From Tolypothrix bouteillei VB521301 (GTDB taxonomy: Bacteria; Cyanobacteriota; Cyanobacteriia; Cyanobacteriales; Nostocaceae), in NCBI RefSeq assembly GCF_000760695.4, contig NZ_JHEG04000001.1, positions 2,439,578 through 2,503,577 on the forward strand: a stretch of 64,000 bases of DNA, given 5' to 3'. Shown one piece after another: positions 1 to 64,000 of the stretch. The notes below the pieces were generated by a model. That model did not search any database. It worked only from the letters and a program-made list of their open reading frames with translations, and was not told the origin of the DNA. Made by a program: the position numbers and the translations under genes. Numbering within the stretch: position 1 is the first letter of the stretch; each line of letters starts with the position of its first letter.

Positions 1-96
1 AGAAAATTATCTATAGAACAACTTGAAGCATTGGGAGAAGTCTTATTAGACTTTTCTGAAGTGGCTGATTTACAAACTTGGTTAAATCAATCTTAA
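1..96 (+). CDS. DUF4351-containing protein, C-terminal end only
   Basis: The first 31 codons are open and end at TAA. The residues read as an RKLSIEQLEALGEVLLDF-type tail followed by a SEVADLQTWL segment, which is the usual ending of the DUF4351 domain found at the C-terminus of cyanobacterial Rpn/PD-(D/E)XK transposase-like proteins. The start lies outside the window. A short hairpin follows at 117-133. The family link is from recall of the motif; with only 31 residues the rest of the protein cannot be judged. Confidence 0.6.
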   Translation, partial: RKLSIEQLEALGEVLLDFSEVADLQTWLNQS

Positions 97-116
97 GAAT
101 ACAAACCCTTAGACCT

Positions 117-133
117 CCGCTTTCTTCAAGCGG
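117..133 (+). terminator. Small hairpin after the DUF4351 gene
   Basis: CCGCTT and AAGCGG form a 6-bp stem around a 5-base loop, 20 bases after the stop codon. No T-run follows, so it is a weak terminator candidate. Confidence 0.3.
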
Positions 134-296
134 GTAACTGAGTTGACAACCTGTCAGAAAATTTGAGAATCAATCAAGATACAAATAAAGACAATCGCGA
201 ATTGCTGTATGCAATTAGAACTAGTTTATCAGCCCAATAGAGAACAAGCTAAGGAAGAGGGCGACTTGAACAAGGACTTGAAAGAAATTATTTCAT

Positions 297-2048
297 TTAC
301 ACAATGCGCCAAACTTTTTTCGCCAATTGAGTTAGTAATTCCTGGCGTTTTTCAATAGATTCAGTATTCCAGTCACTAAATGGCTCTAAATCTCTTACCG
401 CACGATCGACAGCTGTATTAACACCAATGTTTACTTTCTCTGCTATAGATTTGGTAATTAAAAACTTCGATTTAGGGTAAGCTTTCTTTTTTTCTGTAAA
501 TGATTTATTTTTTATTGAGCGATTAATTGATCCTTCAAGTAATGTAAGATTTCCAAGTTTTTGAATATATTTTTCAATTTCAGCAGGTTTATCAAATAAA
601 GATTTATCCTTATTAACTGTTTGAGATAAAATATGTTCTATTTCTACTGTATCATTAATATAATTCTTTAAATCAGTATAAGCTCCAATACTTCCGTATG
701 CTTCTTCATCAATATACTGCGTTAATTTTGCTAAAACGTATTGCAACATTTTCTTTCTAATAGAAGATTTACTGAACTGACGGAAGGCTAGCTCAAACTG
801 TTTAGATAGTTTTTGTTTAGCAGGTTGAAGCTCGTTGAGTATAAATTTTTCTAGCTCTATTTTATTAGAGACCTTACGTAGCTTTCCAGTCCACTGAGTG
901 AATAAGGTTTCGAGCCTGCTAGTACCCTCTCGTGTAACTATATGAACAAATAAAAAATTTTCTATTTCTTGACATAATTCTGTAAAAAGTTCTATTGATA
1001 AATGCTGAGATGCTAATAGTAATGTCAAATGTTGTTTGGTAGAAAGGTAAGATATATTTAACAAATAACGATTTAGATGACCATATTTATCTTGTCCATT
1101 TTTAAAGTATAAAAAAGCTTGAGCAGAATTAACAAGGCTATCAACGAATTCCAAAGGGTTTTCTGTATACCCGCATATATCTTTATTTTCAACAAACCAA
1201 TCATATATTCTATCTTCTCTAAGCCGTTCGCCTGACTCATATTTTGCAGTTATAAAGTAACGAAGAAAGCGTAAAGGCTTTTCATCAGCTTTAAATAGTA
1301 AGCTAATCATTTTTTTCCATTTACTTTTTAATTTCTCAAAATCCTTACTATTTAAGTGCATAAACATTTGGTTTTTTAGCAAATCCATTGCATCCAAACC
1401 TATTCCACGGTTGTTAATTGTTTCAAAAACTGTAAGTGCATGGGATACACTTTTTGTTTCTACACGAACAACCTTTACATTTTGAGTGAAGCGAGCATAA
1501 AACTGTTTAATTTCTTGGATATCTTCGTCAAATTTTTCTTTAAAAAAATCTAGAATAAATTTATAAGCTTTTTTAATTTTTTTGATAGAACTAGAATCTG
1601 GAACTTCATCAAAATCTTCTTTCATTGCAATTTTTTTCAAAACATCACAACTATCATATTGAAGTTCCACTCTATCTCGAAATACTTCATTTCCATTTTG
1701 ATCCACAAATGAAGAGGCAATTAACTCTTTCACCGAACCAACAGTTTCTTGTGGTTTGAGCTTTTCTCGATAATCTCTTATAGAACAGAGAATTAAGTAT
1801 GCAGTTGTCATTCGCTGCTGTCCATCAATTAATTCATAAGCTCTATCTGAACTGCACACAATAATACTGCCTATAAAATACTCCCATCCTGTACCGGATT
1901 TGTTTCTCTCAAATTCTTGATAAATATCTTCAAGAAGCTCTCCAACTTGTTTTTCTTCCCAAACATACTCCCGCTGATAAGCTTTAACTACATAAAAATC
2001 TTTAAAGAGTTCTCCCAAAGTATAGTCACGAGATTCAATTATCGCCAT
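297..2048 (-). CDS. GmrSD-like DUF262/DUF1524 nuclease
   Basis: A 583-residue single-chain protein. The N-terminal DUF262 (ParB/sulfiredoxin-like) domain has QREYVW at residues 25-30 and the hallmark DGQQR at 75-79, a nucleotide-binding loop. The C-terminus carries the DUF1524 His-Me (HNH-like) module: IEHILSQ from residue 470, LGNLTLL about 30 residues later, then a conserved Asn at 509. This is the GmrS plus GmrD arrangement of type IV restriction enzymes that use NTP to cut modified (glucosylated/hydroxymethylated) phage DNA. The gene stands alone between a DUF4351 gene tail and a MITE-like element, and is AT-rich and Lys-rich compared with its neighbours, as is common for transferred defence genes. 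Many DUF262 proteins are untested, so the defence role is inferred. Confidence 0.85.
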   Translation of the reverse strand: MAIIESRDYTLGELFKDFYVVKAYQREYVWEEKQVGELLEDIYQEFERNKSGTGWEYFIGSIIVCSSDRAYELIDGQQRMTTAYLILCSIRDYREKLKPQETVGSVKELIASSFVDQNGNEVFRDRVELQYDSCDVLKKIAMKEDFDEVPDSSSIKKIKKAYKFILDFFKEKFDEDIQEIKQFYARFTQNVKVVRVETKSVSHALTVFETINNRGIGLDAMDLLKNQMFMHLNSKDFEKLKSKWKKMISLLFKADEKPLRFLRYFITAKYESGERLREDRIYDWFVENKDICGYTENPLEFVDSLVNSAQAFLYFKNGQDKYGHLNRYLLNISYLSTKQHLTLLLASQHLSIELFTELCQEIENFLFVHIVTREGTSRLETLFTQWTGKLRKVSNKIELEKFILNELQPAKQKLSKQFELAFRQFSKSSIRKKMLQYVLAKLTQYIDEEAYGSIGAYTDLKNYINDTVEIEHILSQTVNKDKSLFDKPAEIEKYIQKLGNLTLLEGSINRSIKNKSFTEKKKAYPKSKFLITKSIAEKVNIGVNTAVDRAVRDLEPFSDWNTESIEKRQELLTQLAKKVWRIV

Positions 2049-2521
2049 TTCTGTATCCTGAAAAATAAAAAGTTATGTTTTATAAAATCAAGAATGTTAA
2101 ACAGTGAATATGAATTGTATGCTACATACTGATAAAATATATAAAATTTACTAAAAATTTACGTAATTCTCATATCTTAAAAAACGATAGCTATGCCAAA
2201 AGAAGTTCTTAACTGAACTAGGAGCTTGGTTTACTGCCTCAATTAATAAGATTCTGGCATGAATTTAAGAAAATTGGGAAAAAAAGTAATTTGAGACTTA
2301 TACCAATTTTCTATGAAGATGCATACAATTAGCCTGCGAAGCGCCCCCTTTGTTTGTATAGCCCCACCCTTCTAGAATGAGGGCAATAATGTGCAACTTC
2401 ACATAGAATTGGTATTAGTTTATTGAATTGGATAAACTGCGATCGCTCCATTCCCGTTACAAAACTTATTCTCTTAACTGCGAGCTTGCTCCAACCCATT
2501 CACCATTAATACGATGGACGA
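2049..2521. other. Intergenic region with a MITE-like repeat
   Basis: This stretch separates two minus-strand genes. The first 250 bases are AT-rich with no visible gene. The rest holds the inverted-repeat element described separately at 2299-2417 and a HIP1 site. No open frame with a ribosome-binding site was found. Confidence 0.5.
2299..2417. repeat. MITE-like element with terminal inverted repeats
   Basis: The left end reads TATACCAATTTTCTATGAAG and the right end is close to its reverse complement (CTTCACATAGAATTGGTATT), about 20 bp at each end with two or three mismatches around roughly 80 bases of non-coding sequence. The TACCAATT...TATG ends are of a type that recurs in Nostocales genomes (from memory). 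There is no coding capacity, so any movement would need a transposase in trans. Confidence 0.55.
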
Positions 2522-2998
2522 CTAGTTATCAACTGCAACAGTTTCAGCAGAGTGACGTATTGGGAAATTGACAGAATTAGCAATAAAGCACATTTTATGA
2601 GCTTCTTCGTGCAAACGGGTTGCTGTTTCGATGTTTGCGCTGTTAGCGATCGCCACACGAGGTTTGAGTGTAACCTCAGTAAATCGTCCGCTTCCATTAT
2701 TTGTCTCTTCCATGACACCAACTGGACGATCGACGTAATCCATGACAACGATTTTTGCACTAGCACACAAATGAAGATACCAGAGCATGTGACAAGCAGA
2801 AATTGATGCCAACAGCAGTTCCTCTGGATTATACCGTGTTGGGTCACCACGAAAAGATGGGTCAGACGAGCCATAAATTATAGGTTTGTCTTGACTTTGA
2901 ATCTCGTGGTTGCGGCTGTATGCTCGGTAATTTGCTGTTCCTTCCCCAAGATTACCAGTCCAAGCGATCGCAACCGAGTAACTGTGAAATTTTGTCAT
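2522..2998 (-). CDS. OsmC family peroxiredoxin-like protein
   Basis: A 158-residue OsmC/Ohr fold protein. The two conserved cysteines are present: C69 in the SISACHM motif after the NPEELLLAS segment, and C137 in AHKMCFIANSV. An extra cysteine lies at 78. OsmC enzymes reduce organic hydroperoxides in the cytoplasm through a Cys pair; residue spacing here (69 and 137) fits the family. The gene is transcribed away from the indolocarbazole cluster. The 10-bp repeats seen before three cluster genes also occur at its start codon (2994-3031), so it may be co-regulated and protect against peroxides made by the oxidases. That link is an inference; OsmC genes are also common stand-alone stress genes. 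Confidence 0.88.
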   Translation of the reverse strand: MTKFHSYSVAIAWTGNLGEGTANYRAYSRNHEIQSQDKPIIYGSSDPSFRGDPTRYNPEELLLASISACHMLWYLHLCASAKIVVMDYVDRPVGVMEETNNGSGRFTEVTLKPRVAIANSANIETATRLHEEAHKMCFIANSVNFPIRHSAETVAVDN

Positions 2999-3031
2999 AA
3001 GGTCAGAAAAAGTCAGAAAAGGTAGGAAATA
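2994..3031. promoter_or_regulatory. Direct repeats with 10-bp period at the osmC start
   Basis: GTCATAAG overlaps the osmC start codon and is followed by GTCAGAAAAA, GTCAGAAAAG and GTAGGAAATA in exact 10-base register. These units match the repeats at 10692, 12584 and 16435. Here they lie in the osmC 5' region, about 430 bases before the rebD-like gene. They look like an operator for a shared regulator, but no regulator gene is visible nearby. Confidence 0.5.
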
Positions 3032-3460
3032 GTCTTAAGATGCTTGCAGGGGCTGCAACATTTGCGGAACACGGGAAACAACTCTTGATGACAAGTTATA
3101 GAAAAACAACGAGAGACTCTGTTCTCCCCCATGGTAACCAATTGACTGCAAGCAAACGGTAAATAATACCTTATCTACCAAAAGGAAATATTAATTTATG
3201 TTAATCAGTCAACATCACCTATTTTTTAAACCTAATTTTAAAATGACTGAAACGATTGAAAACAAAATTTATCTCAAGAATATAACAAACAGTAACAATT
3301 TTGAGGCTTCTATTAACAATTTGCCAAAGTTTATCAAAATTCAAATCTTTTAAATTTTTAGATTGAGCGGGATTGGTAAGACAAACCAGGGAATGAAAAG
3401 ATTTCTTTCCTTTGCCCCTAACCCCTGAACCTTCGCGGAAGAATCAAAGAAAAGGTTATT
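2999..3460. other. Divergent intergenic region osmC / indolocarbazole operon
   Basis: The region holds the direct repeats next to osmC and otherwise AT-rich sequence without an open frame. It must contain the promoter of the rebD-like operon, but no convincing -35/-10 pair could be chosen by eye. AAAGG lies about 6 bases before the ATG at 3461. Confidence 0.4.
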
Positions 3461-6400
3461 ATGAGCATCTTAGACTTTCCACGCTTGCACTTTCAAGGCT
3501 TTGCCCGCACCCACGCCCCCACGGGACATAAAAACGGTTTGGTAGATCTGAGTACCAACACAGTTTATATGAATGGCGAACGTTTCGATCGCAACCGTCC
3601 TTTATCTGAATACCACGAATATCTTCAAAGCTTGGGACCTCGGTTTAATGCTGAAGGACAATGGGATGAAAACGGTTCTTTCAGTATGGCAAAGGGATGG
3701 GATTTTGGCGGAAACGGTCACTTTGCGATCGAAGCAAAAATTGTCAGTACCCAACGCGAAGCAGGACAAGTTGACCAGCAAGATCCAGCGGTCGGACGCA
3801 GCATTGATATGTGGGGACACTTCAATGATTACTTAGCCACAACTTTCAATCGCGCCCGGATCTTTGATTGCGATCCTGCTTCCAATTGGACAACCACAAT
3901 TATGGTCGGTCAACTGACTTTTGGAAGACAGGGTGTATCCCATGAAGTCCCATATATGCTCTCTGCTCCTGTTGAAGGGATGCAACCCGCTCGCTGGCAA
4001 AACTTTAACTACATTCGAGAATTGCCAGAACATCCCTTGAACGGTGAGTTTAAGCGTGCAGAAGTCTATCAATTCGTCATACCCAAAGACGCCAAAGATG
4101 TGCTTTGGGGTGAAGAAACAGCACTTTCACCAACCGTTTCCCTATTACGTTCTGCAATGGAGCGAGAAGATGTGTTGGGAGTGGTTGTACAGTTTAGCTT
4201 AAGCAATATGTCGGCTCCGTTACAACCCGACTCACCAGTTTTTTGGCATTTACATGGAACTATCGGTTTGTGGTGTGAAGGTGAACTGAAGACTTACCCA
4301 CAAGGTCGGTTGTTAACTCCCCGTCATATCTTTCAAAATCCGGAAGACAGAACGCTGTCTAACCTGACAGTTGCTATTACCCCTCAAGGCGCTAGCTTGA
4401 ATATGGTGACAGCAGTCCCTTGCAACGGACGTGCAATTCAAGCAGGACCGGGACCTACTCATGCGATCGCTTCCAAGCTTGACTTGGGTGAGTTGGAACT
4501 GCGTACAGTAAAAAGCCAGCGATTGGTAGCACGCATTCCCAAGGAAGCATACCAACAACCAGCACATCAACTGACAAGTGGAATTGTAGACGTACCTTTA
4601 GCAGAACCCTTTGAAAATCTGTGTGATGAGATCGAACATCAGGGCTTGTGTATTGTTGGAACACATCCCAACGGTCAGCGACAGATTTTAGTTCGGGAAG
4701 AGGAAATTAATCTCCAAGTTAATGATGCTTGCTTGTTTGTTGAATTTCCAGATGAAAAGCGTGGGTTAGACTACTCTGTAGAATTAGAGGTGAGGTCTTT
4801 TGTCCGGGGTCGTCCCGCACCTGTGGAAACAGTCTACTTGCACCAATTTTACAATCCTAAAGGTTTGCCGCAGTTACGCTATGACTTCGATCGCAATCCA
4901 GAGAATGTCGGGAAAACTTTCCACTTTCCCCAAAGTCTAGACATCGTACATTTCAAACCCGGTAAGCGTGAGGAAATGGGCGATTTTACTGCTAAAAGTA
5001 CTATCGCAACTGATGAACAAGGACGCGGTTGGGTGACTGTGCGGGGAGTTCAATCGGGGACTGCAAGGGTACTGCTATCAACACGGGCTGACGAAATACC
5101 GGGCGATCCTTCACTTACAGACCGAGCGATCGTTAGCTACGATAACGAAGATCGCCTTGGCTTCTGGTCTGGGGCTGGTTCCTTCGCCGTTCGAGTCTTG
5201 ACTAACGATTGGCACTTAGAAGACATTCCAGATGAGTCAGTAGACTTCAACCTCATTTACAAACATATCCTAGCTTTCTACGAACTTTCCTTTTCCTTCA
5301 TGAAAGCCGAGGTCTTCAGTTTAGCGGACAAATGCAAGGTCGAAACTTACGCTCGCCTCATGTGGCAAATGTGCGACCCTTGCAACAAAAACAAAACTTA
5401 TTATATGCCACCCACACGAGATATGTCCCAACCTCAAGCAATGCTTTTGCGTAAATATTTGCAAAACCAACAGCGAGTGGGCTATGTTCCCGAAACCAAG
5501 CCAACACCAAAGAGCACTCAACGCACCATTCAAACTCGCGATGAACTCGTAGCCGCCCTGCGACACGCTGCAGAACTTGAGGTTGCAGTGATGTTGCAGT
5601 ATGTCTACGCAGCATACTCCATTCCCAACTATGTCACGGGTCAAGAGTACGTGCGTCGGGGCTTGTGGACTCCCGAACAACTGCGTCTGGCTTGCGGTGA
5701 CGGTCAGGAGGGACACGACTATGGAATGCGGGGCGTGTTGTTGGATATCTCCCGTGAAGAAATGGTTCATTTCTTGATGGTTAACAATATATTAATGGCG
5801 ATTGGCGAACCTTTTTATCCAGCTATACCCAATTGGAATGAAGCGAATCGACGCTTCCCAATTGAAGTGGACTTTGCTCTAGAACCCTTTGGTCCATCTA
5901 GCTTGCAACGATTCTTACAATTTGAATTGCCTGACTTTTTAGTTGAAGATTTAGCTCATGAAACTGAACCCAACGATCCTAGCGTTGATCAGCTGCATAG
6001 TTATGGTTCGTTGAGCGAACTGTATCGCCAAATTCGTACTGCGATCGAAAATATTCCAGATTTAATTGTTGTTAAAAAGGGTTGCGTTGGTGGCGAACAC
6101 CACCTATTCTTACGAAAAGATACTAATAAATCTCATCCCGATTATCAGTTCCAAGTAGACGACGTCAACAGTGCTCTCTTTGCCATTGACTTAATTGTCG
6201 AACAGGGAGAAGGTTGTGAGGTGGATTCACCTAAGTTTGAAGAATCTCATTACCAAAAATTCCGGCGCATTGCAGATGCACTGGCTCGCGAACAAACCAT
6301 TGATGCGACTACCGGGCATAAATTACCTTGGACTCCAGCATATCCCGCGTTGCGTAACCCCACGCTCCATCACAAAGATTACAGTTCTACTGTTGTGACT

Positions 6401-6814
6401 GTTCCCCAAACCAGGGCCGTGATGCAAATTTTTAACGAGTCTTACTATTTAATGATGCAACTGATGGTGCAGCACTTCGGGTTAATGCCTCATGGTAGTA
6501 TGCGGCGATCGAAGCTGATGAATCCAGCTATTGATGTGATGACAGGTATGATGCGTCCCTTGGGTGAACTGCTGATGACTATGCCTTCTGGGAAACGCGG
6601 GAAAACAGCTGGTCCTTCTTTTGAGATTGCCCACCCACCTACATACATTCCCACACCAGAGATTGCATATCAAGCGATCGCAAGTCGATTTGAACGCCTG
6701 AGTCATCAAGCAAGAGAATGCGAAGTCATCCCCAGCATGGTTTACGAAATGTTTGATTTCTACGCGAGATATTTTGAGGATTTTGCAAAAAATCCCCAGC
6801 ACATATTCGGTTAA
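3461..6814 (+). CDS. Chromopyrrolic acid synthase-like protein (RebD/StaD/VioB family)
   Basis: A 1117-residue protein that begins with the family signature MSILDFPRLHFQGFAR; VioB starts almost identically. The LWGHYNDYL-type block appears as MWGHFNDYL, and the AETYARLMWQMCDP-type block is kept. The C-terminal half is a ferritin-like iminophenylpyruvate dimer synthase domain with ELEVAVMLQYVYAAYSIPNY starting at residue 705 and EEMVH at 766-770, then GGEHHLFL and the LRRSRLMN-like RRSKLMNPAIDVMTG block. RebD/StaD couple two indole-3-pyruvate imines into chromopyrrolic acid; VioB makes the related dimer for violacein. The next genes are RebC- and StaP-like, which favours the indolocarbazole role. 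It is the first gene of a tight operon, 18 bases before the next start. The expected upstream tryptophan oxidase gene is absent. Confidence 0.93.
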   Translation: MSILDFPRLHFQGFARTHAPTGHKNGLVDLSTNTVYMNGERFDRNRPLSEYHEYLQSLGPRFNAEGQWDENGSFSMAKGWDFGGNGHFAIEAKIVSTQREAGQVDQQDPAVGRSIDMWGHFNDYLATTFNRARIFDCDPASNWTTTIMVGQLTFGRQGVSHEVPYMLSAPVEGMQPARWQNFNYIRELPEHPLNGEFKRAEVYQFVIPKDAKDVLWGEETALSPTVSLLRSAMEREDVLGVVVQFSLSNMSAPLQPDSPVFWHLHGTIGLWCEGELKTYPQGRLLTPRHIFQNPEDRTLSNLTVAITPQGASLNMVTAVPCNGRAIQAGPGPTHAIASKLDLGELELRTVKSQRLVARIPKEAYQQPAHQLTSGIVDVPLAEPFENLCDEIEHQGLCIVGTHPNGQRQILVREEEINLQVNDACLFVEFPDEKRGLDYSVELEVRSFVRGRPAPVETVYLHQFYNPKGLPQLRYDFDRNPENVGKTFHFPQSLDIVHFKPGKREEMGDFTAKSTIATDEQGRGWVTVRGVQSGTARVLLSTRADEIPGDPSLTDRAIVSYDNEDRLGFWSGAGSFAVRVLTNDWHLEDIPDESVDFNLIYKHILAFYELSFSFMKAEVFSLADKCKVETYARLMWQMCDPCNKNKTYYMPPTRDMSQPQAMLLRKYLQNQQRVGYVPETKPTPKSTQRTIQTRDELVAALRHAAELEVAVMLQYVYAAYSIPNYVTGQEYVRRGLWTPEQLRLACGDGQEGHDYGMRGVLLDISREEMVHFLMVNNILMAIGEPFYPAIPNWNEANRRFPIEVDFALEPFGPSSLQRFLQFELPDFLVEDLAHETEPNDPSVDQLHSYGSLSELYRQIRTAIENIPDLIVVKKGCVGGEHHLFLRKDTNKSHPDYQFQVDDVNSALFAIDLIVEQGEGCEVDSPKFEESHYQKFRRIADALAREQTIDATTGHKLPWTPAYPALRNPTLHHKDYSSTVVTVPQTRAVMQIFNESYYLMMQLMVQHFGLMPHGSMRRSKLMNPAIDVMTGMMRPLGELLMTMPSGKRGKTAGPSFEIAHPPTYIPTPEIAYQAIASRFERLSHQARECEVIPSMVYEMFDFYARYFEDFAKNPQHIFG

Positions 6815-6832
6815 TAAACTTAGGGAAAAGTT

Positions 6833-8431
6833 ATGAATAATATTGAAACAGATGTTCTTATTGTTGGCGGCGGACCAGTCGGGTTATCAACAGCACTTGA
6901 ATTGCGTTACCAAGGTATCAATTGTATCCTCATAGAGCAATCCGATGGAGTTGTCACTGACCCTAAAGTTAGCACGGTAGGACCCCGCTCTATGGAGCTT
7001 TACCGACGATGGAGTATCTCTCAGCACATACGCAATGCTGGATGGCCTGTCGATCATACTTTAGATGTTGCATGGGTAACGGCAGTAGGAGGTTATGAAA
7101 TATACCGCGTACCTTTTCCATCTTATGCTGAGAGAAGCCTACCTGAATACACGCCAGAACCAGAGCAAGTTTGCCCTCAAAATTTGGTCGCACCCGTTCT
7201 GATGGATGCTTTGGGACAATATCCATCAGGAGTTATTAAACTTCTTTGTCGTTTGGAAAGCTTTGAACAAACGGATGAAGAAGTTGTCGCTAAGGTGACA
7301 AACATAGATTCAGGAAACACGGAAATCATTCGTGCTAAGTATATGGTGGCTTGCGATGGTGCTCGCAGTATAGTCCGTAAAGCTTGTAACGTTGAAACTC
7401 CATCATTCCATCCCACTCAACTGTTTCAAAGCGTTGTCTTTAACGCACCAGAGCTAGCAAGTCAATTGGGCTCGCGCAATGCTATGGTTTTCTTCCTGGT
7501 TAACCCCAAGTTACAAGAACCACTCCGCTCTGTCGATGGACGGGGATCGTACCGTCTCATTCTGAAACCAAAAGAAAACGGTGAGTTGCGCGACCCAGAA
7601 GAAGCTGTTCGAGAAGCGATCGCGATCGATACCCCCATTGAAATTGTTTCCAATCTCAAATGGTATCTCACCCATCGCGTTGCTGACAAATTCCGCCAAG
7701 GGCGCGTGTTCTTTGCAGGCGATTCTGCTCATACACTCTCACCTTCTGGTGGTTTTGGCATGAACACGGGGATATGTGATGCACTCGACCTGGGTTGGAA
7801 ACTAGCTGCTACCCTCAAAGGTTGGGGCGGAGAAAAATTGCTCGATACCTATGAGATGGAAAGACGTCCTATTGCAGTCCGAAACCTCGAAGAAGCAAAT
7901 GCTAACCTCCAACGCGGTCAAAAACGTGCTGTTCCCCCAGCAATTACAAGCGATTCTCCCGAAGGCGAAGCAATTCGGAGATCCATGGCTGAAGGTTTAG
8001 AGCGCAGTAACGTTAAGCGCGAATTCGACGCACCAGGGGTTCATTTTGGATTCCGTTACGAGTCAGCGATCGTTATCCCTGATGGTACGCCTCCTAACAG
8101 CGATCCTTTCCAATGGACTCAAAATAGTTATCCCGGATCGCGAGCACCCCATGCATGGTTAGCACCTGACAAATCTATATTGGATCTTTTTGGTCAAGGG
8201 TATGTGCTGCTGTGCTTCCAAGAACAACAAGGAACCGAAGCTTTTGCCAAAGCTTGCTACGACAGACGCGTTCCACTGACAATCACCTTTATCGAAAAAC
8301 CGGAAATTGCCCAACTTTATGAAAAAGCTTATGTACTCGTGCGACCAGACGGACATGTTGCTTGGAGAAGCGATACTTTACCGAGCGATCCAGGTACTCT
8401 TATCGATCGCGTCCGAGGCTACTTTTCATGA
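6833..8431 (+). CDS. FAD-dependent monooxygenase, RebC/StaC type
   Basis: A 532-residue class A flavin hydroxylase that resembles RebC along its whole length, including the opening IETDVLIVGGGPVG (FAD GxGxxG at 12-17), VGPRSMELYRRW, the DG motif at 175-176, GDSAHTLSPSGGFGMNTG from 296, the EFDAPGVHFG block and VRPDGHVAWR near the end. RebC and StaC act with the P450 RebP/StaP to steer chromopyrrolic acid oxidation toward arcyriaflavin A (RebC) or K252c (StaC). The position matching RebC F216 is V219 here (StaC-like), while that matching R239 is R241 (RebC-like). The stop codon overlaps the next start (ATGA), showing translational coupling with the GST gene. Confidence 0.93.
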   Translation: MNNIETDVLIVGGGPVGLSTALELRYQGINCILIEQSDGVVTDPKVSTVGPRSMELYRRWSISQHIRNAGWPVDHTLDVAWVTAVGGYEIYRVPFPSYAERSLPEYTPEPEQVCPQNLVAPVLMDALGQYPSGVIKLLCRLESFEQTDEEVVAKVTNIDSGNTEIIRAKYMVACDGARSIVRKACNVETPSFHPTQLFQSVVFNAPELASQLGSRNAMVFFLVNPKLQEPLRSVDGRGSYRLILKPKENGELRDPEEAVREAIAIDTPIEIVSNLKWYLTHRVADKFRQGRVFFAGDSAHTLSPSGGFGMNTGICDALDLGWKLAATLKGWGGEKLLDTYEMERRPIAVRNLEEANANLQRGQKRAVPPAITSDSPEGEAIRRSMAEGLERSNVKREFDAPGVHFGFRYESAIVIPDGTPPNSDPFQWTQNSYPGSRAPHAWLAPDKSILDLFGQGYVLLCFQEQQGTEAFAKACYDRRVPLTITFIEKPEIAQLYEKAYVLVRPDGHVAWRSDTLPSDPGTLIDRVRGYFS

Positions 8432-9108
8432 TGAAACTCTACTATGCCCCAGCCTCATCCTACTCCCAGCGAGTCCTCATCGCTCTTTATGAAAAAGACG
8501 CAGCTTTTACACCTATAGAAGTTAATCTTTTTGACAAAGAAGAGCGATCGCAATATACAAAAATTAATCCTTTTGCCAAAATCCCCACGTTAGTAACCGA
8601 ATCCGGTCAAATACTATTTGAAGCTTGCATCATTATCGAGTATCTCGACCAAAAGTTTCAGAACAAACCCCATCTCATCCCACAAGAGCCAAAGCTAGCT
8701 TTAGAGGTACGAATGCTCGAACGGATCGTTGACGCGTACATCAACCGAGGACGTGAAGCGTTATTTTCCGACACTCAGCGTCCGGTGGAAGAACAAGGCA
8801 GTAGTGAGATAAAAAAAGCACATCGATTACTAGAGACAGCGTGCTTGCAACTAGAAGAACGATTGTCTGATAGAACTTGGTTGGCTGGGGAAGAGTTTTC
8901 CCTTGCAGACTGTGCGGCTGCACCCACCTTAAGTTACCTGCGTATGGTTTACAGCTACAAGCATTTCCCTCAATTAACAAATTACGTTCGGCGTTTGGAA
9001 TCCAGACCATCTGTGGCAAAAGTTCAAAACTCCGGACGAGAGCAAATGATACAAATGCTGTCTGCGTTAAAAAACCCTCTTGAATTAATGCCATTGGATA
9101 ATGGCTAA
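8428..9108 (+). CDS. Glutathione S-transferase family protein
   Basis: A 226-residue cytosolic-type GST. The N-terminal thioredoxin-like half has KLYYAPASSYSQRV (the catalytic Ser/Tyr/Cys position is a Ser), KINPFAKIPTLV with the cis-Pro, and a later EYLDQKF segment; the helical half ends with the LADCAAAPTLSYL capping motif and LESRPSVAKV. The ATG at 8428 was chosen because it overlaps the stop of the RebC-like gene as ATGA and has GAGG about 9 bases upstream; a longer frame from 8362 would run inside that gene. Known reb, sta and vio clusters contain no GST as far as recalled, so its step is unknown: conjugation of an electrophilic intermediate, an isomerase, or self-protection are all possible. 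Confidence 0.88.
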   Translation: MMKLYYAPASSYSQRVLIALYEKDAAFTPIEVNLFDKEERSQYTKINPFAKIPTLVTESGQILFEACIIIEYLDQKFQNKPHLIPQEPKLALEVRMLERIVDAYINRGREALFSDTQRPVEEQGSSEIKKAHRLLETACLQLEERLSDRTWLAGEEFSLADCAAAPTLSYLRMVYSYKHFPQLTNYVRRLESRPSVAKVQNSGREQMIQMLSALKNPLELMPLDNG

Positions 9109-9340
9109 TGGCTAATGGTGAGTCCAGCCCTGAAGGCGGGTTTCCCGCCGTAGGGGACTGGTGAGACCAGCCCTGCAGGCGGGTTTCCCGCCGTAGGGGA
9201 CTGGCGAACCCGAAGGGCGAACCCGAAGGGCGAACCCGAAGGGCGAACCCGAAGGGCTAATGGCTAATGGTAATTAACAATTAGCAATTAGCAATTAGCA
9301 ATTAGCAATTAACAATTAGCAATTAACAATTAACAACTAA
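9109..9340. repeat. Composite repeat array (38-mer x2, 13-mer x4, heptamers)
   Basis: Two near-identical 38-bp units (9124-9161 and 9167-9204) each contain a GGCGGG/CCCGCC hairpin. Four perfect 13-bp units (CGAACCCGAAGGG, 9205-9256) follow directly, then CAATTAG-type heptamers from about 9270 to 9335. These are short tandemly repeated repetitive sequences typical of heterocystous cyanobacteria. The array separates the GST gene from the StaP-like P450 within one transcription direction, so it may weaken read-through. Confidence 0.85.
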
Positions 9341-9351
9341 CGGAGCCAAAA

Positions 9352-10602
9352 ATGACCGTTTCTACAATTGAAAGACTTAACCCATTTATACCTGAAGTCA
9401 TCGCAGATCCCTATGCAGTCTATCGGCGCTACAGAGAAGAAGACCCCGTGCATTGGGGAATTTCTGCAAATCCTCAATTGCCTGGTGCTTGGTATATCTT
9501 CCGTTATGACGATGTTATGCAAGTGATGGAAGACCGCAGATTTGGTCGCGAAACTTTGAACGAACGAGAGGATGTTGAAACTACGCCAGTACCAACGGCA
9601 TATAATGCGTTCCTCTCTCTGGTAAGTAACTGGATAGTTTTCCGGGAACCACCCAATCATACACGGCTAAAATCTCTAGCTAGCAAGGCATTCACCCCAA
9701 AAATTGTCGAAAACATTCGTCCAGCCATCTACCAAATTGCAGACAATCTGCTGGATAAAGTTCAAAACCGTGGAGAATTGGATTTGGTTGAGGATTTCGC
9801 TTTCCCTCTGCCAACCAAGGTAGTTGCTATTATGCTGGGTGCTGACCCAGAAGACCTACCATTGTTTCGTGAATGGGCTCTTGCTATGCAGCATGCCAGT
9901 GCTTCCCGTTTGAAACCACCACCAGAAGTTTACGAACAGGCAAACCGTGGTGCTCAATCATTTATCGACTATTTTACTCCTCTAATTGCAGAGCGACGTG
10001 CCAATCCACGGGAAGATCTGATCTCAGCTTTGGTTAAGGCTGCTGATGAAGGCGACAAATTGAGTGACTTTGAAATCGTTGCTACTTGTACTCACTTGTT
10101 GACGGCGGGACATGAAACTACAATCAATCTGATTGCTAAGGGGACACTGGCGTTACTTCACCATCCAGAAGCACTCAAAAAGTTACGCTCCCACCCCGAA
10201 TTTATCCCTGCGGCAGTAGAAGAGTTCGTCCGCTACGACACCCCCATCCAGATGGTAACACGTTGGGCTTATGCAGATGTTGAGGTTGGTGGGAAGTTAA
10301 TCCGGCGCGGGGACAGTGTAGGCGTCATGCTTGGCTCTGCTAACCGAGATCCCGCTCAATTCAAGAATCCCGATGTTCTAGATATACAGCGTCAAGACAA
10401 CAAACACAGTGCTTATGGCGGCGGTATCCATTACTGTCTTGGTTCGTCGTTAGCCCGCGCTGAGGGTCAAATTGCTATAAATGTCCTGCTCAACCGTTTA
10501 CCAGAACTTCGTTTGCTAGACGAGAAGATTCAGTGGGCTAACAATATCGTGTTTCACGGTCCCAATCATCTCAGGGTTGCTTTTAATAAACCTGTAGCTT
10601 AA
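9352..10602 (+). CDS. Cytochrome P450, StaP/RebP-like (chromopyrrolic acid coupling)
   Basis: A 416-residue soluble bacterial P450. The I-helix has the canonical AGHETT (A252 to T257) with acid E255 and alcohol T256, the K-helix has EEFVRYD, and the heme loop is YGGGIHYCLG with proximal Cys362. Features shared with StaP from memory include ADPYAVYRRYRE near the N-terminus, NW(I/L)VF(R/L)(E/D)PPNHT, PIQMVTRWAYADV and VFHGPNHLRV near the end. StaP (CYP245A1) joins the two indole rings of chromopyrrolic acid by aryl-aryl coupling to make the indolocarbazole. It is the fourth gene after the D, C and GST genes; a strong hairpin 50 bases later probably ends this transcript. Confidence 0.92.
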   Translation: MTVSTIERLNPFIPEVIADPYAVYRRYREEDPVHWGISANPQLPGAWYIFRYDDVMQVMEDRRFGRETLNEREDVETTPVPTAYNAFLSLVSNWIVFREPPNHTRLKSLASKAFTPKIVENIRPAIYQIADNLLDKVQNRGELDLVEDFAFPLPTKVVAIMLGADPEDLPLFREWALAMQHASASRLKPPPEVYEQANRGAQSFIDYFTPLIAERRANPREDLISALVKAADEGDKLSDFEIVATCTHLLTAGHETTINLIAKGTLALLHHPEALKKLRSHPEFIPAAVEEFVRYDTPIQMVTRWAYADVEVGGKLIRRGDSVGVMLGSANRDPAQFKNPDVLDIQRQDNKHSAYGGGIHYCLGSSLARAEGQIAINVLLNRLPELRLLDEKIQWANNIVFHGPNHLRVAFNKPVA

Positions 10603-10652
10603 GGACGTATCGGGTTAAATAGTTATTGCAAAAGAGCATTTTTCACTCATAG

Positions 10653-10681
10653 ATTCCCGACTTCTTGAAGAAGTCGGGAAT
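10653..10681 (+). terminator. Perfect hairpin after the StaP-like gene
   Basis: ATTCCCGACTTCTT and AAGAAGTCGGGAAT pair with almost no loop, followed by TTTT. An almost identical hairpin occurs at 16278-16306. It is a good factor-independent terminator and also looks like a dispersed genomic repeat. Confidence 0.75.
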
Positions 10682-10691
10682 TTTGCATGAG

Positions 10692-10721
10692 GTCATAAAA
10701 AGTCAGAAAAGGTCTGAACTC
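10692..10721 (+). promoter_or_regulatory. 10-bp-period direct repeats before the second P450
   Basis: Three units in exact 10-base register: GTCATAAAAA, GTCAGAAAAG and GTCTGAACTC. The following 80 bases also resemble those after the repeats at 12584 and 16435 (a GCTATTT...TTTCCGAAAA block). The array lies about 160 bases upstream of the chosen start at 10879. This looks like a regulatory module copied to several genes of the cluster. Confidence 0.55.
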
Positions 10722-10878
10722 ACGCTGGAGAGCTATTTGGTTTCCGAAAACTCTTTAGTTCTTGATGGTAATTAAACATAGATGAGATTCACTTGAGATG
10801 TTACGCTCCCAGCCAGAACTGATTCTCAAAGGCAATAGAACTATTGTTGGCAATATTGTAATACATATAAGGATCGAA

Positions 10879-12144
10879 ATGATTGAACAACTTTCAACAA
10901 AGCCTGAGAAGAAAACTTGCCCCCATCTTGGAGAAGCTTACCAACCCTTTGCTAATCCACAATTGGAGGAACCTTATTCATTTTATAAACATGCAAGAGT
11001 TGAGGAGCCACTATTTTACAGCCCGTTGTTAAACGGCTATGTTCTTACTCGTTATGATGAGATCCTAACTGTATTGAAAGACCCAGCACGCTTTTCTTCG
11101 ACAGATACTCTCAGCCCGATTGTCGAATTTACGCCTCAGGTGTTTGAAGTACTGCGTCAAGGCTTTCCCTTGGTACGCGATTTGGTTGATAGCGATGGCG
11201 AAGAACACAAACGCTTACGCGCTCCTTTGATGAAAGTGTTTGCACCAGAGCGCCTTGAGGCTATGGAAGATTCTATTCGCGCTATTGCTAATAGGCTGGT
11301 AGATAGTTTTGTCAATGATGGTCAGGCAGACATCATATCGCAATTTGCTTATCCTCTGCCTCTTGAGGCTATCCTCACTATGTACGGTATCCCATTAGAT
11401 AGGATGGCAGAACTCAAGCAGTGGTGCTATGACATGAATGCTTTGATATCGTCTTTTCTAACGCCAGAAGAACAGGTGCAATGCGCTCGCAGTATGGTGG
11501 CGATGCAGCATTTCGTTGCAGGTTTAATCGAGGAACGACGGAATGCACCTTGCAACGACTTAATTAGCAATGTACTTACCTCTAACCTGAATATGCCGGA
11601 GTTGGTGAGAATTTTAATGGGCTTAATACAAGCAGGACATAAGACGAGCTCCCATTTGATTGGGAATGCCTTAAAACTCCTACTGGAACGTCCCCAATCG
11701 TGGCAGGCTATTTGTAACGATTTATCGCTCATTCCTGCTGCTTTGGAAGAAGTACTCAGGTACGATGCTCCAGTCCCAACAATGAGTCGCACAACTACCC
11801 AAGATGTGGAACTCGCGGGAGTTGAACTACCCAAAGGGACTCGTATCTTTTTGATGTATGCTTCCGCTAACCGCGATGAAACTAAGTACAGTAATAGCGA
11901 TCGCTTTGAGATTGAACGTTTTAAACAACCACAAGCTCACCATCTCGCATTTGGTCACGGAGTCCATCACTGTATTGGTTCAAATTTAGCTCGTCGCGAA
12001 GCAAGAATCGCTCTGGAAATCTTGTCTTCGAGATTGCCAAATCTGCGACTGCGCCCAAACCAAAAATTTACCCACGTGCCAACAATGATCTTCCGTGGTT
12101 TTACACGTCTCGAAGTGGAGTGGGATATCCCTCAACAAAGGTGA
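10879..12144 (+). CDS. Cytochrome P450, paralogue A with AGHKT I-helix
   Basis: A 421-residue P450 from the chosen ATG at 10879, which has AAGGA six bases upstream; the frame stays open from 10798 but the extra 27 residues do not look like P450. It starts with a KKTCPHLGEAYQPF segment shared with the next P450. The heme loop is a canonical FGHGVHHCIG with Cys365, and EEVLRYD is the ExxR motif. In the I-helix the acidic residue is replaced: AGHKTS at 252-257, with K255 where E or D is normal. The StaP-like neighbour keeps the Glu. P450s lacking this acid often catalyse couplings or rearrangements rather than hydroxylation, so the reaction is open. It lies between a terminator/repeat module and the VOC gene, which starts 71 bases later. 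Confidence 0.9.
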   Translation: MIEQLSTKPEKKTCPHLGEAYQPFANPQLEEPYSFYKHARVEEPLFYSPLLNGYVLTRYDEILTVLKDPARFSSTDTLSPIVEFTPQVFEVLRQGFPLVRDLVDSDGEEHKRLRAPLMKVFAPERLEAMEDSIRAIANRLVDSFVNDGQADIISQFAYPLPLEAILTMYGIPLDRMAELKQWCYDMNALISSFLTPEEQVQCARSMVAMQHFVAGLIEERRNAPCNDLISNVLTSNLNMPELVRILMGLIQAGHKTSSHLIGNALKLLLERPQSWQAICNDLSLIPAALEEVLRYDAPVPTMSRTTTQDVELAGVELPKGTRIFLMYASANRDETKYSNSDRFEIERFKQPQAHHLAFGHGVHHCIGSNLARREARIALEILSSRLPNLRLRPNQKFTHVPTMIFRGFTRLEVEWDIPQQR

Positions 12145-12215
12145 AACCCATTACATATATCTCTTTCAAACGTTTCTTACTTCAAATAAATATCACATCA
12201 TAAGGAGTTAATCAA

Positions 12216-12590
12216 ATGAGTATTGTAAAAGGCTTGACAAAAATTATCATTTATGTAAAGGATATGAATACCCAAGCCCGCTTTTATCGCGATGTACTGA
12301 ACTTGACAGCGATCGACCCGACGAATGTGGATGACTACAAGGATGTAATTTGGGTAGAGTTTGCCACAGGGGAATGCAGCCTAGTGCTCCATCTAGACAA
12401 AGAGAAGCCACTCGGTCAGGATAGACCAAAGCTCGCATTTAGCGTCAATGACATGGAAACTGCTCACAAGATGTTGACTGAGCGCGGTGCAAAATTAAGT
12501 GATATTCGTTCCCGCAGACCTGGGTTAAAAGTAGCGGATGGTTTTGACCCAGAAGGTAACCCTTTCTCGATTTACTATCAAGAGTCATAA
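12216..12590 (+). CDS. VOC (glyoxalase/bleomycin-resistance) family protein
   Basis: A 124-residue single VOC domain with the beta-alpha-beta-beta-beta repeats: KIIIYVKDM and a FYRDVLNL helix at the start, LVLHLD in the middle, LAFSVNDM and the DPEGNPFSIYY final strand. AAGGAG sits 8 bases before the ATG. Of the usual metal ligands only the mid His and the late Glu (DPEGN) are plainly present; the first-strand and third-position His are missing, so it may act without metal, as a binder, isomerase or cyclase helper. Its stop codon overlaps the first unit of the repeat array at 12584. It sits between two P450s and is probably transcribed with the first. Product role in the pathway is unknown. 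Confidence 0.85.
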   Translation: MSIVKGLTKIIIYVKDMNTQARFYRDVLNLTAIDPTNVDDYKDVIWVEFATGECSLVLHLDKEKPLGQDRPKLAFSVNDMETAHKMLTERGAKLSDIRSRRPGLKVADGFDPEGNPFSIYYQES

Positions 12591-12623
12591 AAAGACAGAA
12601 AAAGTCAGAAAAGGTCTGAACTC
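12584..12623 (+). promoter_or_regulatory. 10-bp-period direct repeats before the third P450
   Basis: Four units in 10-base register: GTCATAAAAA, GACAGAAAAA, GTCAGAAAAG and GTCTGAACTC. The first unit overlaps the stop codon of the VOC gene. The similarity to the other copies extends about 70 bases downstream, including TTTGCGAAAA. Confidence 0.55.
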
Positions 12624-12758
12624 AAGCTATAAAGCGATTCCGTTTGCGAAAAGCACTCAGCCATAGCTGTTAATTAACAATAGATGATTCACAAGGTTGC
12701 TTCATCCTTGGTGGAAATATTTCTTTCTAGATTTTTTGTAAGTTTAAGAGACGAAAAA

Positions 12759-14075
12759 ATGGATAACGTTGATACCCTGCAAGCACACAATCTAGCGTTC
12801 AATGACCAACAAGATGAACAATTGAGTGAGGAGAAAGGAATAGAAAAACAGCAAAAGACTTGCCCTCATCTTGGAAAAGAGTTTCACCCCTTTGTTAATC
12901 CATTACTGGATAACCCTTATCCCTTCTATAAGCATGCTAGAAATGAAGAACCAATCTTTTTCAGTTCACTATTGAATGCTTATGTTCTGACGCGATATGA
13001 AGATGTTTTAACAGTACTGAAAGATCCAGTACGATTTTCTTCTGCACAAAGTCTCCAATCTGTTGGCGACTTTGCTCCTGAGACAATTGAAGTGTTGCGT
13101 CAAGGCTTTCCCGTTGTTTCACTTATTGGTAGTGATGGCGAACAACACAGGCGCTTCCGTGCTCCTTTTTTGAAAGCTTTCGCCACAGAAAAACTAGTCG
13201 CTATGGAAGGCTCAACTCGTGCGATCGCTAACAGATTGGTAGACAATTTTATCAATGATGGTCAGGTAGAAATCTTATCAAAGTTTGCTTATCCTCTGCC
13301 CCTTGAAGTTATCTTCAATATGTACGGTGTTCCTTTAAATAAGATGGCAGAAGTGAAGCATTGGGGTAGTGAAGTTACAGCTTTGTTTTCTACACCTTTA
13401 ACGCCAGAACGACAAGTTGAGTGTGCTCGCAGCTATGTTGATTTACAGCATTTTATGGCACGTTTAGTTGAAGAACGACACATTTCACCTAACGGCGACA
13501 TGATTAGCGATCTATTAACTAGTGACTTAACTGTACCAGAGATAGTGCTGCTTTTATGTGAGATGATTGTAGCAGGACATAAAACAACTGCTAATTTAAT
13601 TGGCAAAGCTTTAAAACTTTTGTTAGAACAGCCTGAGTTGTGGCAAAGCCTCTGTGATGAACCATCTCTTATTCCTATTGCACTAGAAGAGGTATTGAGG
13701 TACGATACTCCAGCTGCATCAATGATTCGGGTTACTACACAAGAGGTTTCCCTCGCCGGAGCCACATTACCTAAGGACACGCGCATCCTTTTGCTGTATG
13801 GTTCTGCCAATCGTGATGAAAATCAGTATCCTGATAGCGATCGCTTCAACATTGAACGTTTCAAACAGACACCTGTTAACCATCTCGCATTTAGTCATGG
13901 AGTTCATCACTGCACGGGTTCTAATTTGGCTCGTCGGGAAGGACGGATTGCTCTAGAAGTTTTGTCTTCACGCCTGCCAAATCTCCGGCTTCGTCCGAAC
14001 CAACAACTAACACATATTCCTGCATTGCTTAACCGAGGTTACGCACAACTCTATTTGGAGTGGGACAGGGCTTAA
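12759..14075 (+). CDS. Cytochrome P450, paralogue B with AGHKT I-helix
   Basis: A 438-residue P450 from the ATG at 12759; the frame opens at 12684, but that ATG lies in the repeated upstream module and its homologous position in the other copy is not a start. It is a close paralogue of the P450 at 10879, sharing TCPHLG, NPYPFYKHAR, VLTRYEDVLTVLKDP and EVLRYDTPA. The heme loop is FSHGVHHCTG with Cys385, where the first Gly of FGxG is Ser. The I-helix again has Lys at the acid position: AGHKTT at 272-277. A tailoring role on the indolocarbazole is inferred from context. The tandem P450 pair suggests duplication followed by divergence in activity. Confidence 0.9.
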   Translation: MDNVDTLQAHNLAFNDQQDEQLSEEKGIEKQQKTCPHLGKEFHPFVNPLLDNPYPFYKHARNEEPIFFSSLLNAYVLTRYEDVLTVLKDPVRFSSAQSLQSVGDFAPETIEVLRQGFPVVSLIGSDGEQHRRFRAPFLKAFATEKLVAMEGSTRAIANRLVDNFINDGQVEILSKFAYPLPLEVIFNMYGVPLNKMAEVKHWGSEVTALFSTPLTPERQVECARSYVDLQHFMARLVEERHISPNGDMISDLLTSDLTVPEIVLLLCEMIVAGHKTTANLIGKALKLLLEQPELWQSLCDEPSLIPIALEEVLRYDTPAASMIRVTTQEVSLAGATLPKDTRILLLYGSANRDENQYPDSDRFNIERFKQTPVNHLAFSHGVHHCTGSNLARREGRIALEVLSSRLPNLRLRPNQQLTHIPALLNRGYAQLYLEWDRA

Positions 14076-14200
14076 TGAGTGGAGTACCGGACTTGAGCAT
14101 TGTGCGATCGCAAGTTAAGCCAACTCTTCACTTTTATCTCACAGCGATTGATAACTTTTACTAAAGTGTTGTTACTCCATACAAAGTTTCGTACTACTAT

Positions 14201-14245
14201 AACTTTTGTCTTTGTTAATAACTCCTTATAACTAAGACAAAAGTT
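14201..14245. promoter_or_regulatory. Inverted repeat between P450 and MFS-FHA genes
   Basis: AACTTTTGTCTT and AAGACAAAAGTT are perfect 12-bp arms around a 21-base spacer, 190 bases before the MFS-FHA start. No T-run follows. It could be an operator or a mild terminator. The rest of 14076-14436 is AT-rich with one HIP1 site and no gene. Confidence 0.4.
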
Positions 14246-14436
14246 CTATTGAATCAATAGATTTTGCTAATTGGCAACTAGAAATATTTGCCAAACAATT
14301 TGAGGAATATATTTCTCTATAATAAATATATTGATTTTTTTGAGATTCTTCATCTCACAAGCACAAAATCGTATTTTTGATTTTCCTTCCAACTCACATT
14401 TTTTAGAAAATCTTTGCAAATTAAGGAAGAAAACGG

Positions 14437-16080
14437 ATGAGTTCTTCTATAAGTCCAACCAAAATCAAACCTGCAAGTAAGATATACCAGGATAAAAACT
14501 TTTACATTATTAATGCGATAACACTTATAGCAATTTTGGGTGGAACAATTTTTAATCCAGCACTACCAACTATATCAAAAGTTTTTAGTGTTTCCAGCGA
14601 ACAGGTGTCATTGGTTGCAACGCTCTTTCAATTCCCTGGTGCGATTGTAACTCCAATCTTTGGAGTTTTAGCTGACACTTTTGGTAGAAAGCAAATCTTA
14701 GTACCTTCCCTACTTATATTTGCTTTGGGTGGAACTTTAAGCGGCTTTGCCCAAAGCTTTCGCAGTCTTTTAGAATGGAGACTTATACAAGGTATTGGTA
14801 CTGCAAGCTTAGAATCTTTACAACTGACTATAATTGGCGATCTCTACAGAGGAAAACAGCTGGGCTCTGTTATGGCGTTTAATGCTGGATTAATCGGCAT
14901 AAGTTCCGCACTTTTTCCTCTCATTGGTGGACTTTTAGCTGGTTTTAGCTGGCGGTATCCATTCATAGTATCATTGCTTGCCATTCCGATTGCTCTGTTG
15001 GTATTATTCACACTCAAACTGCCAAAGCAACAAACCAACCAGCAAAATTTTCAACTAAAACCTTATCTCCAAAGTACCTGGAGTAGCATTAACAACCGCC
15101 AAGTTGTAGGGCTGATGTTTGCAGTGATGGTACAATTCATGCTGCAAGTAGGAGCTTGCTTAACTTACATTCCAATTTTGGCAGGAAATGAGTTAGGGGC
15201 ATCTGAAGCTTTTAATGGTTTTCTGCTGACTGCTATATCGCTTGCTGTTGCTGTTGTTGCTTCTCAACTAGGACGGCTGACACAGAAATTTTCTGAAATT
15301 AAGCTTATCAAATTTTCTTTTATTCTTGCTGCTATTGCATTCCTGATTGTTCCCTTTGTTCATAACGTATGGCTGCTATTTATCCCGATTGTGTTAATTG
15401 GTGCAGCCCAAGGTCTTGCGTTTCCATCCACGCAAGCGTTGCTAGCAGGGCTTGCTGCACAAGAATCTCGAGCCGGTTTTATGGCAGTAAATTCAACAGT
15501 ACAATCCTGGGGACAAACACTTGGTCCTTTGCTTGGAAGCATTGTTGATATGATTTTAGGAACGCGGGCGGTTTTTGCAACTAGTGCGGTTATTTCATTA
15601 ATCGCATTAGTCATTTTCAATGCTCTGCTAGCAACTAAAAAACCAAGCCCCAGTCCTTCGTCGGATAGTCCTTCGGTTGCTCTCAGCTTTGTGAATGCAG
15701 AACAAGTTAGTTTCGAGCCTAGCTTTGTTGAAGTTCCCACAGTTGCAGAAAAACCTGTTGCCAGATTATTCCATGTTCAAAGCAATAAAGTTATTGAATT
15801 ACCCGATAATTTCTCTCTCATTCGCATAGGAAAACCTAACAAACGCAGCTTTCCTGATATCGATTTATCTGGATTACCCAATTCTGATATTGTTTCTCGG
15901 ATTCATGCAGAAATTAAATTTGAGGGAGGAGAATACTACATTCAAGATATGGGCAGTTCTAATGGAACTTACATTAATAAATATCCTCTATTACCCGGAA
16001 TTTGGTATAAGTTAAAGCCCGGTTTGACCTTCAGTATCGGTAGGCGAGATGCAGTCTCTTTTAAATTTCAAATTGCTTAA
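14437..16080 (+). CDS. MFS transporter with C-terminal FHA domain
   Basis: A 547-residue fusion. Residues about 20-405 form a 12-TM drug-export-type MFS, with the A-loop ADTFGRKQ after TM2 and the LEWRLIQGIG region in TM4. A linker rich in Ser and Pro (about 405-440) leads to an FHA domain: LIRIGKP, VSRIHAEI with S487, R488 and H490, then GSSNGTYIN with S507 to T511, all hallmark phosphothreonine-binding residues. FHA domains read Ser/Thr kinase signals. As the transporter at the end of the biosynthetic genes it likely exports the product, perhaps with its activity or location set by phosphorylated partners. RBS AAGGAAG precedes the ATG. Its closest relative in the window, at 16577, lacks the FHA part. 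Confidence 0.9.
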   Translation: MSSSISPTKIKPASKIYQDKNFYIINAITLIAILGGTIFNPALPTISKVFSVSSEQVSLVATLFQFPGAIVTPIFGVLADTFGRKQILVPSLLIFALGGTLSGFAQSFRSLLEWRLIQGIGTASLESLQLTIIGDLYRGKQLGSVMAFNAGLIGISSALFPLIGGLLAGFSWRYPFIVSLLAIPIALLVLFTLKLPKQQTNQQNFQLKPYLQSTWSSINNRQVVGLMFAVMVQFMLQVGACLTYIPILAGNELGASEAFNGFLLTAISLAVAVVASQLGRLTQKFSEIKLIKFSFILAAIAFLIVPFVHNVWLLFIPIVLIGAAQGLAFPSTQALLAGLAAQESRAGFMAVNSTVQSWGQTLGPLLGSIVDMILGTRAVFATSAVISLIALVIFNALLATKKPSPSPSSDSPSVALSFVNAEQVSFEPSFVEVPTVAEKPVARLFHVQSNKVIELPDNFSLIRIGKPNKRSFPDIDLSGLPNSDIVSRIHAEIKFEGGEYYIQDMGSSNGTYINKYPLLPGIWYKLKPGLTFSIGRRDAVSFKFQIA

Positions 16081-16277
16081 TGAGTTATATCGTGTTCGGA
16101 TAATGGCTTACGATTAAAAATTAAGCATGTCGCCGCGTATCCCAATCTCCGCGTCATTCTTATCGTCATTACTTAGGCGAACCTGGTATTAGTGGTTAGT
16201 GGTTAGCAGGCAATTATTCATGAAATTAGACTAACAATGGATAATCCACAATCCTAGCAATGTATAAATTCCTATCG

Positions 16278-16306
16278 ATTCCCGACTTCTTGAAGAAGCC
16301 GGGAAT
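16278..16306 (+). terminator. Second copy of the dispersed hairpin
   Basis: The same hairpin as at 10653 with one change (AAGAAGCCGGGAAT), followed by TTTTG. In both places it stands upstream of a 10-bp repeat module, here by about 130 bases. Confidence 0.65.
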
Positions 16307-16434
16307 TTTGTAGAAAGTCAGTACCCGTGAAAATTAATTTTCTCTTCATGTTGCCTGAAATACCTGTGTAATCGTGATTCTAGGTTCTAGAGATATATAA
16401 ATAAATTGACCTAGCTACTCAATTGTAGACAAGA

Positions 16435-16474
16435 GTCATAAAAAGACAGAAAAGGTCTGAAAAGGTCTGAACTT
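16435..16474 (+). promoter_or_regulatory. 10-bp-period direct repeats before the second MFS gene
   Basis: Four units in 10-base register: GTCATAAAAA, GACAGAAAAG, GTCTGAAAAG and GTCTGAACTT. The sequence just upstream (CAAGAGTCATAA) equals that at the end of the VOC gene, so the similarity to the 12584 copy starts before the repeats. The downstream block with CCAGAGCTATTT and TTTGCGAAAA is also shared. Confidence 0.55.
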
Positions 16475-16576
16475 AAGCTCCAGAGCTATTTAATTTGCGA
16501 AAATGCTTCAATTCTGGATGTTGGTTAAATACAGAAGACAATCACTGAAAAGTATCACCAACAACTACTAACTACT

Positions 16577-17818
16577 ATGAAATTTCAACAAGATAAATCA
16601 AATCCTATCTATAAAGATAACAATCTCTATATCATCATCAGTATAACACTGATATCAGTTATGGGTGTGATGGCTATCAATCCAGCACTACCAGCCATTG
16701 GGGAAGCTTTTAAGGTTCCAGATGAACAAATTGGATTGGTGATGGCAAGCTTTCTGATCCCAATTGCAATTGGAACTCCAATCTTTGGCATTTTGGCTGA
16801 CCGTATTGGTAGAAAGAAAATCCTTATTCCTTCTTTACTGCTGTTTGCACTTGGCGGAATTTTAAGTGCTTTTGCACGGGATTTTCGCAGTTTATTAGAG
16901 TGGAGATTTTTGCAAGGCGTTGGCGCTGCTAGTTTGGAGTCTTTGTCTCTTACTGTCATTGCGGATGTTTACTCTGGGAAGATGTTGACTGCTGCTATGG
17001 CATTTAACGCCAGTATGATTGGCATTAGTGCAACAGTTTATCCTCTCGTTGGGGGTGGATTGGCGCAACTTAGTTGGCAATACCCATTTTTACTCTCATT
17101 TCTTGCTCTCCCAATTGCGTTATTAGCGTTGACAAAGCTAAAACTACCAAAAACGCAAAGCCAAAGGTCTGTTGAAGATTTCAATATCAAAGCTTATGTG
17201 AGCAGTACTTGGCAAAGTATTAACAACCGTTCTGTATTAGTGCTGTTGTTTGCGGTATTGTCTTTATTTATCTTAGAATTTGGTGCTTGTTTTATCTGCA
17301 TTCCACTTTTAGCGGCGAATCATCTCGGTGCATCTGGTGCAGTCATTGGTATTATCCTTGCCAGTATGGAAATAACTCTTGCTTTGTTTGCTTCTCAATT
17401 GGGGCGCTTTGCTCAGAAGTTCTCGGAAGTTACACTTATTAAAATCTCGTTCGTCATCTGTGCTGTAGCACTATTCATTGCTCCCTTAATAAGTAATGTG
17501 TGGTTGCTTTTTATCCCCGTGCTTATCTTTGGTGCAGGTCTTGGTATTGCACTACCATCTATCCAAACAGTCTTTGCACGTCTTGCACCAGAGGATAATC
17601 GTGCTGGATTTATGGCAATGAATGTGACTCTCCAATCTTTGGGAAGGGCGCTTGGTCCCGCTTTAGTCGGTATTGCCTTTGGATTTATAGGAGTTCAAGG
17701 AGCTTTATATGCTAGCGCTATTTTTTCCCTGGTTACATTCATAGTGCTGAATTCTTTCCTAGTAGGAACAGTACACAAACCTGAGTTGAGCCGGAAAGGT
17801 GAGCATTACATCGGGTAA
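16577..17818 (+). CDS. MFS transporter, paralogue of the MFS-FHA protein without FHA
   Basis: A 413-residue 12-TM MFS protein aligned throughout with the N-terminal part of the protein at 14437: NPALPAIGEAFKV, ADRIGRKKILIPSLLLFALGG, LEWRFLQGVGAASLESL and a similar second half. It ends after TM12 and has only a short hydrophilic tail. It belongs to the drug:H+ antiporter 1-like group. The upstream region shares the cluster's repeat module, so it is probably co-regulated with the P450s. The pair likely arose by tandem duplication, with the FHA domain gained or lost. Substrate is inferred from context only. Confidence 0.88.
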   Translation: MKFQQDKSNPIYKDNNLYIIISITLISVMGVMAINPALPAIGEAFKVPDEQIGLVMASFLIPIAIGTPIFGILADRIGRKKILIPSLLLFALGGILSAFARDFRSLLEWRFLQGVGAASLESLSLTVIADVYSGKMLTAAMAFNASMIGISATVYPLVGGGLAQLSWQYPFLLSFLALPIALLALTKLKLPKTQSQRSVEDFNIKAYVSSTWQSINNRSVLVLLFAVLSLFILEFGACFICIPLLAANHLGASGAVIGIILASMEITLALFASQLGRFAQKFSEVTLIKISFVICAVALFIAPLISNVWLLFIPVLIFGAGLGIALPSIQTVFARLAPEDNRAGFMAMNVTLQSLGRALGPALVGIAFGFIGVQGALYASAIFSLVTFIVLNSFLVGTVHKPELSRKGEHYIG

Positions 17819-17913
17819 ATGAATAATTATGTAGGTCAACCAAAAGTCAGACAGGGGTGGATCGTTTCCCCCCTACTTAATAAACCAGAAATGATTCATA
17901 ACAAATAAATTCT

Positions 17914-18867
17914 ATGTATCTCTTAAAAAAAAGCTTATTAATTTTTAACAATTTAACTTTAGCTAAAAAACTGACTGCACTCCTGTTACTTGTATTTATT
18001 GAAGGAATTGCTCTAAGCGGAATAGCTTTAGCTGGCGTTTTAAATTACAAAACTCAAGACGAAATTAGCTCAAGCGCCTGGTTATTGCTTCAGACTATCA
18101 ACTCTGTTCGCTCTTATACAACAACTGAAGTCGTTCCTCAATTACAACCTCGTTTGGATAATAGTGAGTTTTTACAGCAGGCAATTCCAGCTTATTCCTC
18201 ACGAAAAGTCTTGGAAGATTTACAAAAGAAAAATGAAAGATTCAAAGACTTTCTTTATAAAGAAGCAATGCTAAATCCTACAAATATTCGAGATAAAGCC
18301 GATACTTTTGAAGCGACAATTGTTAAAGAATTTCAAAAGAATAAAAATCTGAAAAACTTGTCAGGGTTTCGTTCTCTTTTGGGAAAAAACTTTTTTTACA
18401 TTGCGCTCCCTCTATCTATCACTGAATCTAGTTGCTTGCAGTGTCACAGCACACCTGATGTTGCTCCTAAAACAATGATTGATATGTATGGCGATCGCAA
18501 TGGGTTTGGTTGGAAATTAAATATGGTCAATGGTGCTCAAATTGTTTCTATTCCCGCTAATGAAGTTTTACAAAAAGCTCGACAGTCGCTGGTTATAGTC
18601 ATGGGAATTGTTACTCTGATTTTTGCCAGTGCTATTTATATAGCTAATTTTTGGCTGAAACGTTATGTTGTTAGACCTATTAAACAGGTTGTTCGGGTAA
18701 CAGAAGCAGTCAGTACTGGTAATTTTGATGTTGAGTTTGAGAAGGTAGCAAATGATGAAATAGGTAGCTTGATAGAAGCTTTTACACGTATGAAGTTGAG
18801 TTTAGTTATGGCAATTAGAAGGTACGAGCGTTACCGAATAGTCAATCGAGAAGAACATGGAAAATAG
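17914..18867 (+). CDS. Heme-binding DUF3365/HAMP protein lacking an output domain
   Basis: A 317-residue membrane sensor. TM1 is about residues 18-42, then a periplasmic DUF3365 (Tll0287-like) domain with the c-type heme motif CLQCH at 174-178, TM2 at about 226-248 and a HAMP domain (KRYVVRPIKQV to about 300). The protein stops some 20 residues after HAMP, where related proteins continue into a histidine kinase, GAF or cyclase module. It may act as a partner subunit or be a remnant. DUF3365 heme domains are thought to sense redox state or gases. It follows the second MFS gene by 95 bases in the same direction but has no clear tie to the cluster. Confidence 0.85.
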   Translation: MYLLKKSLLIFNNLTLAKKLTALLLLVFIEGIALSGIALAGVLNYKTQDEISSSAWLLLQTINSVRSYTTTEVVPQLQPRLDNSEFLQQAIPAYSSRKVLEDLQKKNERFKDFLYKEAMLNPTNIRDKADTFEATIVKEFQKNKNLKNLSGFRSLLGKNFFYIALPLSITESSCLQCHSTPDVAPKTMIDMYGDRNGFGWKLNMVNGAQIVSIPANEVLQKARQSLVIVMGIVTLIFASAIYIANFWLKRYVVRPIKQVVRVTEAVSTGNFDVEFEKVANDEIGSLIEAFTRMKLSLVMAIRRYERYRIVNREEHGK

Positions 18868-19229
18868 GGTAAGTAAGCTTTGGTCCATATAATTTGTAGA
18901 TTCTCAAACTGGGGAAAAATTAATCAACACCCTCCCCCTCTCTCTGTCAGTCAACATGAGAAAATTTAAGGGCGCACAGCTTAGAGGATATTTTAGTAGA
19001 AAACATAATATTTGTCCTGTGAATTTTCTTCTAAAAAAAATTAGAGAAAAAATCTCACAAGTGAGAATTTCCGTAAAAATCCCATAGTCGAGCTTAAGGA
19101 CAATTTTGTATATTAATTTCAATGGATTTCTTAAAAAAGTTAATTTTTTTCTGACTTGTTGCAGCTTTGCGTGGAAAAAAAACTTATGCAAGAAGTCTGA
19201 TGAACAGACATCATACAAGAAGTACATTA
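18868..19229. other. AT-rich intergenic region
   Basis: No repeat, RNA gene or convincing frame was seen. A minus-strand open frame covers it but has no family features or start signals and runs into the next gene. Confidence 0.4.
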
Positions 19230-19790
19230 ATGAAAAAGCTTGATTTTTTATCCAAGTTAGATGTAAATGAAACTCAAATAGAGTACGAGCTAGTTTTAGA
19301 TTCTTATACAATTGTTTTCTGGCATTTATTTAATATATGGGAAAACATTTCCCCTAATTTCAAAATAGAAATCAATCAAGTAATTAATATTGAATTTGCT
19401 AAAATATTTTATGAGTATTATAAATATCATCATAAAATATTTAAATTAACAAAAATTGAAGACCTTGAAGATTTTTGGCTTGAGGATAGTTGGAGAAAAT
19501 CACCAATTTTACACAAATCTCTCAATCTACCTGCTATAAAAAATTCCATAGCTATTGGTATTCAAAACATTATCTCACCTATTGCCATTACATTATTTGG
19601 AGATGATGATGTACAAGTCAAAACAGGTCAATTTAGTAAAGAATTGGCTAATTACGTAACAAGTTACGCTCTTGTATCTACCTTAAGTAACAAGATAGGT
19701 AAGCCAAAGAGACGGGAGATTAAAGAAGACTTTATAGTAAGAGCCGAGTGTATACTTCGAGAAATTTTAAAAGAAAAATTAAATGTTTAA
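19230..19790 (+). CDS. Protein of unknown function
   Basis: A 186-residue soluble protein, rich in Lys, Ile and Asn, from the ATG at 19230; in-frame ATGs at 19167 and 19200 are possible but lack better ribosome-binding sites. Predicted to be mostly helical; no signal peptide, membrane span or known motif was recognised. Its low GC content contrasts with the flanking genes, which hints at acquired or fast-evolving DNA. It is followed by a strong bidirectional hairpin and faces gatD. Function unknown. Confidence 0.55.
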   Translation: MKKLDFLSKLDVNETQIEYELVLDSYTIVFWHLFNIWENISPNFKIEINQVINIEFAKIFYEYYKYHHKIFKLTKIEDLEDFWLEDSWRKSPILHKSLNLPAIKNSIAIGIQNIISPIAITLFGDDDVQVKTGQFSKELANYVTSYALVSTLSNKIGKPKRREIKEDFIVRAECILREILKEKLNV

Positions 19791-19834
19791 CAACCGTTTG
19801 AATAAGAAAGAGTATAGAGTTACCATCATACTTC

Positions 19835-19856
19835 AAGCGGGCTTTTCAGCCCGCTT
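19835..19856. terminator. Bidirectional terminator between convergent genes
   Basis: AAGCGGGC and GCCCGCTT form a perfect 8-bp stem around a TTTTCA loop, with T/A-rich sides. It lies between the unknown gene and gatD, which converge. Confidence 0.75.
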
Positions 19857-19870
19857 TACAAGAAAGAGAT

Positions 19871-20689
19871 TTAAACTCTAGCAGCAGCGACAGTTGGCGG
19901 ATTTACCTTTAACCGCTTAAACATCGCCTCCCTCGCTTGCATAGCTAAGGTATCATCTAGAGGTGACAGGGTAATGGGCTGTTGATACTTCAACCGCAAT
20001 GCAGTTTGAATCAGCCAATCAGCAACAAAGGGATTTTTTGGTAACAAAGGACCGTGGGAATAAGTTGCGATCGCATTCTGATAAAAAGCCCCTTCTGTTC
20101 CATCTTCACCGTTGTTACCCAATCCACAAACAACACGCCCGAGGGCTTCCACTTTTCCTAGCTTGGTGCGTCCCCCATGATTTTCAAAACCAATCAAATA
20201 GGGCTTGCTACCCGTCATCTCCTCCAAGTCCCGTGCTAAACGAGTTGCACTGACTTCTATAACCAAATTACCGATACAACGCCGCACATTTTCGCCTGGA
20301 TGTACGGACACCATATCTAATATGCCCAAGCCTTCAATTCGTTGTCCAAACCCAGGTTCATAATAATGTCCCAACAACTGGGGCGAACCACAAGTAAACA
20401 CTCCAGGAGTCCCATTTTCTATTTTCTCCCGCATAGCTTCTGCTTTCGCACCTTGTAAATCGCGCATGACAATTTCTTGTTGACGATCCTGTGCGCCACC
20501 ACCCACAATAACATCCACCGAACGAATATCCTCTGCAGTAGAACTTTGATCGAGAGGTAATACGCGGACACTATACCCCCGCCACTGACTCCGGCGTTCT
20601 ATACAAATAACATTACCGCGATCGCCGTAAGTACTCATCAGTTTTGGATAAAGCCAACCAATTGTTAATTCATATTGTTGATTATTCAT
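19871..20689 (-). CDS. gatD: Lipid II isoglutaminyl synthase, glutaminase subunit GatD
   Basis: A 272-residue class I (CobB/CobQ-like) glutamine amidotransferase. The nucleophile is C100 in FTCGSPQLLG and the catalytic His is H212 in YSHGPLLPKNP; the start has the GatD-type GWLYPKLMSTYGDRGN. GatD strips ammonia from glutamine and passes it to MurT, which amidates the alpha-carboxyl of D-Glu in the peptidoglycan stem peptide. The murT gene lies directly upstream on the same strand, separated by 103 bases of heptamer repeats. The pairing makes the assignment firm. The system is best known in Gram-positive bacteria; homologues occur in cyanobacteria. Confidence 0.92.
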   Translation of the reverse strand: MNNQQYELTIGWLYPKLMSTYGDRGNVICIERRSQWRGYSVRVLPLDQSSTAEDIRSVDVIVGGGAQDRQQEIVMRDLQGAKAEAMREKIENGTPGVFTCGSPQLLGHYYEPGFGQRIEGLGILDMVSVHPGENVRRCIGNLVIEVSATRLARDLEEMTGSKPYLIGFENHGGRTKLGKVEALGRVVCGLGNNGEDGTEGAFYQNAIATYSHGPLLPKNPFVADWLIQTALRLKYQQPITLSPLDDTLAMQAREAMFKRLKVNPPTVAAARV

Positions 20690-20703
20690 AAAATTCCTTT
20701 GGT

Positions 20704-20750
20704 TAATTGCTAATTGCTAATTGCTAATTGCTAATTGCTAATTGCTAATG
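20704..20750. repeat. Heptamer repeats between murT and gatD
   Basis: TAATTGC repeats in an exact 7-base register for about six units, then a degenerate TTAGCTA series to 20790. This is the reverse complement of the heptamer seen before the StaP-like gene. Confidence 0.8.
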
Positions 20751-20792
20751 GTCAAAACACTATTAGCTGTTAGCTATTAGCTATTAGCATAT

Positions 20793-22130
20793 TTATAATA
20801 TTTTTCTGCCAGTTAGAACTTCTCTCACTTCTAGCATGGCGGAATAGGTGGGGAGGATGTGTAATGTTTCATTATCTGGAGTGTTTTCCAGTGCGGTTGC
20901 GATCGCTTGGCGCAAATCTTCTTCTACTATCAGTTTAAAATGGCTTTCAGGTGTCTTTTCGCTATAGCGGAGGCGCAGTGCCATATCGTAAACGCGATCG
21001 CCACTGACAACTAAAGTCCCTCCTCGCTCTACTAATTTTTCTGTATCGACATCCCAAATCCAAGACACATCTGTTCCATCTGGTATTCGATCGTTTAAGA
21101 CAAGCAATGTTGTTTTGTCACTGCTTTGAGTCACTACTCGAATTGTTTCATTTGTTCCTACAGGATTTTTTGATAGTAGAATTCGGACTCGCTTCCCGTT
21201 AATTTCTAATTCTTCTGCACGACCAAATGCAGCTTGAAAGTTATTAATTGTATCGCGAATAGTTGCCTCATCTACACCTAATTCAATGGCAGCAGTAGCA
21301 GCAGCTAATGTATTGTATTTGTTGTACAAACCAACAAGAATTTGCGACCATTCATTACTATTTAGTTTCGGTTGGCTTCTTTGAAAACCGCATTTGGGAC
21401 AGAGAAAATCTCCTAAGTGCGACAGATACACTCCTTTGTAGTTGAGGGAATGTCCGCAGCTAGGACAAAAGATGGAATCGACAGCGTGAGGGATTTCTTC
21501 TAAATAATTCTCCGGTTCATTCAAGCCAAAGAATAACACTTTTTGGGGTAATTGCTGACCGAGAAGCGATAGTGTGGGATCGTCAGCGTTGGGAATAACG
21601 ACTGTTTCTCGCGGTAAGGTAGAAATCACTTTTGTCCAGCGCTTGCTAATGACATCGACTTCCCCATATCTATCCAATTGGTCGCGAAATAGATTCAAGC
21701 AAAGAACGATCCGAGGCTGAATCGGTGCTAACACCTTCGGTATGATATTCTCGTCTACTTCTAATATTGCGTAATCAACGTCCAATTCACCTACTATGTT
21801 GGTAGATTCCAACATCGCAGTCATCAGACCATTTTCCAAATTAGCGCCTGTGGAGTTATGAGCAACTCGATATCCTTTGCGTTCCAGTATTGTGCGTAGA
21901 AGCAGCGATGTCGTAGTTTTGCCGTTGGTTCCAGCAATGAGAATCACTCCATTTTTTACTTGCTTGCTCAATAATTGCAAGAGGCGCGGTTCAATGCGAC
22001 GGGCGATGGAACCCGGTAAAACACTCGCCGCACCCAGTCGCAGCGATCGCACCACAAACGTTACACTTTTTGCAACTGAGACAGCCAAACCCAGCCGCAG
22101 TCTATCTATAAGTTGAATTTTGTTTCCCAC
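20793..22130 (-). CDS. murT: Lipid II isoglutaminyl synthase, Mur ligase subunit MurT
   Basis: A 445-residue Mur ligase family protein. The ATP loop is GTNGKTTT at residues 67-74; the inserted zinc ribbon of MurT is present as CPSCG (C222, C225) and CPKCG (C244, C247); the C-terminal DUF1727 domain follows. MurT with GatD converts D-Glu of lipid II to D-isoGln in the cytoplasm, using ATP. MurT differs from MurC-F by its shorter N-terminal domain and the ribbon, both seen here. It is the first gene of the murT-gatD pair. Confidence 0.93.
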   Translation of the reverse strand: MGNKIQLIDRLRLGLAVSVAKSVTFVVRSLRLGAASVLPGSIARRIEPRLLQLLSKQVKNGVILIAGTNGKTTTSLLLRTILERKGYRVAHNSTGANLENGLMTAMLESTNIVGELDVDYAILEVDENIIPKVLAPIQPRIVLCLNLFRDQLDRYGEVDVISKRWTKVISTLPRETVVIPNADDPTLSLLGQQLPQKVLFFGLNEPENYLEEIPHAVDSIFCPSCGHSLNYKGVYLSHLGDFLCPKCGFQRSQPKLNSNEWSQILVGLYNKYNTLAAATAAIELGVDEATIRDTINNFQAAFGRAEELEINGKRVRILLSKNPVGTNETIRVVTQSSDKTTLLVLNDRIPDGTDVSWIWDVDTEKLVERGGTLVVSGDRVYDMALRLRYSEKTPESHFKLIVEEDLRQAIATALENTPDNETLHILPTYSAMLEVREVLTGRKIL

Positions 22131-22200
22131 ATCAGTATCCTAATTTTTTGGCAGTTAATAACTTATAACCCATGAGGGGGAGTAGGGAGTAGGGAGTGGG

Positions 22201-22237
22201 AGACGAGGGAGACAAAGTAGAATTTTCTCCCTCGTCT
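22201..22237. repeat. Hairpin of GACGAGGGAGA type
   Basis: AGACGAGGGAGA and TCTCCCTCGTCT form perfect 12-bp arms. The sequence belongs to the GGGAGACAAGG low-complexity family that also occurs at 38250, 40030 and inside three coding regions. Confidence 0.6.
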
Positions 22238-22391
22238 ACCATGTCTGTTCCCTTCTTCCTTGTCTTGACCATTCCCCAATCCCCAAAAGACGTTATCCTA
22301 AAACTTGGTGGCAGGTGTCATTATAATTCCACCCCAGTTTGCGATATTCAGCACAAACTTAGGAAAAACAAACATAAAAAGGTTCTTTTGA

Positions 22392-22979
22392 ATGAATGGC
22401 ATCAAGTGGCAATTTTTACACAATCTCATTCCAGACTGGCGGCGGGTTTTGTCAGTGTTCTTACTCCTTTCCTGCTTGTTATTTATTCATACACAATCGG
22501 CATTTGCAGGTCTAAAAGACGACAGATACGATGGCAACATTTTTGTGGTTTATGCCGGTAACGGCTCATTAGTTCCCCCTAAAGCAACACTCTCCCAAGC
22601 TATATCAGAGCATAAACCTGCCCTGCTATTTTTCTACGTAGAGGACAGCAGTGATTGCAAGCAATATGCCCTAATTGTTTCAAGAGTACAGGAATTTTAC
22701 GGTCGGGTAACAGAGATCATCCCTGTCAATGTGGACGCCTTACCAATTAAAGCAACTTATGACCCTACAGAAGCAGGTTATTACTATTCTGGAGGTGTTC
22801 CTCAAGTCGTGGTCTTCGATCGCTCGGGTCAAGTCCTTCTTAACAAGAAGGGTCAAGTCCCTTATGAAGAAATAGATGACAAATTTAGGGTTGTGTTTGA
22901 TTTATTACCTCGTTCCGAATCAGTGCAATTAAAGAGACGCTCCTTTAATGAGTTAAACAGCGAGCTAACCAGTCAATGA
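22392..22979 (+). CDS. Thioredoxin-like thylakoid protein, probable PSI accumulation factor family
   Basis: A 195-residue protein with an N-terminal hydrophobic signal/anchor (about residues 18-38, ending SAFAG) followed by a thioredoxin-like fold: LLFFYVEDSSDCKQY in the active-site position, IIPVNVDALP and the cis-Pro loop GGVPQVVVFD. The CxxC pair is reduced to a single Cys (DSSDCK), so it is not a standard disulfide reductase. The pattern fits the cyanobacterial family annotated as thylakoid membrane photosystem I accumulation factor, recalled rather than searched. It would face the lumen or periplasm. A terminator hairpin follows. Confidence 0.7.
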   Translation: MNGIKWQFLHNLIPDWRRVLSVFLLLSCLLFIHTQSAFAGLKDDRYDGNIFVVYAGNGSLVPPKATLSQAISEHKPALLFFYVEDSSDCKQYALIVSRVQEFYGRVTEIIPVNVDALPIKATYDPTEAGYYYSGGVPQVVVFDRSGQVLLNKKGQVPYEEIDDKFRVVFDLLPRSESVQLKRRSFNELNSELTSQ

Positions 22980-22985
22980 CTTTTG

Positions 22986-23007
22986 GGGCAGGCAAAATAG
23001 TCTGCCC
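22986..23007 (+). terminator. Terminator after the thioredoxin-like gene
   Basis: GGGCAGGC and GTCTGCCC pair (with one G-T) around AAAATA and are followed by TATCTTTT. Confidence 0.65.
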
Positions 23008-23103
23008 TATCTTTTAGTAATATTAAATACATCTAAAAATATGAGTTCAGGGATAATATATAAGAGAATCCTAAGTGATGAATGCTGAATGATGAAACCT
23101 TCA

Positions 23104-23136
23104 ATTCATAATTCATAATTCATAATTCATAATTTA
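23104..23136. repeat. AATTCAT heptamer repeats
   Basis: About four AATTCAT units in 7-base register directly precede the ATG at 23138, taking the place of a ribosome-binding site. Confidence 0.7.
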
Positions 23137-23137
23137 T

Positions 23138-23746
23138 ATGTCAAAGGTTTACACTACAGAAGATCTCATCCAAATTCTGCGTTCCGAACGCCAAGCTTGT
23201 CTCGAAGGAAAGCGTCTAAAGTTAGCAGTCACCGTCTCCGGTAATCCTCTTATAGACCAATTTATCAAAACAGACGGATTGCAAAAGTTTACTGCTTATC
23301 AAGATTTCAAAGCCGCTATCCACGAATACCAAAGAGAACATCAAGTTTCAGGTATTGTGTGGCGTGAAATAACTATTCGAGAAAAGACATTACGCTATCC
23401 AGAAGTCGATGCACAGCTTATAGCTTTACCCAATGATATCGAAATTCTAAAAGCTGCAAAGAATTCTGTATTAGAGTTTTGGAGAAATGTTTCTTTAGGC
23501 TTGGATTTGTACTTAAGCATTAATAATAGTAAAGAATACAGACAAATAATGATATCTGACGTAGATAGAATGACTCAAAGAACAGAATGGGCAAGTCTAT
23601 GGAAGTGGGAAAATTCTAATTTTTTGGAAATAATTTTACAACTAGGATGGGGTAAGCCAGAAGAAGCTTCTTATAAGCGAGGATTTCCCACTTCAGGTAG
23701 CGAGTACATTCATGCGGTTAATTCGGGAAATCTTCCCATTGGTTAA
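23138..23746 (+). CDS. Conserved hypothetical protein
   Basis: A 202-residue soluble protein with no signal peptide, membrane span or recognised catalytic motif. Mixed helices and strands are likely; the C-terminal part is Trp- and Gly-rich (WASLWKWEN, LQLGWGKPEEASYKRG). Codon use and HIP1 content match the host. It looks like a genuine cyanobacterial gene, but I do not recognise its family. No Shine-Dalgarno is visible because heptamer repeats abut the start. Confidence 0.6.
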   Translation: MSKVYTTEDLIQILRSERQACLEGKRLKLAVTVSGNPLIDQFIKTDGLQKFTAYQDFKAAIHEYQREHQVSGIVWREITIREKTLRYPEVDAQLIALPNDIEILKAAKNSVLEFWRNVSLGLDLYLSINNSKEYRQIMISDVDRMTQRTEWASLWKWENSNFLEIILQLGWGKPEEASYKRGFPTSGSEYIHAVNSGNLPIG

Positions 23747-23759
23747 TTGTAGAAGCACA

Positions 23760-23870
23760 AAAGTCCGTGAAGCGATCGAGCGAATCGGAGGTGATGCGTG
23801 GTATTATGCCAAAACTAAAACAACAAGCTTTGCTTGTAAGTTGAGGTTTTGGTCAAGATTGCATAACTAA
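23760..23870 (+). pseudogene. Possible remnant of a HicA-like toxin
   Basis: Without a start codon, the frame reads a KVREAIERIGGDAWYYAKTK-like segment, which resembles the N-terminal strand and helix of HicA mRNA interferases (GWY...R/K-T-K-G-S-H), but the catalytic GSH is lost (TKTTS) and the frame ends soon after. No hicB is present. The match is short and could be chance. Confidence 0.3.
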
Positions 23871-23876
23871 GTGCAA

Positions 23877-24428
23877 TTAATGATAGGGATTCACAAATCC
23901 AGCATCTTTAACTGTATTCAGTTTATAAAACCTGTTCCACTTACAACTGGGGCATTGAAACCAAATTTTGTTCTTTGACTCGTACTCAATGAACGATAAT
24001 TTTGTTATGCCACAAGCCGGACAGGTATCATACAAAGCAACTAGAGCAAGATTGGAAGTAACTGCAATTAACTCTTCGGGATCGAAAGGTTTGACTATGT
24101 GGGAATTAAACCCAGCATTGAGAGCAAGTGTACGCGATTCTTCAGTTGCCATTGCTGTTAAAGCTATCGCTGGAATTTGTCTTGTTGGTTTAGTTAAACT
24201 TCTCACTTTACGAATAAGTGAATAGCCATCTTCAACAGGCATAGCAAGATCGCTAATTAGAATATTTGGTTTGTAACGCTCAACTTCTTCTAAAGCAACA
24301 CTCACTGACGTTGCTGTTGTGACTTGTGCATTAAATTCTTCAAAAGTGAATTTGAGCAAGTCTAGAGTATCGGCATTGTCATCTACTGCCAATACTCTCA
24401 AACCGTCTAGGACTTGTACGTTCTCCAT
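23877..24428 (-). CDS. Response regulator with C-terminal zinc ribbon
   Basis: From the ATG at 24428 the protein has 183 residues; a GTG 12 bases upstream is possible. The receiver domain is complete: acidic pair D16/D17, phosphoacceptor D60 in ILISDLAMP, the ALTAM Thr and K113 in VKPFD. After it comes CPACG (C136, C139) and CPSCK (C159, C162), a four-Cys zinc ribbon, instead of a DNA-binding domain. It may relay phosphorylation to a protein or nucleic-acid partner through the ribbon. No kinase is adjacent. Receiver identity is certain; output is unknown. Confidence 0.85.
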   Translation of the reverse strand: MENVQVLDGLRVLAVDDNADTLDLLKFTFEEFNAQVTTATSVSVALEEVERYKPNILISDLAMPVEDGYSLIRKVRSLTKPTRQIPAIALTAMATEESRTLALNAGFNSHIVKPFDPEELIAVTSNLALVALYDTCPACGITKLSFIEYESKNKIWFQCPSCKWNRFYKLNTVKDAGFVNPYH

Positions 24429-24679
24429 ACGCCTAAACACTTCTATATAGTTTGATTAGCAAGTAAAGCCATAGTAAGCTTTAGTAGGTTGTTTGACAAA
24501 AACATACTGCAATTACAAGGATTACTTTCAGTACAATCAATACAATTTCATTCGCTAGTCTGAGTAATTCTGATTAAACTCTATAACTATAGTTAAAGTT
24601 ATCTACCAGCAGAATGAGAAAAATAAATATTAATAAATTTTAAAATTTATTAATATTTTGCAATAATTCTAAATTTGAT

Positions 24680-25123
24680 GTGGTAAAACCATCTCAATTA
24701 AGATTGAGAGAAAGAAATATTGTGTTCTATAAAGCTTCTGTTCTCCTAGCACTTGGCGATCGCCGATCGCTTCAAGATGCTGAGATGAAACTTGTGCGCT
24801 TCTTCACTCATAAACTTGCGGAGCGCTCAGTAAGTACCCTATTCTTTGAGAATAGATTAGCAGTCACCTTTGATAATTGGTCGTTATACATTTATTTAAA
24901 CTCCGAACCGGAGGTTCTCAAAGAATCACAGGAAATAGCAAGTACTTTTGCTCACAACCATCCCGATCGAGCAGTCATTGCTACTTGTAAGTCCCGTTTT
25001 GAAATTAGTTCTGATTCAGACCCAAGTATGGCTCATTTCAACGATTACATTTTAGTTGTTGAGCAGTTAAGCGAGCTTCCTGGAGCATTTGTATTTGAAC
25101 ATGCTACTCAGGAATTTATGTAG
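24680..25123 (+). CDS. Conserved hypothetical protein
   Basis: A 147-residue protein from a GTG start at 24680; the ATG two bases earlier is in another frame and stops at once. The sequence is acidic with alternating strands and helices (YKASVLLALGDRRSLQDAE, FENRLAVTFDNWSLYIYL), suggesting a small alpha/beta fold. No signal peptide or membrane span. The family was not recognised. It is divergent from the response regulator at 24428. Confidence 0.6.
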   Translation: MVKPSQLRLRERNIVFYKASVLLALGDRRSLQDAEMKLVRFFTHKLAERSVSTLFFENRLAVTFDNWSLYIYLNSEPEVLKESQEIASTFAHNHPDRAVIATCKSRFEISSDSDPSMAHFNDYILVVEQLSELPGAFVFEHATQEFM

Positions 25124-25163
25124 TATTTAACTAAGGTCATTATCTTTAAAAAATCAGTATTTC

Positions 25164-26171
25164 TTAACCAGATGTTAGGGTAGTTTCAGCACTTTGACGA
25201 ACGGAAGCATCTTTATCAAGCATTAACTTTTGCAGCACGCGAACAGGAGCGCTGGGATTACGGGCAACTGCATAGCGAACAGACCAATTGTCATCTTGTG
25301 CTAGCTTTTCAAAAAGATAGACTGGAGTATTTCGGTTCCAAGCAACACCTTCACGAGCTTTTTCAGCCTTATCTTCTGCTAAATATTCCAATATAGGAAT
25401 AGGGGTTCTCGGCATACAAGCAATTTTGTAACGGCTCGTTGGATCGCATCTTGACACCGCCAGTTTGGCACAATGTAATGGTGTATTTTGATTTGTGGCA
25501 ACAGCGATCGTGACATTGATATCATCATCTTGTGCTAACTTTTCCAATAGGTGTGGAGGAGTTTTGGAACTGTAAGCAGCACTGGCACGCAGTTCCCAAT
25601 TGTCGTCTAATGCCCACTTTTCTAAAAGAGAAACAGAAATGTTGGGGTTTTCGGCAACACTCATATGAACTACTAAGTTGCTTTGTAGGGCTAACTTTTC
25701 TAAAAGATGAAGAGAAAGGTTAGGCTGTTCGGCAATTCTGGCACGGGTGAAGGAGCTTTGATGGTTCACCAATTGCTCAAGCCAATCCTCAGGAATAAAA
25801 GTTGTGCTACTGATATGATAGTTAAGCAGACTTGCTAGAGTTTCTACAGGCATATTATTAAGGAAATTAGGAATTTCAAGCATTAGCAGAGAAAAGACAG
25901 GGTTGTTGAGCAGCTCTTTGGGAAACTTTTTTCCTAATTCCAATAATATTTCTGTTGGCGTATTAGGATTAGCTGTGACATGGCGACAAATCGTTATATC
26001 GCTACTCGTTGCTATTTTTGCGAGTAATTCTGCAGGAGCATTTGAATTGCTAGCTACAAGTTGTGCTAATTCAAGATTACAGGCAGCGAGTTCTTGCAGG
26101 CGATCGCGTGATGTGTTTTCGTCAATGGCTTCTTGTTGAAGTGTGCGAACATTTTCAGATGGAATTGTCAT
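25164..26171 (-). CDS. Leucine-rich repeat variant (LRV) protein
   Basis: A 335-residue protein made of about 24-residue repeats of the form (V/A)A.NPN(T/A)P...LLEKLA.DD..VR, for example VAENPNISVSLLEKWA, VATNQNTPLHCAKLAV and VARNPSAPVRVLQKLM. This is the LRV superhelix (Pfam LRV family), related to HEAT repeats, used as a protein-binding scaffold. The N-terminal Fe-S cysteines of the Azotobacter LRV protein are absent. It lies downstream of egtD on the same strand, 219 bases after its stop, with hairpin repeats between. No direct role in ergothioneine synthesis is implied. Confidence 0.85.
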   Translation of the reverse strand: MTIPSENVRTLQQEAIDENTSRDRLQELAACNLELAQLVASNSNAPAELLAKIATSSDITICRHVTANPNTPTEILLELGKKFPKELLNNPVFSLLMLEIPNFLNNMPVETLASLLNYHISSTTFIPEDWLEQLVNHQSSFTRARIAEQPNLSLHLLEKLALQSNLVVHMSVAENPNISVSLLEKWALDDNWELRASAAYSSKTPPHLLEKLAQDDDINVTIAVATNQNTPLHCAKLAVSRCDPTSRYKIACMPRTPIPILEYLAEDKAEKAREGVAWNRNTPVYLFEKLAQDDNWSVRYAVARNPSAPVRVLQKLMLDKDASVRQSAETTLTSG

Positions 26172-26204
26172 GCTTGACTTTTGGATTGTTTTCTATCTGA
26201 GTGC

Positions 26205-26345
26205 AGGAGGCGGAGCCACCGGATCGAGATGAGAACCCGCGAAGGCGGGTTTTGCCTGTGTAGCTGCGAATTCCATTCGCCCGTACATTCAATACAGGAG
26301 GCGGAGCCTCTAAGCAGGCATTCCCAGGCGGAGCCTGGGAACGAG
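26205..26345. repeat. Palindromic intergenic repeats (GGAGGCGGAGCC family)
   Basis: Two AGGAGGCGGAGCC units (26206 and 26299) and a CCCAGGCGGAGCCTGGGA palindrome near 26325 lie between egtD and the LRV gene. An AAGCTCCGCCTGGGAA relative stands at 51127. These are dispersed cyanobacterial repeats with strong secondary structure and may act as terminators. Confidence 0.65.
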
Positions 26346-26390
26346 GTCAACAAGAGTATGGAAACGCGGACAGATTCACTCCCAGTGGTA

Positions 26391-27425
26391 TTACCAATTC
26401 TTTTGACACAATATCAATCCAAACCACTGATTTTTATCAGTCCATACCTTTTGCGGGACTAAACCTTTTGCTTTCAATTCTTGCTGAATATTATTGAGGT
26501 CGAATTTGCGAGAAATTTCAGTGAGAATGGTTTCGTCTTGGTCAAAAGAAACTGTGAGGTTTAAAGCTTGTAGTTCAATGGTTTGCGATCGCAAACTGCG
26601 TAAATGCATTTCTATCTGATTTTGCGTTTCATTGTAAAAAGCCCAATGTTCAAATTGTGTTATGTCAAAATTTCCTTGATACAGCCGATTGAGATGTGCC
26701 AGCATATTTAGGTTAAATGCTGCGGTGACTCCTTGGCGATCGTTATAAGCAGCTTCTAACAAATGTTTTGGTTTTTGCAAATCTATACCAAGGAGGAAAT
26801 ATTCTCCTTCTTGTAAAGCATTAATGATTTGATTAAAAAACTCATCGCATTCTTGAGAATTTAAATTACCCAACGTACTACCGATAAAACAGATTGTTCT
26901 GGTAGGTAATTTGGTGGGTTCAAGCTGTGCCAACGCTAATTCATAGGTTCCAGCTAGGGCTTGAATTTTCAGTGTGGGGTACTCTGCTAGTAGTTGTAGG
27001 GCAGTACTTTCCAACATTCCAGCGCTGACATCAATTGGGACGTAGTGCAAATTATAACCAGCTTGATAATAGGCATCCAGTAGAATACGGGTTTTGGTAG
27101 AACTACCACTGCCAAGTTCTACCAATTCACAAGAACCCGTTATTTGAGCAATTTCACCAGCGCATTCTTGTAAAATTGCTGTTTCTGTTCGCGTTACGTA
27201 ATATTCTGGTAATTCACAAATTTGCTCAAATAGCTCAGAGCCTCGGTCATCATAGAAGTAACGAGGGGGTAAGGATTTAGTTCTTTGAGTTAATCCCTTG
27301 ACAACATCACTTCCTACATTAGAAGAAATAACCAAAGTTTGTTCCTGCAAACGCTGTATTTGCAAGCGTTCTTCGTGAGAATTTTGGGAAGTCTCTTTGC
27401 TACCGACAGCCTGAGATGTAGTCAT
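26391..27425 (-). CDS. egtD: L-histidine N-alpha-methyltransferase EgtD
   Basis: A 344-residue SAM-dependent methyltransferase. The family block PRYFYDDRGSELFEQI is at 54-69, followed by LPEYYVTRTE, and the SAM loop is ELGSGSSTKT at 103-112, then YVPIDVS and the GSTLGN motif. EgtD trimethylates histidine to hercynine, the first step of ergothioneine synthesis. egtB and egtC lie on the same strand further upstream but are separated from egtD by an exporter gene and a tnpB element. An ATG with the AGGA-like GGAGGATAA upstream fits a good ribosome-binding site. Confidence 0.93.
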   Translation of the reverse strand: MTTSQAVGSKETSQNSHEERLQIQRLQEQTLVISSNVGSDVVKGLTQRTKSLPPRYFYDDRGSELFEQICELPEYYVTRTETAILQECAGEIAQITGSCELVELGSGSSTKTRILLDAYYQAGYNLHYVPIDVSAGMLESTALQLLAEYPTLKIQALAGTYELALAQLEPTKLPTRTICFIGSTLGNLNSQECDEFFNQIINALQEGEYFLLGIDLQKPKHLLEAAYNDRQGVTAAFNLNMLAHLNRLYQGNFDITQFEHWAFYNETQNQIEMHLRSLRSQTIELQALNLTVSFDQDETILTEISRKFDLNNIQQELKAKGLVPQKVWTDKNQWFGLILCQKNW

Positions 27426-27608
27426 TTATCCTCCGTTGACTTGGGCGGTTGGAACTCTCAACTTGAATTCGCGTTGAGAGTGGTCTTTACAAAAATTTAA
27501 GCAGAAAGGCTGCCTTTTCTATTTAATGGTAGGATAAAGAAACTGCGATCGCTTATACACAATGACTGGTATTCTAGAAAAAATTTTTACTTTACCAAAA
27601 ATCTGGGT

Positions 27609-27755
27609 TTAAAGCCCCGTCCTTCTAGGACGGCTTTTCTTCAATTTCCGAATTAACTCGCGAATCACATCGCTTTGAGTGCGATTTGTTTCTTTGCAAT
27701 GCGCTACTAGTATCTCGTACTCTTCGTCTGAACACCGCACTGTTAATTTTTTCAT
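27609..27755 (-). CDS. Small ribbon-helix-helix protein of the tnpB element
   Basis: A 48-residue protein from the ATG at 27755. KKLTVRCSDEEYEILVAHC is the beta strand and first helix and TQSDVIRELIRKL the second helix of a CopG/MetJ-type DNA-binding fold. It is divergent from tnpB with 37 bases between the starts, so it may repress both genes. Its last codons (SRPRRTGL) are encoded by the left-end hairpin. Such a small ORF beside tnpB is a recurrent layout in cyanobacterial elements. Confidence 0.7.
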   Translation of the reverse strand: MKKLTVRCSDEEYEILVAHCKETNRTQSDVIRELIRKLKKSRPRRTGL

Positions 27756-27792
27756 GCCGTCATATTGCCGTCGATGGTGGTATAATAGTAGC

Positions 27793-28917
27793 ATGAAAAC
27801 ATTGAAGTTTAAGTTGTACGAACACAAGCGCAATAAGTACCTCAAGCGGATGATTAACGCTTCTGGGGTAATTTACAATCATTGCATTGCCTTGCACAAA
27901 CGATACTATCGTATGTGGGGTAAACACTTGAGTTGCACGAAACTTCAATCACACATTGCCAAGTTGCGGAAACGTAGTGAGTTTTGGCAGTCGGTAGGCT
28001 CTCAGGCAGTACAGGATATCTGTCAGCGCATTGAGAAGGCATACCAATTGTTTTTTAAGCACAACAAGAAGGGGGTTCGTCCACCGGGATTCAAGAAAGT
28101 CAAGAAATACAAATCGTTCACCCTAAAGCAAGCAGGGTACAAGTTTTTAGGTGGCAATAGAGTCAAGATTGGAAATCGAGTTTATCAATTTTGGAAGTCT
28201 AGAAGTTGGGAGGGAACGGTCAAAACACTAACCATCAAGCGCACACCTTTGGGTGAATTGTTTATGGTGGTTGTAGTTGACGGTGTAGTTGAACCAGAAA
28301 TCAAATTCACGACTGGTAGAATAGCGGGATTTGATTTTGGCTTAAAGACGTTTCTCACTTGCTCTGATGGTTCGAGTATTGAATCTCCTCAATTTCTCAA
28401 ACAGTCTCTCAGCACAATTAAAAAAGCTAGCAAACAGCATTCCAAAAAACTAAAAGGCTCATCCAACCGAGAAAGGGCCAGAAAAAATCTGGTACGCAAG
28501 TACGAGGATGTTTTAAACGCTAGACGCGATTGGTTTTGGCAACTAGCTCACAGTCTAACTAATAGGTTTGATGTGTTGTGTTTTGAAACGCTCAATCTCA
28601 AAGGAATGCAACGTCTTTGGGGGCGGAAAATATCAGACCTAGCTTTTGGAGAATTTCTACAAATTTTAGAGTGGATTGCCAAAAAGAAAGGCAATTCTGT
28701 CATATTTATAGATCGATGGTATCCGTCTACTAAAACTTGTTCTAGTTGTGGACACGTTCTAGAAAAGCTGGATTTGTCCGTCAGAGAGTGGCGCTGTCCG
28801 TCCTGTCAGTTAGTGAATGGGAGGGACGAAAATGCAGCTAAAAATATTTGTGCAGTTGGGGCATCAACTGTTGGGTTAGGTGATGTAAGACGGGCTGTGC
28901 CTGCAATCGCTGTCTGA
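27793..28917 (+). CDS. tnpB: TnpB RNA-guided endonuclease (IS200/IS605 OrfB)
   Basis: A 374-residue protein from the ATG at 27793; the frame upstream of it overlaps the antisense ORF and is not TnpB-like. The RuvC-like site is intact: D181 in GFDFGLKTF, E265 in CFETLNLKGM and D345 in NGRDENAAKN. The zinc finger has C316, C319, C335 and C338. TnpB uses an omega RNA from the element's right end to cut DNA matching the flanking guide, which keeps the element in place. All catalytic residues are kept, so it is probably active. Confidence 0.93.
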   Translation: MKTLKFKLYEHKRNKYLKRMINASGVIYNHCIALHKRYYRMWGKHLSCTKLQSHIAKLRKRSEFWQSVGSQAVQDICQRIEKAYQLFFKHNKKGVRPPGFKKVKKYKSFTLKQAGYKFLGGNRVKIGNRVYQFWKSRSWEGTVKTLTIKRTPLGELFMVVVVDGVVEPEIKFTTGRIAGFDFGLKTFLTCSDGSSIESPQFLKQSLSTIKKASKQHSKKLKGSSNRERARKNLVRKYEDVLNARRDWFWQLAHSLTNRFDVLCFETLNLKGMQRLWGRKISDLAFGEFLQILEWIAKKKGNSVIFIDRWYPSTKTCSSCGHVLEKLDLSVREWRCPSCQLVNGRDENAAKNICAVGASTVGLGDVRRAVPAIAV

Positions 28918-28957
28918 GCCTAGAATCCCCACGCCTTTAGGCTGGGGAGTATGTCAA
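28918..28957 (+). ncRNA. Candidate omega-RNA 3' scaffold at the right end
   Basis: The 40 bases after tnpB hold the right-end hairpin and AGTATGTCAA, where the omega RNA scaffold of TnpB elements normally ends. The guide would then be read from the bases just outside, which encode the C-terminus of the exporter at 28954. The 5' limit of the RNA, usually inside tnpB, cannot be set by eye. Confidence 0.45.
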
Positions 28958-30528
28958 CCATGTAGTTGCTTGCGAGGATTCTCAACCAAGAGTGCTGCCA
29001 TTATTGCACTCAACCAAGCCAATCCGGTACAAATTATCATTACCAATCTAAAAGTATCAACGAAAGCCAATTTGACAGCTGTTTCCACAGCATCCACATT
29101 TTCCGGTGCAACCCCGACAATTGGTGCTATCTGACCGAGTTGTCTGGCTTGAGATTGTAGTAGAAGCCGTGCAGCATTGGATAAGTGAATACAGGTTGTA
29201 TGCTCTTGTAACGAAAGCGAATAGGTAGACAGCGCTAGCGAACCAACTATTGCGATAGCCAGCACCCCAGCCGTTCGCGAGACTGCGTTATTAATTCCCG
29301 ATGCAGTTCCCGCATACTCTGTTCCCACTGAACCCATCACAGCAGTCGTCAACGGAGCCACTGTAATTGCCATACCCAAGCCAAAGACGACAATTCCCGG
29401 AAAGAATGTTGTCCAATATTCGGAAGCTCCGCGTGTCAACCCCACAAAAGCCATCAACAGAAACCCAAGCCCAGCAAGAAAAGGACCAACAATCAGTGGT
29501 ATGCGGGGACCGTAACGATCTGCCAACTGACCAGCCCAAGGAGACAATCCACTTAAGAGTAAGGCAAATGGCATATCTGCCAATCCAGCAATTGACTGGC
29601 TGTAACCCTGTGCTTGGACTAAGTTGAGACACAAGAAGAAAGTACCGACACTCAATGCTCCATAAAGAAATAAAGTTAACAAATTAGTCCCACTAAAGGT
29701 ACGTGACTTAAAAAGGTACAAAGGCATCATTGGATGGGCAGAACGTGCTTCGACTGAGATATAAGCCAATAGCGCGATCGCCCCACCACTTAGTGTTCCA
29801 TAAATGCGGGGATCGTGAATGCCAAAATCGTGTAGGGAAATAAAACCGTATGTCAAACCTGCCAATCCAAGGGTTGCAAGAATTGCGCCCAGGTAATCTA
29901 TTTTTACAGAAGCTTCTTCGTTCCGGCTTTCTGGAACTTTTAAGTAGAGGATGATTAACGTTGTGATTCCTATAGGTAGGTTGATTAGGAAGACCCCACG
30001 CCAAAATCCAGCCTCTGATAGCAAGCCCCCCAGTACAGGTCCGGCAACTGTCACAATTGTAGTTGCAGCCGACCACGTTCCGATCGCTCCACCACGATGT
30101 TCCGGTTCAAAATAGGCGGTGATGATAGCCAGACTACCGGGAATCATCATTGCACCTCCAATACCTTGCAAGATACGTGCTGCAATCAAAAATTTGGTAG
30201 TTGGGGCGAAACCACAAGCCAGTGAAGCCAGAATAAACAGGCAAATGCCAATTGCAAACACCTTTTTTCGCCCCAGTTTATCGCCAAGCGAACCGCCCAC
30301 TAAAATGAGAGCAGCGAGCATGAGTAGGTAGGCGTTGACAATCCACAGCAGTTCTACACCAGTTGCTCCAAGATTGCTCTGTAAAGCGGGGAGGGCGACG
30401 TTTAGGGCGGAAGCGTCGATAAAAGCCATGCTTGAGGCAAGAATTGTTGATAGTAGCACCCAATGCCCAACTTTATTTTGTACGGGACTTAGTGCATTTT
30501 CCTGCTGAACCAGCTTTGCTTCGACCAT
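28954..30528 (-). CDS. DHA2-type MFS exporter (14 TM, EmrB/QacA family)
   Basis: A 524-residue transporter from the ATG at 30528 (a start at 30558 is also open). It has AFIDASALNVALPALQ in TM1 (motif D1), GDKLGRKKVF (motif A), RILQGIGGA (motif B) and the motif-C region TIVTVAGPVLGGLL in TM5, then 14 TM spans. DHA2 pumps export drugs or metabolites by proton antiport. It lies between egtB and egtD on the same strand, so export of an ergothioneine-pathway compound is one possibility. The stop codon (TCA on the plus strand at 28954-28956) lies in the TnpB element's right end, so the original C-terminus may have been trimmed. Confidence 0.88.
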   Translation of the reverse strand: MVEAKLVQQENALSPVQNKVGHWVLLSTILASSMAFIDASALNVALPALQSNLGATGVELLWIVNAYLLMLAALILVGGSLGDKLGRKKVFAIGICLFILASLACGFAPTTKFLIAARILQGIGGAMMIPGSLAIITAYFEPEHRGGAIGTWSAATTIVTVAGPVLGGLLSEAGFWRGVFLINLPIGITTLIILYLKVPESRNEEASVKIDYLGAILATLGLAGLTYGFISLHDFGIHDPRIYGTLSGGAIALLAYISVEARSAHPMMPLYLFKSRTFSGTNLLTLFLYGALSVGTFFLCLNLVQAQGYSQSIAGLADMPFALLLSGLSPWAGQLADRYGPRIPLIVGPFLAGLGFLLMAFVGLTRGASEYWTTFFPGIVVFGLGMAITVAPLTTAVMGSVGTEYAGTASGINNAVSRTAGVLAIAIVGSLALSTYSLSLQEHTTCIHLSNAARLLLQSQARQLGQIAPIVGVAPENVDAVETAVKLAFVDTFRLVMIICTGLAWLSAIMAALLVENPRKQLHG

Positions 30529-30674
30529 GATTGCTTGTCTTTGTGTAGCGAAAATCACAGAAATTTTAACCTATGGGATGTTTGAGGAGCAAAGTCCCAT
30601 TGCGATCGCATTTCCTATTATATGCACCCAATATTTGATTGACGCTCTGCACAGCTGCCCCGCCCTAGCGCTTC

Positions 30675-31928
30675 TTACACGCGAGCACAGCGAAATCCTG
30701 CCAGGATTTGGCGCACGTGAGGATGATACCAGTTACGAAAACTACAGCGCAATGCCCAAGGACGTGTTGCCCAACTACCACCTTTTAAAACACGATGCTG
30801 TTGGTCAAAATAAACTTGAGAATACCCTATATAGGGGTAACTTTGGAAACCGGGGTAACTATCAAACCAAGTCGCTGTCCATTCCCAAACATTGCCTAGA
30901 GTATCGTACAAACCGTATGCACTCTGTCCGTTAGGAAAGGCATCGACAGGGGTTGTTCCTTTGTTGAAATTGTTATGATTGCAAACCTGTCGCGTGGGTT
31001 CTTGGTTTCCCCAAGAGTATAATAGACGACGCTTCAATTGAGCATCCCAACTAGCTGCTTTTTCCCACTCCGCCTCTGTAGGCAATCGTTTCCCTACAAA
31101 CCGTGCATAAGCTTCTGCTTCGTACCAACTGACACCACAAACAGGGTGTTTTTCCCGATCGCGATTGCTAGACCAGTAAAGTGGTTGTGTCACTTGCGCT
31201 GTTTGCAGCCATTCCCAACCCGCTTTTGACCACCATTGTGGATTCCGATAACCGCCTGCCTCCATAAATACTTTATACTGGCCGCAAGTTACCGGATAGC
31301 GATCGATCCAATATGTATCTAGGTACACCCGATGCGCCGAACGTTCGTTATCTAACGCATCCACTGAATTGTTTCCCATCTCAAACTCGCCTGCAGGAAT
31401 CTCAATCGTGTCAGGGGAGAGGAGGGGGTTGGGAGAAAAAATTTTACCTTGTCCCCGTGTCACCTTCTCCCCCTTATCCCTCTTCAGGATTTCTAACAAG
31501 AAGGTAGCAATTTCGCAGTGTTGACTTTCGTGTTGCAGTATGAAACGCCAAAGACGATCTTGTTTTTCTAAATGGGCTACTTCCAAATAGTGTAAAACTT
31601 TGTCTCTAACAACATTTAAGTAATAACGAGTTTCTTCCAAGCTGGGTAATTTGACTCGCTCTGTTTTTGGTAAGCCATCAGCAGCAAACAACTTTCGGTA
31701 CTGTGGAAACAAGCACGGAAAACCTGCAGTGCGTTCTAACAACCATAAGGACTCGGTGTAAGCTATATGCCCTAAATGCCAACCAACAGGGCTAAAGTCA
31801 GCATGAGCTTGCTGACAAAAGCTAACTTCATCAATTTCTTCAAATAGAGTGAGGGTTTTAGTGCGACATTGATGGTATGCACTACAAATGGTTTCTTTTA
31901 AATTAGATTTGCTCAATTCTGATATCAC
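30675..31928 (-). CDS. egtB: Hercynylcysteine sulfoxide synthase EgtB
   Basis: A 417-residue protein from a GTG start at 31928, chosen because GGAG lies six bases upstream (31935-31938) and the protein then begins where EgtB homologues do; the frame is open to 32075 inside egtC. The DinB-like half supplies the iron ligands H51 (WHLGH) and HESQHCE with H133 and H137. The C-terminal half is an FGE/sulfatase-type domain (IPAGEFEMG, RLPTEAEWEKAA, GNVWEWTATWF, LKGGSW). EgtB joins hercynine and gamma-Glu-Cys or Cys with oxygen. The start overlaps egtC by 26 bases. Around 31411-31482 there is an in-frame low-complexity insert (DKGEKVTRGQG). Confidence 0.92.
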   Translation of the reverse strand: MISELSKSNLKETICSAYHQCRTKTLTLFEEIDEVSFCQQAHADFSPVGWHLGHIAYTESLWLLERTAGFPCLFPQYRKLFAADGLPKTERVKLPSLEETRYYLNVVRDKVLHYLEVAHLEKQDRLWRFILQHESQHCEIATFLLEILKRDKGEKVTRGQGKIFSPNPLLSPDTIEIPAGEFEMGNNSVDALDNERSAHRVYLDTYWIDRYPVTCGQYKVFMEAGGYRNPQWWSKAGWEWLQTAQVTQPLYWSSNRDREKHPVCGVSWYEAEAYARFVGKRLPTEAEWEKAASWDAQLKRRLLYSWGNQEPTRQVCNHNNFNKGTTPVDAFPNGQSAYGLYDTLGNVWEWTATWFDSYPGFQSYPYIGYSQVYFDQQHRVLKGGSWATRPWALRCSFRNWYHPHVRQILAGFRCARV

Positions 31929-32691
31929 AATTTTCTCCAAAACTGAGGATGCTATTTTCTTCAAAAGGAATCCAGTTACCAGTAAATAGTGGTTCGGATG
32001 CAACAATCGTAGAGTTGGGAAAAGTTGGATCGTTACACAACCAGTAAAGAGATGGCGCAGGTGATTTCGTCCCAAAGCGAGAAGCTATGAGACGTTTTCC
32101 ATCACTGATAACGATATTGGCAAGGACATAGGTTTGATGGCTTTGTGCTAACTCTGCAAGGTGGAGCAATGTTGCGTGTAAAGCTTGCTCCAAACTTTTC
32201 CCTGGATTAGCTAACCACTGGTTGAGCACTAAAGCAAAAATATGTTCTGAGTCTGTATTTCCACCAATCCATTTATAAACTTCATCACTTAATTGATTGC
32301 GTATGGGTCTGTAGAGAGTTTGCCGGAATTTGTCAATTCTACCATTGTGTATAAATAACAGATTCTGATACTGGAATGGCTGAGAGTTGCTAAAATCTAA
32401 AGCTTGACCGGGGGTAGCACTGCGGACATAGGCGATCGCACATCCCGACTCTACATAACGACTGAGGCTTGGTAGATTAATATCATTCCAAATGGGGAGT
32501 GTATTTTTGTAGATAAATGGTTCTGTCTCTTGATAAGAATGATACCAACCAACACCAAAACCATCAGCGTTTACCACTCCTGAAAGCATTTCACGTGGTT
32601 TATAGCTTTGAACTATGAGTGAATGGTCGGGTTGATATAAGAGAGGTTCGAGAGAAGTGGGGGAACCAAGATAAGCAAGTAATCGGCACAT
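31903..32691 (-). CDS. egtC: Gamma-glutamyl hercynylcysteine sulfoxide hydrolase EgtC
   Basis: A 262-residue class II (Ntn) glutamine amidotransferase-like protein. The start at 32691 gives MCRLLAYLG, so Cys2 becomes the N-terminal nucleophile after Met removal; the longer frame from 32715 would block it. HNGRIDKFR and GNTDSEHIFAL are the usual substrate loops. EgtC removes Glu from gamma-glutamyl hercynylcysteine sulfoxide. Its presence suggests EgtB here uses gamma-Glu-Cys. It is the first gene of the egtC-egtB pair. No EgtE lyase gene is visible in the window. Confidence 0.92.
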   Translation of the reverse strand: MCRLLAYLGSPTSLEPLLYQPDHSLIVQSYKPREMLSGVVNADGFGVGWYHSYQETEPFIYKNTLPIWNDINLPSLSRYVESGCAIAYVRSATPGQALDFSNSQPFQYQNLLFIHNGRIDKFRQTLYRPIRNQLSDEVYKWIGGNTDSEHIFALVLNQWLANPGKSLEQALHATLLHLAELAQSHQTYVLANIVISDGKRLIASRFGTKSPAPSLYWLCNDPTFPNSTIVASEPLFTGNWIPFEENSILSFGENCDIRIEQI

Positions 32692-33034
32692 AAGCGGGGA
32701 ATTTGTTCTCCACAATTTGAAATTAAGTTGATTTGCTGAGAATTTCCTGAATTTCCAATAAATTTACAGTGCAATTTGCCCTGGAGCTTGCTTTTATTGC
32801 ATAATAAAAAAATTTTATGAAAAAACTTAATATAAATTAACATTATATCAACGTTACTTTAAATTTGTTCAAAATGCTCAGAAGTTTAAATACAGCTTAT
32901 GGCTAATTCAATCGCGGTCATTTTTCCTTATCGACATCATCAAACATGGGTCTTTGATGATGAACAAGTTGGGCTTGTCAGCTGCACAAAGCTGCTTGTC
33001 TCACTCGAAAATTTTTAAAACCCAAGCAGTATTG
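32692..33034. other. AT-rich region upstream of egtC
   Basis: It must contain the egtC promoter. No frame, repeat or clear -10/-35 pair was found. Confidence 0.3.
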
Positions 33035-33223
33035 GGCTCTGCCTCACTGTATAGTGAGCTACGGTGGTGTACACAAGTCTTATATAGTGCATTCATTGCG
33101 GTTTCGATCCCCCCTCACCCCCCTTAAAAAAGGGGGGAAATTCATTCCAATTCTTCCTTTTCACGATGTTTTATCTCTTTTCTAGAGATCTGTACACCAC
33201 CGTAGGTATAGTGAGGCAGAGCC
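33035..33223. repeat. MITE, 189 bp, with long terminal inverted repeats
   Basis: The left arm starts GGCTCTGCCTCACT and ends ACGGTGGTGTACA (33035-33073); the right arm TGTACACCACCGTAG...GGCAGAGCC (33191-33223) is its reverse complement apart from a six-base insertion (TGTATAGTGAGC against a shorter TATACC). Between the arms is a C-rich/G-rich hairpin (CCCCCCTTAAAAAAGGGGGG). There is no coding capacity. Confidence 0.8.
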
Positions 33224-33339
33224 TTACTGACTGTGTTCGCCTCTGGCTGAGAACGAAACAGTACTGAACGAGCAGTGCTATCCACATTCTCTCGCCTTGA
33301 CACTCCCTGTTCCTAAAGGGTCAGTAACTGATTGAGTTG

Positions 33340-35607
33340 TTAAGCTACAGCCTCAACAAAGACCATTTCTTGTTCTTCTTGTTCTGTTTTCTTCTCAACC
33401 GTATGATTACCAGTCAAATCAAACTCGTACCATTCATTGCGCCAGTTCAAGCGGAACTTAAGGCGAGTCCAACCTTGGGGAAGATTGGGACACGCAATAG
33501 GACCAAACTGAGTCATGCGGACTCCTCCAAACCCAAAAACGACTGCTTGCCAAACTCCACCCGCACTAGCAGCATGAACTCCTTCGGCTGCGTTACAGCG
33601 TACATCTTCTAAATCAACTAACGCGGCTCGCATAAAATGACTGTAAGCTTCCGTTGTTTGGTTGATGTCGCAAGCGAGAATAGCGTGAATGGCGGGACCT
33701 AGTGAGGAACCGTAGCTGTGATCGGTACGGGGGCTGTAGTAATTCCAATTGGTTTCTAGGGTTTTTCGATCGTAGCGATCCCGCAACAAATACATCAGCA
33801 TCAACACATCTGGCTGCTTGAGAATTTGCTTTTGATTTGTGGCTTCAATTCCCAAAAGACCTTGCATTGATTTTGTCCGAGGTTCGTATTCAGCTAGGTT
33901 GACATCTTCTAGTTGGAAGAATCCCTCAAATTGTTCCATTAAACCAGTATTTGGATCTTGGTTAACGTAGAGCTTGTTGGCAATCAACGCCCACTTTTCA
34001 AACCTTTCTGCTTCCAAATTTAGTTTTGTTTTCAATTGTGCTGAGGTGTCAGGGTAAGCTTGGCACAACCAGTCCCACAACATTAGAGCCGATTGTAAAT
34101 GCCACTGTACCATCAAATTGGTAAAGGCGTTATTGTCTACGCGATCGTGATTTTCATCAGGTCCGATGACATCACGAATGTCATAACTATTGCGCTCTGG
34201 GTTCCACTCAACCCGACTTTCCCAAAACTTAGCTGTATCTAGAATAATTTCAGCACCGCGATCGCGCATCCATTCATCATCACCCGTGTACAACCAGTAG
34301 TGCCAAGCAGCATAAGCTACGTCAGTGCTGATATGCACTTCAATATCGCCGCACCAAATACGGATGGACTCACCGTTTAAACCGGGTACCCAACGGGGAG
34401 TGACTTCATCACCCGTTGCAGCACTTTCCCAAGCATACATTGCACCTGCATATCCGGCTTCTTTTGCCTTGCGTCTTGCTCCTTCAATGGTGTGGTGGCG
34501 ATATGTCAGCAAGTTCCGCGCCAGTGCTGGTTGAGTCAAAGTCATGAAGGGAAGGATAAAAATATCTGTGTCCCAAAAAATATGACCGCTATAGGGAAAT
34601 CCAGAAAGTGTTTTTGGAGGAATGCTGACGCGATCGTCATGGAGGGGCGCAGCAACAATTAACTGGAAGAGATTGTAGCGAACGGCAATTTGAGCTTTGA
34701 TATCACCTTCAATAACAATATCGCTGTCTTGCCACACTTTCTCCCAAGCAGCAATGTGAGCGGCTAACAAAGTGCTATAGCTGGGTACTTCCGCCAATCT
34801 ATTTAAAGCAGTGGTCATGGGAGTTTCTGTTTCCCGTGACGTAAAGACGGTGATAATTTTTTCTACTGTCACTGTTTGTTTTGGCAAACAGTGGAAGGAG
34901 ATGGAGGTGTGAGGGTGTGAGGACAATTCTACCTTGTCCCCCTTGTCTTCAAAATTCCCTTCTACTAAAAGCTTAGCGGCGATCCCAAGCTGCATTTTTG
35001 AATGGAGGGTTTGGCTGTGCAGCCAAATTGTATTGTCCGCACTTCCTCCATCGAGGGTTTTCCAGTGTTTGACCCCGTGGTTGTGGGGATTGGGATCGAA
35101 TTCAATTTCTACAGAAACTTCTCCCTCGAAATCTTGTGATGTGATTTGACATCTGATAGCTAAAACGTGTCGATCTGCAAGACTGGCAAATCGCTCAAAG
35201 TGAAAGTCTATGGTGTGACCTTTTGGGGAACGCCACCGCACTTCACGATTGACTATACCCAAACGCATATCCAACCGACGCTCGTAATACATAATTTCAC
35301 CAGCATCGAGTCGGAAGCGTTCTCCTCCCACATTCACAACTAGGGTTAGCCAGTTGGGACAGTTCACCAGTTCTGTAGTCGCGATCGCAACGTCATCATA
35401 AATACCATGTATGAATGTTGCGCTTAATTCGTTGGAATATCCTTCCTCAAAAGTACCCCGCGTTCCCAAGTAACCGTTCCCAGTTGTGAAGACTGTTTCT
35501 TTGTGGTGCAGTTGAGCGGGGTTGAACTCAGTTTCAATAACGTTCCAACCATCAGAGTCAACGAGCTGTTGCTCGTTTTGGGTAGTTTGATTCGAGAGGT
35601 AAACCAT
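33340..35607 (-). CDS. Glycoside hydrolase family 65 (disaccharide phosphorylase-like)
   Basis: A 755-residue GH65 protein. The N-terminal beta-sandwich begins with FTTGNGYLGTRGTFEEGY; the (alpha/alpha)6 barrel has FWDTDIFILP, YAGAMYAWESA and the catalytic acid E485 in VIGPDENHDRVDNN; the end has AEGVHAASAGGVWQAVVFGFGG. GH65 enzymes phosphorolyse maltose, trehalose, kojibiose or nigerose to beta-glucose 1-phosphate; the bond cannot be told from the sequence. It is a single gene. An in-frame DKGDKVELSSHPH stretch (about 34905-34965) belongs to the low-complexity insert family seen also in egtB and the M1 peptidase. Confidence 0.9.
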   Translation of the reverse strand: MVYLSNQTTQNEQQLVDSDGWNVIETEFNPAQLHHKETVFTTGNGYLGTRGTFEEGYSNELSATFIHGIYDDVAIATTELVNCPNWLTLVVNVGGERFRLDAGEIMYYERRLDMRLGIVNREVRWRSPKGHTIDFHFERFASLADRHVLAIRCQITSQDFEGEVSVEIEFDPNPHNHGVKHWKTLDGGSADNTIWLHSQTLHSKMQLGIAAKLLVEGNFEDKGDKVELSSHPHTSISFHCLPKQTVTVEKIITVFTSRETETPMTTALNRLAEVPSYSTLLAAHIAAWEKVWQDSDIVIEGDIKAQIAVRYNLFQLIVAAPLHDDRVSIPPKTLSGFPYSGHIFWDTDIFILPFMTLTQPALARNLLTYRHHTIEGARRKAKEAGYAGAMYAWESAATGDEVTPRWVPGLNGESIRIWCGDIEVHISTDVAYAAWHYWLYTGDDEWMRDRGAEIILDTAKFWESRVEWNPERNSYDIRDVIGPDENHDRVDNNAFTNLMVQWHLQSALMLWDWLCQAYPDTSAQLKTKLNLEAERFEKWALIANKLYVNQDPNTGLMEQFEGFFQLEDVNLAEYEPRTKSMQGLLGIEATNQKQILKQPDVLMLMYLLRDRYDRKTLETNWNYYSPRTDHSYGSSLGPAIHAILACDINQTTEAYSHFMRAALVDLEDVRCNAAEGVHAASAGGVWQAVVFGFGGVRMTQFGPIACPNLPQGWTRLKFRLNWRNEWYEFDLTGNHTVEKKTEQEEQEMVFVEAVA

Positions 35608-36405
35608 TACTTAATAAAACCTATAGTGCTGTTGTTGACAGACTGAAATAAAAGTTCTAGGGGTCAAATAGCAATTCATTACAGACAGTTTGCTTTATAT
35701 GACTGCTGTATAGTTACCGAGAGTGACACCCTCTGAAAAAGTATGGTTCCCACTTTCGGTGCTCAATAGAAAGATATTATGAAGTTTTTTTGATGAGAAA
35801 TTCTAAACAGAGAAATACAATTTTATTAGTTATACATATTCTTAATTTATTTTTTACAAATTGTTGTTAATTAATCCTGCTTTATATGCATGATTTAGAA
35901 GCCTTTCAGCATTTATTCGTACAATGACAACAATTTTTACTCTAAATATAAAAAATACTGAAATCTCTTAAATTTTAGGCACAACAGCTTAGTTATTGAT
36001 AGTTAGTAAAGCTTTTCAACTTTGCCAACTATCAATCCTTATCTTTAATAAGGGGTATATTTTCCCATTTTTTAAATGTGACGAGCTAAAAGCCTCACTA
36101 TCAATCCTTATCTTTAATAAGGGGTATATTTTCCCATTTTTTAAATGTGACGAGCTAAAAGCCTCTACCACAAGAACGAAATTTTGGAGTTTTTTCTTGC
36201 CTGTATGCTTGCCATCTAATGTATAGCTGTAGGGACAGACAGTAAAGAACGGGTGATAGTATCCGCCCGAGTACGTGAAAGCAACGCCGAACGCTCGCGA
36301 CTGGGGCAGAAGGTGCAAAAGCTTTTAATTTAAGCTTTAACCCAGACCATCTCATCAAAACCGTTCTAGCAGAAGTTAAAGAAAAATATTATTAGAAATT
36401 TTAAA
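35608..36405. other. Intergenic region with tandem repeat and possible gene remnant
   Basis: AT-rich up to 36000, then the 69-bp tandem repeat described separately. From 36279 to 36395 a start-less plus-strand frame ends with an NLSFNPDHLIKTVLAEVKEK-like segment, perhaps the tail of a lost gene; the family was not recognised. Confidence 0.35.
36028..36165. repeat. Perfect 69-bp tandem duplication
   Basis: The unit starting ACTATCAATCCTTATC occurs twice, at 36028-36096 and 36097-36165, without a mismatch. It contains AATAAGGGGTATATTTTCCCAT. As 69 is divisible by three it yields a 23-residue repeat in one minus-strand frame, but that frame has no other sign of being a gene. Confidence 0.85.
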
Positions 36406-36477
36406 CTCCCCAGGCAGGATTCGAACCTGCGACCAATCGGTTAACAGCCGATCGCTCTACCACTGAGCTACTGAGGA
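36406..36477 (-). tRNA. tRNA-Asn (GTT)
   Basis: The minus strand folds as a 72-base cloverleaf: acceptor TCCTCAG pairs with CTGGGGA, the D-loop reads AGCTCAGTGGTAGAGC, the anticodon loop CTGTTAAC gives anticodon GTT, and the T-arm has GGTTCGAATCC. CCA is not encoded. Confidence 0.95.
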
Positions 36478-36766
36478 ACGTCAGTCACAATTACTTATAG
36501 TAAAGTAGAAAAATAGAAATGGCAAGTACTTTTGCAAAATTTCTCGGAAATTCTTTTGAACTTGCGTTCGCGTATAACCATTCGGGCATAGCCTACGGCA
36601 ACACGTAGCGCCTGCTGTGTACGCAGCATACCAGAGGTCAAAAGCACAATAACACTTTTGGCTTAGATGCGCTTGGCTCTAGACCTTTTTAGCCTCAAAA
36701 GGCTCAAACATATTTTGGATTGAAGCAACCTCTATAGTTATGGCTTTTGGGATTGAGCGCGAGATC

Positions 36767-37324
36767 TCAAGATTTCGTCACCCCCATTCGCAATTCAGCC
36801 AATCGTTGACGTGCTTTATCATCAATAGAGTTTGCTAAAAATCTTTTGTGAGATTGTTTTCGGGATTGGTACTTCTGCCGCGCTCGACAAACGCTAGCTT
36901 CTACCTCATAACACAACTGCTGTGCTGAGAGCCATTCTGCCCCATATCCCATAATTGTTAACTGCTGTGCTCTGTCTGATGTGGCAACAATCACGCGAGA
37001 TATAATGGATTGGGCTACTTGGTGTCTTAAAGACGCACAGAGTTTTTCAATATATGTGTCTGCAGTTTGCCCAAAATCAGTATAATAAACCGATAGAAGC
37101 TCGGTAATCGTTTCTCTGTTGCTACAACTGTTTTGGTATTGAGCATCAAAAACGATCTGGGTATCGTAGCCTTGGAAAGCACTATAACTGGTTAAAGCTT
37201 CTATAAGTTCCCAGCGTGCAGGTTCCAAGCCTGCTTTGTCACGGGTTTTCCTTAAACAAGGCCAAGCGCCTATTATGTTGTAGCCGTCTACTAATAAGAC
37301 GGCTTGGGGTGAGGAACGCGGCAT
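36767..37324 (-). CDS. NYN domain protein, YacP/Rae1-like RNase
   Basis: A 185-residue protein with a PIN-like NYN domain: LLVDGYNII carries D13 and N16, IVFDAQY and VATSDRAQQ supply further acidic/serine positions, and the tail is basic (RQKYQSRKQSHKR). Bacterial Rae1/YacP proteins are ribosome-associated endoribonucleases, and the DUF901 family to which this belongs is widespread in cyanobacteria. It lies between a tRNA gene and an ABC ATPase gene, both on the same strand. Nuclease activity is inferred from the family. Confidence 0.85.
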   Translation of the reverse strand: MPRSSPQAVLLVDGYNIIGAWPCLRKTRDKAGLEPARWELIEALTSYSAFQGYDTQIVFDAQYQNSCSNRETITELLSVYYTDFGQTADTYIEKLCASLRHQVAQSIISRVIVATSDRAQQLTIMGYGAEWLSAQQLCYEVEASVCRARQKYQSRKQSHKRFLANSIDDKARQRLAELRMGVTKS

Positions 37325-37508
37325 GATTTTTATTCACAGTCTTCAAAAGTTAACCAAATTCATTCATAACTTTTATAGTACTTCAATCATGCCTTGTAAC
37401 ATTATGTTACAAAATCAAAAAAATGCTTCAGCTATTCCAAATCGGCTCTGACAGGCTGTAACAAAGTATTAAGCTAAAGGCAAAGGATGAAGTGTGAAGG
37501 ATGCCAGT

Positions 37509-38192
37509 TCAGCCTTCGTCCTTTTCTTCATGCAATTCCATTAAACGCTGTTTCAAGCGATCGGGTTCACCTCGATCTACTAAAGAACCTTTTTCTAATA
37601 AAAAAGCACCATCACAATAATTTAATTCTTCCAGACGATGGGTTACCCAAAGAGCAGTAATCCCACGGTTTTTTACCAAACTGCGAACCCCATCTACCAA
37701 TTCCAATTGGCTATCTGGATCGAGTAAGGCAGTAGGTTCATCCAATAAAAGGACTTCACACCGACGAGCTAAAGCACCCGCGATCGCAATTCGCTGTTTT
37801 TGTCCTCCACTCAAGGCATAGATGGGGCGCTTTTGCAGTGAGAGTAAATTTACAGCGTCTAAAGCTTCTTCAACCCTTGCCCTAACAGCAGTTAGAGGAA
37901 GTTTTTCTTCCACTAGCCCAAAAGCAACATCAGCGCCAACAGTTGGCATGACCAGTTGGTGATCTGGGTTTTGGAAAACAAAGCCGACAGGGTGCGAAAG
38001 TTTAACTTCCCCTGACTGAGGACTTAACGTTCCTGCTAAGAGTCTGAGTAAGGTGGATTTACCGCTGCCATTCGTACCCAAGAGCATCCAAAATTCTCCC
38101 TTAGGCACTTCCAGGGAACAACCTTTTATAATATTGCTTCCCGATGACCAGCTAAAGTTTAAATCTTTGACCTCAATACCAAGTTCTGTCAT
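37509..38192 (-). CDS. ABC transporter ATPase, CbiO/EcfA-like
   Basis: A 227-residue single nucleotide-binding domain. Walker A is GTNGSGKST at 39-47, Q-loop FQNPDHQLVMPTV around 74, signature LSGGQ at 127-131, Walker B LLLDEP at 148-153 and the switch His in VTHRLEEL. The FQNPDHQL(V/F) text is typical of energy-coupling factor and cobalt/nickel ATPases. No membrane or substrate-binding subunit is adjacent, so partners are elsewhere. Energises import of a cofactor or metal ion. Confidence 0.85.
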   Translation of the reverse strand: MTELGIEVKDLNFSWSSGSNIIKGCSLEVPKGEFWMLLGTNGSGKSTLLRLLAGTLSPQSGEVKLSHPVGFVFQNPDHQLVMPTVGADVAFGLVEEKLPLTAVRARVEEALDAVNLLSLQKRPIYALSGGQKQRIAIAGALARRCEVLLLDEPTALLDPDSQLELVDGVRSLVKNRGITALWVTHRLEELNYCDGAFLLEKGSLVDRGEPDRLKQRLMELHEEKDEG

Positions 38193-38204
38193 TTGTTCTG
38201 AGAT

Positions 38205-38305
38205 AGGTGGTGGTGGTAGGGGGATAGGGGGTAGGGGTTAGGGGGATAGGAATTGAGCTATTCTCCCTTGTCTGCCTTGTCCCCCTTGTCCCCAAGGTCA
38301 TCGAT
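38205..38305. repeat. Low-complexity GGGGGATAGGG / CCTTGTCCCCC stretch
   Basis: G-rich tandem hexamer/nonamer sequence (GGTGGTAGGGGGATAGGGG) followed by CTGCCTTGTCCCCCTTGTCC. It belongs to the repeat family that also invades coding regions. Confidence 0.6.
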
Positions 38306-38321
38306 CACCAATCCCCGATCG

Positions 38322-38594
38322 CTACTCAGATGCGAGGGCAAAGAAACCGGGCGGTCTGCCAGTTCCCGCTGCTGAGCCATCTTTCTGAATCACTTGTACC
38401 CCTGCAATTTCACTGGCTCTGACTGCAATTTTCTTTTCGGTTTTCCCCTCACTTTGCAATTCCACAATATCAGGATTACCCGATCTCATGGCTGTCAAAA
38501 TAAGTTGATACAGTTGTTCAGCGTCTTCAGCTGACTTACGTTCCACCGATATGGGGAAGGCTGTGTTTCTTACTGTTAAGTCAATGGTATACAT
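38322..38594 (-). CDS. UPF0367 family protein
   Basis: A 90-residue conserved cyanobacterial protein: MYTIDLTVRNTAFPISVERK at the start, then a SAEDAEQLYQLILTAMRSG helix, GKTEKKIAVRASEI and the GRPPGFFALASE tail, matching the UPF0367 family over its full length (recalled). Function unknown. It is on the strand opposite to psbD and about 300 bases from its start. Confidence 0.85.
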   Translation of the reverse strand: MYTIDLTVRNTAFPISVERKSAEDAEQLYQLILTAMRSGNPDIVELQSEGKTEKKIAVRASEIAGVQVIQKDGSAAGTGRPPGFFALASE

Positions 38595-38900
38595 CTATTA
38601 CTCGTCAAACTTCAGGCTCAGGTCTCATTCTAGCGTTAGCAAAGCGGAGATGGAAAAAGTAGGACATGAGGGGGATCTCAAGAGTTGACGGAATTATACA
38701 TTAGATTAAGAAGTTAAATTTTTTTGAAAATACACTGGAAAATTTCACGATTTATACATAGAATTTAAATTAGTGTCAGTTAAAAATTGTAAACTTGACT
38801 GACAAACCTGTTAAATTTCTGCTTGTCGGGGGCGCTTAACCGTTTATCGGCAGGCAGGGATAGCAAACCTGTAATCATAAAAGTTTGGAGATTTGTTGCA
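38595..38900. other. psbD upstream region
   Basis: AT-rich 5' region of psbD. The last 80 bases are in frame with psbD but are not D2-like. GGAG stands 11 bases before the ATG. No promoter could be fixed by eye. Confidence 0.4.
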
Positions 38901-39959
38901 ATGACCATCGCAGTTGGACGTGCCCCCAGTACAAGAGGGTGGTTTGACGTTCTAGACGACTGGTTGAAGCGCGACCGTTTCGTATTCGTAGGTTGGTCGG
39001 GGATACTGTTGTTTCCCTGTGCATTCCTCGCCCTCGGCGGTTGGCTGACCGGTACAACATTCGTAACAAGCTGGTATACACACGGCTTGGCGTCCTCCTA
39101 CTTGGAAGGATGTAACTTCCTGACAGTAGCAGTATCCACACCAGCAGACAGCATGGGACATTCGTTGTTACTGCTGTGGGGACCAGAAGCACAAGGAGAT
39201 TTCACCCGTTGGTGTCAGCTTGGGGGGTTGTGGCCCTTCGTAGCGCTACACGGAGCCTTCGGTCTGATCGGGTTCATGCTCAGACAGTTTGAAATCGCCA
39301 GACTCGTAGGGATTCGTCCATACAATGCGATCGCGTTTTCCGCGCCGATAGCAGTGTTCGTGAGCGTATTCTTGATGTACCCCTTGGGACAATCATCCTG
39401 GTTCTTTGCACCAAGCTTTGGCGTCGCAGCGATCTTCCGCTTCTTGCTGTTCTTGCAAGGGTTCCACAACTGGACACTCAACCCATTCCACATGATGGGA
39501 GTGGCTGGTGTACTCGGTGGAGCGCTGCTGTGTGCGATCCACGGAGCAACAGTAGAAAATACTCTGTTTGAAGACGGCGAAGGCTCGAACACATTCCGCG
39601 CCTTCAACCCCACCCAAGCAGAAGAAACCTACTCCATGGTGACAGCAAACCGTTTCTGGTCACAGATTTTCGGGATTGCGTTCTCCAACAAGCGCTGGTT
39701 GCACTTCTTCATGTTGTTTGTACCAGTGACAGGTCTGTGGATGAGTGCTGTTGGGATTGTCGGTTTGGCACTTAACCTGCGAGCATATGACTTCGTGTCG
39801 CAAGAATTGCGTGCGGCAGAAGACCCAGAATTTGAAACATTCTATACCAAAAACATTTTGCTGAACGAGGGTATCCGCGCTTGGATGGCTCCTCAAGACC
39901 AGCCTCACGAGAAATTTGTCTTCCCTGAAGAAGTTCTACCTCGTGGTAATGCGTTGTAA
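38901..39959 (+). CDS. psbD: Photosystem II D2 protein
   Basis: From the ATG at 38901 the product is exactly 352 residues, the normal D2 length, starting [20 protein letters not shown] and ending [11 protein letters not shown]2 binds pheophytin, the special-pair chlorophyll, QA and carries tyrosine D in the thylakoid reaction centre. It has five TM helices and the [18 protein letters not shown] region near the QA site. Compared with the usual D2 from memory, residue 71 is Cys (EGCNF, normally Ala) and 85 is Met (ADSMGHS, normally Phe). psbC, which usually overlaps psbD, is absent; a terminator follows 32 bases after the stop, so this is a monocistronic second copy. Confidence 0.96.
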
Positions 39960-39990
39960 TAGCTCTCTATTTCAACACCTTTTGTAGATA

Positions 39991-40020
39991 AAAAAGCCCT
40001 GCCCTCCAGCGGGGCTTTTT
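39991..40020 (+). terminator. Terminator after psbD
   Basis: AAAAAGCCC and GGGCTTTTT form a 9-bp stem ending in a T-run. Confidence 0.9.
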
Positions 40021-40200
40021 ATTTAGAGGTTGGGGGGACAAGGGGGATAGCGGAAACAAGGGAAAAATAGCGATCGCTTATCCTCAATCTCCACCCTCAT
40101 TTCCAAAAACTTGTGTTATATTGGTTGAAGTGAATAAACCAGAGGTTCAATCCTCTTTATTTGAGATTAAGACCGTTCAGGCAACAAGGAGGTGATGCCC

Positions 40201-40272
40201 ATGATAGAAAGTAGTAAATGCATGGGTCATCAGGTTGCTGAATATCGGCTGTGTGCCGGGGCTGTTCTCTAA
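40201..40272 (+). CDS. 23-codon ORF with a perfect Shine-Dalgarno (leader peptide?)
   Basis: AAGGAGGTGAT, an almost perfect anti-16S match, lies 7 bases before ATG; the peptide is MIESSKCMGHQVAEYRLCAG plus AVL. It is not membrane-like and matches no small photosystem or heterocyst peptide I know. Two strong hairpins follow at once, as in attenuator leaders. The transcript could be a leader for the pterin dehydratase gene 780 bases on, or an independent small mRNA/sRNA. Reality rests on the strength of the RBS and the hairpins. Confidence 0.45.
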   Translation: MIESSKCMGHQVAEYRLCAGAVL

Positions 40273-40275
40273 GAG

Positions 40276-40317
40276 CTAGCCTTAGCTTTTTAGCATTGCT
40301 AAAAGCTAAGCAGCTAG
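40276..40317 (+). promoter_or_regulatory. Long hairpin directly after the 23-codon ORF
   Basis: CTTAGCTTTTTAGC pairs with GCTAAAAGCTAAG and is extended by CTAGC/GCTAG, a stem of nearly 18 bp starting 4 bases after the stop codon. Confidence 0.6.
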
Positions 40318-40369
40318 ACTAGTTGGAGTTCCTTCCGGCAGTCTGGTTGCAACCTGAAGACCCGCTAGA

Positions 40370-40414
40370 CCGCTCTAAGTTAGATTCCTTAATCTAAGTT
40401 AGAGCGGATAGTTT
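40370..40414 (+). terminator. Strong hairpin with T-run
   Basis: CCGCTCTAAGTTAGATT and AATCTAAGTTAGAGCGG pair over 17 bp with one mismatch around CCTT, followed by ATAGTTTT. It probably ends the short transcript that begins near 40100. Confidence 0.7.
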
Positions 40415-41048
40415 TATGAAGGGTTAGTAGAAGCGCAACGTCTTGCGCCCGTACACGGTTAATAGTCGATCCAGAAAAAGCTCAAATTCACTCTTCTTGA
40501 GTGGGAACGTCTTAAGACAGATAACGTCGTAATCTCTGACAAACTAAAATTAACACTGATGTCTCAAATCCAGAGAACCAGTGCATCTTGATAAAAAAAA
40601 GTCATACCAGGGAACCATGTCTAAGGGATAAGGTGTGAAGTATCAAGGATAAAGAGAGGTAGCTCGGGTTTAACCTGTAGCTAGTACCTACAGAAAAAGG
40701 ATAGGACTTACACACAGCGCCCTTGTGAGGCGATTTCTGAGAAAGATTGTTCCTCTATAAGAGGGCAATTCTTTGCCTCCTACGATAAGTTACCGATTGT
40801 TTCCTCGGTGATTTATTTTTAGGAAATCACCTTAAGGGGGTTGGGGGAGCTGCAAAGTTTAAAATCCTCAAAACATCCTTGGGGTTGCGTAAGTTTTAAG
40901 AGCGTGTATTTCTTTTATCCTCTATACTTAAATCTTTTTTGAGCGTATTCCGTAGTAGGGGAGGCACAAGTACGTGAGGAAAATAACAAGACATTTTCAG
41001 TACAAAGTGTTACAAAGGATCTAGTCGGAGTCGTTGGGATGATGTGAT
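40415..41048. other. Intergenic region before the pterin dehydratase gene
   Basis: No frame was supported. An imperfect inverted repeat (GAGGC...AAAGATTGTTCCTC with GAGGGCAATTCTTTGCCTC) spans about 40731-40783. The rest shows nothing that I recognise. Confidence 0.35.
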
Positions 41049-41327
41049 ATGGCGCAGCTACTCTCTCAGACTGAAATTCAAGAACAGGCAACCTATTTGA
41101 AAAGTTGGACGGTGTCGGGGTCACAATTGGAGTGTACCCGCAAGTTTCAGGGCTTTGTTGAAGCGATTGATTTCGTAAACAAGCTTGTTGAACCTGCTGA
41201 AACAGCAGGACACCATCCTGACATAGAAATTTCTTACAACCGAGTCAAAATTTCACTGACTACCCATGATGCGGGTGGATTGACACAAAAAGATTTTGAC
41301 TTGGCAAAAGTGATTTCTCAAATCTAA
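41049..41327 (+). CDS. 4a-hydroxytetrahydrobiopterin dehydratase (PCD/DCoH)
   Basis: A 92-residue pterin-4a-carbinolamine dehydratase. The active-site motif HHPD is at residues 55-58 and the second His is H73 in TTHDAGGLT. The enzyme dehydrates 4a-hydroxy-tetrahydropterin and may have other roles in bacteria lacking phenylalanine hydroxylase. Length and motifs fit the family fully. A double-domain pterin synthase gene lies 5 kb downstream, but they are not in one operon. Confidence 0.92.
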   Translation: MAQLLSQTEIQEQATYLKSWTVSGSQLECTRKFQGFVEAIDFVNKLVEPAETAGHHPDIEISYNRVKISLTTHDAGGLTQKDFDLAKVISQI

Positions 41328-41474
41328 TAAGTGCTGCGAATGTTACTTGTTTTGTCAAAGGCGTTATCTATTTTAGATAACGTTTGGAGAGTATTTTTTA
41401 CAAAATGTCATTGAGTTGTATCTGCGTAAGTGAATGCAAGTTATGTGACAGTTCAGAAGGCGAACGCTGATATC

Positions 41475-41502
41475 TTGTCATCCGGTTCAAGTGAACTATA
41501 AT
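41475..41502 (+). promoter_or_regulatory. Sigma70-type promoter upstream of the porin gene
   Basis: TTGTCA and TATAAT are separated by 16 bases. The implied leader to the porin ATG at 41706 is nearly 200 bases. The rest of 41328-41705 shows no gene. Confidence 0.5.
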
Positions 41503-41705
41503 TACAAACTATGCAGCTATGTTTTTGCATAAGTTAATTACATTAATTCTTTACCTAAAATTAACTAATCGTTAGCTTGGCAAAAACTAAAATGGTGTGT
41601 AGAGGGCGTATATGCCTAGTCCACAAGTATCAACAAAAACTGGCGAATCCGGAATAGTTGTAACAAACAAAGTTATCTATATAAGGTGTGAGGAGAAGAG
41701 GAAAA

Positions 41706-43481
41706 ATGGCTAATATCTTGTGGAAATCTTTAGTGGTAAGTCCTGCAGTTTTAGGCGCAACATTGTTGATGTCCGCAACTGCAATGGCTGCTCAAAATCC
41801 CACAGAGAGTGAATTTGTGACAGCAGGAGTCGCACAAGTAGGGACTCAAGAGGCTTTCACATCCCCATCAACAGCTTCAGGTGTTGCTGAAGTTGCCAAA
41901 AAGCCAGAAGTAGTGGCTCAAGCGCAGCCTGCAACACAAAACAACGTGTTAGACCAAGTCAATCAGTACACCAACGAGGGCAGAGGTCAAAACCAAGCTC
42001 AGGTAACATCTGTTTCTCAATTTTCTGATGTACAACCAACAGATTGGGCATTCCAAGCATTGCAGTCTTTGGTAGAACGTTACGGTTGTATTGCTGGTTA
42101 TCCTAACGGAACCTATCGCGGTAACAGGGCTTTAACCCGTTATGAATTTGCGGCTGGTTTAAACGCTTGTTTGGATAGAGTCAATGAACTGATTGCAACA
42201 GCAACAGCTGACTTGGTAAGAAAAGAAGATTTAGCTACCTTACAAAGGTTGCAAGAAGAATTTGCAGCAGAACTGGCTACTCTACGCGGTCGAGTTGATG
42301 CATTAGAAGCACGGGCTGCAGAATTGGAAGCTAACCAGTTCTCAACCACAACCAAACTCGTTGGTGAAGCAATCTTCGCTCTCACTGATGCTTTTGGAGA
42401 TACCACGGGTGACAACAACAACACTGTCTTCCAAAATAGAGTTCGTTTGGACTTACAAACTAGCTTCACAGGTAAAGACGTTTTGCACACTCGTCTTGCG
42501 GCTGGTAATGCCAATAGGTTTAACGTTGGTGGTATTAACAATAACACCAGTGCTGAAGGTTTGCAGACCTTCAACCTCAACAACAACGGTAATGATGTCC
42601 AGCTAGATTGGTTGGCTTACTACGTTCCCATTGGACCTGCTCAACTTTACGTAGCAGCCACTGGCGGTATTCACAGTGACTATGCAGCCACCAATAACCC
42701 CTATTTTGAAGACTACGACGGTGGTAATGGTGCATTGTCTACCTTCGCTTCTGAAAACCCCATCTACCGGATTGGTGGGGGTGCAGGTGGAGCGCTAAAT
42801 ATTAACTTTGGTAAAGGTGGCGGTATCCTCAGACCCAGTTCTTTAACTGTAGGTTACTTGGCATCAGAGCCAAATAACCCCGGTTTGGGTTCAGGTGTGT
42901 TCAACGGTAACTATGCTGCTTTAGGACAATTGAACTTTAACCTGGGTCAAAGAATTGCATTAGCTGCAACCTACGTTCACGGTTATCACGGTTCTGGTAG
43001 CAATCTATTTGATGCAGGTGGACTAGCAGGTACCGCTGGTAACACAAACCTTCCTGTGGTAGGTACTGCACAAGCCAATGGATTGAGCACTGCATCTTCA
43101 AGTAACTCCTACGGTTTATCCGCAGCCATCAGACCAAGCGACAAATTCTCCATCAGTGGCTTTATTTCCTACCATGATGTAACAGGCTTCGGTTCCAATG
43201 ATGACTTTGAGGCTTGGAGTTACGGAGTAGGCGTCGCCCTACCTGACTTTGGTAAGAGAGGTAACGTTTTAGGTATTTTTGCTGGTGCAGAGCCCTATTC
43301 CCGCAACCGTACTGGTTTTACTGGTAACGATACACCGTACCATGTTGAAGGTTTCTACAAGTATCAAGTCAACGAAAACATTTCCATCACTCCTGGTGTT
43401 ATCTGGCTGACAGCACCCGGTCAAAACAGCGACAATGACGATGCTTTCGTCGGTACTTTGAGAACAACATTTACGTTCTAG
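41706..43481 (+). CDS. Iron uptake porin (SLH domain plus OprB-type barrel)
   Basis: A 591-residue outer-membrane protein from the ATG at 41706, preceded by GAGGAGAAGAGG. A signal peptide ends near AMAAQ (28-30). The SLH domain (about 103-162) contains the DVQPTDWAFQAL and TRYEFAAGL motifs and anchors to peptidoglycan-linked polymer; a coiled coil follows (168-210, DALEARAAELEAN); the rest is a beta barrel with Gly/Asn-rich strands ending in the aromatic F of RTTFTF. These porins are the main outer-membrane channels in cyanobacteria and several are linked to iron uptake. Likely regulated at its own promoter; a strong terminator follows. Confidence 0.92.
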   Translation: MANILWKSLVVSPAVLGATLLMSATAMAAQNPTESEFVTAGVAQVGTQEAFTSPSTASGVAEVAKKPEVVAQAQPATQNNVLDQVNQYTNEGRGQNQAQVTSVSQFSDVQPTDWAFQALQSLVERYGCIAGYPNGTYRGNRALTRYEFAAGLNACLDRVNELIATATADLVRKEDLATLQRLQEEFAAELATLRGRVDALEARAAELEANQFSTTTKLVGEAIFALTDAFGDTTGDNNNTVFQNRVRLDLQTSFTGKDVLHTRLAAGNANRFNVGGINNNTSAEGLQTFNLNNNGNDVQLDWLAYYVPIGPAQLYVAATGGIHSDYAATNNPYFEDYDGGNGALSTFASENPIYRIGGGAGGALNINFGKGGGILRPSSLTVGYLASEPNNPGLGSGVFNGNYAALGQLNFNLGQRIALAATYVHGYHGSGSNLFDAGGLAGTAGNTNLPVVGTAQANGLSTASSSNSYGLSAAIRPSDKFSISGFISYHDVTGFGSNDDFEAWSYGVGVALPDFGKRGNVLGIFAGAEPYSRNRTGFTGNDTPYHVEGFYKYQVNENISITPGVIWLTAPGQNSDNDDAFVGTLRTTFTF

Positions 43482-43533
43482 GCTAATTGCTAGTTGGTAA
43501 TGGCTAATCGTAAATTAACAATTAGCCATTAGC

Positions 43534-43563
43534 AAAAAACCCCACCTTGTGGTGGGGTTTTTT
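43534..43563 (+). terminator. Terminator after the porin gene
   Basis: AAAAAACCCCACC and GGTGGGGTTTTTT pair perfectly around TTGT and end in a T-run. Confidence 0.93.
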
Positions 43564-43700
43564 ATTGGAAATTTACCTTTAAAAAGAACAAACCCTAGTG
43601 GATAACCGGAGTATAATGGGAATAAGATGAAGGATAAAGTAATAAAGTATAAAAAATCTTTATTCTTCATCCTAGATCCTTCATCCTTTATTTGTTGCCT

Positions 43701-44138
43701 GTGGAACTATCGTGTAAGTCAGAATACGCAATTCTTGCTTTACTGGAGCTCGCAATTCACCACCAAAGCGGGGAACCGCTACAAATCCGACAAATTGCAG
43801 CACAGCAAAATATACCCGATCGCTATTTAGAACAACTACTAGCAACTTTAAGACGTGGCGGTTTAGTCAAAAGCCAGCGCGGCTCTAAAGGTGGGTACTT
43901 GCTAGCGCGAGACCCCTGGAAAATAACTCTGTTTGAGATTTTAGGTTGTTTGGAAGGGTTGGACGTGCGAACTGCTGAGGAGGACGTTAACCCTAAAACT
44001 GTAGATAACGCTGTTGTCGAAGATGTTTGGCTTGAAGCAATGGAAGCAGCAAATGCAGTTTTGCAAAAGTATACACTTGCTGATTTATGTGAAAAGCGAG
44101 ATTCTCGTCGGCAGTTGGACATTATGTACTACATTTAA
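43701..44138 (+). CDS. Rrf2 family transcriptional regulator
   Basis: A 145-residue regulator from GTG at 43701 (a TTG at 43692 is also open, but homologues start with M/V-ELSCKSEYAILALLEL). The winged helix includes IRQIAAQQNIPDRYLEQLLATLRRGGLVKSQRGSKGGYLLAR, with the recognition helix at PDRYLEQLL. The three clustered Fe-S cysteines of IscR/NsrR are missing, so it resembles CymR, which controls cysteine synthesis with CysK. The next gene is cysK, 88 bases on, making that link likely. Autoregulation through the inverted repeat between the two genes is possible. Confidence 0.88.
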   Translation: MELSCKSEYAILALLELAIHHQSGEPLQIRQIAAQQNIPDRYLEQLLATLRRGGLVKSQRGSKGGYLLARDPWKITLFEILGCLEGLDVRTAEEDVNPKTVDNAVVEDVWLEAMEAANAVLQKYTLADLCEKRDSRRQLDIMYYI

Positions 44139-44152
44139 TTAATTGTTAACGG

Positions 44153-44191
44153 TTAGTAGTGAGTGGTTAGTCGTTGACCACTCACTACTAA
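44153..44191. promoter_or_regulatory. 15-bp inverted repeat between the Rrf2 gene and cysK
   Basis: TTAGTAGTGAGTGGT and ACCACTCACTACTAA are perfect arms around nine bases; further ACCACTCACTAC units follow to 44214. It may be an operator, an attenuating hairpin, or simply a member of the TTAGTGG heptamer repeat family. Confidence 0.5.
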
Positions 44192-44226
44192 CCACTCACT
44201 ACTAACTACTAACCAAGGAAAAAAAT

Positions 44227-45189
44227 ATGCGAATAGCACGCGACATTACAGAACTTGTTGGGCGAACTCCTTTAGTACAACTTAATCGCATTCCTCAAGC
44301 AGAAGGTTGTGTTGCTCGAATTGTCGTGAAGTTGGAAAGCATGAACCCAGCTGCATCAGTGAAAGACCGTATTGGCGTGAGCATGATTAAGAATGCCGAG
44401 GAAGAAGGTTTAATTTCTCCAGGGAAGACGGTATTGGTGGAACCGACTTCTGGCAATACGGGGATTGCTTTGGCAATGGTAGCGGCGGCTAGGGGTTACC
44501 GCTTGGTTTTAACTATGCCTGAAACCATGAGTTCTGAAAGAAGGGCTATGCTGCGGGCTTTTGGCGCTGAACTTGAACTCACACCGGGAATTGAGGGCAT
44601 GAGTGGTGCCATTCGGCGAGCACAGGAAATTGTTGAAACAACAACGAATGCTTATATGTTGCAGCAGTTCCGCAACCCGGCTAACTCTAAAATACACCGG
44701 GAAACTACAGCTGAAGAAATTTGGGAAGATACGGAAGGACAGGTTGATATAATTGTAGCTGGAGTGGGTACTGGCGGTACTATTACAGGTGTGGCAGAGG
44801 TGATTAAAGCCCGCAAGCCCAGTTTTCAAGCGATCGCAGTTGAACCAGCTAACAGCCAAGTTTTGGCTGGGGGAAGACCGGGTCCTCACAAAATTCAGGG
44901 AATTGGGGCGGGATTTGTGCCTCAAGTTCTGAATGTAAACATTATAGATGAAGTGATTTCTGTTACAGATGATGAAGCTATTGCCTACGGTCGTCGTTTG
45001 GCAAGAGAAGAAGGGCTTCTTTCAGGAATATCTAGTGGTGCTGCGTTGTGTGCGGCCATTCAGGTTGCTCAACGCAAAGAAAACGAAGGGCGCTTGATTG
45101 TTATGGTTCAGCCCAGCTTTGGTGAAAGGTATTTAAGTACACCATTGTTCCAAGACTTGGAACCCAAAATAGCCGCTAGCATAAGTTAA
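44227..45189 (+). CDS. cysK: Cysteine synthase A
   Basis: A 320-residue PLP-dependent O-acetylserine sulfhydrylase. The PLP lysine is K46 in ASVKDR, the phosphate/substrate loop is PTSGNTG ending at 79, and the [10 protein letters not shown] glycine loop and GIGAGFVP follow; S in LSGISSGAA binds the pyridine. Makes cysteine from O-acetylserine and sulfide in the cytoplasm. It follows an Rrf2 regulator gene, probably its controller. GAAAAAA-AT precedes the ATG after the AAGGA of CCAAGGA. Confidence 0.95.
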
Positions 45190-45458
45190 GACTTGACCAG
45201 TGACCCTATCTCCTATCGGAGACGCAATGTGCGGATGCAGGTGATGCTGCGTGCTGTGTTTGTTTGCCCGCAAGGGCTATACGCCAGTCACTACGGTGTG
45301 GGAACCCCCAACAGGAGAAGTCCTGTAGAGGATAACCCTCCTATGGCAATGAGCATGTCACGCACAAGGGAGCACACTGGTCTCATGAGTAACCAGTAAC
45401 CAGTGACCAGTGACTAGTGATTGGTGACTGGTAAACAGTGACCAGTTAAATTTGAGTA
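45190..45458. repeat. Intergenic repeats (GACCAGTGA / GTAACCAGT series)
   Basis: After cysK comes a GC-rich dispersed repeat (GCAAGGGCTATACG, AACAGGAGAAGTCCTG) and from 45393 a degenerate series of AACCAGTGACCAGTGACTAGTG units running almost to the next start. Confidence 0.6.
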
Positions 45459-46169
45459 ATGGCAGAGACTAACAATTACAACAATCACTACGAAACACTT
45501 AAAGTTCGTCCTGACGCTAGCCAAGCCGAAATTAAACAAGCTTACCGTCGCTTGGTAAAAGTGTTTCATCCAGACAGCAACCAGGAAACCTCGGACTCAG
45601 ACGCTATCATACGCATTAATGCAGCTTATGAGGTTTTGGGAGATGTTCAAAATCGCCAAAATTACGACCAAAAACTGCGCCAGCGTTCCGACAAAGCAAG
45701 TCGAAGTCGCCAACAGCGTACAGCCTCAGCGCAAAAGCAATACCAAACAACTCGGCAAACAGGAAAAGAAGCAGATGAGCAAATCGAAGAGTGGTTGCAC
45801 TTTGTTTATCAGCCTGTGAACCGTTTGGTTTACCGTATTCTTTATTCTTTAAAAGAGCAAATAGAGAAACTTTCTGCCGATCCCTTTGATGACGTTCTTC
45901 TAGATGAATTTCAAGATTACTTGGACGCTTGTCGTGACGATCTCAAGCAAGCGCAAACTAAATTTCGTTCTTTACCCAATCCTCCAAGCTTAGCAAGAAC
46001 CGCTGCCCATCTCTACTATTGCCTCAATCAAATTGGCGATGGACTTGATGAGTTAAAATACTACCCTCTAAATTATGACGAGAATTATCTCCATACGGGA
46101 CAAGAAATGTTCCGCATTGCAAATCGTTTGTATCGTGAAGCCCAGGAATCTATGCGTGCATACGCTTAG
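45459..46169 (+). CDS. J-domain protein
   Basis: A 236-residue protein with an N-terminal J domain (about 10-70), HPD at residues 37-39 and the helix IIRINAAYEVLGDVQNRQNYDQKL. A Gln/Arg/Lys-rich linker follows (RQRSDKASRSRQQR), then a helical domain conserved among cyanobacterial type III DnaJ proteins (VYQPVNRLVYRIL). No Gly/Phe or zinc domain. It would recruit DnaK to a specific client. Confidence 0.9.
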   Translation: MAETNNYNNHYETLKVRPDASQAEIKQAYRRLVKVFHPDSNQETSDSDAIIRINAAYEVLGDVQNRQNYDQKLRQRSDKASRSRQQRTASAQKQYQTTRQTGKEADEQIEEWLHFVYQPVNRLVYRILYSLKEQIEKLSADPFDDVLLDEFQDYLDACRDDLKQAQTKFRSLPNPPSLARTAAHLYYCLNQIGDGLDELKYYPLNYDENYLHTGQEMFRIANRLYREAQESMRAYA

Positions 46170-46309
46170 AACGGGACATTAAGGTATTGTTTTTATTTGT
46201 CAATCGATTATTCTTCCTTGCCCCCTAAAGTGGTGTAATTTAAGTCAAAATTAGTTTATGCTGGAAGCAGAAAAATTTAAGAAATATTAAGTTTTGCTTC
46301 CACATACTC

Positions 46310-47179
46310 ATGCAATGCATTGTAAATCGCCGCGCTCAATTTTCGGCAAGCCATCGCTATTGGTTACCAGAACTGAGCGATGCAGAAAATATCAAGCAAT
46401 TTGGTGCTTGCTCTAAATTTCCCGGACACGGGCATAACTATGTTTTATATGTCTCTCTCTTTGGGGAACTAGACAAATATGGCATGGTACTAAACCTGTC
46501 TGATGTGAAACAAGTTATCAAGCGCGAAGTCACCAGTCAGTTGGATTTTTCCTATCTTAACGATGTGTGGTCAGAATTTCAACAAACTCTGCCTACTACA
46601 GAAAATATTGCACGGGTCATTTGGCACAAATTGGCACCTTATCTGCCTGTTGCTCGCGTGCAGCTTTACGAACATCCTGAACTTTGGGCTGATTATTTAG
46701 GAAACGCAATGGAAGCTTACCTCACTCTTAGCACTCACTTTAGCGCCGCTCATCGGCTTGCTCATCCCGATATCAGCAATGAAGCTAACTTCGAGATTTA
46801 TGGCAAATGCGCTCGTCCCAACGGACACGGGCATAACTACCATCTTGAAGTGACTGTGAAAGGGGAAATTAATCCCCGCACTGGCATGATTGTGGATTTG
46901 GGAGAACTCAATCAAATCATTGAAGATTACGTGGTTGAGCCGTTTGACCATACCTTCCTCAATAAAGACATACCTTATTTTGCTGAAGTGGTTCCCACTG
47001 CTGAGAATATTGCACTTCACATCAGTCAATTATTGCGATCGCCTATTCAAGAATTAGGTGCAAAGCTCTATAAAGTTAAATTAATCGAAAGCCCTAACAA
47101 TTCTTGTGAAATCTACTGCAATGACTCTGACTCGAATGCCAACACCTTACAGAACGAGTCTGTTTTAGTACGAGTTTAG
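46310..47179 (+). CDS. Double-domain 6-carboxy/6-pyruvoyl-tetrahydropterin synthase
   Basis: A 289-residue protein with two fused PTPS/QueD domains. The first has FSASHRYW with H15, C34 and the zinc pair GHGHNY (H40, H42); the second, from about 136, has FSAAHRL with H149, C167 and GHGHNY (H173, H175). Usual family members are 120-150 residues with one domain. The zinc sites and the Cys are kept in both halves. It makes a pterin from dihydroneopterin triphosphate, for cyanopterin-type pterins or queuosine-like precursors. The ATG at 46310 lies 140 bases after the J-protein gene. Confidence 0.9.
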   Translation: MQCIVNRRAQFSASHRYWLPELSDAENIKQFGACSKFPGHGHNYVLYVSLFGELDKYGMVLNLSDVKQVIKREVTSQLDFSYLNDVWSEFQQTLPTTENIARVIWHKLAPYLPVARVQLYEHPELWADYLGNAMEAYLTLSTHFSAAHRLAHPDISNEANFEIYGKCARPNGHGHNYHLEVTVKGEINPRTGMIVDLGELNQIIEDYVVEPFDHTFLNKDIPYFAEVVPTAENIALHISQLLRSPIQELGAKLYKVKLIESPNNSCEIYCNDSDSNANTLQNESVLVRV

Positions 47180-47210
47180 CGTTCATACAAAGAACAACAA
47201 AAGAATTATC

Positions 47211-47248
47211 AAGCCTATCCAAAGATTTTTCATTGCGATAGGCTTTTG
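47211..47248 (+). terminator. Terminator after the PTPS gene
   Basis: AAGCCTATC and GATAGGCTT pair around a 17-base loop, followed by TTG and T-rich sequence. Confidence 0.55.
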
Positions 47249-48018
47249 TAATTTTATAAGCTTTTGGCAATCATCTAAATTCTGCACTTACATAGAATAT
47301 TAGCTAACAATTTTGCTTGAGCAAGCCTGCTGACATTAGCTGACTCTGTTGCCTTGTTTTCTAATTAATATAGCAGGAATTTTTATTGATTATATCTCCC
47401 TTTATTTTTAAAATGTTATGCCTGTAAATTTATTTGTTAAAACAATATTTAGCTAAAGGGAAGATACTTTTTTCTTTAAAAAATCTAAATTGTGCAACTT
47501 TTTTTAAGTGAAGTTCGTCATGAATCTATTAACCTTCAGTTAATAAAATCTTGAGAGAATTCTTCCCTAAGACGGATATTGTAAGGATTGAGTCAAATAT
47601 AATAAGTTTAGATTTATACTTTGCTAGCACCAGTACTGTTGTAGAAAAAACATATTCTAATTTTTGTAATTTGAATTACAAATAGAGTTGAAATAAAAAT
47701 AACAAAAAAATAAACGAGTTCTTTAGACGCTAACACAATAGGAGATTGAAAAAATTTATAAAGGCTTGAAAATAAAGGCTTTTAGGTCGTGAAATATTTA
47801 TCATTTCATCTGCAAATATAATTTATTTTCTTGTAGCAAAATGACAATTAAAGGATATAGAGACCACAAAAATTCAATAAAACGTCTATATTAAACGAGT
47901 GAATGCTATCATTTAAAGCAAGGTTTGTTGATTTTTGATTTTTCTGAAATGCAGATCTAAGAAAAGAAAAAAAAGTTGCGTCTGCTGGCAAAAGGTAAGT
48001 TAATCGAAAGGAGTAAAA
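47249..48018. other. Long AT-rich region before the GT2 gene
   Basis: About 770 bases with no supported frame, RNA gene or clear repeat. It ends with GAAAGGAG seven bases before the ATG at 48019, a good ribosome-binding site. Promoter signals could not be chosen by eye among many AT-rich candidates. Confidence 0.4.
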
Positions 48019-49008
48019 ATGCTACAAGCACAGAACCAATTACGAGAACCACTAGTTACTGTCGTTATTCCTACTTACAATCGCCCTCAATATCTTAGAG
48101 AAGCCATAGAAAGTGCTGTCAACCAGACCTATAAAAATTTAGAGATTGTTGTGTCTGATGATGGTAGTGTAGAGAACCCACAAGATATTGTGGATTCTTT
48201 TCAAGACTCGCGTATTCGGTTCCAACGCAATACCAAGAATTTAGGCATAGCCTTAAACGTGATTGGTGCCTTCAAGGAAGCACGAGGAAAATATGTTGCC
48301 AGCTTGAATGATGACGATGTTTGGAATCAAGACTTTTTGGCAAAGCTAGTTCCACATTTAGAAGCAGATGCGAATTTAGCGATCGCATTCAGCGACCACT
48401 ACATAATAGATTCAAAAGGTAAGATTGATACTGCGGCTACAGAGGAAAATACCCTACGTTGGAAGCGAGACCAGTTACAAGAAGGAGTCTACCAACCTTT
48501 TTATGAAATTGGACTCGTTCATCAAGCTGTTCCGAGTGCGGTGGCTACTATAATTCGCAAAGATGCCATTGACTGGGATGATTTTCCACCCCAAATGGGC
48601 TCTTATTGGGATTTATATTTAACTTACCTTGCATGTCGTACTGGACGAGGAGCATATTACTCTCCTGAAAGGCTCAGCAGGTACCGCGTACACACTCAAT
48701 CAGAAACCTTTGTTAGCGGCGCTTCAAGTATTCAGTCAAAAATTCGTGCAGGAAAAGCAGGGATTTACTGCTACCGACAATTTATGGAGGATGAACGCTT
48801 GCAAGAGTTCAAGGATTACTTCCAAGAAAAATGGTTGCAAGCACACACAACCTTGGCTATAGGTTTACTGAAAGCCGAACAAACTCAAGAAGCAAGACCT
48901 TATCTTTTGCACGCGCTACGGTGGCAAAAGTTTAACCTCAGAACAGTCGCAGCATTCGCCCTGTCGCTCGTTCCTCGTCCTTTAGCACGTAAATTTCTAG
49001 CTATATAG
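48019..49008 (+). CDS. Glycosyltransferase family 2
   Basis: A 329-residue GT-A enzyme: VTVVIPTYNRPQYLREAI at the start, VSDDGS for nucleotide binding, and the metal-binding DDD at 98-100 in ASLNDDDVW. The C-terminal 80 residues are helical and TPR-like (AIGLLKAEQTQEARPYLLHAL). It adds a sugar to a lipid or polysaccharide acceptor at the membrane. It converges with the PrsW gene, leaving 6 bases between stops. It may belong functionally with the polysaccharide genes 8 kb away. Confidence 0.9.
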   Translation: MLQAQNQLREPLVTVVIPTYNRPQYLREAIESAVNQTYKNLEIVVSDDGSVENPQDIVDSFQDSRIRFQRNTKNLGIALNVIGAFKEARGKYVASLNDDDVWNQDFLAKLVPHLEADANLAIAFSDHYIIDSKGKIDTAATEENTLRWKRDQLQEGVYQPFYEIGLVHQAVPSAVATIIRKDAIDWDDFPPQMGSYWDLYLTYLACRTGRGAYYSPERLSRYRVHTQSETFVSGASSIQSKIRAGKAGIYCYRQFMEDERLQEFKDYFQEKWLQAHTTLAIGLLKAEQTQEARPYLLHALRWQKFNLRTVAAFALSLVPRPLARKFLAI

Positions 49009-49014
49009 ATAAAA

Positions 49015-49995
49015 TTAAAAATATCGGCGGCGGCTAGCTAAGCGACGCAAGTAGCGGTAGATAGCCCACGCTGAAAGCCCGAGAATCAAGCTGAGTGATA
49101 AGCGACTCAGAACAAACAGTGCTACGTCAATGTCAAAAAGTTGCAATCTATTCAGGACGCTCAAATTTCTGGTTAAGGTGAATAGCACAAAGATGGCATT
49201 TCCACCAAGCATCAAGGTTAATAGCATCAAAAATTCTCTCCACAGGTGTTGTTTGGATGTCAAACCAGAGATAAGAGTCCTTGGATCTTGACCTTGCAGC
49301 TTTTGTAAGTACTTTTCTAGTCGCAAAAACATCCATAGCAAGAACGGAAATAATCCGTAACTGAGCAAGCTCCAGGGAAAAGAGTAGCGACCGCCGATTG
49401 ATAAAACGTTGACTAAAGCATGGCAAATAACAGAGTTTAACCATGCTTGAGAAACTCGACCGTTATGTCGGCTTGAGTAAATACTGGCGTTTACAAGCAT
49501 CGCCAAAGCGTATCCCCAAGGTGCAGAAAACATGGCGTGTACGGGTGTACTTATCAAGCGTTCTACAACTGATGGTATACCTTGAAAGCCGTGAAAAAGA
49601 TAAACCCAGTTTTCTTCAGCCGTGAAACCCAATGACACAGCCAGACAAAAAAGGAAAACCGTGCTGCTGCGTAAGCGATACCGATGTTGAAAATATTTAG
49701 TTAAAGCAATGACCGTAACTAACTTACAACCTTCTTCAATTGGACCCACTTCAATCAATTGTCGCAGGACAACACCAAATAGCGATCGCTGAATGATACG
49801 CCAATTCACAACCCACTGGACTACTGTTTCAAAAACCAGTTCCAAGTAAAGGGCAATAAACCCAGATATTGCCCCAAGAGCAAAGAATAACAGCAGCCGC
49901 ATTAAAGAGATAGTTGTGGGAATGCGGCTGTAGTAGTACACCAAAAGAAGCAGTGGTGGTAGCACTGCCAACAAGACTAGCAGTACATCAACCAC
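49015..49995 (-). CDS. PrsW family intramembrane metalloprotease
   Basis: A 326-residue polytopic membrane protein (about 8-9 spans). The family motifs are EEGCK at 87-91, the EN of TAEENW at 128-130, H153 in PVHAMFSAPWGY and H192 in ICHALVN, forming the presumed metal site. PrsW in Bacillus cuts the anti-sigma factor RsiW. Which protein it cleaves here is unknown. It starts 8 bases inside the end of the methyltransferase gene, so both are co-translated. Confidence 0.9.
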   Translation of the reverse strand: MVDVLLVLLAVLPPLLLLVYYYSRIPTTISLMRLLLFFALGAISGFIALYLELVFETVVQWVVNWRIIQRSLFGVVLRQLIEVGPIEEGCKLVTVIALTKYFQHRYRLRSSTVFLFCLAVSLGFTAEENWVYLFHGFQGIPSVVERLISTPVHAMFSAPWGYALAMLVNASIYSSRHNGRVSQAWLNSVICHALVNVLSIGGRYSFPWSLLSYGLFPFLLWMFLRLEKYLQKLQGQDPRTLISGLTSKQHLWREFLMLLTLMLGGNAIFVLFTLTRNLSVLNRLQLFDIDVALFVLSRLSLSLILGLSAWAIYRYLRRLASRRRYF

Positions 49996-50908
49996 GCACT
50001 TGAGCTATGACTGTGCGATGACGCGGACTGTTGGGAGTGATGGTGGGAGTCTCGAAGCCAGCATCCACTAACGCTTGCTCGATGTTGAATGAGAAATACT
50101 CATCCATCAGAGGTTCCGTACTTTTGAGCAAAGTCATAACGTAGGGAGGCATTTTCTGATACACTTCCGATTTGGGATTCATATCCATGATTCCTATGTG
50201 TCCCCCCGGACGCAGCAGACGCTTGGCTTCCGCAAAAATTTGTCTGGTTGCTAGTTGAGGTAACTCGTGACAAATCAAGAACATGGATATAAAATCAAAA
50301 GAAGCACTTGGCAGCCCTGTTGATTCAGCTGCGGCGTGAACCCAGTCGATATTGGCATTGCGTTGTTGACTGCGGTAGTGGGCAACAGCGAGAAAGTAAG
50401 GAGACAAGTCTAAGCCAGTAATTTTGGCATGAGGATAATTTTTTTGCAGTGCAAATGTACTCATACCTACACTACACCCAATATCTAAAATAGCTTGTGG
50501 TGCCTTGGGGAGTTGCCTTGCCACGATATTATGATAACTTTGGCGTAGTAGAGCATCTCCTTTTGCTGTAGCATTGCCCCACAAAGTTGCATGAACGGTT
50601 TGAGCAGCAACCTCTACCTCTAACGCTGCTTCCCAACAGAGGTCTCCTTTGTCGTAAGCGTGGAAAGACTGCAAATAGTAATCTGGGTAAGTTATTTGTG
50701 TGTTTTGTACTTTGGCAAAATCCTTTGTCCAATCTCGTGTTTGTAGCGTGCGTACTTCTTGTGTCCAATTGACACCAATTTTCTCAGCACGTTCGATCAT
50801 CATTTGCCTAGCTTGATGTTTGGCTAGGTTGGCGAGAGGCTTGATGGCAAGGACTCCATTTATGAAGCGTGAAGCTAATCCTGAAGTATTTTTGACAGCC
50901 GTGTTCAT
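49988..50908 (-). CDS. Class I SAM-dependent methyltransferase
   Basis: A 306-residue enzyme from the ATG at 50908 (the frame opens at 50956). After about 130 residues of a cyanobacterial N-terminal region comes the Rossmann core: ILDIGCSVGMST (motif I), ITGLDLSP, WVHAAAESTGLP, FDFISMFLICHELP and the RLLRPGGHIGIMDMNP motif. The PGGHIG region is like UbiE/MenG-type small-molecule methyltransferases. Substrate unknown. It overlaps the PrsW gene by 8 bases in one operon. Confidence 0.88.
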   Translation of the reverse strand: MNTAVKNTSGLASRFINGVLAIKPLANLAKHQARQMMIERAEKIGVNWTQEVRTLQTRDWTKDFAKVQNTQITYPDYYLQSFHAYDKGDLCWEAALEVEVAAQTVHATLWGNATAKGDALLRQSYHNIVARQLPKAPQAILDIGCSVGMSTFALQKNYPHAKITGLDLSPYFLAVAHYRSQQRNANIDWVHAAAESTGLPSASFDFISMFLICHELPQLATRQIFAEAKRLLRPGGHIGIMDMNPKSEVYQKMPPYVMTLLKSTEPLMDEYFSFNIEQALVDAGFETPTITPNSPRHRTVIAQVRG

Positions 50909-51029
50909 CACTAATCTCGATCTACCTTTGGAATGAGGAATGCGCTTGTCTATCAAATATGATAAAGCTCAACGCGATGCAATCTTCACTCTCGAATCAA
51001 CTTCTTAACAGAGACTAGTGACTGGTCAG

Positions 51030-51155
51030 CGACGATTGGTGATTCTCTCGTTCCCTAGCTGTAGCTTGGAAACGAGAGTATGTGAAAAATCTTATTGGCG
51101 TGAATACAAGATTAAGAAGGCATTCCCAAGCTCCGCCTGGGAAAGACCTGGGGGG
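51030..51155. repeat. Dispersed hairpin repeats (CTCGTTCCC..., CCCAAGCTCCGCCTGGG)
   Basis: TCTCTCGTTCCCTAG pairs with CTTGGAAACGAGAG (about 51040-51080), and a GCATTCCCAAGCTCCGCC unit follows at 51120. These are relatives of the repeats between egtD and the LRV gene. Confidence 0.6.
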
Positions 51156-51167
51156 CATCTACAAATT

Positions 51168-52841
51168 TTAATTGCCAGATTTGGGTTTTAATGCTAATAA
51201 CATCTCGACTTGAGAGGTTGATTTGTCTGGGCTAGTAGCCGTTACGCCCAAACCACGAATGGAACTCACGATCGCACTGGCTTCTGGGGAAATGGGTTGT
51301 TTTTGTGCGGTGGCAAAGCGATTGACTAAGGATGCAGTTTTATCCATATCTATATAAAAGTAGCCGCCGTTGGGTTTTTGCAAGGTGTTGGTGACTGCTT
51401 GGAAGTTTGCACTATTATCTAAGCTTGGACCTTTACGATCTGCTATCATTTCTGCGATTGGACCGCCGATCGCTACAAATAAGGTATTGCTATCGAGCCA
51501 ACCGTGTGATAATAATGCTCCTTGTTTGGGAATTTGCCATTCCGTGATTTCTTTACCGCCGACATTTCTTTTGCCAACATTTAATGATTGTCCTTTGACA
51601 AGTGTGTCTAATTTGCTAAGGGTACCTTCTGCCGTTTTGCGATCGCCTGTTTGAAAGACAAATGCTCCGCCAAAGCCAATTTGTGCCAACACGCCTTGAT
51701 TAGATGGGATAGCAGCAATTCCAAATTCCCTATCCATCCAGCTAAAAACGTCTTTATCGAGGTCAATATTAACAAACTTCAGTTGTTGACGGGCTGTTTC
51801 AAGGGTTTGTTTTAACTCAGGAACCTCTTTTGATTGTTCGACAACTGTTGTCCACCAACTACTGATTCCCTGTCCGCTCACAATTGCCATTGTCTCTGAG
51901 GGAAATACCGATACAACTTTAGAGTCAGTATTTTGGTATTGGAATTTTACAAGTTGGGGATCTAATTTAGCAGTTGCTTTCATCCGTACACCTGCATTGT
52001 CAATACCGATACCTGCCACCATAGATTTCACTTGTTTCAATTGTGACAATGTCTGTGGAGGTAATTGTGTTGTTTGTGGGTTGGTAGCGATCAGTTGCTG
52101 TACCATGCTAGCGTAATCTGGTACGTAGATTTGGGCAACAGTATTTTCAACGTTGACACCTTGAGTTAGCAAGCTACTTGCACCTTCCTTATTAGCAAAG
52201 GAAGGCTGTCCTTTAAATGTATCGATCGCACTTTCTATTGCTGGCTTTTCTGTTGCCGATATTACATATGTATTATTTAAAATAGCGGTGTACGTAGGTG
52301 AGCTTTTCCCAGAAGTTTCTATAATTTTTTCGCCTTTATAGTCAGTTTCTTTGATTTTTAAGTCTTTTTGTCCTTTTAATTTCGTAGCAAAGTTCAAAGC
52401 TTCAATTTTGTCTTTGATCCCTACCACCATGAGGACGTTGGATTGTTGGGAAGCTTGCGGGCTATTCTGCGCGGGCTTGACTGTCTTAGGCGGGAGTACG
52501 GCAATCATTACGCCACCTACCCAAGGTTTTAAATCTTTTTCATAAGAAATACTGTTGTCAGTTGAGAGGCTTTTGTTTAAGTCTTCTAGCCCTTTGGCAA
52601 CTATCTTCTGTGCTTCTGGTGTCCCAAACTGTTCTAACTTTGCCCAAACTGCTGGATCGGTAGAAATATAAGTTGCCATTAATGCTTCATCTGGAACGAT
52701 TTTGGCAGCATTGAGAGCATCGGAGACATTTCCTTGAGGACCACCTTTAAAGTACATGTAGGCAGCTATACCTCCTACTATAACTGTGGCAGTCCCTATA
52801 GCAGGAATTAAAAAATTATTCTTAGATTTACTTTCAGGCAT
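51168..52841 (-). CDS. DUF3352 domain protein, membrane-anchored
   Basis: A 557-residue protein with one N-terminal membrane anchor (FLIPAIGTATVIVGGIAAYMYF, about 10-31) and a long extracytoplasmic DUF3352 region with repeats such as VLMVVGIKDK, YKGEKIIETSG and TAILNNTYVISATEKPAI. This family is common and of unknown function in cyanobacteria. It probably faces the periplasm or thylakoid lumen. The gene stands alone, divergent from the M1 peptidase gene. Confidence 0.88.
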   Translation of the reverse strand: MPESKSKNNFLIPAIGTATVIVGGIAAYMYFKGGPQGNVSDALNAAKIVPDEALMATYISTDPAVWAKLEQFGTPEAQKIVAKGLEDLNKSLSTDNSISYEKDLKPWVGGVMIAVLPPKTVKPAQNSPQASQQSNVLMVVGIKDKIEALNFATKLKGQKDLKIKETDYKGEKIIETSGKSSPTYTAILNNTYVISATEKPAIESAIDTFKGQPSFANKEGASSLLTQGVNVENTVAQIYVPDYASMVQQLIATNPQTTQLPPQTLSQLKQVKSMVAGIGIDNAGVRMKATAKLDPQLVKFQYQNTDSKVVSVFPSETMAIVSGQGISSWWTTVVEQSKEVPELKQTLETARQQLKFVNIDLDKDVFSWMDREFGIAAIPSNQGVLAQIGFGGAFVFQTGDRKTAEGTLSKLDTLVKGQSLNVGKRNVGGKEITEWQIPKQGALLSHGWLDSNTLFVAIGGPIAEMIADRKGPSLDNSANFQAVTNTLQKPNGGYFYIDMDKTASLVNRFATAQKQPISPEASAIVSSIRGLGVTATSPDKSTSQVEMLLALKPKSGN

Positions 52842-53274
52842 TGTTAAAGTGTCCTATTTTCTTCAAATTGTCTTAGAGGTTAGTAAAAACGTCATTGTGG
52901 AGTTTTCGGAATCGTTAATTCATTTGCTGTTAACTTTTCGGTAATTACTGATAAAATGAATACTTCTATACAGGGCAGGTCTTCTAGTGATTCTAGAGTG
53001 ACTACACCAGTTTGAAATGCCAATCCGCAAAAGAAAGTTCTTTATCTGAAAAATATATTCCTTAAGATAGTGGCAAGCTATTCTAAGCTATATAGATTTA
53101 GGATATTTTTACAGAATGTTAAACTTTCTTGGTACAAAATGCCCGTACAGAGATAACAGGGTGCAAAGTATTAGGGTGTATGGGATGAATTGGGGAACAG
53201 CACGAAACGATCGTGTTGTCGCCTCAATGTTTGAATTTAAGAGTTTTCAGGGTTTCTAAGGTCAGTAAACATCG
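52842..53274. other. Divergent intergenic region
   Basis: Contains the promoters of the DUF3352 and M1 peptidase genes. No repeat or RNA structure was recognised. Confidence 0.35.
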
Positions 53275-55908
53275 ATGTCGCAGTCTTATTTTGATACAGA
53301 AAGTAACCGATACAAGTCTTTTGAGTTACCGGGGGCGAAACCGCACTACAATCCAGATAAACCCGGACAGGTAGAGCATATTTTTCTTGACCTCAGCTTA
53401 GATATTCCTAACAAAAGTTACCACGGTACTTGTAGCATTACTTTAACACCTATCCGTAATGGTCTGGAGCGCTTGGTTCTGGATGCCGTTAATCTCAATA
53501 TTAAGTCGGTTCAAGTGGATGGCAACTCACAACAGTTTGAATACGACGGAAAGCAGTTGTCGATCTACCTCAATGTACCAACTGAGATTAACAAGCAGCT
53601 TGCGATCGCGATTGCCTACTCAGCAGAAAAACCACAACGGGGTCTTTACTTTATAGAAGCAGACAAACACTACCCCAACAAACCCACTCAAGTTTGGACT
53701 CAAGGGGAAGACGAAGATTCTCGTTTTTGGTTCCCGTGTTTTGACTATCCCGGACAGCTATCAACTTCAGAAATTCGCCTTCGCGTTCCCAAACCTCTAA
53801 TTGCAATTTCCAATGGCGAACTTATCGCTACAGATGAAGACGGCGATGACAAAATTTATCATTGGTTGCAAAAGCAGGTTCATCCAACTTACTTGATGAC
53901 TCTTGCTGTTGGTGATTTTACGGAAATTCGCGATGAATGGAATGGCATTCCCGTAACATACTATGTAGAAAAAGGGCGCGAGGAAGACGCCAAGCGGAGT
54001 ATGGGCAAAACTCCGCAAATGATAGAGTTTTTGAGTGAGAAGTACGGTTATCCCTACCCCTATCCCAAGTATGCTCAAGTGTGTGTTGATGATTTCATTT
54101 TTGGCGGAATGGAAAACACATCAACGACACTGTTGACAGATAGGTGTTTGCTGGATGCACGCGCCGCACTCGATAACCGCAATACGGAAAGCTTGGTAGT
54201 CCATGAATTGGCGCACCAGTGGTTTGGCGATTTGGTGGTGATCAAGCATTGGTCTCATGCTTGGATTAAGGAAGGTATGGCTTCTTATTCAGAGGTTATG
54301 TGGACGGAACGAGAATATGGTGCAGAAGAAGCAGCATATTATCGATTGTTAGAAGCTCGGAGTTATCTGGCGGAAGATCGCGGGCGTTACCGCCGCCCGA
54401 TGGTAACTCACGTTTATCGAGAAGCAATTGAACTTTACGATCGCCATATCTACGAGAAAGGATCGTGTGTTTATCACATGATTCGGGCGGAATTGGGAGA
54501 AGAGTTGTTCTGGAAAGCAATCCAAACATTTGTGCGGGATAACGCTCACAATACCGTAGAAACAGTGGATTTGCTGCGGGCGATTGAGAAAGCAACCGGG
54601 CGCAATCTCCTGTTCCTATTTGACCAGTACGTTTATCGTGGCGGTCATCCAGATTTTAAAGTGGTTTACTCCTGGGATGGAGATTCCAAATTAGCTAAGG
54701 TGACAGTCACTCAAACTCAGGCAGAATTGGATAACAATGGTAGCAATAACAGTTTGTTTGACCTGAGAATTCCTATCGCTTTTGGATACGTTAAGGAAGA
54801 GGATAAGGGAGACAAGGGAGACAAGGGAGACATTTCTTTCTTATCTCCTTACTTAAAGACTTTCACCGTGCGCGTCTATGAACGGGAACAAAGTTTTTAT
54901 TTCCCGTTAGAAGAAAAACCCCAATTTGTTACCTTTGATGTAGGGAATCATTGGTTGAAAACGGTGTCTTTGGAGTACCCGATCCCAGAGTTGAAAGCAC
55001 AGTTGGAATTTGACCCCGACCCCATTTCTCGTATTTATGCGGCTGAGGCTTTGGCAAAGAAAGGTGGTTTGGAAGCATTGAAGGGACTGTCTGCAGCACT
55101 CGTTAAGGAACCTTTCTGGGGCGTCCGTACTGAGGTGGCAAAACAGATTGCAGAAATTAAATTAGATCAAGCTTTTGATGCTTTAGTTGTTGGGTTGCAA
55201 GACAAGAATGCTCAAGTGCGTCGTGCTGTTGTAGACTCACTGAGTGAAATTAAAACTTCTAACAGTTACAAGGCGTTGAAGGATTTGCTTGAGAAAGGCG
55301 ATCCTAGTTATTATGTGGAGTCAGCAACGGCTCGTGCTGTCGGTACAATTGCAACAGCATCCGCGTCTTTGAAAATAAAGGAAGACAAGGTTATTAAGTT
55401 GCTGAAATCTGTTCTGGAAGACAAGGGTGGTTGGAATGAAGTCGTGCGAAGTGGCGCGATCGCAGGTTTATCACAACTCAAAACCTCGGAAGATGCATTA
55501 GAGTTGGTGATGGAGTATACAAAGCAGGGTGTCCCGCAACCGCTTCGTTTAGCTGCAATCCGTGCTTTAGGAAAGATTTCTGTAGGTCAAAAAACGACAC
55601 ATTTAGAAAAGATTTTGGAACGATTGACAGAGATATCACGGGAAACGTTCTTTTTGACTGAACTAGCAGTGGTGACAGCCTTGGGGCAAATGGAAACACC
55701 AAAAGCGATCGCGCCACTGCAAGCCATAGCAGATCAAACACCAGATGGGCGAGTGCGTCGCTATGCTGAAGAAGAAATTTCTCGGGTTCAAAAGAGTGTT
55801 GGTTCCGATAATGCGTTGCGTCAGCTGCGTTCTGAAGTCGATCAACTCAGGCAACAAAATCAGGAACTGAGAAGTCGTTTAGAGAACTTAGAAGCGAAAT
55901 CTAAGTAA
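53275..55908 (+). CDS. M1 family aminopeptidase with C-terminal HEAT repeats
   Basis: An 877-residue gluzincin. The exopeptidase motif is GGMEN at 277-281 (usually GAMEN), the zinc site HELAHQWFGD has H310, E311, H314, and E333 in WIKEGMASY is the third ligand. From about 590 on, HEAT-like repeats (ALVKEPFWGVRTEVAKQIAE, ALVVGLQDKNAQVRRAVVDSL) and a short coiled coil at the end (LRSEVDQLRQQNQELRSRLE) replace the usual ERAP-type C-domain. Between them, around residue 507-520, is a DKGDKGDKGD insert encoded by a 9-bp tandem repeat. Removes N-terminal residues from peptides; no signal peptide, so cytoplasmic. Confidence 0.92.
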   Translation: MSQSYFDTESNRYKSFELPGAKPHYNPDKPGQVEHIFLDLSLDIPNKSYHGTCSITLTPIRNGLERLVLDAVNLNIKSVQVDGNSQQFEYDGKQLSIYLNVPTEINKQLAIAIAYSAEKPQRGLYFIEADKHYPNKPTQVWTQGEDEDSRFWFPCFDYPGQLSTSEIRLRVPKPLIAISNGELIATDEDGDDKIYHWLQKQVHPTYLMTLAVGDFTEIRDEWNGIPVTYYVEKGREEDAKRSMGKTPQMIEFLSEKYGYPYPYPKYAQVCVDDFIFGGMENTSTTLLTDRCLLDARAALDNRNTESLVVHELAHQWFGDLVVIKHWSHAWIKEGMASYSEVMWTEREYGAEEAAYYRLLEARSYLAEDRGRYRRPMVTHVYREAIELYDRHIYEKGSCVYHMIRAELGEELFWKAIQTFVRDNAHNTVETVDLLRAIEKATGRNLLFLFDQYVYRGGHPDFKVVYSWDGDSKLAKVTVTQTQAELDNNGSNNSLFDLRIPIAFGYVKEEDKGDKGDKGDISFLSPYLKTFTVRVYEREQSFYFPLEEKPQFVTFDVGNHWLKTVSLEYPIPELKAQLEFDPDPISRIYAAEALAKKGGLEALKGLSAALVKEPFWGVRTEVAKQIAEIKLDQAFDALVVGLQDKNAQVRRAVVDSLSEIKTSNSYKALKDLLEKGDPSYYVESATARAVGTIATASASLKIKEDKVIKLLKSVLEDKGGWNEVVRSGAIAGLSQLKTSEDALELVMEYTKQGVPQPLRLAAIRALGKISVGQKTTHLEKILERLTEISRETFFLTELAVVTALGQMETPKAIAPLQAIADQTPDGRVRRYAEEEISRVQKSVGSDNALRQLRSEVDQLRQQNQELRSRLENLEAKSK

Positions 55909-55939
55909 GGCAATCTGCCCAGCTATATCTTTTTTGTAC

Positions 55940-55962
55940 AGACGCGCCACGGCGCGTCTTTC
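55940..55962 (+). terminator. Terminator after the M1 peptidase gene
   Basis: AGACGCGC and GCGCGTCT pair around CACG and are followed by TTCT. Confidence 0.7.
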
Positions 55963-56507
55963 TATATGCCCCAATTCTGTATGGCAGTATTGGCAACTGC
56001 AGATGAAGGCAACGGATCTCCCGATCCCTGCCCTCAGTCTTATGATAATTTTTTCCTATTAAACATTAAATTCTGTGTCGGATTATTTATATAAAATATA
56101 TTAATATAGCTTATTTTTCAGAAAGGCGATGTAAAAATTAAGACAAGAGTTGTGAAGATTTTGTGAAGATTTAACCTTGTCACTAAATTTAATGGTAGAA
56201 AATACTAGATTATTTGAAGACCGTCATCAAATTTATTGAATCAATCGCAGTCTGCGATCGCGTCCCTTAGTTAAGTAAAAGATTTCTCTACGTATTTTAC
56301 GTAAAGAAAAGTTTGAGCATCAGTGAAGTATACAGGGAGGCACGAAGGATTTTTACAATTCAATTATCGAGAATACTACTATTGGGGGAATGCAAAAACT
56401 CATAAATTTATTTAGTTTGTAGGAGGAAATCGTTAAAGTTTTTTAAAGTTTTTTTTAAAAATAAAAAACATTAGAGCGATTGCACCTAACTGTGCAGGGT
56501 GGTCATA
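55963..56507. other. Leader region of the exopolysaccharide operon
   Basis: About 540 AT-rich bases with a HIP1 site near 56255. No frame was supported. It should hold the operon promoter and a long leader; GGGTGG stands 7 bases before the ATG at 56508. Confidence 0.4.
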
Positions 56508-57725
56508 ATGCGTAAGCCTGTTCTCACGATTTTTTACCAGTTCAATCCTTGGAACACAACAATCGGAGGAATTCAGACACTTATAAAGACCTTTATTAAG
56601 TATGCTCCAATCGAGTTTGAAGTAAGACTTGTAGGAACAGGGGATTGTCCGGAAAAACCTGTTGGTGTATGGCAGCAAGCAGAATTTGCTGGCAAAGAAA
56701 TTAGTTTTCTACCGTTATTCACATTGCAAAATGATAATGTTAGGAACTTGATACCAACAACACTAAAATATACGGCGAATCTTTTAGGAAAGTGTTTTGA
56801 GTCAGACTTTATGCACTTTCACAGGATTGAGCCAACACTAGCTAGTTTTTCTTGGAAGGGAGAAAAAACACTTTTTATCCACAACGATATTAGGACACAA
56901 ATGCAGGCAAGTGGTGACAAAAAAGCCATTCTCTGGCGACGATTTCCTGCAGCGTACTATACCCTAGAGAGCTTATTAGTTCGTCAATTCGATCAAATTC
57001 TCTCTTGCAATACTGATGCAACCAAGCTGTACAAACAGCAATACCCCACCCTCCAAGACCGTGTTAAATATATAAAAAATTCTTTTGACAACGAAATTTT
57101 TTATTCTTTGACTGGAGAGCAGCGTGAAGCTAAAAGGCGGGAACTAGCTTCTCAACTTGGTTTGGCTGAGCAGACGCGTTTTGTGTTATTTGCCGGTCGG
57201 CTTCATCCCCAAAAAGACCCTATCTTACTTGTACGTGCGATTGCGGCGTTAAGCGATCCCAACGTTCACTTATTAATTGCGGGTGATGGAGAGCTAGCAG
57301 CAGATGTTCGTGCAGAACTTGTTAAATTAGGACTATCCAGTCAAGTTACGATGCTTGGAGCAGTTACCCAAAAGGAAATTGCACACCTGCATCGTATCTG
57401 CAATGTTTTTGTTTTAAGCAGTGAATATGAAGGGTTACCTTTGGTCGTTCTAGAAGCGCTTGCTAGTGGGACACCAGTAGTGACCACTCAATGTGGTGAA
57501 ACTCCAAAGCTACTTGGAGTGAAAAGTGGAATTGTCTGTTTGGAAAGGACTCCGACGTGTTTAGCAGAGGCTATACGCAAAGTTCTAATACATCCAGAGG
57601 ACTATCCAGCAGAAGCGTGCGTGCGTGAGGCGCAGCCCTACGCAGCTCGTACAGTAATTCGTGACGTTTACAGCGATATGTTAAGTCGTTGGGAGCAAAA
57701 AGCGAGTTTGGCTGTGGGAGTGTGA
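56508..57725 (+). CDS. Glycosyltransferase family 4 (GT-B)
   Basis: A 405-residue retaining GT-B enzyme from the ATG at 56508 (a GTG at 56499 is also open). IGGIQTLIKTFI is the N-domain glycine loop; FVLFAGRLHPQKDP opens the C-domain, and SSEYEGLPLVVLEALASGTPVV is the EX7E nucleotide-sugar motif. First gene of a polysaccharide operon; adds a sugar to the lipid-linked repeat unit at the inner face of the membrane. Sugar unknown. Confidence 0.92.
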   Translation: MRKPVLTIFYQFNPWNTTIGGIQTLIKTFIKYAPIEFEVRLVGTGDCPEKPVGVWQQAEFAGKEISFLPLFTLQNDNVRNLIPTTLKYTANLLGKCFESDFMHFHRIEPTLASFSWKGEKTLFIHNDIRTQMQASGDKKAILWRRFPAAYYTLESLLVRQFDQILSCNTDATKLYKQQYPTLQDRVKYIKNSFDNEIFYSLTGEQREAKRRELASQLGLAEQTRFVLFAGRLHPQKDPILLVRAIAALSDPNVHLLIAGDGELAADVRAELVKLGLSSQVTMLGAVTQKEIAHLHRICNVFVLSSEYEGLPLVVLEALASGTPVVTTQCGETPKLLGVKSGIVCLERTPTCLAEAIRKVLIHPEDYPAEACVREAQPYAARTVIRDVYSDMLSRWEQKASLAVGV

Positions 57726-57828
57726 ATAGTTAAAAGTGCTGGAGTTTTTCTCCTTTTAGACTTTTAACGCTTGATTTAAACGGACCGCTACTAACCCATT
57801 TCAGATTACAGGTAAAGACTGAATTCTT

Positions 57829-59019
57829 ATGAAAATTGCTGTAATTGGTGCTAAAGGTTTACCTCCCAAACAAGGAGGAATTGAACATTATTGTGCGGAA
57901 GTTTATCCTCGAATGGTAAAACAAGGGCATTCTGTTGATTTATTTGCCCGTTGCTCTTACACAGATTGTTCGTGGCTGGAACGCTATGATTATCAGGGCG
58001 TGCAAGTCATTTCCGTACCGGGTTTGAACTTGAGAGGTATCGATGCTTTTATCACTTCAGCTTTGGGAGCGGTGGCTGTTAGTGCCAAGAAATATGATAT
58101 TATCCACTTCCACGCTCTCGGCCCATCTTTGTTTACTTGTTTGCCAAGAGTTATCAATTCTGCAAAAGTTGTTGTAACCTGTCAGGGTCTGGATTGGCAA
58201 CGCGCCAAGTGGGGTAGTGTTTCCACTCGCGTCATTCAAACCGGTGAAAAGGCAGCTGTGCGTTTTGCTCACGGATTGGTCGTTGTCTCGGATGCACTGC
58301 AAAACTATTTCTTGCAAACCTATGGCAGGAATACAGTTTATATCCCCAACGCGCCAGCTAGCTATGGTCAGTCAGATCCAAACTTTGGCTATGGCAATCA
58401 GTTAGGGCTTGAGAAAGGACGCTATGTTGTGTTTCTAGGTAGGCTTGTACCGGAAAAGCGCCCCGATTTACTGGTAGATGCCTTTAATGCTTTGAAACCC
58501 ATGGGTTGGAAACTCGTCTTGGCTGGAGGTGTAAGCGATACCAAATCTTTCACCTCACAGTTATTAGAAAAAATAGCTCACAACCGAAATATCGTATTTG
58601 CAGGCGAACTTCGAGGACCTCGTCTTTGGGAAATAGTTCGGGGGGCGGGGTTATTTGCTCTGCCTTCCGATCTAGAGGGGCTACCTCTTGCCATGTTGGA
58701 GGCTATGCGGGAAGGAGTACCAGTTTTGGCTAGCGATATTCCTCCCCACAAGCAACTACTCGGTGGAAGTCGAGGAACGCTTTTTACCACTGGAAGTTTG
58801 GATTCTTGCATTCAATCTTTGGATTGGGCAATCGCTCATCCTCATGAAATAGCATCCATGGCAGTCCATGCAAAAAGGCACATTTCACTGAATTACAGCT
58901 GGGAACGCATTACTACTGACAACTTGAACCTCTACAAAACACTTCTAGAATCACCTGCATCTTTGAGGGGATTGGAACAAAACCAAACAGAGTTAGCCGA
59001 GGTTTTAGGTAAAAAGTAA
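57829..59019 (+). CDS. Glycosyltransferase family 4 (rhamnosyltransferase-like)
   Basis: A 396-residue GT-B enzyme. The N-terminus AVIGAKGLPPKQGGIEHYCAE is typical of the WcaI/rhamnosyltransferase-like DUF1972 type; the C-domain has VVFLGRLVPEKRPDLLV and the EX7E-type PSDLEGLPLAMLEAMREG. It follows the first GT4 by 103 bases and precedes the Wzc gene by 54. Builds the same polysaccharide. The predicted sugar is uncertain. Confidence 0.9.
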   Translation: MKIAVIGAKGLPPKQGGIEHYCAEVYPRMVKQGHSVDLFARCSYTDCSWLERYDYQGVQVISVPGLNLRGIDAFITSALGAVAVSAKKYDIIHFHALGPSLFTCLPRVINSAKVVVTCQGLDWQRAKWGSVSTRVIQTGEKAAVRFAHGLVVVSDALQNYFLQTYGRNTVYIPNAPASYGQSDPNFGYGNQLGLEKGRYVVFLGRLVPEKRPDLLVDAFNALKPMGWKLVLAGGVSDTKSFTSQLLEKIAHNRNIVFAGELRGPRLWEIVRGAGLFALPSDLEGLPLAMLEAMREGVPVLASDIPPHKQLLGGSRGTLFTTGSLDSCIQSLDWAIAHPHEIASMAVHAKRHISLNYSWERITTDNLNLYKTLLESPASLRGLEQNQTELAEVLGKK

Positions 59020-59073
59020 GTGGTTGGTGGTTATTTCTGAAGAACGACCAACGCCTAACAAGGAAGGTATTGT

Positions 59074-61200
59074 ATGGAAAAAAGTGTTTCATCTGTTTTA
59101 GGAGTGTTAAAGAGGCGAAGTTTACCTGCTGTCGCAGCGTTTGTGGCTACGATTGGTGGTGCGATCGCATACCTTGCAGTTACCCCAAGTCAGTATGAAG
59201 CTTCAGCGCGATTGATGCTTGATAGCAAGCAAACAAGCGTTTCTGAATTGGGTCGCAACCTATCGCAAGTGTCTTCAAATACGCCAGGTGGTCCCAGTCC
59301 GCTAGCCGATCAGGCGGAATTAGTCAAGTCCCAACGAGTTTTAAACCGCGCCCTGCAAATCTTTAAAAGTTCTTACAAAAGCACAACTCAGGTCAAAATT
59401 CAAGACCTGAATAAAGGTTTGGGAGTGAAAATAGTCCCTGCGACTAACATCCTGCAATTAAGCTATCAAAGTAAAAACCCAAAACTTGCTGCTCAGTTAC
59501 TAAATTCCGTTGCTCGAGCAATGGAAGAAGAAAGTGCCAATACAATCCGCCAAGAAGCCGCTAACGTGCGGAAGTTTTTGGAAATGGAAGTCCCCAAGGC
59601 TCGCGAGAAACTAGAGAATGCCGAACTGACCGAAAACAGATACAGGCGAAGTAGTGGTATTATTTCTTTTACCAAGCAAAGCGAGAGTTTGGTGGATAGT
59701 CTAGCAGCTTTAGAAAACCAGGAGCGGACTTTGTCTGCTCAATTGCGAGAGTTGCGATCGCAAGATGCATCACTGAGGCAAATTACCAATGCGACAGCCC
59801 TTAAAAGTGCTTATGCATCTGTACGCGGCGGTCAAGACGAACAACTCAAAGAGCTGCGAACTAAGTTGACAGAATTAGAAACAAAACTGGCTGAGTCTCG
59901 TGCAAAGTATACAGAAGACCATCCAGATGTGCGATCGTTACTTTATCAGAGAAACACCATTCGCAACTTGTACATTCAGGGACTCAACCGCGTCTCTTCT
60001 GGAGAGCGACCAGTTTCTCCCAACAATGTAGCCGCAGACCAGGTGAGCCAAAATTTCTCCGCCCAACTCATTGCCAATGATATCGAACGCACGGCGGTGG
60101 AAAATAAGCTGAAAAGCGTTCAGACTCAACGCGCTAATCTCCAACTTCGCCTTGCACAACTCCCAATTCAACAGCAAAATCTAACTCCTCTCACGCGTCA
60201 GCGAGAAGAAGCGGCAGAGACTTTAAAATTGCTACAAGGTAAATACGAGGAAGCACGGATTGCAGAAGCGCAACAGGTTGGAAATCTCCGCATAATTGAA
60301 GAGGCTCAACCCCCAACCTCCGCCACATCTCCCAAAAAACCAGCGGTACTGGTACTTGCAACTGTATTGGGAACGTTGCTTGCCACTTCCATAGTACTGC
60401 TTCTGGAAATGATGGACAATACCTTGCGCGATGCATCAGAAGCAGAAGAATTACTCAAGCTCTCATTGCTAGGAGTTCTGCCAAGACTCCCTTCAAAGAC
60501 ACTCGTTCTCGAACCATCGCAACGATTCTTAGATAATATGAGCTTGGTTGAGCCATATCGCATGCTCTTTAAAACCCTGGAGTTTCGCAGCGATCGGATG
60601 CGGGTGATTGTTGTCAGCAGTTCCATTGCAGGAGAAGGTAAATCTATCGTCGCCTCGCACCTAGCAGCTATAGCGGGTATGCTGTCTTGGCGGACATTGA
60701 TAATTGATGCAGATTTGCGAAGACCGGAACAACACACGCTGTTTAATCTGGCTGGTAAACCAGGGGTGAGTGATGTGCTCGAAGGAGATATATCTCTAGC
60801 GGATGCAGTGCAATCAACAGATATTGAGAACTTGGATGTACTGACTTGTGGGGAATTGCACGGACGCCCGTCACAGTTGCTAGAGTCAATTGCCATGAAG
60901 TCTTTAGTAGCAGAAGCGTCTGAAAATTACGATCTTGTGATTTTAGATACGCCACCTCTCAGCGCCTGCGCTGATGCAGCAACCCTCGCCAAACAAAGTG
61001 ATGGAGTCATGCTAGTTACACGTCCCGGCTTTACTTTGAAGGAAATTCTTTCCCGAAGTGTATCGGAGTTAACGCGAAATCGCATACCTGTATTAGGAGT
61101 TGTGGTCAATGGAATGACAAATCAGACGGAAAAATACTACCAGTATTCTGTTAACGGTTATCTACCGCGAAGGCAATTGACAAGTTCGAGGTCTAAATAA
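59074..61200 (+). CDS. Wzc-like polysaccharide co-polymerase with tyrosine kinase domain
   Basis: A 708-residue PCP-2a protein. TM1 (about 16-36) and TM2 (about 422-444) flank a long periplasmic Wzz domain with coiled coils (LKELRTKLTELETKLAESRA) and the Pro-rich segment before TM2. The cytoplasmic BY-kinase has Walker A SIAGEGKS ending at 524, Walker A' IIDADLRRP with D545 and D547, and Walker B VILDTPPL. The C-terminal Tyr cluster is short (KYYQYSVNGY), enough for autophosphorylation. Controls chain length and export in the Wzx/Wzy pathway. AAGGAAGG precedes the ATG. Next gene starts 2 bases after its stop. Confidence 0.93.
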   Translation: MEKSVSSVLGVLKRRSLPAVAAFVATIGGAIAYLAVTPSQYEASARLMLDSKQTSVSELGRNLSQVSSNTPGGPSPLADQAELVKSQRVLNRALQIFKSSYKSTTQVKIQDLNKGLGVKIVPATNILQLSYQSKNPKLAAQLLNSVARAMEEESANTIRQEAANVRKFLEMEVPKAREKLENAELTENRYRRSSGIISFTKQSESLVDSLAALENQERTLSAQLRELRSQDASLRQITNATALKSAYASVRGGQDEQLKELRTKLTELETKLAESRAKYTEDHPDVRSLLYQRNTIRNLYIQGLNRVSSGERPVSPNNVAADQVSQNFSAQLIANDIERTAVENKLKSVQTQRANLQLRLAQLPIQQQNLTPLTRQREEAAETLKLLQGKYEEARIAEAQQVGNLRIIEEAQPPTSATSPKKPAVLVLATVLGTLLATSIVLLLEMMDNTLRDASEAEELLKLSLLGVLPRLPSKTLVLEPSQRFLDNMSLVEPYRMLFKTLEFRSDRMRVIVVSSSIAGEGKSIVASHLAAIAGMLSWRTLIIDADLRRPEQHTLFNLAGKPGVSDVLEGDISLADAVQSTDIENLDVLTCGELHGRPSQLLESIAMKSLVAEASENYDLVILDTPPLSACADAATLAKQSDGVMLVTRPGFTLKEILSRSVSELTRNRIPVLGVVVNGMTNQTEKYYQYSVNGYLPRRQLTSSRSK

Positions 61201-61202
61201 CA

Positions 61203-62627
61203 ATGTGGATGCATCAAAGCTCAAGTCGTTCCAATCATTTGGGGCTGTTAATTGGGTTAGCAGGTGTCGGGGTTGGTGTTGCGATAGGATTTTTTGTTGG
61301 TACCAAGCCCCTATACCTGATATTGGCTTTGTGTGCAATCCCAATTCTTTTCTACTTTTTTGCGCGGTTTGAGCAAGCAGTTATCGGTTTATTAATCCTG
61401 CGTAGTTCTCTGGATGCTTTTTCGTCTCTACAATTACCGGCTGTTTTTGCGATCGCAGTAGACGCTCTCACCATACTTTATGTAACAGTGAAGTTACTAA
61501 CAGGTCAACCAGTGAAGGTTGATAAGTTTTGGTGGTTCTTTGTGGGTTGGCTGATAATACAAAGTCTGTGGGTCATACTTTTACCATTAGGAGCATTGGG
61601 GCTGGGGGCTCCATTTTTATCAGAAGCTATTCGGGAGTGGGTGCGTTTGTTAACTTGGGCAATGGTGTACTTACTCGTGATGCAGCTTAAGGATAAAATC
61701 TCGCCAGAGAAATTTGTTTCCAGACTTTTTTTAGCTCTCATTGTACCAGTATCAGTAGCGTTAATGCAGATGTTTCTGCCCTCGCTGCTACCTCCCATGC
61801 TTTCTAGTGGGGGTGGAGGCGGTTTTGGTGCATTGGCATCTGAAGGTGCGCGCATTAGAGGTACTTTTGGTATGGCAAATACCTTTGTCACCTTCTTGTT
61901 ATTGTTTATTGGTTTAACATGGTGGAAACTGAAATGGGTACAGCATCGGGCTTTGTGGTTGGTATTGCTTGGCATACTGACTTTATTGTTTGTCAGTACC
62001 AAGTCTTTATTTAGCTTGATGATGCTTGCCGTTTTTGTCTTGGTTTTGATTGCTCCGAGATTGAGCTTGCTGAATTTAATTGGTGGAATATTGCTCTTTG
62101 GGATTGTTATTGCCTTATTTGCCAGTTCGGAATTTGGGCAACAACGCCTCGCTTCAATTGCCAACACACCACTTCTCAATCCCGATATTGATATATCACG
62201 GGCAATACTGTTATCTGAGGGAGACCATAATAGCTTTAACTGGAGGCTTTCTCAGTGGAATTTACTACTCAACCGATGGCAAGAGTATCCATTTTTAGGC
62301 TACGGTTTGGGTTTGAGCGTTCAAGTCGCTGGTAATGGATTCTTACCACACAATGACTACATTAGGGCGATGATTGAGGGAGGAATTCTTGGTTTTGTGA
62401 CTTATATAGGCTTTTTCCTAGCTCAAGGATTCCGTCTAATTCAGTTAATGTATCAAACACCTCGTAACAACCGACAATATGAATTGTGTTTTATTTTATT
62501 AGCTATTCTAGCATCTCTTCCTATAGGAATGATTACAGAAAATATCTGGAGTCATACAACTCTTTTCTTTTACTGGTGGGCTTTATTTGCAGTCGTAGGT
62601 TGGAATTGGAGTGAAAAATATGAATAA
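61203..62627 (+). CDS. O-antigen ligase / Wzy-like polymerase
   Basis: A 474-residue integral membrane protein with about 11-12 spans and a long outer loop before the last third containing [20 protein letters not shown] and LGYGLG...[14 protein letters not shown], the hallmark of the RfaL/Wzy O-antigen ligase family (conserved H in PHNDY and R). It polymerises repeat units or ligates them to an acceptor at the outer face of the membrane. It begins 2 bases after the Wzc-like gene and overlaps the next gene by 8 bases. Confidence 0.9.
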
Positions 62628-63168
62628 ATTTATGAATGACATACTACAAGATTGGAAAATCAATCAAGACACAAGCTTAAAATGCCGTCTCATATTATTA
62701 ATGTTTCGGATAGCCCAAAAACTTAGCTATTTACCAACTCCCTTTTCTTGGGTATCAAAGTTTTATTGTGGTATATATTTACTACTTGTCGATTGGATTT
62801 TAGGTGTTGAATTGCCCTGGAATACCCAAGTCGGAGCACAACTAAAACTACATCATGCGCGGGGACTAGTTATCAATCAGGAAACCATAATTGGGAACAA
62901 TTGCATTCTCAGACATTCTACAACTATAGGGAACAAAAAACTCCTAGATGGGTCAATTAGTGGTTCTCCAAAAATAGGCAACAATGTAGATATTGGTGCT
63001 AACGTTGTTATTCTCGGTGAAATTACAATTGGCGATAATGCAGTGATTGGCGCTGGTTCTGTTGTTGTCAAAGATGTTCCTATAGGTGCTGTTGTTGCAG
63101 GCAATCCGGCAAAAATTATTCGCATGACACATAAAACAGTGTCTTCTATGTTAGTGGTTAGTGGTTAG
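62620..63168 (+). CDS. Left-handed beta-helix acetyltransferase (serine acetyltransferase-like)
   Basis: A 182-residue protein from ATG at 62620 with GGAG nine bases upstream (a GTG at 62611 is open). An N-terminal helical part with a hydrophobic stretch ([18 protein letters not shown]) leads to hexapeptide repeats: [46 protein letters not shown] and AGNPAKIIR. It resembles CysE and polysaccharide O-acetyltransferases; its place in the operon favours acetylation of the polysaccharide. The stop is followed by TTAGTGG-type repeats. Confidence 0.88.
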
Positions 63169-63212
63169 TAGAACAACCACTAACCAACAACCAACAACTA
63201 ACAACTAGTAAC
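63158..63212. repeat. GTTAGTGG / CCACTAACC repeats
   Basis: AGTGGTTAGTGGTTAGTAG and CAACCACTAACCAACAACC form inverted heptamer series right after the acetyltransferase gene. The same family lies before cysK. Confidence 0.65.
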
Positions 63213-63219
63213 AAAATTT

Positions 63220-64000
63220 ATGCCAAAAGTTTCCGTTGTAATTCCAGCATATAACTCAATGCAATATCTCCCAGAAACTTTGGAGAGTGTTTTACAGCAA
63301 ACGTTTACCGATTTTGAAGTATTAATTATTAATGATGGGAGTTCGGATCGTATAATTCAATGGGCTTCTGAGATAGCAGATCCGCGAGTGAAATTGATTT
63401 CTCAACAGAACCAAGGCGTATCTGTTGCTCGAAACACGGGTATTGCCAAATCTCAAGGGGAGTACATAGCGTTCTTAGATGCTGATGATTTATGGGAGCA
63501 AACCAAATTAGAAAAACAAGCCCGTTGTTTGGATGAGAATCCAGAGATAGGTTTGGTACATACAAGTATGGCTTTAGTGGATTCTCAAGGGAAATTGACA
63601 GGAAGAATCATGACTTCTTCCGCACAAGGAAAAGTCTGGAAGGAACTTGTGGAGTCAAATAAAATAGCTTGTTCTTCAGTAATGGTTCGTCGCTGTTGTT
63701 TGGAAAAAGCAGGTGGATTTGAACCTAATTTACACTTTGCTGAAGATTGGGATTTATGGATTCGTATCTCCTCTCATTACTCCTTTGCCGTTATCAAAGA
63801 ACCTCTTTATTACTACAGACAAATTCCTACGAGTTTGTCTAAAAATTTGGCAGTGCTGGAACAATCCTTTGATTTTGTTATAAAGAAGACATTTTGTTCC
63901 GTGTCTCAAGAGTTACTATATTTAAAAAACCGCAGTTACGGTTATGCTTACCTCTGTTTGGGGTGGAAAGCTTTGCAAAGTTACGATAAAGATTACAAGC
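63220..64000 (+). CDS. Glycosyltransferase family 2, 3' end outside the window
   Basis: The first 260 codons of a GT-A enzyme: KVSVVIPAYNSMQYLPETL, LIINDGSSD, VSVARNTGIAKSQGEYIAFLDADDLW with the DXD at DAD, and an EDWDLWIRI block that usually places the catalytic base. The frame runs off the window end. It is the sixth gene of the polysaccharide operon and would add one sugar of the repeat unit. Confidence 0.92.
   Translation, partial: MPKVSVVIPAYNSMQYLPETLESVLQQTFTDFEVLIINDGSSDRIIQWASEIADPRVKLISQQNQGVSVARNTGIAKSQGEYIAFLDADDLWEQTKLEKQARCLDENPEIGLVHTSMALVDSQGKLTGRIMTSSAQGKVWKELVESNKIACSSVMVRRCCLEKAGGFEPNLHFAEDWDLWIRISSHYSFAVIKEPLYYYRQIPTSLSKNLAVLEQSFDFVIKKTFCSVSQELLYLKNRSYGYAYLCLGWKALQSYDKDYK

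Follow-up and report, generated by a model that had tools for sequence, protein, structure and literature searches.

A cyanobacterial indolocarbazole-type gene cluster with a conserved glutathione S-transferase gene in Tolypothrix bouteillei

Indolocarbazoles provided the kinase-inhibitor field with a lead compound. According to passages of PMC10851217, a tryptophan oxidase (RebO/StaO, henceforth O), a chromopyrrolic acid (CPA) synthase (RebD/StaD, henceforth D) and an indolocarbazole synthase P450 (StaP/RebP, henceforth P) are kept in each indolocarbazole cluster, while RebC and StaC (henceforth C) trap an unstable intermediate to give an imide or a lactam, and RedE reduces the same intermediate. 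These passages also put the absorption maximum of indolocarbazoles at about 290-300 nm. In the literature passages that we met, the tjipanazole (tjp) cluster of Symphyonema bifilamentata 97.28 (formerly Fischerella ambigua 108b) is the one characterised indolocarbazole cluster of cyanobacteria. Passages of PMC10300848 list a halogenase, an oxidase, a CPA synthase-like protein, a P450 and an FAD monooxygenase for tjipanazole D, and passages of a 2021 paper report that tjp was not found in other genomes (PMC8065813). Maleimide indolocarbazole loci have been predicted with PRISM4 in Chlorogloeopsis, in passages that give the prediction without a gene-by-gene description (PMC11392904).

Here we describe a locus from T. 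bouteillei VB521301, located in a window (the whole stretch of DNA analysed) of 64,000 nucleotides, coordinates 2,439,578-2,503,577 on the larger of the two contigs of a 9.95 Mb genome. It is a real cluster and homologous to the known kind; its gene set, conserved in cyanobacteria, is one that we did not find described in the open-licence literature: among the matches listed there, judged by titles and the starts of abstracts, none described the full gene set with a known product, and none described violacein genes in cyanobacteria.

Gene content of the locus and identity of the core enzymes

Ten genes in the same direction span positions 3461-18867 of the window, and all of their reading frames are open throughout:

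3461..6814, + strand: D, 1117 aa, RebD/StaD/VioB-type imine dimer (chromopyrrolic acid) synthase (TIGR04492, PF12902)
6833..8431, + strand: C, 532 aa, RebC/StaC-type FAD enzyme (PDB match to RebC, tree, residue table)
8428..9108, + strand: GST, 226 aa, glutathione S-transferase (PF13417/PF00043)
9352..10602, + strand: P, 416 aa, StaP/RebP-type indolocarbazole synthase P450 (PDB match to StaP, tree)
10798..12144, + strand: P450a, presumed tailoring cytochrome P450 (PF00067)
12216..12590, + strand: VOC/glyoxalase-fold protein, 124 aa (PF00903)
12684..14075, + strand: P450b, second presumed tailoring P450 (PF00067)
14437..16080, + strand: MFS-FHA, MFS transporter with a fused C-terminal FHA domain (PF07690 and PF00498)
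16577..17818, + strand: second MFS transporter (PF07690)
17914..18867, + strand: Tll0287-HAMP membrane protein (PF11845, PF00672), a possible sensor and possible cluster edge

Only 18 bases separate D from C, and the stop codon of C is overlapped by the GST start codon at 8428 (ATGA), a layout like that of an operon; the TTG at 8362 proposed as GST start by a mechanical ORF call was replaced by this overlapping start. With GST lying between C and P, the gene order is D-C-GST-P. The cluster is flanked on the opposite strand by an OsmC gene and a GmrSD-type gene upstream and by a GATase_3-MurT pair downstream. Domain matches bear out the genes that the initial annotation had placed around the core, namely the GST, two further P450s, the VOC protein, the MFS transporter with an FHA domain and the other MFS transporter. 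A Pfam scan covering 19 ORFs in the first 24 kb and 20 of the 33 listed ORFs of at least 130 aa in the remaining window revealed no halogenase among the scanned ORFs and no sugar genes in the cluster; glycosyltransferases and methyltransferases lie at least 7 kb past it (26391 onwards), apparently in other gene groups.

Profile and PDB matches establish D, C and P as homologues of RebD/VioB, RebC and StaP, as had been proposed. D scores 983 bits against the NCBIfam VioB model TIGR04492, under that model's equivalog cut-off of 1250, and also matches the Pfam Ferritin-like model; a search of the PDB at E up to 1 returned no relative. Its assignment as CPA synthase draws on the VioB-model score together with homology to the actinobacterial D proteins (42-49% identity) and to Tjp2, which is among the best 120 relatives of D (70% identity). 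C finds RebC (2r0c, 54% identity) as its best PDB match with 643 bits, the next solved family reaching 188 bits, and its best 120 relatives include no Tjp-named protein. The best PDB match of P is StaP (2z3t, 382 bits), followed by PksS (311 bits); Tjp9, among its best 120 relatives, is 65% identical, actinobacterial P proteins are 41-47% identical, and P450a and P450b of the window 31-32%. The latter two are 62% identical to each other, and the nearest solved relatives of P450a are the 6ldl/6gii/6laa/6ro8 (P450 RhF) group. Among metagenome proteins, names such as 'chromopyrrolic acid synthase' and 'StaC' have been assigned automatically.

We placed the three core proteins in quick phylogenies with SH-aLRT support, for which long-branch and composition warnings were raised on rows from other phyla. 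Rows were proteins spanning >75% of the query, with >34% identity for C and >38% for P. The C tree, rooted on a Burkholderia row, separates a cyanobacterial group of 24 rows that includes the window (support 95) from a group of 18 rows holding RebC and the actinobacterial C proteins (97). In the D tree, which leaves out split or partial D proteins (among them L102, L103, L106, L107, L125 and L126), 41 cyanobacterial rows are separate from 11 actinobacterial rows. The P tree sets 46 P rows (window, Tjp9, other cyanobacterial and 16 actinobacterial rows) apart from P450a and P450b. Its actinobacterial rows make up a single group (100) that sits among cyanobacterial rows on weakly supported forks, so this tree holds no clean cyanobacterial group. 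As the P tree was built without a StaP row, the kinship of P with StaP rests on the PDB match. Placement of the D/C/P homologues outside the RebD/RebC/StaP families had been named as the observation that would speak against the indolocarbazole reading; the C and P trees show no such placement.

Like the rebeccamycin (reb) and staurosporine (sta) clusters, the locus carries D, C and P homologues; it differs from them in its unlinked oxidase, in the lack of halogenase and sugar genes, and in its GST, which was not found in 18 named-genome relatives (the reb and sta loci are not among these by name). These 18 loci, 17 actinobacterial and one from Burkholderia, were fetched by C. The initial annotation took the D-C-P order to be that of the actinobacterial clusters. 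This stands for seven loci in which D, C and P follow closely in this order (L018, L019, L022, L029, L030, L031 and L035), but not for the rest: D lies further upstream in five and downstream in four, and has no match in two (L025 and L034). In the window, moreover, GST is interposed.

A tryptophan oxidase is encoded in the genome, but not at the locus, a location that the initial annotation had missed: D has no neighbouring O either in the window or in L068, a locus of the same genus, and two full-length O homologues (501 and 504 aa, 66-67% identity) are found at 5.88 Mb (C1:5876837) and 8.81 Mb (C1:8810828). No relative of D, C, P or GST occurs within the 20 kb surrounding either gene. One of them has nearby a P450 with 33% identity to the c16 P450, the other a peptidoglycan-binding-like protein (46%); these may or may not be related. 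O is distantly VioA-like, with 46.6 bits against a cut-off of 600. Of the 18 named-genome loci, 16 contain an O homologue (37-48% identity).

Distribution of the pathway and recurrence of the extra genes

In an even sample of the phylum (386 genomes), five genomes gave some match to the VioB model, and a strong match was seen in two only, the window's genome and G300; the same two carry C (E up to 1e-100). For the window's family, we then searched 217 genomes for D, C, P and O, the only genes counted at genome level. Of these genomes, 41 have D (E up to 1e-50), 37 have P and 28 have C (both E up to 1e-120), and the sets are nested without exception, C within P within D. The co-occurrence of D, C and P is therefore not due to chance, the overlap of D and P in 37 genomes having a hypergeometric p of 1.3e-37 in a calculation that ignores shared descent. 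Since nine of the 37 P genomes lack C at E 1e-120, C is not essential in this family. O is present in 39 of the 217 genomes (E up to 1e-100), comprising 38 of the 41 D genomes and one without D.

The 41 D loci were compared over 24.5 kb for the window and at most 20 kb for each of the 40 others, some of which end at contig ends, so that unlinked genes can escape these counts. O lies inside the fetched stretch of 23 loci, immediately before D in many, and some loci also have linked genes for tryptophan synthesis (TrpA in 7, TrpB in 7, TrpD in 9). P is present in 25 of the 41 loci, and every one of these 25 also has the GST. The MFS-FHA homologue occurs in 21 of the 25, the VOC homologue in 19, a small peptidoglycan-binding-like protein in 17, O in 15, P450a/b-like proteins and C in 14 each, and RidA in 12; clustering assigned a Tll0287-HAMP homologue to 17 of the 41 loci. 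The extra genes thus belong to the cluster, recurring across the window's family, a recurrence that the initial annotation had missed. Pathway parts can nevertheless be split: in G411, C-GST-P is far from D, and in G537, P-P450a-P450b lies about 25 kb from D-C-GST.

The GST gene is the most constant of these neighbours. It adjoins P in eight of the nine P genomes without C, and in the ninth (G482) one ORF lies between them. By contrast, tblastn (E up to 1e-5) gave no GST match in the 18 named-genome loci (17 actinobacterial, one Burkholderia) or in six loci with the violacein gene VioE. Actinobacteria use mycothiol instead of glutathione, which fits the absence of the GST from the actinobacterial loci.

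Predicted pathway and competing interpretations

Taken together, the gene content very probably encodes a cyanobacterial indolocarbazole pathway, in which the CPA route leads to an arcyriaflavin- or K252c-type core that is then tailored by P450s and exported. Of the two RebO/StaO-like oxidases whose genes lie away from the locus, one would convert L-tryptophan to indole-3-pyruvate imine. D would couple two imines, the dimer closing to chromopyrrolic acid, and P would link the indole C2 atoms of both indoles. C would trap the unstable dicarboxy intermediate, so that the core becomes either an imide of the arcyriaflavin A type or a lactam of the K252c type. The GST, arranged as if co-translated with C, may act on or protect glutathione-reactive intermediates; P450a, P450b and perhaps the VOC protein may decorate the core, and the MFS proteins would export the product. 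We also put forward, as a speculative possibility, that the P450 step in cyanobacteria depends on the GST as an obligate partner, which would capture the reactive dicarboxy-indolocarbazole made by P, either by forming a glutathione adduct or through decarboxylation or isomerisation assisted by glutathione, and would act alongside C or, in the nine D- and P-bearing genomes without C, in its place.

Whether the core is an imide or a lactam should depend on C. We read the switch between RebC and StaC from the positions that differ between PDB sequences 2r0c and 4eip (RebC-10x), using a 20-residue offset for the numbering of the PDB chain. At these ten positions C has four RebC-like residues (E36, Q37, Q117 and R239), four RebC-10x-like residues (K46, S48, V216 and S231) and two that resemble neither (S38 and I241). 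R230, R239 and W276 of RebC are conserved throughout its 89 closest relatives (P0002-P0090, 59-76% identity), the named members of which are cyanobacterial apart from one MAG with the label Methylacidiphilales; V216 is likewise present in 89 of 89, while position 117 is Q in 83 and H in six. Because Q117 and R239 are kept, we lean towards an imide core. A C that works like StaC, giving the lactam K252c and not the imide arcyriaflavin A, is a less favoured though serious alternative: K46, S48, V216 and S231 match the StaC-like RebC-10x, but RebC-10x, as well as the relative P0109 with the same ten letters, has A and N where C has the RebC-like Q117 and R239, and the latter is invariant among the 89 relatives.

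With 70% identity of D to Tjp2 and 65% identity of P to Tjp9, the locus might instead make tjipanazoles, through a tjp pathway whose halogenase and oxidase are encoded elsewhere. The tjp enzymes reported in passages of PMC10300848 include an FAD-binding monooxygenase, a further likeness, and the genome has matches over the cut-off of the Pfam Trp_halogenase model (C1:8174840-8175937, C1:8836240-8837172 and C1:7512822). These matches are modest, however (a single 500-aa ORF gives 89 and 51 bits, the others at most 30 bits), the same model also finds matches in five of the 14 control genomes, E. coli among them, and no relatives of pathway genes surround C1:8174840-8175937 or C1:8836240-8837172. 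Neither the tryptophan halogenase nor the oxidase described in these passages for the tjp pathway was found at the window locus, the former among the scanned ORFs, and the best 120 relatives of C lack any Tjp-named protein. As no halogenase was found nearby, we regard tjipanazole as an unlikely product; a chlorinated product was also considered and is not supported by the modest, control-matching Trp_halogenase hits. Calothrixin, considered as a product of the Calothrix clusters, was dropped. The Chlorogloeopsis loci are alike in their predicted class, and P of Chlorogloeopsis sp. ULAP02 is 71% identical to that of the window.

The missing neighbouring O, along with a P450a reduced to 95 aa in the same-genus locus L068, could also point to a decaying remnant that has lost its oxidase and fallen silent. 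We consider this very unlikely, because the window genes are full length, the genome retains both O homologues, and relatives likewise have unlinked pathway parts, as in the separation of C-GST-P from D in G411. A role of D in a violacein-type (vio) pathway is more improbable by far. The window D belongs to the VioB family and is 78% identical to D of the violacein-type locus of Anabaena azotica (G548:C30), but positions 1-24,500 of the window contain no VioC, VioD or VioE; P is present at the locus, and no P was found in the four VioE loci among those compared. The indolocarbazole pathway outlined above is the reading that we retain.

An apparently shared D lineage and exchange of the P gene

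Four genomes carry D but no P (G434, G463, G474 and G506). Each has a VioE homologue, 39-73% identical to VioE of L091, and G434 and G474 have VioC and VioD in addition. G548 and G432 carry both P and VioE, so that no D genome among the 41 lacks both. The D tree places the violacein-type D proteins of G548 and G474 inside the cyanobacterial group, with D of the P-bearing G482 (support 100) and Tjp2 (83). Since the D genomes that lack P have VioE instead, one D lineage appears, by gene content and tree, to feed both violacein-type and indolocarbazole-type loci. This is allowed by known chemistry, as VioB and RebD yield the identical imine dimer.

P itself has a separate history. D and C of the window are nearest those of the same-genus genome G544 (94% and 91-92% identity). 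P, by contrast, shares 92-93% identity with its counterparts in G452-G454 and just 76% with that of G544. Forcing the same-genus P proteins (window and G544) together cost 103.5 log-likelihood units (p-AU 7.65e-12; the clade was chosen after inspection of the tree). At the DNA level, the window and G544 share 87-92% identity over the end of C and over GST, and 74% across P (1280 bases). These data show an exchange of P alone, presumably through recombination, in either the window's lineage or that of G544. A sliding identity table had suggested a joint exchange of P and P450a as a single block. We rejected this, since G544, in which most of P450a is missing, has a P450a remnant with 95% DNA identity to the window's over its 280 retained bases; the low P450a identities behind the block reading came from alignment to the paralogue P450b.

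Homologues of the tjp D and P proteins thus occur together in 37 of the 217 genomes of one cyanobacterial family. With P or VioE present in every D genome, the branch point between the two pathways, violacein and indolocarbazole, can be tested inside a single enzyme lineage. The GST, being conserved, offers a concrete new candidate for a pathway step and, if the proposed role is true, it would be a third control of the dicarboxy intermediate, beside oxidation by RebC/StaC and reduction by RedE.

Accessory genes in and around the cluster

Two further genes of the window are considered here:
14437-16080: MFS transporter that carries an FHA domain at its C-terminus
27679-28917: transposon-type OrfB/TnpB-like gene (PF07282, PF01385)

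The joining of an MFS transporter to a C-terminal FHA domain looks like an unusual fusion, and homologues of this protein were repeatedly found among the loci of relatives. Genes for peptidoglycan-binding-like proteins of ~74 aa occur in 17 of the 25 D loci that also bear the StaP/RebP-type P450 gene P, and none was found in the first 24.5 kb of the window. At loci L074-L089 and L104, one to four such genes stand in tandem between the P450 and MFS-FHA genes. A peptidoglycan-binding-like gene also lies near one of the two unlinked tryptophan oxidase (O) genes of the window's own genome, on the same strand (L119:8234-10000; G000 C1, ~5.875-5.877 Mb); its product matches the cluster type at 46%. 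Some relatives carry genes of tryptophan synthesis (TrpA, TrpB, TrpD) 5' of O-D (L070, L072, L073, L102, L105 and others).

Violacein-type loci in cyanobacteria

L069 (G548:C30, Anabaena azotica), L072 (G474) and L107 (G434) are cyanobacterial violacein-type clusters, and VioE is present as well at L091, L125 and L126. VioC and VioD of L069 score above their NCBIfam cut-offs (768.5 versus 760 and 633.8 versus 620, respectively), as does VioE of L091 (273.9 versus 177), while the remaining Vio assignments are homologies by tblastn. The window D shares 78% identity with the D of L069. At L107, L125 and L126, the VioB-like D is divided into two neighbouring ORFs of ~690 and ~415 aa.

Exchange of the P gene

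Unlike the D and C genes, the P gene of the window (9352-10602) is not sister to its counterpart in the same-genus genome G544. Thus, P has been exchanged in one of these two lineages.
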